This document shows positions 1 to 45,700 of a stretch of DNA of 45,700 bases, one piece after another. The stretch's first letter is position 1. Each line of letters starts with the position of its first letter. The notes under the pieces are model-generated. The model was not told the origin of the DNA and did no database searches. It saw nothing but the letters and a program-made list of their open reading frames with translations. The position numbers and the translations under genes are program-made. Location of the stretch: positions 30,920-76,619 of the forward strand of contig JAPYSK010000002.1 in NCBI GenBank assembly GCA_029936515.1. Direction: 5' to 3'. Origin of the DNA: Candidatus Thioglobus sp. Lineage in GTDB: Bacteria > Pseudomonadota > Gammaproteobacteria > PS1 > Pseudothioglobaceae.

Positions 1-69
1 CAGCTCCAAAGAAAGCAGCTCCAAAGAAAGCAGCTCCAAAGAAAGCAGCTCCAAAGAAAGCAGCTCCAA
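1..69 (+). repeat. 15-bp in-frame tandem repeat encoding AAPKK
   Basis: The unit CAGCTCCAAAGAAAG is repeated four times without change from position 1 to 60, and a fifth, partial copy begins at 61. Each unit encodes one Ala-Ala-Pro-Lys-Lys pentapeptide in the frame of rpmD. The array runs off the window edge, so its full length is unknown. Perfect identity between copies suggests recent expansion or slippage. Confidence 0.9.
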
Positions 70-323
70 AAGCTGCTGAAGCTAAGATAGAGGTAACTCC
101 AGCTGTTGATTCAAAGAAAGCTCCTGCAAAGAAGGTTGCTTCGAGCAAAGCAACTGTAAGTGTTACTTTGATTAAAAGTTTTTATGGGCGTCTTCCAAAG
201 CACCGTGCTACGGTAACGGGTTTGGGTTTGAAAAGAATTAACCATACGGTTGTTCTTGAGGATACGCCGGAAGTAAGAGGCATGATTAACAAAGTGTCTT
301 ACTTATTAAAAGTTGAGGGATAA
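3..323 (+). CDS. rpmD: Ribosomal protein uL30 (L30), 5' partial, with AAPKK-repeat N-terminal extension
   Basis: The frame is open from the window edge to the TAA at 321-323. The last ~55 residues match the L30 core of the 50S subunit: a [18 protein letters not shown] stretch, then HTV, then [16 protein letters not shown]. Bacterial L30 is normally only about 60 residues and starts at this core. Here at least 50 further residues precede it: AAPKK pentapeptides encoded by a 15-bp tandem repeat, then a Lys/Ala/Pro-rich linker. No start codon is visible, because the only in-frame ATG lies inside the core. The protein is therefore either an L30 with a long basic tail or the end of a fusion with the preceding spc-operon gene (normally rpsE, S5). 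Immediate proximity to rplO, 3 nt away, confirms the operon context. L30 identity is secure; the nature of the extension is not. Confidence 0.88.
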
Positions 324-326
324 GCA

Positions 327-761
327 ATGAATCTAAATACATTGAAGCCTGCACTAGGTGAAAAAACTAGTAAAAAGCGTGTCGGTCGCGGTATGGGTTC
401 TGGCATGGGTAAAACTGCTGGTAGAGGCCATAAAGGTCAAAAAGCCCGATCTGGTGGATTTACTAAGATTGGTTTTGAGGGTGGACAGATGCCATTACAA
501 AGAAGGTTGCCTAAGGTTGGCTTTTCATCTCGTATATCAATAGTCACTTCACAAGTAACGCTAGGTCAACTTGATAAGCTAACTGAAAAAGATATTAATA
601 TTGATGTGCTTAAGAAACACAACCTTATCACTAAAAATATTTTAAGAGTTAAAGTCATGCTTTCGGGTGAAATCAATCGTGCAATAAACCTAGTTGGTAT
701 TAAGGCAACTAAGGGTGCAAAGGTTGCTATTGAAGCTGCAAAAGGAACAATTAGCGAGTAG
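327..761 (+). CDS. rplO: Ribosomal protein uL15 (L15)
   Basis: A 144-residue protein, the usual length for L15 of the 50S large subunit. The N-terminus shows the family hallmarks: MNLNTLKP, then [23 protein letters not shown], a Gly/Arg/Lys-rich extended tail that penetrates rRNA, followed by [12 protein letters not shown]. The C-terminal globular part ends in an Ala/Lys-rich helix. It lies 3 nt after rpmD and 2 nt before secY, which is the standard bacterial order rpmD-rplO-secY and implies co-transcription and coupled translation. Base composition is typical of the surrounding AT-rich chromosome. There is nothing unusual about it. Confidence 0.98.
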
Positions 762-763
762 CT

Positions 764-2044
764 ATGAGTGAAGATCTATTAAAACGCATCTTTTATTTAA
801 TAGGTGCTCTAATCGTATTTAGACTTGGAACACATATTGTGATTCCATTCATATCGCAACCTGCGCTTGCGTCTCTAGTAGAAGACAATAGAAGTGGTAT
901 TTTAGGCATGATGAATATGTTTTCGGGTGGCGCATTAGAAAGATTGTCGATCTTTACGCTTGGAATTATGCCTTACATTTCATCATCGATTATTATGAAC
1001 TTAATGACTGCAGTTGTTCCTAGATTTGAACAATTAAAGAAAGAAGGTGAGCGAGGAAGAAGAACAATAACTCAATATACACGTATGGGTACCGTATTTT
1101 TAGCGTTGTTCCAATCTTATGGAGTTTCTATTGCACTTCAATCTCAATCAGGTGGTGGTTTTGCTTTGGTAACTAATCCTGGTTTGACTTTTAGTTTTGT
1201 AACAGTTGTTACGCTAACTACGGGAACCCTATTTTTGATGTGGCTAGGTGAGCAGATTAGTGAAAAGGGAATCGGTAATGGAATATCAATGATTATTTTT
1301 GCAGGTATTGTTGCAGGCCTTCCTTCCTCTTTTGGTAATACTCTTAGCATGGTGGGTACTGGTGAGTTAAGTGTTTTTGCTGTTATTGTGATTTTTCTAA
1401 TGGCTGTTTTAGTAATGGCCTTTGTAGTGTTTATGGAGAGAGGTCAGAGGCGGATTACAGTAAATTATGCAAAGCGCCAGCAAGGTCGTAAAATGGTTGG
1501 TGGACAAACTTCTTATTTACCATTAAAGATAAATATGGCAGGTGTAATTCCACCTATTTTTGCTTCTAGTATTATATTATTCCCTGCAACGTTAGGTGGA
1601 TGGTTTTCGCAAACAGAGGGTATGGGATGGTTGGCAGATATTACTTCAAGTATTTCTCCAGGACAACCGCTGTATATAATGTTCTATGGTGCAGCAATAA
1701 TCTTTTTTACTTTTTTCTATACTGCACTAACCTTTAATGCAAAAGACACAGCAGATAATTTACGTAAATCAGGCGGTTTTATACCAGGTATTAGACCAGG
1801 ACAGCATTCGGCAGATTATATTGATGCTGTAACTTCTAGATTGACAGCAGTTGGTGCAATATATATTACAGCGGTGTGTTTATTGCCTGAGTTTTTAATT
1901 CTTTATTGGAATGTGCCTTTCTACTTTGGTGGTACTAGTCTTCTGATTATTGTTGTTGTTGTAATGGATTTTATAGCGCAAGCACAATCTCATATGATGT
2001 CTAACCAGTATGAAGGGTTAATGCGTAAGGCAAATTTAAAGTAA
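764..2044 (+). CDS. secY: Protein translocase subunit SecY
   Basis: A 426-residue polytopic inner-membrane protein with about ten hydrophobic segments, slightly shorter than E. coli SecY (443). It is the channel-forming subunit of the SecYEG translocon. Visible family motifs include the N-terminal [18 protein letters not shown], the cytosolic C4/C5 loops with [12 protein letters not shown] and [13 protein letters not shown], and the periplasmic/plug region around residues 45-75. It follows rplO by 2 nt and is followed by rpmJ after 9 nt, the classical end of the spc operon. A short ATG start overlaps the end of the preceding gene's spacing, consistent with translational coupling. Confidence 0.98.
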
Positions 2045-2053
2045 GGATTAGTT

Positions 2054-2167
2054 ATGAAAGTAAGAGCATCAGTTAAAAGAATTTGTAAAGATTGCAAAAT
2101 TATTAAAAGACATGGAGTTATCCGTGTTATCTGTAAAGAGCCACGTCACAAGCAGAGACAAGGATAA
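2054..2167 (+). CDS. rpmJ: Ribosomal protein bL36 (L36), zinc-binding type
   Basis: A 37-codon gene. The product starts [15 protein letters not shown] and ends RHKQRQG. It carries the Zn ligands of the C+ form of L36: C11, C14, C27 and H32. L36 is a small 50S subunit protein bound to 23S rRNA domain VI. It lies 9 nt after secY, with GGATTAG as a reasonable ribosome-binding site, and it is the last gene of the spc operon before a promoter and rpsM. Position and motif leave little doubt. Confidence 0.96.
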
Positions 2168-2172
2168 TGACA

Positions 2173-2201
2173 TTGACAGGCATTGATTTACAAAGTAAAA
2201 T
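2173..2201 (+). promoter_or_regulatory. Near-consensus sigma70 promoter for the alpha operon
   Basis: TTGACA lies at 2173-2178 and TAAAAT at 2196-2201, with an exact 17-bp spacer. This is a perfect -35 box with a 5/6 -10 box. Transcription would begin near 2208, about 75 nt before the rpsM start. The boxes sit right after the rpmJ stop codon, which separates the alpha operon (rpsM to rplQ) from the spc operon. Confidence 0.72.
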
Positions 2202-2207
2202 TGTACG

Positions 2208-2283
2208 ATTTTTCAACTTTAAAATTTTGGATGGGAAAGTTCTTCATTCAAACTTAGTATTTATTGGGGTATAGGTAGAGTCT
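2208..2283 (+). promoter_or_regulatory. Untranslated leader of the alpha operon, possible S4 autoregulatory site
   Basis: About 75 nt lie between the predicted transcription start and the rpsM ATG. In E. coli the equivalent leader folds into a pseudoknot that binds S4 and represses translation of rpsM, rpsK, rpsD and rplQ. Here the position and length fit, but I cannot recognise the E. coli sequence or draw a convincing pseudoknot. The assignment rests on location alone. Confidence 0.3.
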
Positions 2284-2637
2284 ATGGCACGTATTGCAGG
2301 AATAAACATTCCAACACATAAGCACATTGTGATTGGATTACAATCTATTTTTGGTATCGGAGAAACGAGGTCAAAATTAATTTGTAAAACATTAAAAATA
2401 GAACCTAGCACAAAGGTTTCTGAGTTAACTGAAGATCAGTTAGAATCTATTCGTAATGCTGTTTCTCAGTATGAAGTTGAAGGTGATTTGAGACGTGATG
2501 TGGCTATGAATATTAAACGCTTGAGAGATTTAGGGTGTTATCGTGGTATTCGTCATAGAAAAGGCCTACCTTTACGTGGACAAAGAACAAAAACTAACGC
2601 TAGAACTCGAAAGGGTCCTCGTCGTTTAATTAAATAA
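2284..2637 (+). CDS. rpsM: Ribosomal protein uS13 (S13)
   Basis: A 117-residue 30S head protein of standard length. It starts [10 protein letters not shown] and contains the helix-two-turn-helix region [12 protein letters not shown]. The C-terminal basic tail contains [22 protein letters not shown], which reaches the tRNA P-site. It is the first gene of the alpha operon, preceded by a strong promoter and a leader of about 75 nt, and followed by rpsK after 17 nt. S13 contacts 5S rRNA/L5 across the subunit bridge. The AGGTAGAG just before the start is an acceptable ribosome-binding site. Confidence 0.98.
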
Positions 2638-2654
2638 TTAAGGCATAAGATATT

Positions 2655-3041
2655 ATGGCACAAGGTCAATCAGCTAAAAAGAAGTCTAAAAAAATTGTTT
2701 CAGATGGTATTGCACATATTCATGCAACATTTAATAACACTATTGTAATGATTACAGATCGTCATGGAAACACACTTTGTTGGGCTACTTCTGGCGGTGC
2801 AGGTTTTAGAGGATCAAGAAAATCAACTCCTTTTGCAGCGCAAGTTGCAGCTGGAAACTGTGGTGAAAAAGCGCAAGCTTTTGGCATGAAGAATCTTGAA
2901 GTAAGAGTGAAAGGTCCGGGCCCTGGGCGTGATTCAGCTATCCGAGGCCTCAATGCACAAGGGTTAAAAATTCAATCAATAACTGATGTGACGCCTATAC
3001 CTCATAATGGTTGTCGTCCTTCTAAGAAACGAAGAGTATAA
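2655..3041 (+). CDS. rpsK: Ribosomal protein uS11 (S11)
   Basis: A 128-residue 30S platform protein. Recognisable blocks are [44 protein letters not shown], and the C-terminal [17 protein letters not shown] that lies close to the mRNA exit. Its length equals that of the E. coli protein. It lies between rpsM and rpsD in the conserved alpha-operon order, with gaps of 17 and 9 nt. The Asn-Gly in the HNGC segment is the conserved site of isoaspartate formation described for E. coli S11; that modification cannot be seen from DNA. Confidence 0.98.
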
Positions 3042-3050
3042 GGGTAAATT

Positions 3051-3677
3051 ATGGCAAGATATACAGGTCCTACATGTAAATTAGCTCGCAGAGAAGGTGT
3101 TGACTTAGAACTGAAGAGTGGTATTAGATCAATTGATTCTAAATGTAAATTAACTCAACTCCCTGGTGTTCATGGGGCTAATGCTAGGCGTCAAAAAGGT
3201 AGTGAGTATGGCCTTCAGTTACGTGAAAAACAGAAAGTTAGACGTATTTACGGAGTCTTAGAAAAGCAGTTCAGCTTATACTATAAAAAAGCTAGCTCTA
3301 AAAAAGGACCAACTGGCGAAAATTTATTATCGCTTCTAGAATGTCGTCTTGATAACGTTGTCTTTCGTATGGGTTTTGCTTCTACCCGTGCAGAAGCAAG
3401 GCAACTCGTGTCACATAAATCAATTGTAGTAAATGGCAAGATTGTTAATATCCCTTCATTTCAGGTATGTATAAATGATGAAATTGCTGTTAGAGAAAAA
3501 GCAAAAAAACAAAGTCGAATTCAGCTCGCTGTTGAGATATCTGGCCAAAGCGGATTATCTGAGTGGGTTGATGTTGACAACAAAGCATTAAAAGGTGTAT
3601 TTAAAAATGTACCTGCGCGTGATGAACTATCTTCTGATATTTCAGAACAATTAATCGTTGAATTGTATTCTAAATAG
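3051..3677 (+). CDS. rpsD: Ribosomal protein uS4 (S4)
   Basis: A 208-residue 30S assembly-initiating protein, compared with 206 in E. coli. It starts MARYTGP and has the [12 protein letters not shown] region, the helical [17 protein letters not shown] segment, and an S4 RNA-binding domain around residues 95-160 containing [18 protein letters not shown] and [16 protein letters not shown]. It is one of the two 16S rRNA primary binders and, in E. coli, the translational repressor of the alpha operon. It sits 9 nt after rpsK and 9 nt before rpoA. The N-terminal zinc-binding cysteine cluster of some S4 proteins is absent, as is usual in gammaproteobacteria. Confidence 0.98.
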
Positions 3678-3686
3678 GAATTAAAT

Positions 3687-4667
3687 ATGCAAGGAAGTGC
3701 AAGAGATTTTCTAAAACCAAAGTTAGTAGATTCAGTTAAGTTATCTAAAAATGAGTACCGCGTTGTACTTGAGCCGTTTGAGCGTGGATTTGGACATACA
3801 TTAGGTAATTCAATAAGAAGAACACTTTTATCTTCAATGGTTGGTCATGCAATTACTGAAGTTGCTATTGATGGTGTAATGCATGAATTTTCTTCAATTG
3901 AGGGAGTTCAAGAAGATGTTCTCGATATTTTGCTTAATCTTAAAGAGGCTTCTATTGGCCTCAATGCAAGTGAAAGTGCTACTGTAATTATTGAAAAAGA
4001 AGGCCCATGTCAACTAACTGTTGCTGATATTGAAACTAATGGTGTTGATGTTTCTGTATTTAATCCAGAAAAAGTTATTGCTACAATAAATGAGGGTGGC
4101 AAAATAAGAATGACACTTTCTATTGCTACAGGTGTTGGTTATGATGTTGCCGTTTCAAGAGCGGTTGACTCTGAGACTATTGGTAGTATTCAGTTAGACG
4201 CGAGCTTTTCACCAATCAAACGAGTAAGCTTTACAATTGAGTCTGCTAGGGTTGAGCAAAAAGTTAACCTAGATAGACTTAATATAGTAATTGAAACAAA
4301 CGGTTCAGTTGATGCAGAAGAGGCAGTAAAGCGATCAGCTACAATTCTTCAAGATCAGCTTTCATCATTTGTTGAATTAGAACCAGTTGTAGAAGAAGAG
4401 CCACAACCAACTTCTGATGATTTCCCTGTAATGTATCTATCTGCTGTTGATGAGTTAGAGTTAACAGTGCGTTCTGCTAACTGCTTAAAAGCCGAGCAAA
4501 TATACTATATTGGCGATCTGATTCAAAAGTCTGAGCAAGATTTATTAAGAACTCCAAACTTGGGTCGTAAGTCACTTAATGAAATAAAAGAAGTGTTAAC
4601 TGAAAAGAATTTAGAGCTTGGTACAGAGATTGAAAACTGGCCACCAGTTGACTTAATGAGTGAATAA
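3687..4667 (+). CDS. rpoA: DNA-directed RNA polymerase subunit alpha
   Basis: A 326-residue alpha subunit, compared with 329 in E. coli. The N-terminal dimerisation/assembly domain (about 1-230) includes [22 protein letters not shown] and the [14 protein letters not shown] segment. A short acidic linker with EEEPQP follows. The C-terminal domain (about 250-316) has [14 protein letters not shown], which carries the Arg equivalent to E. coli R265 that contacts UP elements and activators, and [16 protein letters not shown]. The intact alpha-CTD implies normal activator-dependent transcription. The gene is flanked by rpsD and rplQ, with 9-nt gaps on both sides. Confidence 0.98.
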
Positions 4668-4676
4668 GGATAAATA

Positions 4677-5132
4677 ATGAGACACAGAAAGTCAGGTAGA
4701 CAACTAAACAGAAATTCATCACACAGAAAGGCTATGTTTAAGAATATGGCAAACTCTTTGTTGTTGCATGAGACAATTAAAACAACCTTGCCAAAAGCAA
4801 AAGAGCTTAGGCGTGTTGTTGAACCTCTCATTACAAGAGCAAAGTCAGATAGTGTTGCTAATCGTCGCCACATTTTTTCAAAGTTAAGAGATGATGCGAT
4901 GGTTGCAAAGTTATTTACTAAGGTTGGTCCATTTTATAAAGACCGTCCTGGCGGCTATGTTCGTATTCTTAAGGCAGGTTTTCGTACTGGAGATAAAGCT
5001 CCTATGGCGTTAGTTCAATTAGTTGACTTTGAAAGTGTTGAAGAGGTTGTTATTGAGACGCCAAAAAAAGAAGCTAAAACTAAAGCACCAAAAGAAGAGA
5101 CTGTAACTGAATCGCCAAAAGAAGAATCTTAA
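4677..5132 (+). CDS. rplQ: Ribosomal protein bL17 (L17) with charged C-terminal tail
   Basis: 151 residues. The first ~118 are a normal L17: [39 protein letters not shown] and [19 protein letters not shown]. The remaining ~33 residues form a low-complexity tail of Lys/Glu/Thr/Pro (TPKKEAK, APKEE and SPKEES repeats) that the E. coli protein (127 residues) lacks in this form. L17 lies near the exit tunnel of the 50S subunit. The gene closes the alpha operon and is followed after 12 nt by rpsU with no visible terminator. The tail echoes the Lys/Pro/Ala extension on L30 in this same window. Confidence 0.97.
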
Positions 5133-5144
5133 AGGAATTATTAT

Positions 5145-5360
5145 ATGCCATCAATTAAAGTAAGAGAGAACGAGCCATTTGATATTGCGCTTCGTCGTTT
5201 CAGACGACTATGTGATAGAGCTGGTGTTATTACTGATGTTAGAAAAAAAGAGTTTTTTGAAAAGCCAACTTGGGTTAATAAGCGCAAAAAAGCTGCAGCT
5301 GTTAAGAGAACTCACAAAGAAATGTCTAAAAACCGTATTCACCGTAAACGTATGTATTAA
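5145..5360 (+). CDS. rpsU: Ribosomal protein bS21 (S21)
   Basis: A 71-residue protein of exactly the usual length. It starts [21 protein letters not shown] and has a very basic C-terminus ending [11 protein letters not shown]21 helps expose the anti-Shine-Dalgarno region of 16S rRNA and acts in initiation. An AAAGGAAT site 8 nt before the ATG is a good ribosome-binding site. In E. coli rpsU heads the macromolecular-synthesis operon with dnaG and rpoD. Here it follows rplQ directly and is trailed by a YqeY gene, with no dnaG in the window. Confidence 0.97.
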
Positions 5361-5378
5361 GCACTTTTTGAGTGCAAC

Positions 5379-5384
5379 TATAAT
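5379..5384 (+). promoter_or_regulatory. Perfect -10 box just upstream of the yqeY-like gene
   Basis: TATAAT occupies 5379-5384. No good -35 box lies 16-18 bp upstream, since the rpsU stop and a small GCACT/AGTGC hairpin are there. If used, transcription would begin around 5391, only about 2 nt before the ATG at 5393. That would give a leaderless or nearly leaderless mRNA, in keeping with the lack of a Shine-Dalgarno sequence. Confidence 0.4.
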
Positions 5385-5392
5385 TCAAAAAT

Positions 5393-5839
5393 ATGTCTCA
5401 GCTAAAACAACTCATTACCAACGATATGAAGTTGGCAATGAAAGCCCAAGACAAGACAGCTCTTAAAGCAATCCGCATGATTCTTGGAGCAATCAAACAA
5501 AAAGAAATCGATGACCGAATTGAGTTAAATGACTCTCAAGTTTTAACAGTCATTCAAAAAATGGTCAAGCAGCGTAAAGACTCTATTTCACAGTTTTCTG
5601 ATGCAGGTCGTACTGATTTGGTTGAGGTTGAAGAATCAGAGCTTGTCATTATCAACAATTATATGCCTGAGCAGTTAAGTGACGATGAAGTTGATACTGC
5701 TGTGACTAAAGCAATTGCTGATTCTGGATCTGATTCCATGAAAGACATGGGAAAGCTTATGGGAATACTTAAAGTCCAATTAGATGGAAAAGCAGACATG
5801 GGTGCTGTTTCTCAACTTATCAAGGCTAAACTGTCTTAA
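5393..5839 (+). CDS. GatB/YqeY domain protein
   Basis: A 148-residue protein of the YqeY family, which is homologous to the C-terminal tRNA-binding tail domain of GatB of the amidotransferase. Characteristic pieces are LITNDMKLAMKAQDKTAL near the start, IRMILGAIKQKEID, MVKQRKDSISQF, a YMPEQLSDDEV element and a C-terminal MGKLMGILK...GKADMGAVSQLIKAKL. The family length is about 148, so it is complete. In many bacteria it lies between rpsU and dnaG; here only the rpsU neighbour remains. There is no Shine-Dalgarno sequence, and a TATAAT is placed as if for a leaderless transcript. Its exact molecular role is not established in the family. Confidence 0.92.
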   Translation: MSQLKQLITNDMKLAMKAQDKTALKAIRMILGAIKQKEIDDRIELNDSQVLTVIQKMVKQRKDSISQFSDAGRTDLVEVEESELVIINNYMPEQLSDDEVDTAVTKAIADSGSDSMKDMGKLMGILKVQLDGKADMGAVSQLIKAKLS

Positions 5840-5853
5840 ATTTAGTAGTTAAC

Positions 5854-6849
5854 TTAAGTTTTTAAACCAATCTTATAAGACGTTGGCGTTAATTGTGTTT
5901 GACTAATAAACCACCTAATAAATGAAGAAGGATCTGAATATCCAAGCTTATAAGAGACAACTTTAACTGAAAGATCCTCTTTCAACATATTTTTTGATTT
6001 ATTTAGCTTATAGTTGTTAAATACTTGTCGAAAAGTTGTTTTATCTCTGGATAAATGATTACGAAGTGTGTTCACACTTATACCTAACTGATTAGATATT
6101 TCCTGAATACTAATATTGTTGTAGTGATTTTCATAATTACTCATTAAGTTCTCGATTTTTTCAGTAAGAGTTGTATTGACAGCTCTCTCTTCCAAAATTT
6201 TTATTGCAATTGAACTTAAATAAGAAATAAGTTTAGGGTTTGAAATACTACTTTTTTTTAAATAATTGCTCTGACTAACAGTAATTGATGTTTCTGTACT
6301 GTTAAGATTAATCGGGCAATTAAATATAGATTTCTCTTTTAAGCTGGCATCAATTGCATTTATTTTTGTATTTATACATTTAATTTGAAATCGTTTAGAT
6401 CTAATAAATGCAGCAAGCACTGAGAGACATAAATTCTCATATATTGAAGGATGCTTAACTTTTTGGTCTGCAATAAATTGGATTTTAACAGCGCTTTGTT
6501 CCTCTTTGATTAGGACGTTGATGCCTTCAAGCTCAATATTGATATAAGCTTGAAGTAGTTTAAAGCCTTCTTTCAAATGCCTAGAGTACAAAAACATTAA
6601 CCCTAAGGACTCAGCATAGTTTGGTCTTATTTGAGCGAGTCTTGCATAGTTTATTGTAATTAAGTCATCATTAAAAACAGATTCTGCTTCTATAAAAAAA
6701 TTTAAAAACATATCAATCGGTAGCGTTAAATTTTGATTTGATAACATCGATTCTGATAAGCCAATTCTATTGCATATTTCACCTACCTCTTTTGGGTATA
6801 TTTGTTGCAATCTAAAGATTGACCTCCAGGTCATACGGTTAATATTCAT
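5854..6849 (-). CDS. AraC-family transcriptional regulator with Arabinose_bd-type N-terminus
   Basis: 331 residues. The C-terminal ~85 residues form the double helix-turn-helix DNA-binding domain of AraC/XylS proteins: ISIQEISNQLGISVNTLRNHL as the first motif and VVSYKLGYSDPSSFIRWF as the second. The N-terminal ~200 residues resemble the ligand-sensing domain found in OruR/ArgR-like and lipid-responsive AraC regulators (GLSESMLSNQN, then a segment around YAESLGLMFLYSRHLKEGF). It is transcribed divergently from fadE across a 158-bp gap, so it probably controls the beta-oxidation operon in response to an acyl compound. That is inference from position. The start could be Met1 or Met6; neither has a good ribosome-binding site. 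Confidence 0.85.
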   Translation of the reverse strand: MNINRMTWRSIFRLQQIYPKEVGEICNRIGLSESMLSNQNLTLPIDMFLNFFIEAESVFNDDLITINYARLAQIRPNYAESLGLMFLYSRHLKEGFKLLQAYINIELEGINVLIKEEQSAVKIQFIADQKVKHPSIYENLCLSVLAAFIRSKRFQIKCINTKINAIDASLKEKSIFNCPINLNSTETSITVSQSNYLKKSSISNPKLISYLSSIAIKILEERAVNTTLTEKIENLMSNYENHYNNISIQEISNQLGISVNTLRNHLSRDKTTFRQVFNNYKLNKSKNMLKEDLSVKVVSYKLGYSDPSSFIRWFISQTQLTPTSYKIGLKT

Positions 6850-6914
6850 GTGTTAATAGAAATAATAAAGGCTCTAATGATTATGATAAAGTATCAATAT
6901 TTTATTATATTATG

Positions 6915-6963
6915 TTAACTAAAATTATATTTTTATAACTATACTTGTTATTCAATTAGTTAA
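6915..6963 (+). promoter_or_regulatory. fadE-side promoter region with spaced inverted repeat
   Basis: A perfect 8-bp inverted repeat, TTAACTAA at 6915-6922 and TTAGTTAA at 6956-6963, brackets a TATACT -10-like box at 6940-6945. The DNA is very AT-rich, so chance matches are easy, and no good -35 box is present. It is plausible as an activator site for the divergent AraC-type regulator, which would explain the missing -35. Confidence 0.35.
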
Positions 6964-7007
6964 ATGCCTGTTTGTTATTCTTTAGGCGCTAAATAAGGAT
7001 AAATTTT

Positions 7008-9464
7008 ATGCTTGAAACAATATTTCAATATTCACTACTTTCATTTCTACTTTCTATAGTTTTACTTTTAATTGTTTTAGTAAAGACACGGGTAAAAATT
7101 TGGCAGCTATGGCTTTTAGCTATAGGATTAACTTACCCAGGTGCTGTCATAGCTAATCATCTAGGTGCACAGATCATACTATGTATTTTAGTTCTATTAG
7201 GAATCTTTCTTGTTCCTAGAATGAGGCTTTTAATATTCACAAAGCCACTTTTTAATTTAATGAGAAAATCACTACCTCCAATTGGCTTAACAGAAAGAAT
7301 TGCACTTGAGGCGGGAAGCGTTTGGTGGGATGCAGAATTATTTCAAGGTAATCCTAATTGGAAGCAATTATCAGATCTTAAGGCTACTGAGTTGACAGTT
7401 GAAGAACAAAGCTTTGTAGACAATGAAGTTGAAACACTGTGCTCTATGATTAATTCGTATGACATTGTTGCTAATCAAGACCTACCTAAAGAGGTTTGGA
7501 AATATATCTTTGATAAAGGCTTTTTAGGCTTAATTATTCCAAAAGAATTTAATGGCCTTGGATTTTCACACTTTGCTCACGCTATTATTGTGGGGAGACT
7601 TTCTTCGGCCTCACAATTTTTAGGTATCTCTGTTATGGTTCCAAATTCATTAGGGCCAGGTGAATTGCTTTTAAAGTATGGAACAGATGATCAAAAACAA
7701 TACTACTTACCTCGCTTAGCTAAGGGGAACGAGATCCCATGCTTTGGTCTGACCTCGACAGTTGCAGGTTCTGATGCGGGATCATTAATAGATAATGGCA
7801 TCGTCTGTTATGGTGAGTATGAGGGCAACGAAGTATTAGGATTAAGGTTGAATTGGGAAAAGCGATACATAACTCTTGCCCCTATTGCTACAGTTATAGG
7901 GCTGGCCTTTAAGGCATATGATCCAGATAACTTATTACCAGTTGATCACCCTCTTCATAAGAAAAATGATTTAGGTATTACATGTGCACTTATACCTCGC
8001 AATGCTAAGGGTTTGACTATAGGTTCCCGTCATCGACCAATTGGAGAGCCATTTCAAAATGGCCCTATCTATGGAAAAGATGTCTTTATACCTATGGACT
8101 GGATTATTGGTGGTGATAAGATGATCGGCCATGGCTGGAGAATGCTAATGGAGAGCCTAAGTGTTGGTAGAGGTATTTCACTTCCTGTTACTGGGGCATC
8201 AGCTACACAAGCCATGCTCCTAACTACCAGCACATATTCACAAACTCGCGAACAATTTGGCATACCTATAGCAAATATGGAGGGAATTCAAGAGAAGCTT
8301 TCAAATCTTGCTACCAATGCTTTCAGAGCTACTGCAAACATCAACTTGTCGACTTGGGCGCTTGATGCTGGACACAGACCATCAATCATTTCAGCTATAG
8401 TTAAGTATCGAAATACTCAACTACTGCAACAATCCTCGATTGATGCAATGGATATTCATGGTGGTAGAGCAGTTATGCAAGGCAAAAGAAACTATGTTGC
8501 CAATGTCTATGCGGGAGCACCAGTCGCAATTACTGTTGAGGGTGCAAACATATTAACTAGAAGCTTAATGATTTTTGGACAAGGCTTGATTAGGTGCCAT
8601 AAAACGATGCTGGATGAGCTAAATGCCCTCCATGACGACAGTAAAGATTCATTAATAAATTTTGACAAGGCACTAGTCAAACATGTCAGTAACTTTATTA
8701 ATAATATAGCAAGAGCAATTGTTTTTTCTTGGACTAGAGGTCGACTAGCAAAACCTTATGGCGACTCAACTACTAAAGTCTATTATCGTAATTTATCAGT
8801 TTTATCTGCAAAGTTTGCATGCTTAACCGATATTGCTTCTTTACTTTTGGGGGGATCTTTAAAGAGGAAAGAGATGATCTCTGGTCGTTTTGCGGATGCA
8901 ATTTCTGCAATGTATGAAATCAGCTCATGCCTTAAACTATACGAGGAAAAATTTCAAAACGATGATAATGTAAAAAGTATCCTTAAGTTATCCATTCTTA
9001 GATTGGCAAAAGAAGCCGACATGGCTATGATGGAAAATATAGAGAGTATGCCAATTAACAGAGTTTTTAAGGCGATATTGAAGTTCTTATTTTTTCCATT
9101 TTCAATTACAGGAGCCAAAATTGATGACAGATTAATAATCTCTACCTCTAAATCTATTAGCAACATAGATTGGCTATTAGAAAACTTATCTACCTGTATG
9201 TGTGCAAACTTAAAAGAGATCCCAGGTCATCCATTCTATATTTTGTTTCAAGGCTATGAGGCAGGTATCAAGTTAAAGGTGCTTAGAAAGAAAGCAAAAA
9301 AGGCAGGGTATAAGTACCAGCCAAGCATAACACTAGGGCAATGGTTACAAGGCTTAGTTGATAATAAAACTTTAACGAGCCAAGAAAGGGACGACTGGTT
9401 GAGACTGAATGATGTGGTTCTCGAATCTCTTAAGGTCGACGATTTTGAAAATGAAGAGACGTAA
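7008..9464 (+). CDS. fadE: Acyl-CoA dehydrogenase, FadE type
   Basis: 818 residues, close to E. coli FadE (814), and much longer than ordinary acyl-CoA dehydrogenases (about 380). The N-terminus (about 1-75) has two hydrophobic segments that should anchor it to the inner membrane. The catalytic dehydrogenase core covers about 100-530, with CFGLTSTVAGSDAGS for FAD/substrate binding and E511 in TVEGANILTRS as the likely catalytic base. The C-terminal ~280 residues are the FadE-specific domain (DUF1974). It performs the first, FAD-dependent step of beta-oxidation, acyl-CoA to trans-2-enoyl-CoA. It is the first gene of the operon; AAGGAT lies 9 nt before the ATG and fadB/N follows after 15 nt. 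Confidence 0.95.
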   Translation: MLETIFQYSLLSFLLSIVLLLIVLVKTRVKIWQLWLLAIGLTYPGAVIANHLGAQIILCILVLLGIFLVPRMRLLIFTKPLFNLMRKSLPPIGLTERIALEAGSVWWDAELFQGNPNWKQLSDLKATELTVEEQSFVDNEVETLCSMINSYDIVANQDLPKEVWKYIFDKGFLGLIIPKEFNGLGFSHFAHAIIVGRLSSASQFLGISVMVPNSLGPGELLLKYGTDDQKQYYLPRLAKGNEIPCFGLTSTVAGSDAGSLIDNGIVCYGEYEGNEVLGLRLNWEKRYITLAPIATVIGLAFKAYDPDNLLPVDHPLHKKNDLGITCALIPRNAKGLTIGSRHRPIGEPFQNGPIYGKDVFIPMDWIIGGDKMIGHGWRMLMESLSVGRGISLPVTGASATQAMLLTTSTYSQTREQFGIPIANMEGIQEKLSNLATNAFRATANINLSTWALDAGHRPSIISAIVKYRNTQLLQQSSIDAMDIHGGRAVMQGKRNYVANVYAGAPVAITVEGANILTRSLMIFGQGLIRCHKTMLDELNALHDDSKDSLINFDKALVKHVSNFINNIARAIVFSWTRGRLAKPYGDSTTKVYYRNLSVLSAKFACLTDIASLLLGGSLKRKEMISGRFADAISAMYEISSCLKLYEEKFQNDDNVKSILKLSILRLAKEADMAMMENIESMPINRVFKAILKFLFFPFSITGAKIDDRLIISTSKSISNIDWLLENLSTCMCANLKEIPGHPFYILFQGYEAGIKLKVLRKKAKKAGYKYQPSITLGQWLQGLVDNKTLTSQERDDWLRLNDVVLESLKVDDFENEET

Positions 9465-9479
9465 ATTAATAGGAATACT

Positions 9480-11918
9480 ATGAAACAATATTTTGATAAA
9501 GCTTTTAGCAAGATTGCTGTACTCGGTTCAGGAACAATGGGCGGTCAAATTGCAGCACACTTTGCTAATTTAGGATTTGAGGTTGTCATGTTTGATACGA
9601 GTCATGAGGCTCTATCTAAATCACTTAACATGATGAAAAAATTGAAGCCCACACCTTTGGCAAGTCAGTCAGTTATTGGATTGATTAAAACCTCAACATA
9701 TGACACGATGGATGTCTTATCTAAATGCGATTTTATAATAGAGTCTGTTGTTGAAAATTTAGACATCAAAAAGCAACTATTTTCTAATATCGCACCTTAC
9801 GTAAATGATGATGCGGTATTAGTAACAAATACTTCTGGCTTGTCAATTCAAAAAATTGCTGAACACTCTCCAGAGAGTTTAAGAAGTCGAATTTTTGGAG
9901 TTCACTTCTTTAACCCTCCTAGATATTTGCCATTGGTTGAGTTAATTCGGACTTCATTTAGCGATGAAAAGTTACTTCATAAGGCCGAGGGTTTCATTAC
10001 TTCTGCTTTAGGCAAAGAGGTTGTTTATGCCAAGGATAGCCCAGCTTTTATTGCAAATAGAATAGGTGTTTTTTCTTTTTTAGCTGTTTTAAAGCATGCA
10101 GAAAACTTCTCTCTTTCCGCAGATACGGTCGACGCTTTAACTGGAAAGAGAGTCGGGAGGCCAGCAAGCGCTACATTTAGAACGCTTGATGTTGTTGGTC
10201 TTGATGTTATGTCGAACGTTGTCAAAAATATTTATAAAAATGCAAAAGATGACCCCTGGGTAGAGCTATTTAAACTTCCAGATTGGATAGACAATTTAAT
10301 TGCAAAAGGCTCTCTTGGAAGTAAGACTAAAAAAGGGATTTATGAAAAAATAGGAAAGGATATATATGTTTATGATCCTGCCTCAGATCAATATAGACTC
10401 TCAGATAAAACCATTAGTTCTGAAGTCAAAAAAATCCTGAAAGAAAACGGCAATATCGAAAACTCTCTACTTGCCCTTTCCAAATGCGATGATCCTCAAG
10501 CTCAATTTTTATGGTCTGTTCATCGAGATGTATTTCATTACGCTTGCTACCAACTTGAGCATATTGCTGAAACAGTTAGGTGCGTTGATCTAGCTTTAAA
10601 ATCAGGCTTTGGCTGGAAGAGAGGTATCTTTGAACAAGTTCAACTTACTGGCTGGAGTGAAGTAAGAGATAGCTTGAATGTGGATATCAATAATGGAAAA
10701 TCTCTCTCAAGTGAGTCTTTGCCATCTTGGGTTCTTGATAAATCCTTTGTTTATTCAGATGAAGGGGCCTATGATCCAAATAAGAATAAATACATTCCTA
10801 GATCTTCTCACCCAGTCTATGACAGGCAGTTATTCAAACCTCTCTTAAAAGGTGAGAAGCAGCATCAACAAGATATTTTACTAGACGGTGAGTCAACTAA
10901 GCTGGTTGATATAGGTGACGGTGTTGCTAGCATATCGTTTAAAACGAAGATGAATGTTTTAAGTTCAAGCGTTTTGACTGAGTTGCCAAAGTGTCTTGAC
11001 TTTCTTGAAGATAATAGCTTTAATGCATTGATCTTTAAGCAGGAACAAGAACACTTCTGTGCTGGAGCAAATCTGTATGAAATTATTTCAGCCATTAAGT
11101 TAGGTCTTTTAGAGAAAGATCCAGGTATAGCATCAAAAGCTAAGAAAAAGGCTTTTGAGGTTATGCATCCAGAGTTGCCTAAACTAGGAAAGCTTTACTC
11201 GATTAAAAAAACAGTTGCTATGTTGCAAGAATTATTAATGCGTTTAAAACATGGCAGGATATTAACCATAGCAGCAGTTGATGGTTTGGCTCTGGGTGGT
11301 GGCTGTGAGTTACTTTTGCATTGCAACAAAGTAGTTGCATCAATGAATTCTTATATTGGCCTAGTTGAAGTAGGTATCGGTGCTTTGCCAGCAGGGTGCG
11401 GCAGTAAGGAAATGGCTCTAAGGGCATATCTTAATAAAGAGACAGATGATATCTTTCCATTACTCTCTAAATACTTTGAGCAGATTGCTATGGCCAAAGT
11501 ATCTGCAAGCGCATTAGAGGCAAAGGAGATGGGCTATCTAAGAGATGATGATGTTATTATTGCTAATCCAAATGAATTGCTTTATGTCGCAAAACAACAA
11601 GCATTAGCATTACTTGATTCAGGCTTTAAGTCTCCTTTAGATTCAACTTTTAAAGTTGTTGGTAAGGCAGGTTATGCAAATATTATGGCGCAAGTTGCTA
11701 ATCTATATGAGGGGCACTTTATGTCGGAGCATGATAATTATTGTGTTACTCGCTTAGCAAGGGTAATGACTGGCTCAAAGGTTGAAGAAAATACTACAGT
11801 TAATTCACAAATGATTCTGGATCTTGAAAGGGAGTATTTTATTAAACTCTTAGGCACTCAAAAAACTCAGGATCGAATTGAATACATGCTGAGAAATAGT
11901 AAACCACTTCGTAATTAA
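9480..11918 (+). CDS. 3-hydroxyacyl-CoA dehydrogenase / enoyl-CoA hydratase fusion (FadN-type order)
   Basis: 812 residues. The dehydrogenase half comes first: the Rossmann motif G16-S-G-T-M-G21, the NTSGLSI segment, GVHFFNPPRYLPLVELI with the catalytic His, and a second 3HCDH C-terminal unit up to about residue 430. The enoyl-CoA hydratase/crotonase half follows (about 475-700), with HFCAGANL, GLALGGGCELLLHC and LVEVGIGALPAG. Both crotonase glutamates are present, so hydration activity should be intact. E. coli FadB has the opposite order, while Bacillus FadN has this one. It catalyses steps two and three of beta-oxidation. It lies between fadE (15 nt) and the thiolase gene. Confidence 0.93.
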   Translation: MKQYFDKAFSKIAVLGSGTMGGQIAAHFANLGFEVVMFDTSHEALSKSLNMMKKLKPTPLASQSVIGLIKTSTYDTMDVLSKCDFIIESVVENLDIKKQLFSNIAPYVNDDAVLVTNTSGLSIQKIAEHSPESLRSRIFGVHFFNPPRYLPLVELIRTSFSDEKLLHKAEGFITSALGKEVVYAKDSPAFIANRIGVFSFLAVLKHAENFSLSADTVDALTGKRVGRPASATFRTLDVVGLDVMSNVVKNIYKNAKDDPWVELFKLPDWIDNLIAKGSLGSKTKKGIYEKIGKDIYVYDPASDQYRLSDKTISSEVKKILKENGNIENSLLALSKCDDPQAQFLWSVHRDVFHYACYQLEHIAETVRCVDLALKSGFGWKRGIFEQVQLTGWSEVRDSLNVDINNGKSLSSESLPSWVLDKSFVYSDEGAYDPNKNKYIPRSSHPVYDRQLFKPLLKGEKQHQQDILLDGESTKLVDIGDGVASISFKTKMNVLSSSVLTELPKCLDFLEDNSFNALIFKQEQEHFCAGANLYEIISAIKLGLLEKDPGIASKAKKKAFEVMHPELPKLGKLYSIKKTVAMLQELLMRLKHGRILTIAAVDGLALGGGCELLLHCNKVVASMNSYIGLVEVGIGALPAGCGSKEMALRAYLNKETDDIFPLLSKYFEQIAMAKVSASALEAKEMGYLRDDDVIIANPNELLYVAKQQALALLDSGFKSPLDSTFKVVGKAGYANIMAQVANLYEGHFMSEHDNYCVTRLARVMTGSKVEENTTVNSQMILDLEREYFIKLLGTQKTQDRIEYMLRNSKPLRN

Positions 11919-11930
11919 TTGGAGAACATG

Positions 11931-13124
11931 ATGAGAAAAGCTTATATTATTGATGCAAAAAGAACTCCAGTTGGTAAAGTCAGAGGCTTGTTGTCTAAAA
12001 CTAGAGCAGATGACTTATTAGTTCATGCAATAAAAAGTGTCCTAATAGCATCTGACGTTAGCGAAGAAATTAATAAAAATATTGATGATATTATTGTTGG
12101 TTGCGCAATGCCAGAAGGCCCTCAAGGGCTTAACATTGCTCGCATAGCAACATTGCTAGCTGGCTTACCGGACTCGACTCCAGCATACACTCTCAATAGA
12201 TTTTGCTCATCAGGACTACAGTCTGTATCTAATGCAGCAGATCTTGTTAAGTCAGGCTCTGCAGATCTAGTGATTGCTGCCGGAGTAGAAAGTATGAGTA
12301 GCGTTCCTATGACAGGCTTCAAGCCATCTATGAATCCAAAAATATTATCTGATGAAAATATTTCCATCGCTTATGGGATGGGATTGACGGCAGAAAAGGT
12401 CGTTCAGAAATATAATATTTCAAGGGAAGCTCAGGATGAGTTTGCTTTTGATAGTCACCAAAAAGCAATCTTAGCCAATAGCAACGGCTTATTTGTAAAT
12501 GAAATTTCACCAATTACTACAATTGAAAATGGCTACTCCATAGATTCCAAGGAGTACACAACAAATTCTAATATTGTTTCTCAAGATGAAGGGCCGAGAG
12601 AGGATACAAGTCTTGAAGTTTTAGCCAAGCTTAGAACTGTATTTGCGCAGGATGGTTCAGTTACCGCAGGAAACAGCTCACAAATGTCTGATGCTGCTGC
12701 TGCTGTTCTAGTTGCTAGTGAAGAAGCGGTCGAGAAATATAACCTAACACCGAAAGCAGAATTTATTGGCTTTTCGGTTGCAGGCGTTCCTGCAGAAATA
12801 ATGGGTATTGGGCCTATAAAGGCTGTCCCTAAGGTTTTAAAATCGGTGGGATTAAGTCTTGATGATATTGGCTGGATAGAGCTGAATGAAGCATTTGCAG
12901 CGCAATCTTTGGCTGTCATTAGTGAGTTAGGCTTGGATACTCAAAAAGTTAACCCACTGGGCGGTGCTATTGCTCTTGGACATCCATTAGGTGCAACGGG
13001 TGCTATACGCGTAGCAACTCTAGTATCAGCTATGCAAAGAGAAAACATTGATTATGGTATGGTCACCATGTGTATAGGTACTGGTATGGGCGCAGCTGGA
13101 ATTATCAAAAATATAAGAAATTAA
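11931..13124 (+). CDS. Acetyl-CoA C-acyltransferase (3-ketoacyl-CoA thiolase)
   Basis: 397 residues from ATG 11931. The frame is open from TTG 11919, but GGAG at 11921-11924 is the ribosome-binding site and gives correct 6-nt spacing to ATG 11931 (ATG 11928 would be too close). Thiolase hallmarks are the nucleophile C92 in NRFCSSGLQS, NPLGGAIALGHPLGATGA with the conserved His, and C in MCIGTGMGAA as the acid/base cysteine. It performs the final thiolytic step of beta-oxidation, releasing acetyl-CoA. The preceding dehydrogenase/hydratase gene ends only 12 nt upstream, as for the FadB/FadA pair. It could equally act on acetoacetyl-CoA. Confidence 0.93.
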   Translation: MRKAYIIDAKRTPVGKVRGLLSKTRADDLLVHAIKSVLIASDVSEEINKNIDDIIVGCAMPEGPQGLNIARIATLLAGLPDSTPAYTLNRFCSSGLQSVSNAADLVKSGSADLVIAAGVESMSSVPMTGFKPSMNPKILSDENISIAYGMGLTAEKVVQKYNISREAQDEFAFDSHQKAILANSNGLFVNEISPITTIENGYSIDSKEYTTNSNIVSQDEGPREDTSLEVLAKLRTVFAQDGSVTAGNSSQMSDAAAAVLVASEEAVEKYNLTPKAEFIGFSVAGVPAEIMGIGPIKAVPKVLKSVGLSLDDIGWIELNEAFAAQSLAVISELGLDTQKVNPLGGAIALGHPLGATGAIRVATLVSAMQRENIDYGMVTMCIGTGMGAAGIIKNIRN

Positions 13125-14105
13125 ATGGAAAATAAAAACTTTATCAAAAAATTAAGACTGCCAATTATTCAGTCGCCAATGTTTATCGTATCCAACGCAA
13201 GGCTAGTTATTGCCTCATCAAAGGCGGGAATTGTTGGCTCATTCCCAACGGCGAATTGTCGAACATTGGAAGCTTTGGATGAATCCTTTTCAGAAATAAC
13301 AGCAGCCCTAGGTACTGGCAAAGATGCACTTCCTTGGTCAGTTAATATTATTGTTAGTAAGATGTATGCTCGAAGTAATGATGATTTAGATTTAATCCTT
13401 AAGTACAAACCCCCTATCGTAATAACATCACTCGGAAACCCTAAGGAGGTTGTAGAGAAAGTCCATGAGTATGGCGGATTAGTTTTTTCAGACGTTATTA
13501 ATTTATATCACTCAAAAAAAGCAATTAGCGTTGGCGTAGACGGTTTAATTTTGATTTGTAATGGAGCTGGCGGACATACCGGAGATTTATCTCCCTTTGC
13601 TTTTGTCTCAGAGGTAAGAGAAATCTTTGATGGCATAATTATTGTTGGCGGAAGTATCAGCTCGGGTGATTCTATACTAGCGATCCAGGCTTTAGGTGCA
13701 GATATGGCGTACATGGGAACTCGCTTTATCGCAACTCAAGAAAGTGACGCTACTGATGAATACAAAGAGATGATACTAAATGCTACAGCAAGTGAGATTG
13801 TTAAGTCTAATAAAATTACAGGTGTTAACGGAAATTGGCTAGAGCAGTCATTGAAAAATGCCGGTATTTCAACTAAAGATGGTGGCTTTAAAAAAACATT
13901 GAGTGATTTAAAGAGAATGATAATGCCACTCATAAAACAAAAACTCAAAGTAGATTTTGATATAAGCAAAGTTACTGCCAAGAGATGGCGTGATATTTTT
14001 TCAGCAGGACAGGGTGTTGGCTCTATTTCCAATGTGCCCAGCGTTGAAGATTTAGTGATAGAATTAGAACAACAACATACCAAATCTAAAAGTCGAATTT
14101 TATAA
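13125..14105 (+). CDS. Nitronate monooxygenase / 2-nitropropane dioxygenase-like FMN protein
   Basis: A 326-residue TIM-barrel flavoprotein. The start LRLPIIQSPMFIVSN matches the family N-terminus. H151 in GAGGHTG is the conserved catalytic histidine, and the FMN phosphate loop is visible as IIVGGSISSG followed by MGTRFIATQES. The ATG directly abuts the thiolase stop codon, so translation is probably coupled. Family members oxidise nitronates, but many homologues sit in fatty-acid, steroid or aromatic degradation operons and act on unknown CoA or enoyl substrates, some resembling the enoyl reductase FabK. Its presence inside a beta-oxidation operon argues for an acyl-related role here (inference). 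Confidence 0.85.
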   Translation: MENKNFIKKLRLPIIQSPMFIVSNARLVIASSKAGIVGSFPTANCRTLEALDESFSEITAALGTGKDALPWSVNIIVSKMYARSNDDLDLILKYKPPIVITSLGNPKEVVEKVHEYGGLVFSDVINLYHSKKAISVGVDGLILICNGAGGHTGDLSPFAFVSEVREIFDGIIIVGGSISSGDSILAIQALGADMAYMGTRFIATQESDATDEYKEMILNATASEIVKSNKITGVNGNWLEQSLKNAGISTKDGGFKKTLSDLKRMIMPLIKQKLKVDFDISKVTAKRWRDIFSAGQGVGSISNVPSVEDLVIELEQQHTKSKSRIL

Positions 14106-14114
14106 GGAAAAAAA

Positions 14115-14684
14115 ATGTTATCTAAGGCAGCTAAGAGGGATTTAAAGCACAATAGAACAATTGAAGGTAAGGGCTATAAAAGAGAGGATGGGCTTTGGGA
14201 TATTGAAGTTTTTCTCATTGATAGTAAGACATTCTCATTTAATAATATGCACAAAGGTTATATTAGTGCAGGAGAGCCGTTGCATGATATGGCCATTAGA
14301 CTAACGCTCGATGATGACAGAAAGATTATTGATATAGAGGCTGTTATTGGCTCAGGCCCTTATAACGTATGTCCTCAAGCGGTAATAAATTGTGAAAAAT
14401 TAAAAGGGGAATTTGTAGTCTCAGGCTTTAATAGGAAGGTTTTAAAAATATTAGGCTCAGAAAAAGGTTGCCGGCATATAACAGATTTGTTGGCTCATGC
14501 TGCAACGATAGCTTATCAAACACTTTGGAAAGAAAAAACTGCTGACAATGTTAAAACAATCTCTTTAGATGAGGTCAAGTCAATTGAAAAAAAATTTGCA
14601 AACTCTTGTTATGCATTTAAGAAAGATGGAGAGGTCTATAATCAGTATAAAGAAATCTTGATTAATAAATTAGAGAAGAATTAA
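14115..14684 (+). CDS. DUF2889 family protein
   Basis: 189 residues. The opening REDGLWDIEVFLIDSKTF and the following HDMAIRLTLDDDRKIIDIEAVIGS, with GCRHITDLLAH further on, match the DUF2889 family as I remember it. There are no membrane segments or signal peptide, so it should be cytoplasmic. The function is unknown. It lies in the beta-oxidation operon, 9 nt after the nitronate monooxygenase-like gene and 25 nt before the acyl-CoA ligase gene. The conserved His, Asp and Cys residues (CRH, HDM, YNVCPQ) could form a metal or catalytic site, but this is speculation. Confidence 0.75.
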   Translation: MLSKAAKRDLKHNRTIEGKGYKREDGLWDIEVFLIDSKTFSFNNMHKGYISAGEPLHDMAIRLTLDDDRKIIDIEAVIGSGPYNVCPQAVINCEKLKGEFVVSGFNRKVLKILGSEKGCRHITDLLAHAATIAYQTLWKEKTADNVKTISLDEVKSIEKKFANSCYAFKKDGEVYNQYKEILINKLEKN

Positions 14685-14697
14685 TAATTAACTTAAA

Positions 14698-14709
14698 GGG
14701 GGGGGAGGC
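14698..14709 (+). promoter_or_regulatory. Ribosome-binding site containing a G8 homopolymer
   Basis: Eight consecutive Gs (14698-14705), then AGGC, immediately precede the ATG at 14710. Such a G run is rare in this AT-rich sequence. It overlaps the Shine-Dalgarno position, so length changes would alter the ribosome-binding-site strength or spacing of the acyl-CoA ligase gene. Confidence 0.6.
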
Positions 14710-16359
14710 ATGGAAACAGAGATACCAAACAAACTTGAAGATACAGAATTTTTTAAAGAGCATGCCAACCTAGTTGATTTTTTTAATAACTCTTGCAATA
14801 AGCATAGTGAAAAAATAGCTTTTGAAAGTTATGGTGTTGAGATGTCTTTTGATGAGCTTTCTTTACAAGTAAATTCCTTTGCCTCATGGCTCAGTCAAAA
14901 TTTCAAGCCTGGAGACAGGATTGCAGTTATGATGCCAAATATGTTGGCTTATCCAGTCATCGTTTATGGTGCATTGATGGCTGGAGTTATTGTCATAAAT
15001 ATAAACCCTCTATACACTCCAAGAGAATTAGAGCATGTATTAAGAGATAGTGAAGCCAAGTTATTGCTAGTTTGGGAAGGGGTTGCCCATGTTGTCGAAA
15101 AATCAAACCTTGCTAGTGTAGATAAAGTGGTAGTTACTACTATTGGAGATCTTCTTGGTTTTAAAGGAAAGATTATTAATTTTGTTGCCAGAAAGGTTAA
15201 AAAATTAGTACCAAAATTTAATATAAATGGCACACTAGCATTCACAGAAGTTTTAAACGAAGGTGCAAAAATAGATTTTTCTGGTGTTGAAATATCGATA
15301 AATGATACCGCATTTTTGCAATATACTGGTGGCACAACTGGAGTGTCTAAGGGGGCAATACTGACACATCGAAATATTCTAGCAAACATTATTCAAGCTT
15401 TTTTTACTCTAGATCCAAAAATGTATGAAAACTCTGATAATGAGCAAAGAGTTGCAATTTGTCCGCTACCGCTTTATCACATTTTTGCCCTTACAGTGCA
15501 CAACTTCATGTTGTTTCATATTGGAGGTAAGAGTGTTCTCGTGACCAACCCAAGGGACCTTAAAACTTTTATTTCAATTCTGAAAAAACATAAGTTTCAT
15601 ATGATTTCAGGCGTCAATACACTTTATGAAGCGCTACTAAATAGTGATGGTTTTAAAAATTTAGATTTTAGTAACCTGATTATGTCCTTAAGTGGTGGGA
15701 TGGCGGCGTTAGATACAACTGCAAAGAGATGGTATGAGGTAACAAATTCGATCGTTTGGCAGGCTTACGGCTTAACCGAGACTTCCCCTCTTGTTAGTGT
15801 GAATGACTATAGACAAACTGAATTTACTGGCTCTGTTGGTTTGCCTGCTGCATTCACTGAGATTCAAATTCGAGATGAAGAGAATAATGTATTAACTGAA
15901 ACCAACGCAGTTGGTGAGCTTTGTGTTCGCGGGCCACAGGTTATGAGAGGCTATTGGAACTCAGAGCTTTCAGGCCTAGATGAAAATAATTGGTTCATGA
16001 CTGGAGATATTGCTCGAGTAGATGAAACTGGTAATATTTTTATTGTTGATCGTAAAAAAGATATGATTATAGTTTCTGGATTTAATGTATTTCCAAATGA
16101 GGTAGAGGCTGTGGTTAATGAGCATCCTGCAGTACTTGAATGTGGATGTGTTGGAATTGAAGGTAAGGATTCACAAGAACTTGTTAAAGTATTTATAGTC
16201 CTTCATGAAGGCCAAGAATTATCGGAGGAAGAAATTATTTCTTTTTGTCGTGAAAAATTAACTGCTTACAAAGTTCCTAAGCATATTGAATTTATTAAAG
16301 AGATTCCAAAAACGAATGTTGGTAAAGTTTTAAGAAGAGAGTTAAAAACTAACTCTTAA
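14710..16359 (+). CDS. fadD: Long-chain fatty-acid--CoA ligase (AMP-forming)
   Basis: 549 residues, close to E. coli FadD (561). It is an adenylate-forming enzyme with the P-loop signature YTGGTTGVSKGA followed by LTHRN, the AYGLTETSP motif, the hinge MTGDIARVDETGNIFIVDRKKDMIIVSGFNVFP and the C-terminal lysine in PKTNVGKVLRR. The FadD/FACS signature around DRKKDMI is visible. It activates fatty acids to acyl-CoA at the inner membrane face and feeds FadE. It is the last gene of the beta-oxidation operon and is preceded by a G-rich ribosome-binding site. No clear terminator follows. The six-gene operon therefore carries every enzyme from free fatty acid to acetyl-CoA. Confidence 0.93.
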   Translation: METEIPNKLEDTEFFKEHANLVDFFNNSCNKHSEKIAFESYGVEMSFDELSLQVNSFASWLSQNFKPGDRIAVMMPNMLAYPVIVYGALMAGVIVININPLYTPRELEHVLRDSEAKLLLVWEGVAHVVEKSNLASVDKVVVTTIGDLLGFKGKIINFVARKVKKLVPKFNINGTLAFTEVLNEGAKIDFSGVEISINDTAFLQYTGGTTGVSKGAILTHRNILANIIQAFFTLDPKMYENSDNEQRVAICPLPLYHIFALTVHNFMLFHIGGKSVLVTNPRDLKTFISILKKHKFHMISGVNTLYEALLNSDGFKNLDFSNLIMSLSGGMAALDTTAKRWYEVTNSIVWQAYGLTETSPLVSVNDYRQTEFTGSVGLPAAFTEIQIRDEENNVLTETNAVGELCVRGPQVMRGYWNSELSGLDENNWFMTGDIARVDETGNIFIVDRKKDMIIVSGFNVFPNEVEAVVNEHPAVLECGCVGIEGKDSQELVKVFIVLHEGQELSEEEIISFCREKLTAYKVPKHIEFIKEIPKTNVGKVLRRELKTNS

Positions 16360-16428
16360 CTTTGTATTGCCTCACCTATTGAAAGTCTGAATAATAATCT
16401 ATAAGGTTACTTGTTAGAGAGTGAAGCC

Positions 16429-16503
16429 ATGTATTATTTAAAGCAGAAAATAGCGGAGCGAGATGAACAATGGAGGCAAGACTATCAACTGCAAAGCAAG
16501 TGA
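16429..16503 (+). other. Possible 24-codon ORF in the gap before the Liv operon
   Basis: ATG at 16429 runs 24 codons to TGA 16501-16503, giving MYYLKQKIAERDEQWRQDYQ plus four residues. The peptide is hydrophilic and charged. GAGAGTGAAG lies upstream, so a ribosome-binding site is possible. I do not recognise it. The 195-nt gap 16360-16554 otherwise shows no convincing promoter or terminator. The ORF may be a leader peptide, a remnant, or chance. Confidence 0.2.
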
Positions 16504-16554
16504 GTGAGATTGTTTGCTTTAAAAGAACTAATTTAATGGCTATGACTAAAGTCA

Positions 16555-17421
16555 ATGAATGAGTTCTTGCAATTGCTTATAGTTGGCATTAGTCAAGGCT
16601 GTATATATGGCTTGATGGCATTAGGCTTTGTGATGATATACAAGGCCACCGAGATGGTTAATTTTGCTCAGGGCGATATGATGATGCTGGGATCGTTTGT
16701 TGCCTGGACATTAATAATGGATTTGGGCATGCCTTTCTGGCTCGGCGTTCCTGCCACGCTGATTGTCATGGCATTGTTTGGCGCTCTTGTCGACATTCTG
16801 ATAGTGCGTCGAGTGATTGGACAACCTCAGTTCGCCGTTATCATTCTAACCCTAGGGCTGGGTATCATCTTTCGTGCGGCTGCAGGGATGATTTGGGGAC
16901 ATGTACCGTTGACTATCGATAGCCCCATTTCAGGCTTTAGCAGCTTTTACGGAATTGTTATAGGCAATGAGCGGTTGGTAATTATTGCTGTAACAGCACT
17001 ATTGATAACAATTCTATGGACATATTTCCGTTACTCTAAATGGGGTGTTGCCATGAAAGCTACGTCTCAAAACCAGCTTGCCGCTTACTATTCTGGGATT
17101 CCCGTGAGAGTTATCATCTCCGCTGTTTGGGCTGTTGCCGCAGCAATTTCAGCTCTGGCTGGCATTCTATTGGCTCCAATCACACTGATTGAGCCGATGA
17201 ACGGCTTGCTAGGTATTAAGGCTTTTGCCGCCGCCGTGATAGGTGGCTTCGGATCGATGCCAGGCGCTATTCTTGGTGGGCTGATTGTTGGCATTATAGA
17301 ACCCTTTGCAGCCGCATATATTCCTGCAGTCAAGGGTAGTATGGTCTACATTGTAATGTTGATAGTGCTGGCTTTACGGCCACAGGGATTATTTGCTCAA
17401 ATTCATAAAAAGAAGCTTTGA
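16555..17421 (+). CDS. Branched-chain amino acid-type ABC transporter permease (LivH family)
   Basis: A 288-residue, strongly hydrophobic inner-membrane protein with about eight transmembrane segments. Family features are GISQGCIYGLMALGFVMIYKA near the start, VNFAQGDMMMLG, the EAA-like loop with GIPVRVIISAVW, and GGFGSMPGAILGGLIVGI near the end. It pairs with the LivM-type permease that follows. It belongs to the LivH branch commonly found next to an acyl-CoA synthetase gene rather than a classical leucine transporter, so the substrate may be an organic or aromatic acid. No clear Shine-Dalgarno sequence precedes the ATG. This gene marks the left edge of a region with much higher GC and a different codon choice than the fad operon upstream. 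Confidence 0.9.
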   Translation: MNEFLQLLIVGISQGCIYGLMALGFVMIYKATEMVNFAQGDMMMLGSFVAWTLIMDLGMPFWLGVPATLIVMALFGALVDILIVRRVIGQPQFAVIILTLGLGIIFRAAAGMIWGHVPLTIDSPISGFSSFYGIVIGNERLVIIAVTALLITILWTYFRYSKWGVAMKATSQNQLAAYYSGIPVRVIISAVWAVAAAISALAGILLAPITLIEPMNGLLGIKAFAAAVIGGFGSMPGAILGGLIVGIIEPFAAAYIPAVKGSMVYIVMLIVLALRPQGLFAQIHKKKL

Positions 17422-17422
17422 T

Positions 17423-18499
17423 ATGAGAATCCTGTTCAAAACTAATTATAAGCAAGACTTAAATCTAGCAAAACATAGCGGGCATCGCTTTTGGTATGGC
17501 TTGCTAATCCTTGTTCTGTTAGCTGCGCCTCTGATACTCGATGGCTATTATATCGGTGAGGCAACGCGCGTGCTTATCTTTGCTATGGCAGGTTTGGGTT
17601 TAATGGTGGTAACCGGTTTTACAGGACAGGTTAGTCTCGGCCACGCAGCATTCTTGTTAATCGGCGCCTATACAAATGCCTGGTTTCTAGCCCAGGGGTT
17701 TTCCTCCTTTATAGCACTGCCAATGGCCGCCTTGCTGAGCATGATAGGAGGGCTGCTAGTTGCCATTCCTGCAGCAAGGATGTCAGGCATATATCTGGCA
17801 ATAGCAACCTTGGTTTTTGCTATTATTGTGGAGGATGTTGCTGGCCATCTCAGCAGTATCACCGGAGGCAATCGTGGCATGATGGTCGATGTTCCAATGC
17901 TGTTTGGCTATCAAATATGGCAGTCCTGGGAGCTCTACCTGTTTGTCTTGATCATCTTAGTCGCTGCCACTCTGATAGTATTGAATATATTGCGCTCTCC
18001 ACTGGGTCGCGCAATGATTGCAGTAAGAGACTCCGAAGTCTCGTCCCAAGCATTGGGTGTGAATCCGATGAAAATTAAAGTTTTTGCCTTTACCGTGTCA
18101 GCTGCCATAACGGGTTTGGCAGGGGCCTTTTTAGCACACTATATGTTGTTTCTGACACCGCAAATATTCGGAATTTTATTGTCCATCCAGCTACTATTGA
18201 TGATTGTATTAGGAGGTCTTGGCACCGTCCATGGTGTATTTTTTGGAGCTGTATTGATTGGCGTGCTGGAAACCGGTATATCTATTGCGAAAGACGCCCT
18301 ACCATCTTCGATTGGCGGCTTACCAGGAATAGAGCCGCTCGTTTTTGGGGTGATACTGGTCAGCGTGATCGCATTCGAGCCGACCGGCATCTACAGCCGT
18401 TGGGTCAAGATTCGCAGCTATATGGAATTTTTCCCCATTTATAGGCGCAAGAGTTTTAAGCGACAGAGGGTCTACTTGAAAACGGAGCGATTAAAATGA
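17423..18499 (+). CDS. Branched-chain amino acid-type ABC transporter permease (LivM family)
   Basis: 358 residues from ATG 17423. An upstream in-frame TTG at 17393 would overlap livH by 29 nt and is less likely, since AGAAG precedes the ATG at suitable distance. About eight to ten hydrophobic segments are present, with GLGLMVVTGFTGQVSLGHAAF, ITGGNRGMM, the ABC-contact loop SPLGRAMIAVRDSEVSSQALGV, and GGLGTVHGVFFGAVLIG. The C-terminal tail has FFPIYRRKSFKRQ, typical of the Liv systems that travel with acyl-CoA synthetases. It ends with the ATGA overlap into the LivG-type ATPase gene, so translation is coupled. GC-rich codons match the rest of this block. Confidence 0.9.
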   Translation: MRILFKTNYKQDLNLAKHSGHRFWYGLLILVLLAAPLILDGYYIGEATRVLIFAMAGLGLMVVTGFTGQVSLGHAAFLLIGAYTNAWFLAQGFSSFIALPMAALLSMIGGLLVAIPAARMSGIYLAIATLVFAIIVEDVAGHLSSITGGNRGMMVDVPMLFGYQIWQSWELYLFVLIILVAATLIVLNILRSPLGRAMIAVRDSEVSSQALGVNPMKIKVFAFTVSAAITGLAGAFLAHYMLFLTPQIFGILLSIQLLLMIVLGGLGTVHGVFFGAVLIGVLETGISIAKDALPSSIGGLPGIEPLVFGVILVSVIAFEPTGIYSRWVKIRSYMEFFPIYRRKSFKRQRVYLKTERLK

Positions 18500-19260
18500 G
18501 CTTCCTTGAAATCAAAAACCTCTCAATTTCCTTTGGTGGCGTCAAAGCGGTTGACGATGTAAGTTTTTCTATCGAAGAGGGTTCGGTGTACGCAATCATC
18601 GGACCAAATGGCGCAGGAAAATCCACCATCTTTAATTTATTAAGCCGATTCTATGAGCCCCTATCTGGGCAGCTGAACTTTTCCGGCAACGAACTATTGG
18701 AGCTTGGTGCCAAAGACATTGCACGCCTAGGTATCGCCAGAACATTTCAAAATCTGGAGTTGTTCGAGCATGCTTCTGTTTTACAAAATCTCTTGGTGGG
18801 TAGACATGTGCATAACAATCAAAGCTGGTGGCGTCAAATGTTGTTCACCAGAAGCGTTGTGGAGGCGGAACTGGAACATCGAAGAAAGGTGGAAGAAGTA
18901 ATCGATTTTCTGGAGCTGGCTCACTATCGAAACCAAATGATTTCGGGCCTGCCCTATGGTGTGCGAAAGAAGATTGAGCTGGCAAGGGCCCTTTGTATTG
19001 AGCCCAAGCTATTATTGCTAGACGAGCCCTCATCAGGACTCAACCCCGAGGAGACAGAGGAAATGGGGTTTTGGATCGAGGATATCAGGCGAGACTTGAA
19101 TATTACCGTCGTCTTGATTGAACACGACATGTCTCTAGTGGCGGAGGTCTCCGACCGGGTGCTGGCAATTGTCAATGGTAGGGTTGCCACAGAAGGGAGC
19201 CATGCCTTTGTACAGAGCCATCCTGATGTCGTTTCCGCCTACCTAGGAGACGTTAAATGA
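18496..19260 (+). CDS. ABC transporter ATP-binding protein (LivG family)
   Basis: A 254-residue cytoplasmic ATPase subunit. It shows Walker A (GPNGAGKST at about residues 36-44), a signature degenerate for this family (SGLPYGVRKKIELARAL), Walker B (LLLLDEPSSGLNP) and the H-loop (VVLIEHDMSLV). It lacks the perfect LSGGQ and has the LPYG version that is normal in LivG homologues. ATGA overlaps join it to livM upstream and livF downstream. It pairs with the LivF-type ATPase to drive transport through the two permeases. Confidence 0.93.
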   Translation: MSFLEIKNLSISFGGVKAVDDVSFSIEEGSVYAIIGPNGAGKSTIFNLLSRFYEPLSGQLNFSGNELLELGAKDIARLGIARTFQNLELFEHASVLQNLLVGRHVHNNQSWWRQMLFTRSVVEAELEHRRKVEEVIDFLELAHYRNQMISGLPYGVRKKIELARALCIEPKLLLLDEPSSGLNPEETEEMGFWIEDIRRDLNITVVLIEHDMSLVAEVSDRVLAIVNGRVATEGSHAFVQSHPDVVSAYLGDVK

Positions 19261-20033
19261 GCAAATCTCCATTATTACAAGTGCGCAATATAGAAACGTT
19301 CTATGGTCCTGTAATGGCGATTCGTGGAATAAGCCTCGACGTTCACAAAGGGAAAATTGTTAGTATTTTGGGAGGAAATGGCGCCGGAAAAACTACAATT
19401 CTTAAAACTATTTGTGGCGCACTGGAGCCGCAAAAAGGCACTGTAGTATTCTCTGGCCAAGACATTACGGCCTGGCAGCCGGATAAGGCCGCCAGGCAAG
19501 GTATGGGCCACGTACCCGAAGGGAGAGAGGTATTTCCATTTCTAAGCGTCAAAGAAAACCTAGAAATGGGAGCTTACAACCGCAAAGGGAAAAACGAGAT
19601 TGATGACGATTTAGAGATGGTTTTCCACTATTTTCCAGACTTAAAGAACAAGATCAATCTACAGGCCGTGCTTCTGTCCGGGGGGCAACAGCAAATGCTG
19701 GCGATGGGAAGAGCGCTAATGATGCGACCGGAAATTCTACTTCTGGACGAGCCATCCCTTGGCTTGTCACCCTTGCTGGTTAGTGAAATTTTTGACATTA
19801 TCTACCGCCTCAACTCCGAGCAAGGTGTCACCATGCTTCTAGTGGAACAGAATGCTCATATGGCTTTAAAGGTATCTCACACTGGCTACGTGATCGAAAC
19901 GGGACGGGTTGTTTTTGACGGAGACCGTGACGCCCTGTTGAACAACCCTGACATTCAGGAGTTCTATTTAGGGAAAAAGCAAGCTATCGGTCGAGAAAAG
20001 CGTCGCTGGAAACAACGCAAAACCTGGAGATAG
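19257..20033 (+). CDS. ABC transporter ATP-binding protein (LivF family)
   Basis: A 258-residue ATPase. It has Walker A (GGNGAGKTT), a LSGGQQQMLAMGRAL signature, Walker B (ILLLDEPSLGLSP) and the H-loop region MLLVEQNAHMAL. The conserved GMGHVPEGREVFP of LivF is present. The tail REKRRWKQRKTWR is longer and more basic than in E. coli LivF. This arginine-rich end is typical of the version found beside AMP-forming acyl-CoA synthetases. It starts inside the livG stop (ATGA) and is followed after 3 nt by the synthetase gene, so all five genes from livH are one transcription unit. Confidence 0.93.
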   Translation: MSKSPLLQVRNIETFYGPVMAIRGISLDVHKGKIVSILGGNGAGKTTILKTICGALEPQKGTVVFSGQDITAWQPDKAARQGMGHVPEGREVFPFLSVKENLEMGAYNRKGKNEIDDDLEMVFHYFPDLKNKINLQAVLLSGGQQQMLAMGRALMMRPEILLLDEPSLGLSPLLVSEIFDIIYRLNSEQGVTMLLVEQNAHMALKVSHTGYVIETGRVVFDGDRDALLNNPDIQEFYLGKKQAIGREKRRWKQRKTWR

Positions 20034-20036
20034 AGG

Positions 20037-21863
20037 ATGAATACTGAAGAAATAATCAGCTTTGATAATCAAACCTCGATCCCAGCATTGTTTCGCTTTA
20101 GGGCGCAAACGCTAAAGAATAAAGTAGCCATGCGTGAGAAACATTTCGGCATCTGGCGGACGTTTTCCTGGGATCAGTATTATTCGAATAGCGCCCGCAT
20201 AGGCAAGTCTATGATAGCGCTAGGTCTGGAACCTGGTCAAACCGTTTCCATACTCGCCGACCCATGTAAGGAGTGGCTATTTTTCGATCTCGCTGCCCAG
20301 TGTATTGGCTGTGTTTCCTGCGGAATTTATGCGACGGATTCGGCGCCCCAAATTCTTCATATTTGTGAAGATAGCGATACAACTCTACTGATGGTCGAGA
20401 ACGAAGAGCAGCTTGACAAATATTTGGTGGTGGAAGAGCGACTACCAAATATCCATACGGTGGTTGTTCTAGACTCCACCGGACTAGCCGATCTGGACCA
20501 CCCTAAAGTAGTAATGCTAGAGCAATTTTACCAATTGGGCGATGAGGGTGACGAAGGCCTCGAGTCAGAATGGAATAGGCGAATTGACAACGCAGAGCCC
20601 AACGATACAGTGATTTTGGTTTATACCTCAGGTACGACCGGCGCTCCAAAAGGGGCGATGCTTAGCCATAGAAATATTTTTTTTGTAGCACAGGCCTTTC
20701 ATGAGTTTTATCCAATCACGGCCGAAGACAACTCGGTTGTCTACCTACCGCTGTGCCACGTTACCGAGCGACTTCTATCAGTGTTTTTACCTTTAGCCCG
20801 CTGTTCAACGATTAACTTCATTGAGGGCCAGGACACCGCATTCGAAAATATTACCGAAGTTTCTCCAACCTACTTCCTGGGTGTACCCAGAATTTGGGAA
20901 AAAATGTATTCATCCATTATATTACGCATGAAGGATGCAACATGGGTTGGCAGAAAAGCTCTTCAAATGGCCCTATCTGTCGGCTCTATAGCTGCTGATT
21001 TTGAAGACAAGGAATTACCTGTTCCAGTACATGTTCGCCTGATGCATAGAGCTGCAGATTTTCTTGTTCTTAACAATATTAAAGTTCTCTTGGGCTTGGA
21101 CCGTGTGCGAATTGGCCTGACAGGCGCAGCACCTATCTCACCAGATTTGATTAGTTGGTTCCGTGCTTTGGGTGTACCCCTGTACGAGGCGTTTGGTCAA
21201 ACTGAAAATGTTGCGTTTGCATGTGGCAACCATCGAGGTCAAGTTCGCCTAGGCACGGTCGGCAAGCCACCGCCAGGCGTAGAGCTGAAAACCGCCAAAG
21301 ACGGTGAGTTGCTGATCAAGGGACCCTTGGTGTTCAAAGGGTATTATAAGCAAGCGCTTAAAACCGATGAGACAATCATTGATGGCTGGCTATACACTGG
21401 CGACATAGCTGAGATTGACGCCGATGGATTCGTTAAGATTGTGGATAGGAAGAAGGACATCATTATTACCTCTGGAGGCAAGAATATCAGTCCCTCTGAG
21501 ATTGAAAATCAGCTGAAATTTTCGCCTTATGTGACCGATGCAGTGGTAATCGGCGATGGGCGTAAATACTTAACCTGTTTGGTGATGATTGACAATGAAA
21601 CAGTGAGCCAGTTTGCCCAGGAAAACAATGTCCCATTCTCTGATTTTAAAAGTCTATGTGCAACAGCAGAGGTACAGTCGCTCATCAAAAGTGAAATTGA
21701 ACGAATCAATCTATCTTTGGCCCAAGTTGAAACTCTCAAGAAATTTAGACTGATCAACAAACAGCTAACGGTTGAAGATGACGAATTGACAGCGAGCATG
21801 AAGCTAAAACGCAATATTGTGAATGAAAAGTACGCTGATTTGATTAATCAGATGTACTCTTAA
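20037..21863 (+). CDS. AMP-forming acyl-CoA synthetase embedded in the Liv operon
   Basis: 608 residues of the long-chain acyl-CoA synthetase branch (closer to ACSL/FAA-type enzymes of about 600 residues than to FadD). Signatures are VYTSGTTGAPKGAMLSHRN, the YEAFGQTE motif, and YTGDIAEIDADGFVKIVDRKKDIIITSGGKNISPSEIE; the C-terminal lysine in SMKLKRNIVNEKY replaces the usual KTxxGK end. It begins 3 nt after livF and precedes livK. The natural inference is that the transporter imports a carboxylic acid which this enzyme converts to a CoA ester. Its substrate cannot be read from sequence. GC content and codon use match the Liv genes, not the fadD gene 4 kb away. Confidence 0.88.
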   Translation: MNTEEIISFDNQTSIPALFRFRAQTLKNKVAMREKHFGIWRTFSWDQYYSNSARIGKSMIALGLEPGQTVSILADPCKEWLFFDLAAQCIGCVSCGIYATDSAPQILHICEDSDTTLLMVENEEQLDKYLVVEERLPNIHTVVVLDSTGLADLDHPKVVMLEQFYQLGDEGDEGLESEWNRRIDNAEPNDTVILVYTSGTTGAPKGAMLSHRNIFFVAQAFHEFYPITAEDNSVVYLPLCHVTERLLSVFLPLARCSTINFIEGQDTAFENITEVSPTYFLGVPRIWEKMYSSIILRMKDATWVGRKALQMALSVGSIAADFEDKELPVPVHVRLMHRAADFLVLNNIKVLLGLDRVRIGLTGAAPISPDLISWFRALGVPLYEAFGQTENVAFACGNHRGQVRLGTVGKPPPGVELKTAKDGELLIKGPLVFKGYYKQALKTDETIIDGWLYTGDIAEIDADGFVKIVDRKKDIIITSGGKNISPSEIENQLKFSPYVTDAVVIGDGRKYLTCLVMIDNETVSQFAQENNVPFSDFKSLCATAEVQSLIKSEIERINLSLAQVETLKKFRLINKQLTVEDDELTASMKLKRNIVNEKYADLINQMYS

Positions 21864-21886
21864 GGGTTACAAACCATTCAACATAT

Positions 21887-21915
21887 TTGTGCAAGTAGAA
21901 AGATACAGGTATAGT
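21887..21915 (+). promoter_or_regulatory. Candidate promoter of the Liv-type binding protein gene
   Basis: TTGTGC (21887-21892) and TATAGT (21910-21915) are separated by 17 bp. The start site would be near 21922, about 39 nt before the ATG. A separate promoter, a strong AAAGGAG ribosome-binding site and a terminator after the gene fit the usual need for excess binding protein over membrane subunits. Confidence 0.5.
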
Positions 21916-21960
21916 GATAAGAAAAAATAATTAATAATAATAAGTAAAGGAGTAAAAACT

Positions 21961-23127
21961 ATGAAAAAACTAAATAAAATCACGGCAGGATTGGCCTGTC
22001 TAGCCTTGAGTGCTGGAGTTATGGCTCAAGGGGTAACCGACGATGAAGTTCTTCTTGGAACTTCAACCGCGCTGAGTGGTCCGGCAGCACTTTGGGGTGT
22101 TGCAGCAAGCCAAGCGGCGCAGATTCGATTTGACATGGTAAATGAAAACGGCGGTGTGCATGGGAGGCAAATACGTGTTGTCCTAGAAGATCACCAATAT
22201 CAGGTGCCAATCCACGTCAAGGCAATGAACAAATTACTGAACCTTGACAAAGTGTTTGCTACATTTAACGTACTCGGCACACCTATGAATCTAGCAACAG
22301 CGGAAACCCAGTTCGCCAAGAATGTACCAATGCTGCTCCCAATGACAACCGCACATTCAGTACAGGATCCTGAGCACGACCTTAAGCTCACCTTTGGCTC
22401 AAGCTATTACAATCAAATTAGATTTGCAGTTGGTCATTTTCTTGCAACAGGAAGGACATCAGCATGCGTGATGTATCAAGACTCTGCCTATGGCGCTGAA
22501 GTGCTACAAGCCGTAACAGATGAAGTGGCAGAACACAGCGGTGTGAGCTTGGTTTCTAGCGTTAGCCATAAGCCAACCGACACAGAATTTGTTGGTGCAA
22601 TGGTAGGTTTTAAAGGTGCAGGCTGTGACTTAATCGTGTTCGGTACAATTATTCGTGATACGATTACAGGCTATGCTACTGCTCGCCAACTAGGCATTAC
22701 CGCTGATGTAGTGGTTACACAAGCTGGCTTTGATACCATGGTAGCAGGCTGGCCAGGTGGCATAACAGAAGGTTTGTACGCTGCAAGTGTGGGTGAGGCT
22801 GTCTACTGTGATAGCGCTCCCGCAAGCGCGCAGGCATTTTGTGATACCTATAAAGCGAAGTATGGCAGTGATCCAGGCGTCTCGGGGCAATTGGGATACA
22901 CTGCTGCTGATCTAGTGGTGGCCGGACTTGAGAATGCTGGAGCAGACTTAACTGTCGAATCATTAATGGATGGACTAGAGGCAATCAGCGACCACCAAGA
23001 TACTTTTGGCAGAATAAGCTGGAGCTATGGTGCTGATGACCACAAAGGGACACAAGTGGTTGTCTTAAGTCAAGTTCAAGACGGCAAGTGGGTTTCATTG
23101 GGCCAAGCAAATTATTCAGCAAAATAA
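21961..23127 (+). CDS. ABC transporter substrate-binding protein (LivK/LivJ family)
   Basis: 388 residues, with a signal peptide in about 1-22 (KK at the start, hydrophobic core, then VMAQG). There is no lipobox cysteine, so it should be a soluble periplasmic protein. The mature part has the type I fold sequence of this family: DDEVLLGTSTALSGPAA, then DMVNENGGVHGR and LGYTAADLVVAGL. Several cysteines in the mature part (near SACVMY, AGCDL, AVYCDS and QAFCD) could make disulfides. It is the last gene of the Liv block and is followed by a strong terminator. The ligand is unknown; the neighbouring acyl-CoA synthetase suggests a carboxylate rather than leucine. Confidence 0.9.
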   Translation: MKKLNKITAGLACLALSAGVMAQGVTDDEVLLGTSTALSGPAALWGVAASQAAQIRFDMVNENGGVHGRQIRVVLEDHQYQVPIHVKAMNKLLNLDKVFATFNVLGTPMNLATAETQFAKNVPMLLPMTTAHSVQDPEHDLKLTFGSSYYNQIRFAVGHFLATGRTSACVMYQDSAYGAEVLQAVTDEVAEHSGVSLVSSVSHKPTDTEFVGAMVGFKGAGCDLIVFGTIIRDTITGYATARQLGITADVVVTQAGFDTMVAGWPGGITEGLYAASVGEAVYCDSAPASAQAFCDTYKAKYGSDPGVSGQLGYTAADLVVAGLENAGADLTVESLMDGLEAISDHQDTFGRISWSYGADDHKGTQVVVLSQVQDGKWVSLGQANYSAK

Positions 23128-23146
23128 CGATCTGTCCTTTGATGAT

Positions 23147-23170
23147 AACGGCGCCTTCGGGCGTCGTTTT
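23147..23170 (+). terminator. Rho-independent terminator with UUCG tetraloop
   Basis: The arm AACGGCGCC (23147-23155), loop TTCG (23156-23159) and arm GGCGTCGTT (23160-23168) pair over 9 bp with one G-U pair. The C-UUCG-G closure is exceptionally stable. A short T run follows. It ends the Liv block 20 nt after the livK stop and also marks the right edge of the GC-rich segment. Confidence 0.85.
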
Positions 23171-23204
23171 CATATTGTAGAGTTTTTTATGGAGATGTAA
23201 TAGA

Positions 23205-23978
23205 ATGATATTAAACATCGGTGTGTTTCAATACAAAATTCGTGATGAAACTCCTTTTAAGAAAATACAAAGACTAGAAAATCATTTAAAAAAAAATACT
23301 ACTTTAGACTTAATTGTTTGTCCTGAATTATTCATATCAGGATATGGTAGCTATAAAAAAATTATAGAATTTGCTGAAATTAAAGATGGTGAATATGCAA
23401 TCAAGATTAGTGCATTAGCAAAAAAATATGCAACAGCAATCTTGTATGGTTATCCTGAAATAGAAAAGGAGAGTCTCTTTAATTCAGCACAATTGTTTAA
23501 TAGTAAAGGTCAATCATTAATTAACCACCGAAAAAAACTTTTACCCCCTACAGCTAAAGAATCAACAATATTCAATCGTGGTAATAATGATTCAGTTATT
23601 AACTTTAAGGGGGTTAAGACAGCAATTGTTATTTGCTATGAATTAGAATTTCCTGAATTAATCCGAAGGGCTGCATTAGGGGGTGTTAAATTAATTATAG
23701 CCCCTACTGCTCAGTCTTCTCATTGGCCTGCAGCTGCTCGTCATATCTCTAGAAGTAGGGCATTTGAGAATGGGATATTTGTTGTATATGCAAACTTTGT
23801 TGGAAAACTTAACAACATTGATTTTATGGGAGAAAGTAAGATCATTGGTCCAGATGGATTAGATATTGTAAATAGTGGAAAACAGGAAGAAGTTATAGTA
23901 GGAGAAATAGACACCAGTAAGATTCAATTAATTCGTAAAAAACTACCTTATTTGAAAGATTCTAAAATACATATTTAA
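23205..23978 (+). CDS. Carbon-nitrogen hydrolase (nitrilase superfamily)
   Basis: 257 residues, a complete single-domain member. The catalytic triad is visible: E41 in CPELFISGY, K110/K111 in NHRKKLLPP, and C144 in VICYELEFPE. The start NIGVFQYKI is the usual first beta strand. Relatives hydrolyse amides of small molecules (omega-amidase-like, aliphatic amidase-like or N-carbamoyl enzymes); the sequence does not decide which. It is AT-rich again, unlike the Liv block that ends just upstream. It stands alone, with a 320-nt region of decayed sequence downstream. Confidence 0.85.
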   Translation: MILNIGVFQYKIRDETPFKKIQRLENHLKKNTTLDLIVCPELFISGYGSYKKIIEFAEIKDGEYAIKISALAKKYATAILYGYPEIEKESLFNSAQLFNSKGQSLINHRKKLLPPTAKESTIFNRGNNDSVINFKGVKTAIVICYELEFPELIRRAALGGVKLIIAPTAQSSHWPAAARHISRSRAFENGIFVVYANFVGKLNNIDFMGESKIIGPDGLDIVNSGKQEEVIVGEIDTSKIQLIRKKLPYLKDSKIHI

Positions 23979-24012
23979 AATTTCTTTTCCTGTGTTATTA
24001 TTTTTTGATTAG

Positions 24013-24165
24013 GGGAATAAAGATAATAATGCTGTAAATGATCAACTCGATAGAATTAATAATAATCTTATAAAACTAGAAAAACACTCACTACGTACTC
24101 GAGACAATGTTGGTCTGATATGGCTTACATTGGTTGTCTATATAGTCTATGTAGAGTTTTTTTAA
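24013..24165 (+). pseudogene. Remnant of a small single-TM protein gene lacking a start codon
   Basis: An open frame of 50 codons ends at TAA 24163-24165. Its product reads as a real small protein: a coiled-coil-like NDQLDRINNNLIKLEKHS followed by one membrane helix (VGLIWLTLVVYIVYV). No usable start codon is in frame. The only ATG after the AGGGG at 24011-24015 (ATG 24029) is one base out of phase and stops after two codons. A single-base indel near the start would restore a normal gene, so it appears inactivated. Function is unknown. Confidence 0.4.
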
Positions 24166-24204
24166 TGATTATGTGTCAAACGGCTATTTATTAGAAGGTT
24201 AAAA

Positions 24205-24315
24205 ATGAAGCAATATCCGGTAAACCTAAATATTGATTACCCAGAAAAATCTAACAAATTAACAGCCTTGATTAGATTAGTATTAATAATTCCAATTGTT
24301 ATTCATCTGGTCTAA
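24205..24315 (+). pseudogene. Truncated DUF4389-like protein gene (N-terminal fragment)
   Basis: ATG 24205 encodes 36 residues ending at TAA 24313-24315. The start MKQYPVNLNIDYPEKSNKL and the following hydrophobic LIRLVLIIPIVIHL look like the N-terminus of DUF4389 membrane proteins, which are normally much longer and have two or more membrane helices. The frame stops inside the first helix, and the sequence beyond belongs to the oppositely oriented RpiR gene, whose stop codon (24299-24301) it overlaps. It is best read as the left stump of a gene cut when the RpiR/TRAP block arrived. Confidence 0.45.
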
Positions 24316-25180
24316 TATAAGCTCCCATTTCAGCCAACTCATCTTCAAATTTTTTAATTCGATTTAGCATTTTCTTGCCACCATGAGCAACTAGTTGTGA
24401 AACCAGTATTTCTGAGAAGGCTACATAAGGTAATAAGCTAGGTAAAAAATTTAACGTTTCGTTGCCAAGCGCAATAACGATATCAGCATTGGTGGTTGCT
24501 TTGGACGTGTACATATCTGTTGTCACTATTATATAAGCCTTCTTCTTTTTGATTTTATCTAGTGCTTTGGTGGTTTCTAGTGACAACGGTGAAGCTCCAA
24601 AAACTAACACAACATCATTGGGATTAATTTGTGCAATTTCACTTAAAAGCATCCCTTCTTGGCCACGAATTAATTCGGTATTTTGGAGTATGAAATGTAA
24701 AAGATAATGTAAGTAAAAGGCCATCGAAAAACTACTTCGCATTCCCAGTATATAAATTTTCTGAGCTTTAATTAGATGACCAACTGTTTTATTGATGCTT
24801 TCATAAGTTTTATCATTAAAGGCTCCTGATAATGCTTTATAGACACTGGCTTCAGAGTCAACAAAGGGGTTATCATTTGCTTCACTTAGCAGGTGCTTTG
24901 CATGAGAAGCAAAGTTAGAAACTGGAAGTTTTGAAGCAGCTTGCTTGTATATACTTTTAAACTCAGCATATCTTTCAAAGCCAAGTAAGTTAATTAGCCT
25001 TACCATTGTCGAAGGATTGACATTTGCATTTGATGCAATTGTTCTGATTGAGTATAAGGGGATCTCCGCAGGGTTATTCAATACATATTTAGCTGCTTTT
25101 TTTACCTCCCTAGAAAAATCATTGTAGCCATTTGATAATTTTTGATTGATATCTGTAGAGGTCATTGAACTCTTTTTCAT
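24299..25180 (-). CDS. MurR/RpiR-family transcriptional regulator with SIS domain
   Basis: 293 residues. The N-terminal RpiR helix-turn-helix (about 1-80) contains FSREVKKAAKYVLNNPAEIPLYSIRTIASNANVNPSTMVRLINLLGFERYAEFK-type sequence; the SIS sugar-isomerase-like effector domain (about 125-260) contains YILGMRSSFSMAFYLHYLL and VVLVFGASPLSLET. Such proteins are usually repressors that sense sugar phosphates or other phosphorylated or organic-acid ligands. The gene is divergent from the TAXI TRAP transporter across about 170 bp that carries a long inverted repeat, so it probably controls that transporter and itself. The start could be Met1 or Met6. Its 3' end overlaps a decayed gene stump on the other strand. 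Confidence 0.88.
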   Translation of the reverse strand: MKKSSMTSTDINQKLSNGYNDFSREVKKAAKYVLNNPAEIPLYSIRTIASNANVNPSTMVRLINLLGFERYAEFKSIYKQAASKLPVSNFASHAKHLLSEANDNPFVDSEASVYKALSGAFNDKTYESINKTVGHLIKAQKIYILGMRSSFSMAFYLHYLLHFILQNTELIRGQEGMLLSEIAQINPNDVVLVFGASPLSLETTKALDKIKKKKAYIIVTTDMYTSKATTNADIVIALGNETLNFLPSLLPYVAFSEILVSQLVAHGGKKMLNRIKKFEDELAEMGAYIRPDE

Positions 25181-25247
25181 AGCTAAATATTCTACTTTAA
25201 ATTTGAAAGATAAAGGTAAGTAAATTTTTTTGTTATATTAAATACGA

Positions 25248-25273
25248 AATAATAATACAAATGTATTAATATT
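25248..25273. promoter_or_regulatory. Inverted repeat, candidate RpiR operator
   Basis: The arms AATAATAATAC (25248-25258) and GTATTAATATT (25263-25273) are inverted copies with one mismatch in 11, separated by AAAT. The core TAATAC-AAAT-GTATTA is perfect. It lies between the divergent RpiR and TAXI genes, just upstream of a TATAAA box at 25278-25283. The AT-rich background lowers the weight of the evidence. Confidence 0.5.
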
Positions 25274-25288
25274 ATGGTATAAAAGAGG

Positions 25289-25318
25289 TGCAAAAAGAAA
25301 GATTGCAAAAAGAAAGAT
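25289..25318 (+). repeat. 15-bp direct tandem repeat in the TAXI leader
   Basis: TGCAAAAAGAAAGAT occurs twice in a row (25289-25303 and 25304-25318). It lies between the putative operator and the ATG of the TRAP binding protein, and so probably in the 5' untranslated region. Confidence 0.8.
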
Positions 25319-25353
25319 ATTATCTAAATATAACTCTAAATGGAGAGAGAATA

Positions 25354-26337
25354 ATGAAAAAATTTAATTTTTTTAGTGTATTACTATCAGCTGCTTTGCT
25401 AAGTGGTGTAACTGCTTCAACAGTAGTTTCAGCAGCAGATCAATTTGTTACTATTGGAACTGGCGGTGTGACAGGTGTTTACTATCCGACTGGTGGTTCT
25501 ATTTGTCGACTAGTAAATAAAGACAGAGCAAGCCATGGTGTTCGTTGTACAGTTGAGTCAACAGGCGGATCTGTATACAACATTAACACGATTCGTGCTG
25601 GTGAGTTAGATTTGGGGGTTGCCCAGTCTGATTGGCAGTATCATGCCTATAATGGAACTAGTAAATTTGCTGATGCAGGTGCATTTACCGATTTGAGGGC
25701 AGTTTTTTCAGTTCACCCTGAGCCTTTCACTGTAGTGGCAAGAGCGGATTCTGGAATAAGTAACCTTGAAGACCTTAAAGGTAAGCGCGTTAATATAGGT
25801 AACCCTGGGTCTGGTCAGAGAGGTACTATGGAAGTATTGATGGAAGCACTTGGTTGGGATAAATCAACATTTTCGTTAGCTTCTGAGTTGAAGTCATCTG
25901 AGCAATCTAAAGCATTATGTGACAATAAAATTGACGCAATGGTCTTTACTGTTGGTCATCCATCAGGCTCAATTAAAGAAGCCACAACATCTTGTGACAG
26001 TGTCTTAGTAAATGTGACAGGCGCTGCAGTAGATGGCTTAGTGGCTAATAATGATTTCTATCGCACTGCTACTATTCCAGGTGGAATGTACAATGGAAAT
26101 CCAGATGATACTCACACTTTTGGTGTAGGAGCGACAGTTGTCTCTTCAACAGCGGTATCAGAGCATGTGATTCATTCTATAGTTAAAGGTGTTTTTGAAA
26201 ATTTTGATTCTTTCAAAAAGTTACACCCTGCATTTGCTAATTTGAAGAAAGAGGAAATGATTCAAGATGGATTGTCTGCTCCACTTCATGATGGCGCCGC
26301 AAGGTATTACAAAGAAGCTGGATTGATGGACTGGTAG
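25354..26337 (+). CDS. TAXI-family TRAP transporter solute-binding protein
   Basis: 327 residues from ATG 25354, which has GGAGAGAG just upstream; an in-frame GTG at 25288 would add 22 residues ahead of the signal peptide and is rejected. The signal peptide is about residues 1-28 (KK, hydrophobic core, VVSAAD). The TAXI family start [23 protein letters not shown] is clear, as are [31 protein letters not shown] and the [20 protein letters not shown] stretch. It is a periplasmic binding protein for a secondary Na+- or H+-coupled TRAP transporter; TAXI ligands are often dicarboxylates or amino acids. A terminator separates it from its permease gene. Confidence 0.93.
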
Positions 26338-26352
26338 TTTTGTATTTTTAAT

Positions 26353-26383
26353 AAAAAAGGATGGCTTTGCCATCCTTTTTTTT
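26353..26383 (+). terminator. Rho-independent terminator between TAXI binding protein and permease genes
   Basis: GGATGGC (26359-26365), loop TTT, GCCATCC (26369-26375), then eight Ts. Preceding As extend the stem and make it usable from both strands. It probably lets the binding protein be made in excess, with partial read-through to the fused permease gene at 26468. Confidence 0.9.
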
Positions 26384-26467
26384 ATTTTATTAATAAGCGA
26401 AAAGCATTAAATAATATGTATAAAAAGATATATTATTTACTTATTAAATTTAGGTCTTAAAATTTAT

Positions 26468-29020
26468 ATGCAAACTGACTTTGAAACTGGAAATCGAAAA
26501 CCAAATAGTGTATTTATCAAAAATATACTTTTATATATAGCATTAACTTGGTCATTATTCCAACTCTATGTTTCTTCGCCTTTGGTGCTCGAAATTACAC
26601 CATGGATGAATGCTGATGTAGTAAAGCGTGTCCATGTTTCGTTTGCTGGTTTATTAGCTTTTCTGAGCTATCCGGCATTCAAAAAATCTTCTAGAAGTCA
26701 AATTCCTTGGTCTGACTGGGCTATGGGATTATTGATTGTTATTTCTTGTGTCTATTTGATTTATAACCAGGTTTGGGATTCCAGAGCATTTGAAATGCGC
26801 TTAGGTGTGCCAAATTCAACTGATTTAGTTTTAAGCGTAGTAGGATTAATATTATTATTGGAGGCAACAAGGAGATCCCTAGGCCCACCCCTAATGATCG
26901 TATCTTTGATTGCCCTTACATATGCTTATTTTGGTGCTGGTGGATATGGTGGGGCCTCACTAAATAAAATTGTTTCTCACATGTGGATTACTACAGAAGG
27001 AGCTTTTGGAATTGCAGTTGGGGTCTCTTCAAGTATGGTGTTTTTGTTTGTCTTATTTGGTTCACTATTGGAGAAGGCTGGAGCAGGAAATTATTTTATT
27101 AGAGTAGCCTATTCTCTTACAGGCCATTATCGTGGTGGACCTGCTAAAGCTGCAGTAGTTTCATCAGCAATGACGGGTATGATTTCTGGCTCTTCAATAG
27201 CTAATGTTGTAACTACTGGTACATTTACAATTCCATTAATGAAGAGAGTCGGTTTCAGTTCTGAGAAAGCTGGAGCGATTGAGGTTGCTTCATCAACTAA
27301 TGGTCAGCTTACTCCGCCTATTATGGGGACAGCTGCATTTTTGATGGTTGAGTATGTTGGTGTATCTTATATTGAAGTTATTAAACATGCGTTTTTACCT
27401 GCAGTTATATCCTACATAGCGCTAATCTATATTGTTCATTTAGAGGCATTAAAGGCCGGAATGGAAGGGCTCAAAAGAACAAAAAAACTTAACAGAGTTG
27501 ATAAGCTAATTAGTATAAGTACTGTGCTTATAGTTTTGGGGGTACTGGTATGGGTTCTTCCACCTTTTTTTCAGATGATTAAAGATGTATCTGGAGATAT
27601 CAATGTCTTTGTTGTTTCATTAATAATGATGGCAAGCTATGTGTCTTTATTATTTTATGTCTCTAGAATGCCTGATTTGCCAACTGGAGACATTATTGAA
27701 ATCCCTGAAGTTGGAAAAACAGTTAAAGCAGGTCTTCATTTCCTACTTCCTGTTATATTGCTGATTTGGCTGCTGACTGTAGAGCGTTTTTCACCAGAGT
27801 TCTCAGTATATTGGGCAACTCTATTTATGGTGTTTATCGTTTTAACACAAAAAATTATTCTAGGAATTTTTCGTGGCGGTTTAGATTTTGTTAACCAATT
27901 AATTCAAGGTCTTCGCGATATAAAAGATGGTTTTATAAATGGTGCCAATAATATGATTGGTGTGGGTGTTGCAACAACTGCAGCTGGAATAATTGTTGGT
28001 ACCGTAACCTTAACGGGTGTTGGGCAGCTTATTATTGGTTGGGTTGAATTTATTGCTGCAGGGAACTTGTTTTTGATCTTACTTTTCACAGCAATGATTA
28101 GTTTAATTTTAGGTATGGGTTTACCAACCACTGCAAACTATATAGTAGTTTCTAGTTTAATGGCACCTGTTATTATGAGTTTGGGGGCTGCAAATAATGT
28201 CGCTATCCCTTTAATTGCTGCACATATGTTTGTTTTTTACTTTGGAATATTAGCCGATGATACGCCACCAGTTGGGCTGGCGGCATATGCTGCCGCAGCA
28301 ATTTCAAAGGGGGATCCAATTAAAACTGGAATACAAGGTTTTATATACGATATTCGCACAGCAATACTTCCTTTTTTATTCATATTTAATACTCAGCTAC
28401 TAATGATTGGAATAGACAATGTTTTTAGTTTTTTACTGGTCGTCATTTCATCAATCATTGCTATATTGTTATTTGCTGCAGCAACCCAAGGTTACTGGCT
28501 TGTAAAGAACCGATGGTGGGAAACATTATTGCTTTTATTGGTGGCTTTTATGTTATTTAGACCGGGTTATTTTTGGAATAAGATTGATCCACCTTATGAA
28601 AATCTCCCTGGGACCCAAATATTTGAAATAGCAGAAGCAATGAGTCCGGGTCAATCGATTCGTTTTGTAGTTGAAGGGGAAACGCTTGAAGGCGTTCAGC
28701 GAAGTTATACTTTTTTACTACCTTTGGCTGAAGGCATTTCAGGTATGGAAAAAATTAATAATACTGGTCTTTATTTAGATGACTTGTTTGGTGATATGGA
28801 GGTTGCAATGGTAATGCCTGGTATGTCAAATAATAGGGCAATAAATAAGCAGGTTGAGTCAATTAGGGTTGCTGGCGTTGATAGTGGTTGGATTGTTACA
28901 TCTATTCAAACTGAAAGAGATACTCTACCAAAGCAGATCGTTTTTATACCAGCTCTTATTCTATTAAGCCTGATAGCGATGATTCAGTTTAGACGAAAAA
29001 AATATTTATCTGCACAATAA
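26468..29020 (+). CDS. TRAP transporter fused permease (4TM + 12TM) with DUF3394-type C-terminus
   Basis: 850 residues with more than a dozen hydrophobic segments. The N-terminal part is the small DctQ-like membrane module, fused to the large DctM-like module that shows GAGNYFIRVAYSLTGHYRGGPAKAAVVSS, GSSIANVVTTGTFTIPLMKRVG and NGQLTPPIMGTAAFLM. A second inverted half has LGMGLPTTANYIVVSSLMAP and ADDTPPVGLAAYAAA. After the last transporter helix comes a soluble C-terminal domain of about 130 residues (GQSIRFVVEGETLEGVQRSYTFLLPL), matching the DUF3394 extension of TAXI permeases, ending in one more membrane helix. It partners with the binding protein upstream. No strong Shine-Dalgarno sequence precedes the ATG. 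Confidence 0.93.
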   Translation: MQTDFETGNRKPNSVFIKNILLYIALTWSLFQLYVSSPLVLEITPWMNADVVKRVHVSFAGLLAFLSYPAFKKSSRSQIPWSDWAMGLLIVISCVYLIYNQVWDSRAFEMRLGVPNSTDLVLSVVGLILLLEATRRSLGPPLMIVSLIALTYAYFGAGGYGGASLNKIVSHMWITTEGAFGIAVGVSSSMVFLFVLFGSLLEKAGAGNYFIRVAYSLTGHYRGGPAKAAVVSSAMTGMISGSSIANVVTTGTFTIPLMKRVGFSSEKAGAIEVASSTNGQLTPPIMGTAAFLMVEYVGVSYIEVIKHAFLPAVISYIALIYIVHLEALKAGMEGLKRTKKLNRVDKLISISTVLIVLGVLVWVLPPFFQMIKDVSGDINVFVVSLIMMASYVSLLFYVSRMPDLPTGDIIEIPEVGKTVKAGLHFLLPVILLIWLLTVERFSPEFSVYWATLFMVFIVLTQKIILGIFRGGLDFVNQLIQGLRDIKDGFINGANNMIGVGVATTAAGIIVGTVTLTGVGQLIIGWVEFIAAGNLFLILLFTAMISLILGMGLPTTANYIVVSSLMAPVIMSLGAANNVAIPLIAAHMFVFYFGILADDTPPVGLAAYAAAAISKGDPIKTGIQGFIYDIRTAILPFLFIFNTQLLMIGIDNVFSFLLVVISSIIAILLFAAATQGYWLVKNRWWETLLLLLVAFMLFRPGYFWNKIDPPYENLPGTQIFEIAEAMSPGQSIRFVVEGETLEGVQRSYTFLLPLAEGISGMEKINNTGLYLDDLFGDMEVAMVMPGMSNNRAINKQVESIRVAGVDSGWIVTSIQTERDTLPKQIVFIPALILLSLIAMIQFRRKKYLSAQ

Positions 29021-29099
29021 AAGGAGTTTTTATTAGGTTCAAAATAAAACAAAAGTTTTCTTTTTTGATATCTAAGATTTAAATTACAAAATTACTAAT

Positions 29100-30344
29100 A
29101 TGGATATACAAAACAACATCATAGGTTTAAAAACTTCAGCTACATTAGCTATCAATGAACTATCTCAGAAATTAATTAAAGATGGTAAAGAAGTTTTTAA
29201 GTTTGGATTAGGTCAATCTCCTTTCCCTATTCCTGAAGTAATTGTTGATGAGCTAAAAAAACATGCCCATCAAAAAGACTATATAAATGTATCTGGTTTA
29301 ATAGGGTTAAGAGAAGAGGTTGCTAATTATCACTCAAATAAAAATCAGTATAAATATAACGCTGAAAGTGTCATTATTGGCCCTGGGTCGAAAGAATTAA
29401 TTTTTCAAACTCAACTAGCATTAAATTGTGATTTACTCCTTCCAAGCCCTAGCTGGGTATCCTATGAACCACAAGCACAAATAATAAATAAAAGAGTTCA
29501 TTGGATTAAAACTACTGCTAAGAGTAATTGGCATCTTGAACCTGAAGAGCTAGATAGAGCTTGTGATAGCCTTAAGTCGGTTAATAAACTTTTAATTTTA
29601 AACTCACCTAATAACCCTTCGGGGACATCACATGGGAATTTAAAAGAATTGGCAAAGATTTCCAAAAAGCATAACATTGTTATTATTGCCGATGAAATAT
29701 ATGCTGAGCTAGACTTTACGGGGGAGTATAAATCAATTACTCATTATTACCCTGAAAAAACAATTATCAGTAGTGGGCTTAGTAAGTGGTGTGGTGCTGG
29801 TGGGTGGAGACTTGGAACGCTACTTTTTCCAGAAGGATTGAGTCATATTAGGGACGGTGTTAGAGCTATAGCTAGCGAAACTTATACTGCTGTGAGTGCG
29901 CCTATTCAGTATGCAGCTATTAAGGCATATTCAGAAGACCATTCAGAATTTCTAGACAGCTCTAGGATAATTTTAAAAATGATTGCAGATTATATTTATA
30001 GAGAACTTTCTTCTGTTGGCGTGAAATGTCAAAAACCACAAGGTGGTTTTTACATGATATGTGACTTTTCAAATGTTGAAAATATAACCCAGGAAATCAA
30101 TAATGACAAAACACTTTGTCAAAAAATACTTAATGATATAGGTTTTGCAATGCTACCTGGGTCTGATTTTGGTTTAGAAGAAGAGAAATTATTATCACGT
30201 ATTGCATTTGTAGATTTTGATGGTTCAGAGGCTCTTAAATTGATCTCAAATAAGAATTTCTCTCAAGAGAATTCTTTAGATATAATTTGCCCACAAATAG
30301 TAAAAGGTGTTTCACTTTTAAAGGAGTGGATTAAATCTCAGTAA
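29100..30344 (+). CDS. PLP-dependent class I/II aminotransferase
   Basis: 414 residues of fold-type I. It has LNSPNNPSGT, IIADEIYAELDF, the Schiff-base lysine K229 in SSGLSKWCGAGGWRLG, and a C-terminal SRIAFVDFDG with the conserved Arg that binds the alpha-carboxylate. The start FKFGLGQSPFPIP matches aspartate-type aminotransferases. It is about 80 nt downstream of the TRAP permease and probably processes the amino acid or keto acid which that transporter imports (inference). The amino donor or acceptor cannot be assigned. The ATG has no visible Shine-Dalgarno sequence. Confidence 0.88.
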   Translation: MDIQNNIIGLKTSATLAINELSQKLIKDGKEVFKFGLGQSPFPIPEVIVDELKKHAHQKDYINVSGLIGLREEVANYHSNKNQYKYNAESVIIGPGSKELIFQTQLALNCDLLLPSPSWVSYEPQAQIINKRVHWIKTTAKSNWHLEPEELDRACDSLKSVNKLLILNSPNNPSGTSHGNLKELAKISKKHNIVIIADEIYAELDFTGEYKSITHYYPEKTIISSGLSKWCGAGGWRLGTLLFPEGLSHIRDGVRAIASETYTAVSAPIQYAAIKAYSEDHSEFLDSSRIILKMIADYIYRELSSVGVKCQKPQGGFYMICDFSNVENITQEINNDKTLCQKILNDIGFAMLPGSDFGLEEEKLLSRIAFVDFDGSEALKLISNKNFSQENSLDIICPQIVKGVSLLKEWIKSQ

Positions 30345-30364
30345 ACACAATAGAGGGTAGATCA

Positions 30365-30400
30365 ATGGATTATAACAAAGTAGTTGAGTTCAATGAGTAA
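30365..30400 (+). other. 11-codon upstream ORF overlapping the acetoacetyl-CoA synthetase start
   Basis: ATG 30365 with GAGGGT upstream opens 11 codons (MDYNKVVEFNE) and stops at TAA 30398-30400, five bases beyond the start codon of the next gene (ATG 30393) in another frame. This layout is that of a coupling leader ORF: ribosomes finishing it would be placed on the start of the long gene, which has only a poor ribosome-binding site of its own. Confidence 0.4.
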
Positions 30401-32345
30401 GTTGCTTTGGAGTCCTACTAAAAATGAAATAAAAAATACCCAGGCATGGGAATTTATCCAAGACGTTAATAATAAATTCGAGACAAATTTAGATAGTTTT
30501 TGTGATTTGTATCGGTGGTCTTGTGATTTTCCTGAGTCTTTTTGGGGGTTATTTTGGAGCTACTCTTCAATTAATGCTGATAGAAACTCAACAAATGTTT
30601 TAAAAAATGGAAACGACTTTTTAGGATCGGAATGGTTTTCAGATGCAAAACTAAATTTTGCAAAAAATCTCTTATTAAATAGAGATAAAAAACCAGCAAT
30701 CATATTTTGGGGTGAAGATAAACATAAAAGCACCTTAACTCATCTTGAACTATACAATCAGGTTGCAAAACTATCTCATTGGCTTAAGCAAAATGGTGTC
30801 AAAAAGGGAGATCGTGTTGCTGGCTTTCTCCCTAACATGTCAGAAGCAGTGGTGTCAATGTTGGCTGCATCTAGTATTGGAGCTATCTGGACTTCGTGCT
30901 CACCAGATTTTGGAGTTCAAGGTGTGTTAGACCGATTTGGTCAAGTAGAACCTAAGATTTTTATTTGCGTAGATTCCTATTTTTACAACGGTAAATCCTT
31001 TAATTGTCTTGAAAAAAATGAAAATATAATTTCTAAGTTGCCATCTATTCAAAGAACTTTGTTAGTTCGTTATGTTGATGATAAAGCTTCATTTGATAAT
31101 CTGAATTCGTTTTCTACTTTTGATGAAATTGTAAATCAAGAGCTAACTCCTGAATTAAATTTTGAATCGGTGGGTTTTAATGAACCGCTCTATATTTTAT
31201 TTTCATCAGGAACCACGGGAGTCCCAAAGTGTATTGTTCACGGTGTTGGAGGAACCTTAATCCAACATAAAAAAGAGCATACATTGCACTGTAATATAAA
31301 AAGTGGAGAAAGGGTCTTCTTCTTTTCAACATGTGGCTGGATGATGTGGAATTGGCTTGTCAGTAGTTTGGCTTCTGGTGCAACACTGATGCTTTATGAT
31401 GGTTCACCCTTCTTAAATGATAATGACAATATTTTGTTTGATTATGCCGAACAAGAAAACTTTGATATTATGGGTGTTTCTGCAAAGTATTTAGATACCT
31501 GCAGAAAAAAGCGCTTAGATCCTAATAAAAGTCATAACTTAGATTCTTTGAGAATGGTTTTGTCTACTGGCTCCGTGCTGAGTAATGATTGTTTTGATTA
31601 TGTCTATGAGAGCATTAAGAAACAGGTGTGCCTTTCATCCATTTCAGGGGGTACCGATATTGTTTCCTGTTTCGCCTTAGGGTCGCCAATGCTTCCTGTT
31701 TATTGTGGTGAATTACAAACTCGTGGCCTTGGATTGTCAGTAGAGGTTTGGAATGATAAAGGTGAATCAGTGGTTGGTGAAAAGGGAGAGCTGGTTTGTA
31801 CTAAAACTTTTCCTTCTAAGCCTATAGGTTTTTGGAATGACGATGAAAGGCAAAAATATCATCAGTCATATTTCAATCGTTATCCTAATGTTTGGTGCCA
31901 TGGCGACTTTGTAACTCTTAATGAAGATGGCGGGCTGGTTTTTTATGGGCGATCTGACACGACTTTAAACCGTGGAGGTGTTAGGATTGGGACTGCAGAG
32001 ATCTATAGAGAAGTTGAAAAGTTCAAAGAAGTTTTAGAATCGATAGTTGTAGAGCAGACCTGGGAGGATGACACCAGGATTGTATTATTTGTAAAATTAA
32101 CCCTTCAAACTAAACTACTTAATGAACTAAAAGAAAAGATAGTTAAACAAATCAGAACTAATACATCGCCTCGGCATGTGCCAGATGTAATTATCCAGGT
32201 GTCTGATATTCCAAGAACTAAGAGTGGAAAAATTGTTGAGTTAGCTGTTCAAAAGGCAATTCATAACTTACCGATTGACAATAAAACAGCCCTAGAAAAT
32301 CCTGAAGTCCTCCAAGAGTATTATGATCTTAAAGAGCTTCAATGA
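30393..32345 (+). CDS. Acetoacetyl-CoA synthetase
   Basis: 650 residues from ATG 30393; an in-frame TTG three codons upstream is less likely. Length and sequence match acetoacetate--CoA ligases of the adenylate-forming superfamily: an N-terminal WSPTKNEIKNTQAWEFI, YILFSSGTTGVPKCIVHGVGG, STCGWMMWNWLVSSLASGA, the GGTDIVSCF block, HGDFVTLNEDGGLVFYGRSDTTLNRGGVRIG, and a C-terminal acylation-type lysine in RTKSGKIVE at about residue 613. The reaction is acetoacetate + CoA + ATP to acetoacetyl-CoA + AMP + PPi. It lies 48 nt after the aminotransferase gene. Acetoacetate could come from leucine, ketone bodies or carnitine breakdown by the operon at 38623. Confidence 0.92.
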   Translation: MSKLLWSPTKNEIKNTQAWEFIQDVNNKFETNLDSFCDLYRWSCDFPESFWGLFWSYSSINADRNSTNVLKNGNDFLGSEWFSDAKLNFAKNLLLNRDKKPAIIFWGEDKHKSTLTHLELYNQVAKLSHWLKQNGVKKGDRVAGFLPNMSEAVVSMLAASSIGAIWTSCSPDFGVQGVLDRFGQVEPKIFICVDSYFYNGKSFNCLEKNENIISKLPSIQRTLLVRYVDDKASFDNLNSFSTFDEIVNQELTPELNFESVGFNEPLYILFSSGTTGVPKCIVHGVGGTLIQHKKEHTLHCNIKSGERVFFFSTCGWMMWNWLVSSLASGATLMLYDGSPFLNDNDNILFDYAEQENFDIMGVSAKYLDTCRKKRLDPNKSHNLDSLRMVLSTGSVLSNDCFDYVYESIKKQVCLSSISGGTDIVSCFALGSPMLPVYCGELQTRGLGLSVEVWNDKGESVVGEKGELVCTKTFPSKPIGFWNDDERQKYHQSYFNRYPNVWCHGDFVTLNEDGGLVFYGRSDTTLNRGGVRIGTAEIYREVEKFKEVLESIVVEQTWEDDTRIVLFVKLTLQTKLLNELKEKIVKQIRTNTSPRHVPDVIIQVSDIPRTKSGKIVELAVQKAIHNLPIDNKTALENPEVLQEYYDLKELQ

Positions 32346-32373
32346 TGTCATATATTGAAGTGTTGCCAAGGGT

Positions 32374-32379
32374 TATAAT
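32374..32379 (+). promoter_or_regulatory. -10 box upstream of tdk
   Basis: TATAAT at 32374-32379 lies in the 65-nt gap before tdk, preceded by GG. I see no well-spaced -35 box; TTGAAG at 32355-32360 is only 13 bp away. It is likely but not proven to be a separate promoter. Confidence 0.35.
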
Positions 32380-32410
32380 ATTGTATTGTTTATAACTAAG
32401 GAGTTATATT

Positions 32411-32992
32411 TTGGCTAAGCTTTACTTTTACTATTCTTCAATGAATGCTGGCAAGTCAACCTCTCTTCTTCAATCTGCATATAACTATCAAGAGAGAGGA
32501 ATGACCCCTTTATTGTTGACTGCAGAAATTGATAATCGATATAGTGTAGGAAAAGTTACTTCACGAATAGGCCTAGAGGCAGGAGCTCATTTATTTAATC
32601 AAGACAGCAATCTTTTTGAGATGGTCTCAGAGCAAAATGAAAATGAGACAATCGATTGTGTGTTGATCGATGAAAGCCATTTTCTAAACAAAGAACAAGT
32701 AAAGCAACTCGGGCAAGTGGTTGATACTTTGGATATACCTGTTTTATGCTATGGAATTAGAACTGATTTTAGAGGCGAACTTTTTCCTGGAAGTAAGTAT
32801 TTATTAGCATGGGCTGATAATCTGAATGAGCTTAAAACTGTTTGTCATTGTGGACGTAAAGCAACTATGGTAGTGCGTTTGGATAGTGACGGCAAAGTTG
32901 TTAGTGATGGAGATCAAGTTGTTATAGGCGGTAATAATCAATATCAGTCAATGTGTAGACGTCATTTTGCTGAACATATTTGGTCTAATTAA
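32411..32992 (+). CDS. tdk: Thymidine kinase (type II, zinc-binding), TTG start
   Basis: 193 residues. The start codon is TTG at 32411: AAGGAG lies 9 nt upstream, and the protein then begins [17 protein letters not shown], aligning with the E. coli N-terminus MAQLYFYYS. No ATG is possible before the P-loop. Features are the P-loop SSMNAGKST (about residues 10-18), the DESHFL catalytic segment with Glu, and zinc ligands in VCHCGRKA and MCRRHF. It phosphorylates thymidine for nucleotide salvage. It stands between acetoacetyl-CoA synthetase and a TauE-like permease. Confidence 0.95.
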
Positions 32993-33034
32993 AATTGGAC
33001 TCTTGGTTAAAAATTCTAATCTCAGAACACTACA

Positions 33035-33820
33035 ATGAATGAAACATTCATCCTTCTGTTGCTTTTAGGTGCATCATCTGGATTTGTTGCAGGCCTTTTA
33101 GGTGTAGGTGGTGGATTAATAATTGTCCCAATATTGCTTTATCTCTTAGCGCCAACTGTCAGCCAATCAGTTTTAATGCATACCGCTATTGGTACAGCTT
33201 TGGCCGTAATTGTTTTCACTTCAATCTCAAGTGTATATGCGCATCATAAGCATGGAGCAATACTTTGGAAAAACTTTATTAAACTCACGCCTACGATCCT
33301 TTTAGGTTCATTCAGTGGGGCTTTAGTTGCCAAGTATATGAGCTTTGATTTTTTGAGAATATTTTTTGTATGCTTTGAGATTAGTGTCGCGCTAATTATG
33401 TGGTTTCAAATAAGCGCATCTGGCCATGTTGATAATTTATCTCGATGGGTTTGGAGTTGTGTTGGTTATATTATTGGTTTAGTTTCTGCTTTGGTTGGTA
33501 TTGGTGGTGGATCAATGACAACACCGTTTTTGGTTTATAACAATGTAGGTATAAAGAATGCAATTGCAACCTCTGCTGCTGTCGGGATGCCTATTGCAAT
33601 TGCAGGAAGTATAGGGTTTATGGTGGCTGGAATGGGTCAGGAATTTCCAACTAGTGGAATTGGTTTTGTTAACTTTGAGGCGCTCATCACTATTGCTGCG
33701 ACGAGTATCTTATTTGCACCATTAGGGGCCAAGGTGACGCATATAGTTGATAGTAAAAAACTTAAAAAAGGGTTCTCAATTTTTCTTGGTTTTTTGGCTA
33801 CTATGGTTCTTTTGTTTTAA
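33035..33820 (+). CDS. TauE/SafE-family membrane permease
   Basis: 261 residues with about eight membrane helices in two related halves. Each half starts with the family's glycine signature: GVGGGLIIVP near residue 24 and GIGGGSMTTPF near residue 156. The family exports or transports sulfite, sulfoacetate and other organosulfur anions, and several members have unknown substrates. No sulfonate gene lies beside it, so the substrate is open. The gene stands alone between tdk and msrB (opposite strand) and lacks a clear ribosome-binding site. Confidence 0.88.
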   Translation: MNETFILLLLLGASSGFVAGLLGVGGGLIIVPILLYLLAPTVSQSVLMHTAIGTALAVIVFTSISSVYAHHKHGAILWKNFIKLTPTILLGSFSGALVAKYMSFDFLRIFFVCFEISVALIMWFQISASGHVDNLSRWVWSCVGYIIGLVSALVGIGGGSMTTPFLVYNNVGIKNAIATSAAVGMPIAIAGSIGFMVAGMGQEFPTSGIGFVNFEALITIAATSILFAPLGAKVTHIVDSKKLKKGFSIFLGFLATMVLLF

Positions 33821-33854
33821 CTGATTTAAGCGACACTAATGGAAAGTATCGTGA

Positions 33855-34226
33855 TCACTTTTTCTCAGAAAAATTTAATGCAACTGAATTTATACAGTAG
33901 CGTTTTCCCGTGGGTTGAGGACCGTCAGGAAAAACGTGCCCTAAATGTGAATCGCAAGACGAACATCTAACTTCTATTCTGATATACCCCAATGAATTGT
34001 CCTCTATTTGACGAACACAATTACTATTAGCAAGTTCATAGAAACTTGGCCAACCACTTCCGGAGTCGAACTTTGTGCTTGATTCAAACAGTAAGGCATC
34101 ACAACAAATACAGTGATAGTCGCCCGTTTCATCGTGGTTATAGTATTCACCTGTAAAAGGTGGCTCGGTTCCACATTCTTGTGTAATGTGGTATGCTTCG
34201 GGCGATAACTTTTTCTTTGTATCCAT
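33855..34226 (-). CDS. msrB: Peptide-methionine (R)-S-oxide reductase MsrB
   Basis: A 123-residue cytoplasmic enzyme, slightly shorter than E. coli MsrB (137). It has the zinc-binding pairs CICC (near residues 37-40) and CSSC (about 84-87), GSGWPSFYE, the HLGHVFPDGP motif, and the catalytic C111 in RYCINSVAL. It reduces methionine-R-sulfoxide in proteins using thioredoxin. It is transcribed against the TauE-like gene and divergently from cca with a 54-nt gap. There is no signal peptide, and no MsrA fusion or MsrA gene in the window. Confidence 0.95.
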   Translation of the reverse strand: MDTKKKLSPEAYHITQECGTEPPFTGEYYNHDETGDYHCICCDALLFESSTKFDSGSGWPSFYELANSNCVRQIEDNSLGYIRIEVRCSSCDSHLGHVFPDGPQPTGKRYCINSVALNFSEKK

Positions 34227-34280
34227 TCGTGTATTATAAGAGAATTTTAGAGTTTTCTTTAATATCTACAATTAATTATT

Positions 34281-35360
34281 ATGGAAATATATCTAGTGGG
34301 TGGAGCTATTCGAGATGAGCTTTTAGGAATAGCGAATGAAGATACTGAAAAAGATTTTGTTATTGTTGGTTCGTCACCTGAAGAAATGAAGTCTCTTGGC
34401 TATCGTCAAGTTGGCAAGGAATTCCCTGTATTTCTTCACCCTCAGTCTAACGAAGAGTATGCGCTTGCTAGACTCGAGCGCAAAGTTGAACTAGGTTATG
34501 CTGGTTTTGAGTTTGATACATCAAAATCAGTTACCCTTGTGCAAGACTTATCACGTCGTGATCTAACCATTAATGCTATAGCCCAAAAACAAAATGGAAA
34601 TGGTGATTTAGTTGATCCATATAATGGACAAGGTGACATTAAATTAAGAACCTTAAGGCATGTTTCTGAAGCTTTCTCTGAGGATCCAGTGCGCATATTA
34701 AGAACAGCAAGGTTTGCATCTCGCTTCAATAGTCTTGGCTTTAATATTGCTCATGAAACCGTTGAGTTAATGAAGCAAATGGTGAGCTCGGGTGAAGTAG
34801 ATTCACTTATTCCTGAGCGAGTTTTTAAAGAACTTTCTCTGTCAATTGAATCCGAAAAGCCTTCTATATTTTTTGAAGTACTTATTGAGTCAGGCGCTTA
34901 TCAGAGGTTGTTTCCGATGCTAGATATTAATAAAACTAGTGATATGCAGATACTTGATGTCCCGACAGAGCTGCCTGAAGTAAGGTTTGCGCTTTGGCTT
35001 CATAAGCAAAATACAGAGAATGTTTTAGAGCTGTGTGACCACCTTAAATGTCCAAAAGATTTCCAACAGATTGCTGAACTCGTTGCTGAGTGGCATCATT
35101 TTGCTAAGGCGTTATTGTCATATAGTCCTGAAGAAATATTGAATTTTTACCTAAAAAATGATGGTTTGAGACGTCAAAGAAGGTTTCAAATAATACTCAC
35201 AGCTTTTGATTATTTGGAGATCAACACTAAACCTATTATTGAATTGCTAGAGCTACTTAAGGGTATTGAGATTTCAAAGCTAGACAATCTAAATATTGCA
35301 CAAGAGCTAACTCAAGAAAGATTGTCAGTTATTGCTAGATTTCTTGACCCTACAAAGTAA
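34281..35360 (+). CDS. cca: CCA tRNA nucleotidyltransferase (class II), without recognisable HD domain
   Basis: 359 residues, shorter than E. coli Cca (412). The nucleotidyltransferase domain is complete: IYLVGGAIRDELLGI, the EKDFVIVG catalytic acidic pair, RRDLTINAIA with the following DPYNGQGDI, and EDPVRILRTARFASRF, which contacts the ATP/CTP. The C-terminal part (about 200-359) is helical, but I see no HD phosphohydrolase motif such as that carried by the E. coli enzyme. It adds or repairs the 3'-CCA end of tRNAs. Its last 36 bp overlap the 3' end of the convergent nuclease gene. The divergent neighbour is msrB. Confidence 0.93.
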   Translation: MEIYLVGGAIRDELLGIANEDTEKDFVIVGSSPEEMKSLGYRQVGKEFPVFLHPQSNEEYALARLERKVELGYAGFEFDTSKSVTLVQDLSRRDLTINAIAQKQNGNGDLVDPYNGQGDIKLRTLRHVSEAFSEDPVRILRTARFASRFNSLGFNIAHETVELMKQMVSSGEVDSLIPERVFKELSLSIESEKPSIFFEVLIESGAYQRLFPMLDINKTSDMQILDVPTELPEVRFALWLHKQNTENVLELCDHLKCPKDFQQIAELVAEWHHFAKALLSYSPEEILNFYLKNDGLRRQRRFQIILTAFDYLEINTKPIIELLELLKGIEISKLDNLNIAQELTQERLSVIARFLDPTK

Positions 35361-37826
35361 ATCATAGTCACAATAATCACACGCGTTTTTTACTGGCAAA
35401 ACGCTAGCAATTCCATTTTGAAATTGTTTGCTTGCAGAGTTTAAGATTGACGTCCATTCGGTTATTTGTTTATCCCATTCAGGCATTCTATTAATTGCTT
35501 GCTTTGTTAATGGAAGTTCAGATTTATTTTTAGTAATGGCTTTGAATTGACAATCATTTGAGTTGATAGTAGCAAATGCAACTCCATCAACTGAATTTGT
35601 TACGGCATAAATTGGAAGCTGAGCTTGATCTATAGGGTCTCCAGTCATTTGACTTACTTTAACATCCTTGCCAGTTTTGTAATCGATTATTAGACTATCA
35701 CCATTGGCAAGGCGATCCATCCTGTCTATCCTTGTAGAAAATTTTAAGCCGTTAATATTGACCTCGGAGGTTGACTCAGTTTTAATTACTTCGAAGTCAC
35801 TCCTTTGTTTTTCAAGATCAATATGTTGACGGATGATTTTGACTAATCTAATTTTTTCATTTAATTTAAAATTGGATTTAGGGAGATTTTGGGTTGCGGA
35901 CTCGGTATGTTTTTCTATTAAATTATCTAACTCAAGTTCTGTAAGCTTCAATAAGGAGGCGCCAGATTTAATTTCATTGAAAAAAGTTTCCAATATCTTA
36001 TGAATCAGGTTGCCTTGTTGAAGTCGGCTAAGGCCAATATGGGGGGCTTCAAAGTCATCAATATTCAGGCGACCCGCAAAGCCTCTAAAAGCGCAACTCA
36101 TTTGATTCTGAAGGGTTTTAACTCCCTTCTTGATAGTAAGCTCTTGTATTTTAGGAGCCTTATAGTCATCTATATAGATCAACTCCCGCGATGAGTTTTT
36201 AATAAATGATATTTCTAGGTAATCTTTGAATTCTATGTATGGCGAAGGCAGCTCTTCACGATTCTGCATCAGTTTCGCATAACTATAAGTTGTTTCAGGG
36301 CTTAAGTTATTTAATGCCTTCAAAGTGACTTTGGCATCTTCAGTGACTAAAAGAAAGTTTGAATTTGGGAGCTTATATTCAATTGAAGTTTTTTGAGGGA
36401 TGAATAATGGCATTTTTATCTTTCCTGGGATGAAGTTGCTTGTCATACTGGACACCCATGCATGATCAAAATACAAACCCTCGGCCTCGAGTGCGCCCAA
36501 TATATGTATATTGGCAGTTCCACTTTTTGGTTGAAAAATAACAGAATTTAAATGTGTGTTTAAAATCTTTATAGCATCAAATAAGCTAACTTTTTTATAA
36601 AAATTTGACAATCTATTGAGGATTAAACTTTCATTTTGATACTTCTCAAATAATTGGTATTCGCTACTAGAAAGGCTTCTATCTGATGTAAACCCCCAAG
36701 TCAAAAGTAACAGGTTAATAGAGTCTAAAGAATCTTCGAGTGCTATTTTTTTATTTATTTTCAGTGATCTTAATGCGTTAACAATTTGAATGAGAACTGG
36801 ACAATCTTTCATTAACTTTAGCACTTTTTGGGTTGTAGCTTCTTCACAACCTAATCCCAAAATGCGATTGACTAATAATGCACGACTATTTGATTCATTT
36901 AGCGCTCCCTTTATATACGGAGAAGTAACAGTTTTCATAAGCATCTCAAGCTCAATATTTCCTTTTATTATTTGACTAGAAATTTTTACAATAGATAACA
37001 GGTGCTGAATGAGGGGGTATTGACAAAGAGACATGCCCAAAGAAATATTGTATGGCTTGTGATGAGTCTCCAGTAAACTTGCATCAAACTTTTGATCAAA
37101 AGTACTCTTTACAAGATGTTGTAGTTGACTAAGATTTGGAATGACAACACCAATCTGACTGTTAGGATTTTTTAAACTGACCTCTTTCGCCCATTTCGCA
37201 ATTGACTCTAACTCAGTCTCCTGGTCAATAAATGAAAGTGCTTGAATATTATTTTCGAGCGATCTAGAATTGAGTGATTGGCACTCTAATATTTCGAAGA
37301 GTTTATTTTGTTCAGGTGTTCTTTGCTTAAAGCCGTAAGCATAGTAATTTCCTATTTTAATATTAGACTCTAATGATTTGTAAACTGACGAGAAAAGATC
37401 TGTTGTATCAATACAGTTGTTTTCAGTTTTGAATTTTTCAAACTCACTTATCCATTTGATAAGTAGGCTGGAAGGGTTAGTATAAAAGTCTGGCAGGGTT
37501 GATATATCAATAAAGTAAGTCTTACAGAGTGAGTAGCATTTAATCAATTCATCAATGATTACTTCAGAATTATTAATTGAATTTTTTTCAGTGATTTCTT
37601 TTAATATATATCGCAGTTCTAATAGAGATAATAAGCGAATTGTTCGTTGTGGATTATTTTTTTTCCAGAAATGTTCAAGCCAAGATCTATATGAAAAAAT
37701 TTGAGGCATTTTGATGGATCCATTAAGTTCATAGATTGATCGCTTAATAGCTAATACCTGTCGATTATTTGCGACGATGATTGTGTCATTAGTTTGAACA
37801 AAAGAAAGGTCTAGGTTAACTCTCAT
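35325..37826 (-). CDS. PD-(D/E)XK nuclease-family DNA repair protein (RecB/AddB-like)
   Basis: 833 residues. The C-terminal third is a PD-(D/E)XK exonuclease domain: the [20 protein letters not shown] block contains the catalytic Asp and the DYKTG motif, preceded by a helical [15 protein letters not shown]. The final ~25 residues carry a cysteine cluster, [10 protein letters not shown], which with an earlier Cys (MSCAF) resembles the Fe-S staple of AddB-type nucleases. The N-terminal two thirds look like a degenerate UvrD-like helicase fold with no Walker A motif that I can find. It resembles the family annotated as probable DNA repair protein next to AddA-like helicases. Its start overlaps engB by 11 nt and its end overlaps cca by 36 nt. 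Confidence 0.85.
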
Positions 37827-38421
37827 TATTCAATTCAAATATCTTATCAAGGTATTGACAGAGTTCAGATACTCCCTCCTTTTTGAGGGATGAGAAAAGT
37901 TGAACATTGATATTTGGAATATCTTTTACTGTATTTTTAACTGCTAGTTTGGTTGAGCTTGCAGCACCTTTTTTAAGCTTATCAGACTTCGTTAAAAGTA
38001 TATTAGTGTCTACATCATTGTTAATGCACCATTGCAACATCATTTCATCAAATGGCTTTAATGGATGACGGCAATCCATAACTAATATGGCACCTTTTAA
38101 GCAGTTTCGATTGTCAAAATATTCACTCATATTTTGATTCCATTTTTGTTTTACTGCATCAGGCACTTTAGCATATCCATAACCAGGTAAATCGACAAGT
38201 CTTCGCTGTTCATCTAATTCGAAAAACACTAAATGTTGAGTGCGTCCTGGTGTTCGACTGACTTTTGCTAATTTTTTTTGTTCAGTTAGGGTATTAATTG
38301 CGCTAGACTTTCCAGCATTAGAGCGACCTGCGAATATAACTTCATAGCCATTGTCATCTGGACAACCCTTTAGAGAAGGGCAAGATAAGAGAAATTTTGC
38401 TTTACGATATGAATTTTGCAT
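37816..38421 (-). CDS. engB: Ribosome biogenesis GTPase EngB (YihA/YsxC)
   Basis: A 201-residue TRAFAC GTPase. It shows G1 GRSNAGKSS (about residues 32-40), the G2 RTPGRTQ threonine, G3 [11 protein letters not shown] and G4 LTKSDKL. The length is normal for the family (about 200-210). It acts in late assembly of the 50S subunit. Its stop codon overlaps the start of the RecB-like gene, so the two are coupled. Upstream and divergent, across 201 nt, lies the carnitine-type operon; in Pseudomonas the divergent neighbours are instead the cytochrome c and c4 genes, which here are found 5 kb away. Confidence 0.95.
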
Positions 38422-38560
38422 TGTTCAGGTCTTGCTATAGAGGCATAGATATTATATAAGTTTCATTCTTGGGTGAATCAAAGGAATCATTTTTCTTTTT
38501 TATTGATTCAAGTGTTAGTAAGATATAGAAGATTGTTTTAAAAAATTATTTTTTTATGTA

Positions 38561-38579
38561 CAATTTATCTCATAAATTG
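38561..38579. promoter_or_regulatory. 19-bp inverted repeat upstream of the carnitine-type operon
   Basis: CAATTTAT (38561-38568), CTC, ATAAATTG (38572-38579): two perfect 8-bp arms. It overlaps the -35 position relative to the TATAAT at 38594-38599. This is the size and place expected for a dimeric repressor or activator. Confidence 0.5.
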
Positions 38580-38580
38580 A

Positions 38581-38599
38581 GTTCTCAGAACATTATAAT
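38581..38599 (+). promoter_or_regulatory. -10 box and small palindrome before the thioesterase gene
   Basis: A perfect TATAAT lies at 38594-38599, about 24 nt before the ATG at 38623. A second palindrome, GTTCT-C-AGAAC (38581-38591), sits between it and the 19-bp inverted repeat. No consensus -35 is present, which suggests activator-dependent transcription. Confidence 0.5.
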
Positions 38600-38622
38600 T
38601 CGATTAAGCATTTTGGTGGCAT

Positions 38623-39153
38623 ATGGATAATGAGGTGTACCTTCATAGAGAATACAAGAAATTTTCTTTAAATGATGATTTAACTAAACCCTTGTCTCTT
38701 TACCAATCAGAAGTTCATTCTGATTGGATTGACTACAATGGACACATGAGTGAGTCATTTTATCTCTATGCGTTTGGCGATGCCTCAGATGCTCTTTTTC
38801 GCTATATTGGTATTAATGAAGATTACCGATCTAAAGGTAAATCTTTCTATACAGTTGAGACTCATATAAATTACTACTTAGAAGTTTCAAGGGGTGAACC
38901 TTTAAGCTTTACGACTCAAATACTTGGCTTAGATCAAAAGCGTCTACATTTTTTTCATCAAATGTTGCATTCTATAAGTGGTGAGCTTTTAGCTACAACA
39001 GAACAAATGTTAATACATGTAGATATGAATAAATCAAAGGCCTGTGCAATTGAACCAGAAGTTGCTGAAATACTTGAAAAGATTTGGGAGTATCATCAAC
39101 AAATCTCTTTTCCAAAACAGAAGGGAAGAGTGATGAGTGTTTCAAAAAAATAA
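38623..39153 (+). CDS. Hotdog-fold thioesterase, betainyl-CoA thioesterase-like
   Basis: 176 residues. The core has the 4HBT-type start WIDYNGHMSESFYLYAFGDASDAL, with D37 as the probable catalytic acid, then FYTVETHINYYLEVSRGEPLSFTTQILGLDQKRLHFFHQM, and LATTEQMLIHVD. This matches the thioesterase module that in several proteobacteria is fused to or adjacent to L-carnitine dehydrogenase and hydrolyses betainyl-CoA to glycine betaine. Assignment is by memory of that family and by context: the next genes are an acyl-CoA dehydrogenase, a CoA ligase and a CaiD homologue. It is the first gene of the operon, with a palindromic promoter region upstream. Confidence 0.8.
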   Translation: MDNEVYLHREYKKFSLNDDLTKPLSLYQSEVHSDWIDYNGHMSESFYLYAFGDASDALFRYIGINEDYRSKGKSFYTVETHINYYLEVSRGEPLSFTTQILGLDQKRLHFFHQMLHSISGELLATTEQMLIHVDMNKSKACAIEPEVAEILEKIWEYHQQISFPKQKGRVMSVSKK

Positions 39154-39191
39154 TTTAAATTAAATATTTGCAATAGATAATAGGAAGAAAA

Positions 39192-40349
39192 ATGGATTTT
39201 GGTATTTCAAATGAACAAGAGATGATTATTGATTCAGTTAAAAACTTTGTCGAGCAGGAGTTATATCCTCATGAAGATGAAGTTGAAAAAAGTAATCATA
39301 TCGATGAATCTTTAGCGGAAAGTATCAAGAAAAAAGCTATCCAGTTGGGTCTGTACGCAACAAACATGCCTGAAGAGTATGGCGGTGGTGGGTTGGATAC
39401 TTTAACTTTATGTCTCCTAGAGAAGGAGTTAGGTAAGGCAAATTTTGGTCTTCAATATATTGTTGCAAGACCAAGTAATATTTTAATGGCATGTAAAGGT
39501 GATCAAATTGACAAATATTTAATTCCCACGATTCGTGGTGAAAAAGTTGACTGTCTTGCGATGACAGAGCCTAATGCAGGTTCAGACGTTCGTTCAATGC
39601 AGTGTCGGGCCGAGAAGGATGGAGATTTTTTTGTAATCAATGGCTCAAAGCATTTTATTAGTCATGCTGATATGGCTGATTTTGTTATTTTATTTGCAGC
39701 TTCAGGATCCGAGGAAACTTCTAGAGGTGTTAAGAAAAAAATCACTAGTTTTCTGGTTGATATTGGAACCCCTGGGTTTTCTGTAGAGCCCGGATACAAC
39801 AGCGTTTCACATCGAGGCTATCATAACTTTATTCTTAATTTTGATAACTGCCGTGTTCATGAATCTCAAGTGCTTGGGGAAGTTGACCATGGCTTTGATG
39901 TTGCCAATGAGTGGTTAGGTGCAACACGATTATCTGTCGCAGCTATGTGTCTTGGAAGAGCAGAGCGAGCATTACAAATTGCTATAGAGTGGGCAGCAAC
40001 CCGTGAACAATTCGGTCAGACTATAGGAAAATTTCAAGGTGTTTCTTTTAAGTTGGCTGATATGTCTATGGAACTTCATGCCGCTGAACTATTAACTTTA
40101 CGAGCTGCATGGAAAGATACTAAAGGAGAAATGACTAATAGCGATGCTGCAATGGCAAAACTCAAGGCTACAGAGACTCTGGCAATGGTTTCTGATGAGG
40201 CTATACAAATATTAGGTGGGATGGGCTTAATGGACGAGCTTCCTTTAGAGCGAATATGGCGAGATCATCGTGTTGAGCGAATCTGGGATGGAACTAGTGA
40301 AATTCAGCGTCATATTATTTCAAGATCCCTGCTACGACCCTTGGAATAA
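39192..40349 (+). CDS. Acyl-CoA dehydrogenase, probable butyrobetainyl-CoA dehydrogenase
   Basis: 385 residues, the standard length. The N-terminal helical domain is followed by LAMTEPNAGSDVRSM (FAD/substrate loop), the beta-domain VINGSKHFISHADMADFVILF, and the C-terminal domain with REQFGQTIGKFQG and ILGGMGLMDELPLERIWRDHR. The usual catalytic Glu in the EGTSEIQ motif is replaced by Asp: the sequence is IW-D366-GTSEIQ. It has AGGAAG before the ATG and sits 38 nt after the thioesterase gene. Because the downstream hydratase is CaiD-like, its likely product is crotonobetainyl-CoA, making its substrate gamma-butyrobetainyl-CoA (inference). CaiA-type reduction of crotonobetainyl-CoA would be the reverse direction. 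Confidence 0.85.
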   Translation: MDFGISNEQEMIIDSVKNFVEQELYPHEDEVEKSNHIDESLAESIKKKAIQLGLYATNMPEEYGGGGLDTLTLCLLEKELGKANFGLQYIVARPSNILMACKGDQIDKYLIPTIRGEKVDCLAMTEPNAGSDVRSMQCRAEKDGDFFVINGSKHFISHADMADFVILFAASGSEETSRGVKKKITSFLVDIGTPGFSVEPGYNSVSHRGYHNFILNFDNCRVHESQVLGEVDHGFDVANEWLGATRLSVAAMCLGRAERALQIAIEWAATREQFGQTIGKFQGVSFKLADMSMELHAAELLTLRAAWKDTKGEMTNSDAAMAKLKATETLAMVSDEAIQILGGMGLMDELPLERIWRDHRVERIWDGTSEIQRHIISRSLLRPLE

Positions 40350-40354
40350 ATCCC

Positions 40355-42409
40355 TTGATAAGTAAAACTAATTTGAGTCGCCTTATATCCCCAAAATCAA
40401 TAGCGGTGGTGGGTAATCGAGGGGCAGATTTTGCTATTAGAGAAAGTCAAAAGTTAGGTTTTACGGGGAAAATATGGGCTATTCACCCAACTCGAGATTC
40501 TATTGAAGGCATAGACTGCTATACGAATATTAAAGATCTGCCTGAGGCCCCAGATGCAACCTTTATTGCTGTAAATGCTGAGTCGGCTATAGACATAGTT
40601 GCTGATTTAAAGTCAATTGGAGGAGGTGGAGCAGTTTTGTATGCTTCAGGGTTTGGAGAGGTTGGAGAGGCTGGAGTTATAAGGAACCAAAGACTAATTG
40701 AGGCTGCAGATGGAATGCCACTGATTGGACCGAACTGTTATGGCTTTATTAACAGTTTAGATGGCGTTGCTTTGTGGCCAGATGTTCATGGTTGTGAGGC
40801 CATTAAAAAAGGTGTCGCAATTATTACTCAAAGTGGCAATATAGGTCTAAATATGACAATGCAGTCTGTTGGACTTCCAATAGCCTACATGTTCACTCTT
40901 GGCAATCAGACAAACACTAATATTTCGGATATTATTCATTCGATGCTTGATGATGATCGAGTAAACGCAATAGGTCTTCATGTAGAGGGTATTAACGATA
41001 TTGAGATGTTTGATGAAGCAGCGCGAAGAGCGCTTCGAAAAAAGATTCCGATTGTAGCAATTAAATCTGGTCGTACAGTCTCCTCTGCTCAGATTGCGCT
41101 TAGTCATACGAGTTCATTGACAGGATCAGATCAGCTATTTAGTGTCTTCTTTGAGCGTCTAGGTATTGCCAGGGTTGATACAGTTCCAGAGTTTCTTGAA
41201 ACCTTAAAGTTGCTTAGTGTCTTTGGCCCAATCAATCATGATGGAGTTGCATCAATGAGTTGTTCAGGTGGAGAGGCTGGGATGATGGCTGACTTGATTG
41301 ATGGATTAGATATAAGTTTTCCAAGTCTTGATAGGGCTCACAAGCAAAGAGTTAAAGATACACTGAATGAGTATGTGGAAGTAGATAATCCCTTGGATTA
41401 CCATACCTTTGTTTGGGGGGATCGTCAACGAACTTCGGCATGCTTCAAACAAATGATAAGTGGCGGGTTTGCTGCAACAATGTTGTTGTTGGATTGGCCA
41501 AAAACTGAAGAATCCGAACAGCAGGATTGGGATAGCACTTTCTTAGCCTTGTGCGATGCTGTTGCAGATACAGGAGAAAAAGCTATCATTCTAGCATCGA
41601 TCGCAGATTGCATGCCTAAGAGGATTATTGATGAATGCCTAAAATATGGTGTTGCACCAATGATTGGCTTAGATCTTTGTCTTAAGGCGCTCCATCATTC
41701 TTATAGGATTGGGAAATCATTTAATAACAGTTCAATGCCATCTTTAAAGGTTATTAGCTCTCCATCCATTAAAACGAATAACAAAGCTTTGACTGAATTT
41801 GAGGGTAAGGAGTTAATAAAAACATATGGTATTTCTGTCCCCCATGGGAAATTAATTTCTAGCTCTAATGAAGCATTGAAAGTAGCACAAAAATTAGGCT
41901 ACCCTGTAACTCTCAAAGTTTCAAGTGCAGATTTAGTTCATAAGAGCGAAAAAGGTGCAGTGAGAGTTGATATTAAAAATCCTAAAATGCTCAACAAGGC
42001 TTGCGAAGATCTAATGAAAATTGGGCCAACGCTACTGGTTGAAAAAATGATTGAAGGTGCAATTTCTGAATTGATAATTGGTGTTAATTATGACCCTACT
42101 TTTGGAAAATATATAGTCATTGGGAGTGGTGGAATTTTAGTTGAATTATTGAATGATAGTATTCCTTTGCTACTTCCAGTTAATCGGGATAATATTTTGT
42201 TTTCGATTTCAAAATTAAAGGTTTATTCAATACTTAAAGGATATCGTGGCAAGCCAGCTGCAGATATTAATGCTGTCATTGATGTTGTAATGTCAGTTGT
42301 TGATTTGATTACTTCAAGTGACATAATTGAATTAGATATTAATCCACTACTGGTAATGACTAAAGGTGACGGTGCTATTGCTGTAGATGCCTTGGTTAAG
42401 TTAAACTAG
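40355..42409 (+). CDS. NDP-forming acyl-CoA ligase (ACD superfamily), TTG start
   Basis: 684 residues fusing the two subunits of ADP-forming acyl-CoA synthetases. The CoA-binding Rossmann domain comes first (SPKSIAVVGNRGAD), then the succinyl-CoA-ligase-like domain with ITQSGNIG and the phosphohistidine H251 in ALSHTSSLTGSDQ. The ATP-grasp domain occupies about 470-684 and contains FEGKELIKTYGISVPHG, YPVTLKVSSADLVHKSEKGAV and IIELDINPLLV. The first plausible start is TTG 40355, 5 nt after the dehydrogenase stop; no ATG occurs before the conserved N-terminus. It makes a CoA ester with ATP giving ADP + Pi. By context the substrate is butyrobetaine or carnitine, replacing the AMP-forming CaiC. 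Confidence 0.87.
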   Translation: MISKTNLSRLISPKSIAVVGNRGADFAIRESQKLGFTGKIWAIHPTRDSIEGIDCYTNIKDLPEAPDATFIAVNAESAIDIVADLKSIGGGGAVLYASGFGEVGEAGVIRNQRLIEAADGMPLIGPNCYGFINSLDGVALWPDVHGCEAIKKGVAIITQSGNIGLNMTMQSVGLPIAYMFTLGNQTNTNISDIIHSMLDDDRVNAIGLHVEGINDIEMFDEAARRALRKKIPIVAIKSGRTVSSAQIALSHTSSLTGSDQLFSVFFERLGIARVDTVPEFLETLKLLSVFGPINHDGVASMSCSGGEAGMMADLIDGLDISFPSLDRAHKQRVKDTLNEYVEVDNPLDYHTFVWGDRQRTSACFKQMISGGFAATMLLLDWPKTEESEQQDWDSTFLALCDAVADTGEKAIILASIADCMPKRIIDECLKYGVAPMIGLDLCLKALHHSYRIGKSFNNSSMPSLKVISSPSIKTNNKALTEFEGKELIKTYGISVPHGKLISSSNEALKVAQKLGYPVTLKVSSADLVHKSEKGAVRVDIKNPKMLNKACEDLMKIGPTLLVEKMIEGAISELIIGVNYDPTFGKYIVIGSGGILVELLNDSIPLLLPVNRDNILFSISKLKVYSILKGYRGKPAADINAVIDVVMSVVDLITSSDIIELDINPLLVMTKGDGAIAVDALVKLN

Positions 42410-42443
42410 TGTTATTAAAACAATCTTTTATTGAGGAAAGTTT

Positions 42444-43229
42444 ATGAATAAAAGTGTTACTTGTGAAGTTTATGATGAAGTGTTGCTAATTACACTTGAT
42501 CGCCCTAAAGCAAATGCGATTGATGCAATAACAAGTCATGCACTTGGCGATGCATTTATTGATTTTAGAGATAATGATGATTTGCATGTGGCTGTCATTA
42601 TTGGAGCAGGAGCGCGCTTTTTTTGTGGTGGATGGGACTTAAAGGCAGCATCTGAGGGGGAGGCGGTTGATGCTGACTTTGGGCCTGGTGGTTTTGCAGG
42701 GCTTACAGAATTATGGGACCTTAATAAGCCGGTTATTGCAGCTGTTAATGGCTTAGCGGTTGGAGGTGGATTTGAGCTGGCGCTTGCTGCTGACCTTATT
42801 ATCGCTGCAGATTCAGCAGAGTTTTTTGTTCCTGAGGCTACCCTAGGTATTATTCCAGATAGTGGAGGGGTATTAAGGTTGCCTCGTCGCTTACCCAGAT
42901 CGATTGCTATGGAGATGCTTATGACTGGTCGCAGAATGGCAATTGATGAAGCTAAACATTATGGTTTGGTTAACCATAGTTGCCCTTTAAATGAATTACA
43001 AAATACAGCCTTAGAGTGGGCACATCAAATTGCTAAGTCTGCCCCCCTTTCTTTGGCAGCAATAAAGTCTGTTGTTAGAGAAACAGACCATATGGAATTG
43101 GAAACTGCCTATGAATTTATGCGCTCAGGATCAATTAAACCTTACCAAAAGATGCTAAGATCTGATGATGCTAAAGAAGGTCCAATTGCCTTTTCTGAGA
43201 AGCGCTCCCCAAAGTGGAAAGGAAAATAA
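42444..43229 (+). CDS. caiD: Carnitinyl-CoA dehydratase / crotonobetainyl-CoA hydratase
   Basis: A 261-residue crotonase, the same length as E. coli CaiD. As recalled, long stretches match it, including LDRPKANAIDA, FFCGGWDLKAASEGE (FSAGWDLKAA in E. coli), DADFGPGGFAGLTE, PDSGGVLRLP and the C-terminal FSEKRSPKWKGK. Catalytic glutamates E111 (GGGFELALA) and E131 (VPEATLGI) are present. It interconverts crotonobetainyl-CoA and L-carnitinyl-CoA. It has GAGGAAAG as ribosome-binding site and is the last gene of the operon, 34 nt after the ligase gene. The CaiD call is the strongest functional anchor of this cluster; a general enoyl-CoA hydratase is less likely given the specific motif matches. Confidence 0.88.
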   Translation: MNKSVTCEVYDEVLLITLDRPKANAIDAITSHALGDAFIDFRDNDDLHVAVIIGAGARFFCGGWDLKAASEGEAVDADFGPGGFAGLTELWDLNKPVIAAVNGLAVGGGFELALAADLIIAADSAEFFVPEATLGIIPDSGGVLRLPRRLPRSIAMEMLMTGRRMAIDEAKHYGLVNHSCPLNELQNTALEWAHQIAKSAPLSLAAIKSVVRETDHMELETAYEFMRSGSIKPYQKMLRSDDAKEGPIAFSEKRSPKWKGK

Positions 43230-43270
43230 TCGTTTTTAATACTTCTAATTTTTAATAAAATAGATGTATG

Positions 43271-43276
43271 TATAAT
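43271..43276 (+). promoter_or_regulatory. -10 box upstream of the small cytochrome c gene
   Basis: TATAAT at 43271-43276 is preceded by ATG. The -35 position (43248-43253) is only T-rich. Transcription would start near 43283, 26 nt before the ATG. This probably gives the cytochrome genes a promoter independent of the carnitine-type operon. Confidence 0.42.
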
Positions 43277-43308
43277 TTAGATATCGATTCCAATGGGCGG
43301 TTGATGTA

Positions 43309-43620
43309 ATGAAAAAGAGTTTATTGATTACGATTACTATAGCGGCATTAGCTTTTTCATTAAGCTCTAAAGCTAATAGCCAGGGTGAGGCAATGTATGA
43401 GGTTCTTGGCTGCTTAAGTTGTCACGGTCAAGCTGGTCGTTCTAATGATGAAAATTACCCTTCTTTGGCAGGAAAAGATGTTGAATGGATTGTTCAGCAA
43501 TTAGAAAATTTTCAGTCAGGTGAGCGTTATGATGAATACATGAATGCCATGGCTCGAATGGCAGAAGGGTTTGAGCGTTCTATTGCAGAGTACTTATCTA
43601 TTCAGAATCCTAAAAACTAA
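43309..43620 (+). CDS. Small class I cytochrome c
   Basis: 103 residues with a signal peptide (about 1-22: KK, hydrophobic core, SSKA) and one haem c site, C35-x-x-C38-H39. The downstream AMARMAEGF probably contributes the axial Met. The mature domain of about 80 residues resembles one half of cytochrome c4 (FQSGERYDEYMNAMA versus FKSGERNNAIMAG in the neighbouring gene). It is a periplasmic electron carrier. In Pseudomonas an equivalent small cytochrome gene lies between engB and the c4 gene. The start has no strong Shine-Dalgarno sequence. It is AT-rich, like the neighbourhood. Confidence 0.9.
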   Translation: MKKSLLITITIAALAFSLSSKANSQGEAMYEVLGCLSCHGQAGRSNDENYPSLAGKDVEWIVQQLENFQSGERYDEYMNAMARMAEGFERSIAEYLSIQNPKN

Positions 43621-43650
43621 CTTTCCCCCTAAATCAGCAAGAATAGAGGT

Positions 43651-43679
43651 TTACGAGACAATTAATTTTCACGTATAAT
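43651..43679 (+). promoter_or_regulatory. Promoter candidate for the cytochrome c4 gene
   Basis: TATAAT (43674-43679) has TTACGA 17 bp upstream (43651-43656). The -10 is perfect and the -35 matches 3 of 6. The start would be near 43686, giving a leader of about 20 nt that includes the ribosome-binding site TTGGAGATTGAG. Confidence 0.5.
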
Positions 43680-43705
43680 TTCTTGGAATTTATTGGAGAT
43701 TGAGA

Positions 43706-44344
43706 ATGAAAAAAACCATCATTATTTTAGCGACAGTTTTACTTGCTTCTTTTAGTAACTCAATTATTGCTGCTGGAGACGCCGAAGCAGGTCAGACAAA
43801 ATCTGCCACTTGTATGGGCTGTCATGGTCTTGCAGGTAATAGTGAAATTGCTTCGTTTCCTAAGTTGGCTGGTCAAGGTGAAGCTTATCTTTTAAAGCAG
43901 CTACAAAATTTTAAATCGGGTGAAAGGAATAATGCAATTATGGCTGGTGTTGCATCTTTGCTTTCAGAGCAAGATATGATGGATATTGCAGCTTATTACT
44001 CGATCCAAACTATAAGTGAAAATAGTGCTAAGGGAGATGCCAAAACAATTGAGCTTGGCCGCAAGATTTATGTCGGCGGTAAGATGGATACTCAGACTAC
44101 AGCATGTATTGCTTGTCATGGCCCGAAGGGGTTAGGCATACCAACTGCTGGCTTTCCTTCACTTAGCGCACAACATGCTGACTATATTGCTGTTCAGTTA
44201 AAGGCATTCCGTCAATACTCTATCAACGAGCAGACAGGCTCTGATGACGTTTCTAGAACTAATGAAATGATGGTAAATGTTGCTAAAGGATTAACGACAG
44301 TTGAAATTGAAGCTTTGGCGCAGTATATTGCCGGACTTCACTAA
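43706..44344 (+). CDS. Dihaem cytochrome c4
   Basis: 212 residues from ATG 43706, with GGAG 9 nt upstream; the in-frame TTG at 43700 is not needed. The signal peptide is about 1-22 (IIAAGDAEAG after it). Two haem c sites are present: C36-x-x-C39-H40 and C134-x-x-C137-H138, one per domain, with the internal duplication typical of c4. Each domain keeps a methionine in the expected region (AIMAGV and NEMMVNVAKGL) as axial ligand. It transfers electrons in the periplasm to terminal oxidases such as cbb3. It is convergent with the SDR gene. Confidence 0.94.
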   Translation: MKKTIIILATVLLASFSNSIIAAGDAEAGQTKSATCMGCHGLAGNSEIASFPKLAGQGEAYLLKQLQNFKSGERNNAIMAGVASLLSEQDMMDIAAYYSIQTISENSAKGDAKTIELGRKIYVGGKMDTQTTACIACHGPKGLGIPTAGFPSLSAQHADYIAVQLKAFRQYSINEQTGSDDVSRTNEMMVNVAKGLTTVEIEALAQYIAGLH

Positions 44345-44367
44345 ACTAGATAAAGTTATAGTTTAGT
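44340..44367. terminator. Inverted repeat between convergent genes, possible bidirectional terminator
   Basis: ACTAAACTA (44340-44348) and TAGTTTAGT (44359-44367) are perfect 9-bp inverted arms with a 10-nt loop. The repeat spans the stop codons of cytochrome c4 (plus) and the SDR (minus). Its AT-rich stem and the lack of a following T run make it a weak terminator candidate. Confidence 0.35.
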
Positions 44368-45133
44368 TCATTCGTTCAGTGTTTCCGTCCACTGTCATTA
44401 TCTGACCAGATATTCTGCGTGCCTCATTCGATAGTAAAAATACTGCCATATTAGCAATATCTTCTTTGTCTACAAACGTTTTGAGTGAAACCATTGATTC
44501 ATAATCTTCTTGCAGTTCTTGTTCTGAAATTTCTAAGGATTTTGCTTTAGCCTCGATAACACGTTTCATTCTATCTCCAGATACTGAACCAGGACAGATG
44601 GCATTGACTCTTATATTAAATTCTCCCAACTCCATAGCAAGTGACTTTGTCATTCCAATAATAGCCCATTTGCTAGCTACATAAGGGGTTCTTAAGGGGA
44701 ACCCAAACAGGCCGGCAGTTGAAGACAGATTGATAATCGAACCTCCCTTATTATTCTTTAAAAGAGGTATAGCGTATTTAGTGAAGTAAAAGTGACTATT
44801 TAAATTTATATCGATTGTTTGTCTCCACTCCTCAACCGATAAATTCTCCATAGATCCAGTTGGACCAGCGATTCCAACATTGTTAATTAGGGCATCAATG
44901 CTTGAAATTTTTTTTGAAAGAGTTTCAAAATACTTTTTAACTGAAGAAGGGTCTCCAGCATTAACATTTTCTATAAATATTTTTTTATTAATCAGTGGGT
45001 GTTTTTGAATTTCATCAATTTTTTGCTGATTAATATCGGACAAATAAACTGTATGGCCTTGATCTATCAAAAAAGTAGCCATGCACCAGCCAAGTCCATC
45101 TGCTGATGCTGAGATTATTATATTTTTACTCAC
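44363..45133 (-). CDS. Short-chain dehydrogenase/reductase (SDR), GTG start
   Basis: 256 residues of the classical SDR family. The cofactor loop is SASADGLGW (a variant of GxxxGxG), followed by the NNVG motif, the catalytic Ser in INLSSTAG and the YVASK active site. The start codon is GTG (45133-45131) with AGGG 7 nt upstream. It lies 17 nt downstream of the ABC ATPase gene on the same strand. The C-terminal AKAKSLEISEQELQEDYESMVSLKTFVDKEDIANMA is a feature I associate with SDRs near betaine/carnitine transport genes. It could oxidise carnitine or carnitinyl-CoA to the 3-oxo form; that is inference from the CaiD operon nearby. Confidence 0.82.
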   Translation of the reverse strand: MSKNIIISASADGLGWCMATFLIDQGHTVYLSDINQQKIDEIQKHPLINKKIFIENVNAGDPSSVKKYFETLSKKISSIDALINNVGIAGPTGSMENLSVEEWRQTIDINLNSHFYFTKYAIPLLKNNKGGSIINLSSTAGLFGFPLRTPYVASKWAIIGMTKSLAMELGEFNIRVNAICPGSVSGDRMKRVIEAKAKSLEISEQELQEDYESMVSLKTFVDKEDIANMAVFLLSNEARRISGQIMTVDGNTERMN

Positions 45134-45150
45134 GGAATTGCCCTGAGATA

Positions 45151-45700
45151 TTAAGTAGTTTTAGTTAGCGCTACAGAAAGTTCGTCTGATGAAATGTAAC
45201 CAGTAGTATTTCCAGTTTTATCAATAACTTCAATTGTTGATCTATCTTTTAATACTTTGGGAACTAAATCTTCAATAAATGTATCTTCATCATACTTATA
45301 TGTTGAGGAAGGGTTGATAGCTGAGGAATCAAACTTATCGATTTTTGTCATCACAGTTTTGGCTCTTAAAACTTTTGAACGGTTTACGTCCTTAACGAAT
45401 GCTTTTACATAGTCATCTGCTGGATTCAAGATAATGTCTTCTGGCCGTCCAACTTGAACTAACCTTCCTGCATTTAATATTCCTATGTGGTCTCCTAATT
45501 TAAGGGACTCATCTAGGTCATGAGTAATAAAGACAATCGTTTTTTTAAGTTTTGATTGGAGTTCAACTAGCTGATTTTGCATGTCACTTCTAATCAGAGG
45601 ATCTAAAGCACTAAAAGCTTCATCCATTAGAAGAATTTGTGGGTTTGTTGCAAGAGCTCTTGCTAGACCAACCCTTTGCTGCATGCCTCCAGATAGCTGT
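45151..45700 (-). CDS. Quaternary-amine ABC transporter ATP-binding protein (ProV/OpuAA-like), 5' partial
   Basis: The gene enters from beyond the right edge of the window, so its N-terminus with Walker A is missing. The visible part begins at the ABC signature LSGGMQQRVGLARAL, then Walker B ILLMDEAFSALDP and the H-loop VFITHDLDESLKLGD. The GRLVQVGRPEDIILNPADDYVKAFVKDVNR block is typical of glycine betaine/proline betaine importers. About 75 further residues form a CBS-like regulatory domain (TGYISSDELS near the end), used in OpuA/ProV for ionic-strength or nucleotide sensing. Permease and binding protein genes are expected just outside. It is co-directional with the SDR gene. Confidence 0.88.
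   Translation of the reverse strand, partial: QLSGGMQQRVGLARALATNPQILLMDEAFSALDPLIRSDMQNQLVELQSKLKKTIVFITHDLDESLKLGDHIGILNAGRLVQVGRPEDIILNPADDYVKAFVKDVNRSKVLRAKTVMTKIDKFDSSAINPSSTYKYDEDTFIEDLVPKVLKDRSTIEVIDKTGNTTGYISSDELSVALTKTT

Follow-up and report, generated by a model that had tools for sequence, protein, structure and literature searches.

The fatty-acid degradation operon in the window (the whole stretch of 45,700 nucleotides that was analysed) contains a gene for an enzyme of the nitronate monooxygenase (NMO) superfamily which, among relatives of the same genus, alternates with fadH. This alternation, the order of the genes, their tight spacing and their conservation across the genus are direct observations. 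Our best reading of the sequences is that the NMO-like protein may be an FMN-dependent enoyl- or dienoyl-CoA reductase that has taken the place of FadH. The explanation as a whole, in which a single fad operon includes an NMO-like enzyme standing in for FadH and, in the DUF2889 protein, an IscU-like metal accessory, has in our estimate a probability of about 0.4.

Double bonds at even carbons lie beyond the core beta-oxidation pathway and are handled by FadH in E. coli and by the unrelated DECR in eukaryotes; E. coli is described as requiring FadH on linoleate, with mixtures jamming when FadH is missing (PMC12691678). If our explanation is true, SUP05/Thioglobus bacteria would possess a further, unrelated solution to the dienoyl problem, changing how the use of unsaturated fat is read from genomes, and a function could be assigned to proteins currently labelled 'nitronate monooxygenase'. 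The boldest version seems to us unlikely: that in this marine clade the Fe-S enzyme FadH gave way to FMN-dependent 2,4-dienoyl-CoA reductases of a new class, built on the FabK/NMO barrel, and that DUF2889, their operon partner, represents a new type of IscU-like protein with a metal or Fe-S/persulfide role in acyl-CoA catabolism.

Composition of the operon

The original prediction of six genes running from fadE to fadD with short gaps is borne out in coordinates, strand and gene families (Table 1). All six are co-directional, and the successive intergenic gaps are 15, 0, 0, 9 and 25 bases. This arrangement is not a matter of chance, because it is kept across the genus, and we propose that the six genes would act as one operon for fatty-acid degradation. 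Promoter and terminator counts were not above those of shuffled sequence. The host bacterium is a relative of SUP05/'Ca. Thioglobus'.

Table 1. Genes of the fad operon and the adjacent regulator gene, with positions in the window
Gene or product	Position	Strand	Profile evidence and remarks
AraC-type regulator	5854-6849	-	HTH_18 1.8e-14; weak Arabinose_bd, below cut-off; divergent from fadE
fadE, acyl-CoA dehydrogenase	7008-9464	+	NF007000 896 bits (cut-off 600)
fadB-like bifunctional enzyme	9480-11918	+	Staph_FadB 534 bits (below cut-off 999)
fadA, acetyl-CoA C-acyltransferase (thiolase)	11919-13124	+	PRK09052 603 bits (cut-off 567); TTG start as listed
NMO-superfamily enzyme, FabK-like	13125-14105	+	Pfam NMO PF03060 101.9 bits (gathering cut-off 28)
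DUF2889 protein	14115-14684	+	PF11136 114.1 bits (gathering cut-off 25)
fadD, long-chain fatty acid-CoA ligase (FadD-type)	14710-16359	+	PRK07059 668 bits (below cut-off 869)

The one probable regulator that had been predicted is most likely the AraC-type gene, which lies just outside the range 7008-16359 assigned to the operon. Wherever the contig of a relative is long enough to show it, the gene stays divergent to fadE or to fadH, and its product is probably the regulator of the operon. In the FadB-like enzyme, profile matches place the 3-hydroxyacyl-CoA dehydrogenase N-most and the enoyl-CoA hydratase at the end. Staphylococcal FadB is likewise dehydrogenase-first, although the protein of the window falls short of the Staph_FadB cut-off; presumably it resembles the fused type represented by Bacillus FadN.

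The NMO-like gene and fadH alternate within the genus

DUF2889 is encoded in 23 of the 29 genomes of the genus sample. An orthologue of the NMO-like gene (at least 81% identity) is found in 20 of these 23, all 20 lacking FadH, while the other three (G001, G019 and G026) have no NMO orthologue and encode a FadH at least 88% identical to the L038 copy. This FadH aligns over its full length with the E. coli 2,4-dienoyl-CoA reductase (1ps9, E 3.5e-258). The two enzymes occur together in 0/23 DUF2889-bearing genomes, a count that concerns the FadH family, SDR-type dienoyl reductases in the genome having been inspected only briefly. The six genomes without DUF2889 also lack both the NMO orthologue and FadH; in three of them the contigs stop within the operon (G008, G013, G021), and the other three, of 53-70% completeness, have no strong FadE (G005, G015, G023).

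Among the 20 NMO-type loci, the window included, 19 show the order fadA-NMO-DUF2889-fadD, and in the twentieth (G028) the contig end falls inside the NMO gene. In the FadH-type loci L134 and L136, the AraC-type gene lies divergent to a run of FadH-SnoaL-FadE-FadB-FadA-DUF2889-FadD; the third (L137, from G001) is broken within fadE, with FadH and the rest of FadE on a second contig. The neighbourhood conservation that had been named as a check is present in close relatives, and the supposedly fixed position of the two extra genes holds for the NMO-like gene within one clade but not across all fatty-acid operons. A linkage of NMO and DUF2889 as a pair is also less convincing, since FadH-type sister lineages carry DUF2889 without NMO, and we rejected an obligate pair.

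On the FadA tree the two operon types are separated by one switch, with support of 0.996 for the NMO-type clade and 0.839 for the FadH-type clade. Because there is only one switch, we treat the alternation as a single event to which no statistic can be attached. The midpoint-rooted FadB tree does not recover the NMO type as one clade. Loss of FadH could also simply mean that even-position double bonds go unused.

Beyond the genus, exclusion between the two enzymes is not a rule for Gammaproteobacteria. In a class sample of 321 genomes, FadH is present in 14 of the 22 with a homologue of the NMO-like protein (43-50% identity), versus 50/321 overall, and in a Neptunomonas locus (L108) the NMO gene adjoins DUF2889, yet FadH is also present. 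Such co-occurrence suggests a function distinct from that of FadH, and it is possible, if in our view somewhat doubtful, that the NMO-like enzyme reduces or isomerises some other acyl-CoA (2-enoyl-CoA, branched or hydroxy-acyl-CoA) and that loss of FadH in the clade is unrelated. There is a precedent in FabX of Helicobacter pylori, described as an NMO-family enzyme able both to dehydrogenate and to isomerise acyl thioesters (PMC8626469); FabX differs in using ACP substrates in synthesis and in having an extra Fe-S cluster, the comparison here being by description only. What this alternative leaves unexplained is that NMO is absent from exactly those three DUF2889-bearing genomes of the genus that have FadH. 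Outside the genus, too, NMO homologues are found beside acyl-CoA genes: at least two such genes lie within 5 kb in 7/23 usable loci (for example ACAD-NMO-FadB-FadA in L233), against a background of 0/20.

Family and proposed activity of the NMO-like enzyme

When the NMO family profile was compared with PDB, the best match was FabK (5gvj, 5.8e-34), with the class I nitronate monooxygenase 4q4k weaker at 1.1e-14. The latter match spans only residues 161-277 of 357, and the Tyr and Lys of the active-site set given for class I PsNMO (Met18, Asn67, His176, Tyr297, Lys305; PMC11510023) are not placeable there. Pfam assigns the protein to NMO with a score above the cut-off, and the family does include solved nitronate monooxygenases, so a true nitronate monooxygenase, detoxifying nitronates such as propionate-3-nitronate or handling nitro-fatty acids, has to be considered. 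We regard it as improbable, given the partial and weaker class I match, and since neither placement in a fad operon nor alternation with FadH offers any reason for nitronate work. No observation points to nitro-fatty acids, which the original prediction had entertained; of its suggestions for the NMO-like gene, reduction of enoyl intermediates or a role with unsaturated fatty acids is the one favoured by the alternation with FadH and the FabK-like profile.

The likeness to FabK comprises the NMO superfamily, the nearest solved structures and a GGH motif whose histidine (H151) is kept in 43 of 45 relatives. FMN binding and activity would be expected of the NMO-like protein from its family membership. 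It differs from FabK in that its gene sits in a degradation operon, that it scores 103 bits against the curated cut-off of 453 of the FabK profile TIGR03151, and that the genome has FabI (62% identity to E. coli FabI). Because FabI is present, the NMO-like protein would be unnecessary as a reductase of fatty-acid synthesis, and with the FabK cut-off missed as well we set that role aside as unlikely. We propose instead that it would belong to the FabK branch and reduce enoyl thioesters with FMN as cofactor, its substrates being CoA esters.

In the proposed role, the enzyme would do the job of FadH, reducing the 2,4-dienoyl-CoA that arises from even-position double bonds, and so would keep beta-oxidation from jamming. 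The likeness to FadH is confined to this role and to operon membership. FadH belongs to another protein family, with Oxidored_FMN and Pyr_redox domains as opposed to Pfam NMO, and the two are not assigned as homologues; E. coli FadH is in addition described as carrying an Fe-S cluster (PMC12691678). Literature searches linking NMO with dienoyl-CoA reductase, linking IpdC with NMO, and on Thioglobus and beta-oxidation returned nothing on point. IpdC is an NMO-family CoA reductase.

The DUF2889 protein

Structure models of DUF2889 were obtained for the window protein (pLDDT 91.2) and a second member (pLDDT 93.2). IscU is the top match of the first (Z 8.6, 95 aligned, 2.7 A), closely followed by LplA, aldehyde oxidase and nicotinate dehydrogenase (Z 8.3-8.4), and for the second it reaches Z 7.1, level with RnfG and the LplA C-domain. 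H57, C86, C119 and C165 are invariant in 133/133 DUF2889 sequences, and one further His is nearly so. The predicted fold and the conserved Cys and His residues may resemble those of IscU/NifU_N, but DUF2889 has no significant profile match to that family and has the extra invariant C165. The hhalign comparison with IscU was not significant (probability 1.9%, with 1/40 decoys scoring above); a Pfam search at E <= 0.01 returned PF11136 alone and not NifU_N (PF01592); phmmer and hmmsearch against PDB gave chance-level matches, none of them IscU; and Foldseek searches of PDB and of viral models yielded no match at E <= 0.001. Ligand residues were placed on IscU by eye; hhalign sets H57 opposite the aspartate of the CGD motif of IscU, but only in its non-significant alignment. 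DUF2889 has almost no mention in the literature searched, where its name occurs in two papers and PF11136 in one, and a de-DUFing paper mentions a SCOP link in a passage that leaves the superfamily unnamed.

From the models and conserved residues, a metal or thiol role for DUF2889 appears plausible: the invariant His and three Cys, perhaps with the near-invariant His, might bind a metal, an Fe-S cluster or a persulfide, a weaker proposal than that for the NMO-like enzyme. Because this residue set is invariant on a predicted IscU-like fold, DUF2889 is directly testable.

The reading of DUF2889 as a fatty-acid gene stands in part. At least two acyl-CoA genes lie within 5 kb in 5/22 usable loci of the class sample and 8/56 usable named loci, versus 0/20 background stretches, but a fad-specific family is rejected, as the majority of the loci yielded no acyl-CoA gene in that range (17/22 and 46/56). 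In many alphaproteobacterial loci, gene sizes and order fit aroK-aroB-CNNM-DUF2889-DnaJ-cobS-cobT, the identities being confirmed with Pfam in one (L095), and other neighbours belong to thioredoxin, rho, NusB, AIRS, PgpA and DNA polymerase families. Such surroundings would suit a housekeeping protein that has hitch-hiked into the fad operon, which we consider a real possibility, short of even odds. Against incidental placement, DUF2889 lies inside the fad operon in 23/23 carrier genomes of the genus (two loci being cut by contig ends), and acyl-CoA neighbours recur elsewhere above background. We favour the reading that DUF2889 is an accessory which may have been taken up by several operons of acyl-CoA catabolism, both fad and leucine-type, and which is tied to neither reductase. 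In leucine-type clusters it turns up repeatedly, following HMG-CoA lyase or close to it, and four loci of Oceanospirillales type (L058, L059, L087 and L108) have it directly after FadD.

Conservation of the fad operon

The beta-oxidation operon claimed by the original prediction is real, conserved and close-packed, and it is built from enzymes of familiar types. Interest lies in a testable exchange of FadH (2,4-dienoyl-CoA reductase) for a flavin enzyme of the nitronate monooxygenase (NMO)/FabK family, and in a small conserved His/Cys protein, DUF2889 (PF11136). Family searches gave the gene order in the table; terminator-like and promoter-like sites between 6700 and 16700 were no more frequent than in shuffled sequence.

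Features of the window discussed in the text
Feature	Position	Strand	Details
AraC-type regulator	5854-6849		divergent from operon
Six-gene fad operon	7008-16359	+	FadE, FadB-like fusion (dehydrogenase domain first), thiolase, NMO-family protein, DUF2889, FadD-type ligase; gaps 15, 0, 0, 9, 25 bases
NMO-family protein	13125-14105		
DUF2889 protein	14115-14684		
Branched-chain-type ABC transporter cassette and acyl-CoA ligase	16555-23127		livH, livM, livG, livF, ligase, binding protein
RpiR regulator, TAXI-TRAP transporter, aminotransferase, acetoacetyl-CoA synthetase-like gene	24299-32345		
Candidate carnitine/gamma-butyrobetaine degradation cluster	38623-43229		thioesterase, acyl-CoA dehydrogenase, acyl-CoA ligase, crotonobetainyl-CoA hydratase-like
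ProV/choline-type ABC ATPase	45151		accompanies the preceding cluster

DUF2889 is present in 26 of 58 relatives, counting the genome containing the window (1.44 Mb, 83 contigs), and in 23/29 genomes within the genus. The order fadA-NMO-DUF2889-fadD was found in 19 of the 20 fetched loci of the NMO type (genus fad operons with the NMO gene, window included), and in the remaining one, from genome G028, the contig end falls inside NMO. DUF2889 is missing from six genomes of the genus; three of them (G008, G013 and G021) have contigs that stop within fadB or fadE, and the other three, G005, G015 and G023 (completeness 53, 67 and 70%), have no strong FadE match. Loci L035, L036, L037 and L038, apparently contigs of G014, G022, G011 and G026, were counted once. 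By DUF2889 protein identity, the closest named loci are those of the gammaproteobacterial single cell SCGC AB-629-P17 (88%), followed by the Ca. Thioglobus MAG REDSEA-S12 (81%) and a SUP05-cluster MAG (80%), organisms of a kind that goes under the clade name arctic96BD-19.

Exchange of FadH and the NMO-like protein

Three genus genomes (G001, G019, G026) have an operon without an NMO orthologue, and each encodes a 680-residue FadH with at least 88% identity to the copy in locus L038, which aligns over its full length with E. coli 2,4-dienoyl-CoA reductase (1ps9); other genus matches to this copy at E <= 1e-30 are just 27-33% identical. FadH stands at the operon front in G026 and G019, together with a SnoaL-like gene; the G001 operon lies on two contigs, one shared by FadH and part of FadE. 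The FadH-type order also occurs in L039, another named MAG, and G032, from a different genus of the same family, has AraC followed by FadH-FadE remnant-FadB-FadA, its DUF2889 adjoining a nitrilase-like gene on a separate contig. The G032 remnant is short (L336:11195-11365, between FadH and FadB), and another contig carries a second, also incomplete FadE (46% identity). The SnoaL-like gene (about 128 residues, L038:3298-3684) lies between fadH and fadE in L134/L038 and L136, and a same-sized unlabelled frame takes its place in L039.

The FadA tree, rooted with an outgroup, resolves NMO-type and FadH-type sequences as one clade each (support 0.996 and 0.839), thus the swap occurred once. In the FadB tree, which was midpoint-rooted because a length filter removed the outgroup, the FadH type is one clade (1.0) and the NMO type is not. 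FadH is the commoner state in a class sample of 321 Gammaproteobacteria genomes (50/321 versus 22/321 for NMO). Being a single event, the switch proves nothing statistically.

The NMO-like protein passes the Pfam NMO cut-off and, at 103 bits, falls below the FabK cut-off of 453. When a profile of its own family was compared with solved structures, FabK ranked first and class I NMO far lower; the window's genome encodes FabI. We propose that the protein is an enoyl- or dienoyl-CoA reductase standing in for FadH. FabX is an NMO-family enzyme with acyl-thioester substrates (PMC8626469). FadH-less E. coli is reported to be unable to grow on linoleate, which also jams it in mixtures, and to be rescued by unrelated eukaryotic reductases, although some constructs did not rescue (PMC12691678). 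A stand-in would thus be expected where FadH is lost and such fatty acids are used, and an unrelated enzyme can replace FadH. Literature searches for nitronate monooxygenase and dienoyl-CoA reductase gave no paper on point joining both.

Another 21 genomes of the class sample encode NMO relatives that share 43-50% identity with the window protein. At least two acyl-CoA genes lie within 5 kb in 7 of 23 usable homologue loci (24 in all) versus 0/20 background stretches, and at least one in 11/23 versus 2/20. Tree neighbours apparently closest to the genus NMO clade include L233, L246, L238, L241, L247, L253 and L108. L233 has the order ACAD-NMO-FadB-FadA, and its genome (G180) is without FadH at E <= 1e-120; L108 (Neptunomonas) has FadD-DUF2889-NMO-ECH-ETF in a genome that carries FadH. 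Against the stand-in reading, FadH was called, with at most three candidates scored per genome, in 14/22 NMO-homologue genomes compared with 50/321 overall. The distant homologues, or the window protein too, may do something other than FadH's job.

Settings and predicted fold of DUF2889

In the class sample, DUF2889 occurs in 29/321 genomes and NMO in 22/321, with both in six. Usable DUF2889 loci numbered 22 of 28 from the class sample and 56 of 75 named (L035-L039 excluded); neighbour counts leave out loci without an anchor or with less than 3 kb on a side. At least two acyl-CoA genes lie within 5 kb in 5/22 class-sample, 8/56 named and 0/20 background loci, and at least one in 5/22, 10/56 and 2/20, figures that are undercounts since neighbours were labelled by BLAST against a small reference set. 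The background comprised 20 stretches hand-placed at spaced positions in six DUF2889-bearing genomes. A scan of 71 neighbouring genes from class loci found each family three times at most.

In leucine-type clusters (L257, L258, L260, L275, L277) DUF2889 comes directly, or one short frame, 3' of HMG-CoA lyase, a setting shared by betaproteobacterial L060, L098, L104 and L112; it follows FadD in L058, L059, L087 and L108. Eight of 27 matching plasmid records were examined, two without a gene table; DUF2889 is in acyl-CoA clusters in five of the six annotated, the sixth being from Burkholderia. A setting that recurs in alphaproteobacteria is aroK-aroB-CNNM-DUF2889-DnaJ-cobS-cobT, Pfam-checked for L095 only (L095:6896-14175), where no fatty-acid gene is present. 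In Burkholderia multivorans (L031, NZ_CP020399.1) nifQ and a TOBE-domain gene lie close to DUF2889, which may link it to molybdenum.

An alignment of the window protein with 132 further sequences (one per locus, matches over 130 residues, a small number of genomes entered twice) has H57, C86, C119, C165, D36, P82, G98 and G104 invariant in 133/133 and H121 kept in 131/133. Two members were modelled with confidence, sharing a layout of four long strands followed by helices. The top structural match of the window model is IscU (Z 8.6, 95 residues, 2.7 A), counted as tied with the LplA C-domain, aldehyde oxidase and nicotinate dehydrogenase (Z 8.3-8.4); for the second member RnfG, LplA and ISCU2 tie at Z 7.1. 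A profile alignment with IscU chose a register from H57 onward, its score not being significant. Invariant His and Cys residues on an IscU-like predicted fold suggest that DUF2889 may handle metal, clusters or persulfide. In the literature searched, two papers touch on DUF2889 in passing.

Other gene clusters in the window

The liv cassette looks mobile or recently exchanged. Its GC is 0.41-0.47 versus 0.32-0.39 across the fad operon, and in relatives having it (L128, L133, L135) the cassette genes are 89-95% identical and complete fad genes 79-89%. In other relatives fadD is immediately followed by RpiR-TAXI-TRAP or an AACS-like gene, and parts of the RpiR-to-synthetase block occupy that position directly in several. 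Further downstream, the crotonobetainyl-CoA hydratase-like protein scores 383 bits, below the cut-off of 500, and the thioesterase resembles the carnitine 3-dehydrogenase C-domain; this cluster probably degrades carnitine/gamma-butyrobetaine.
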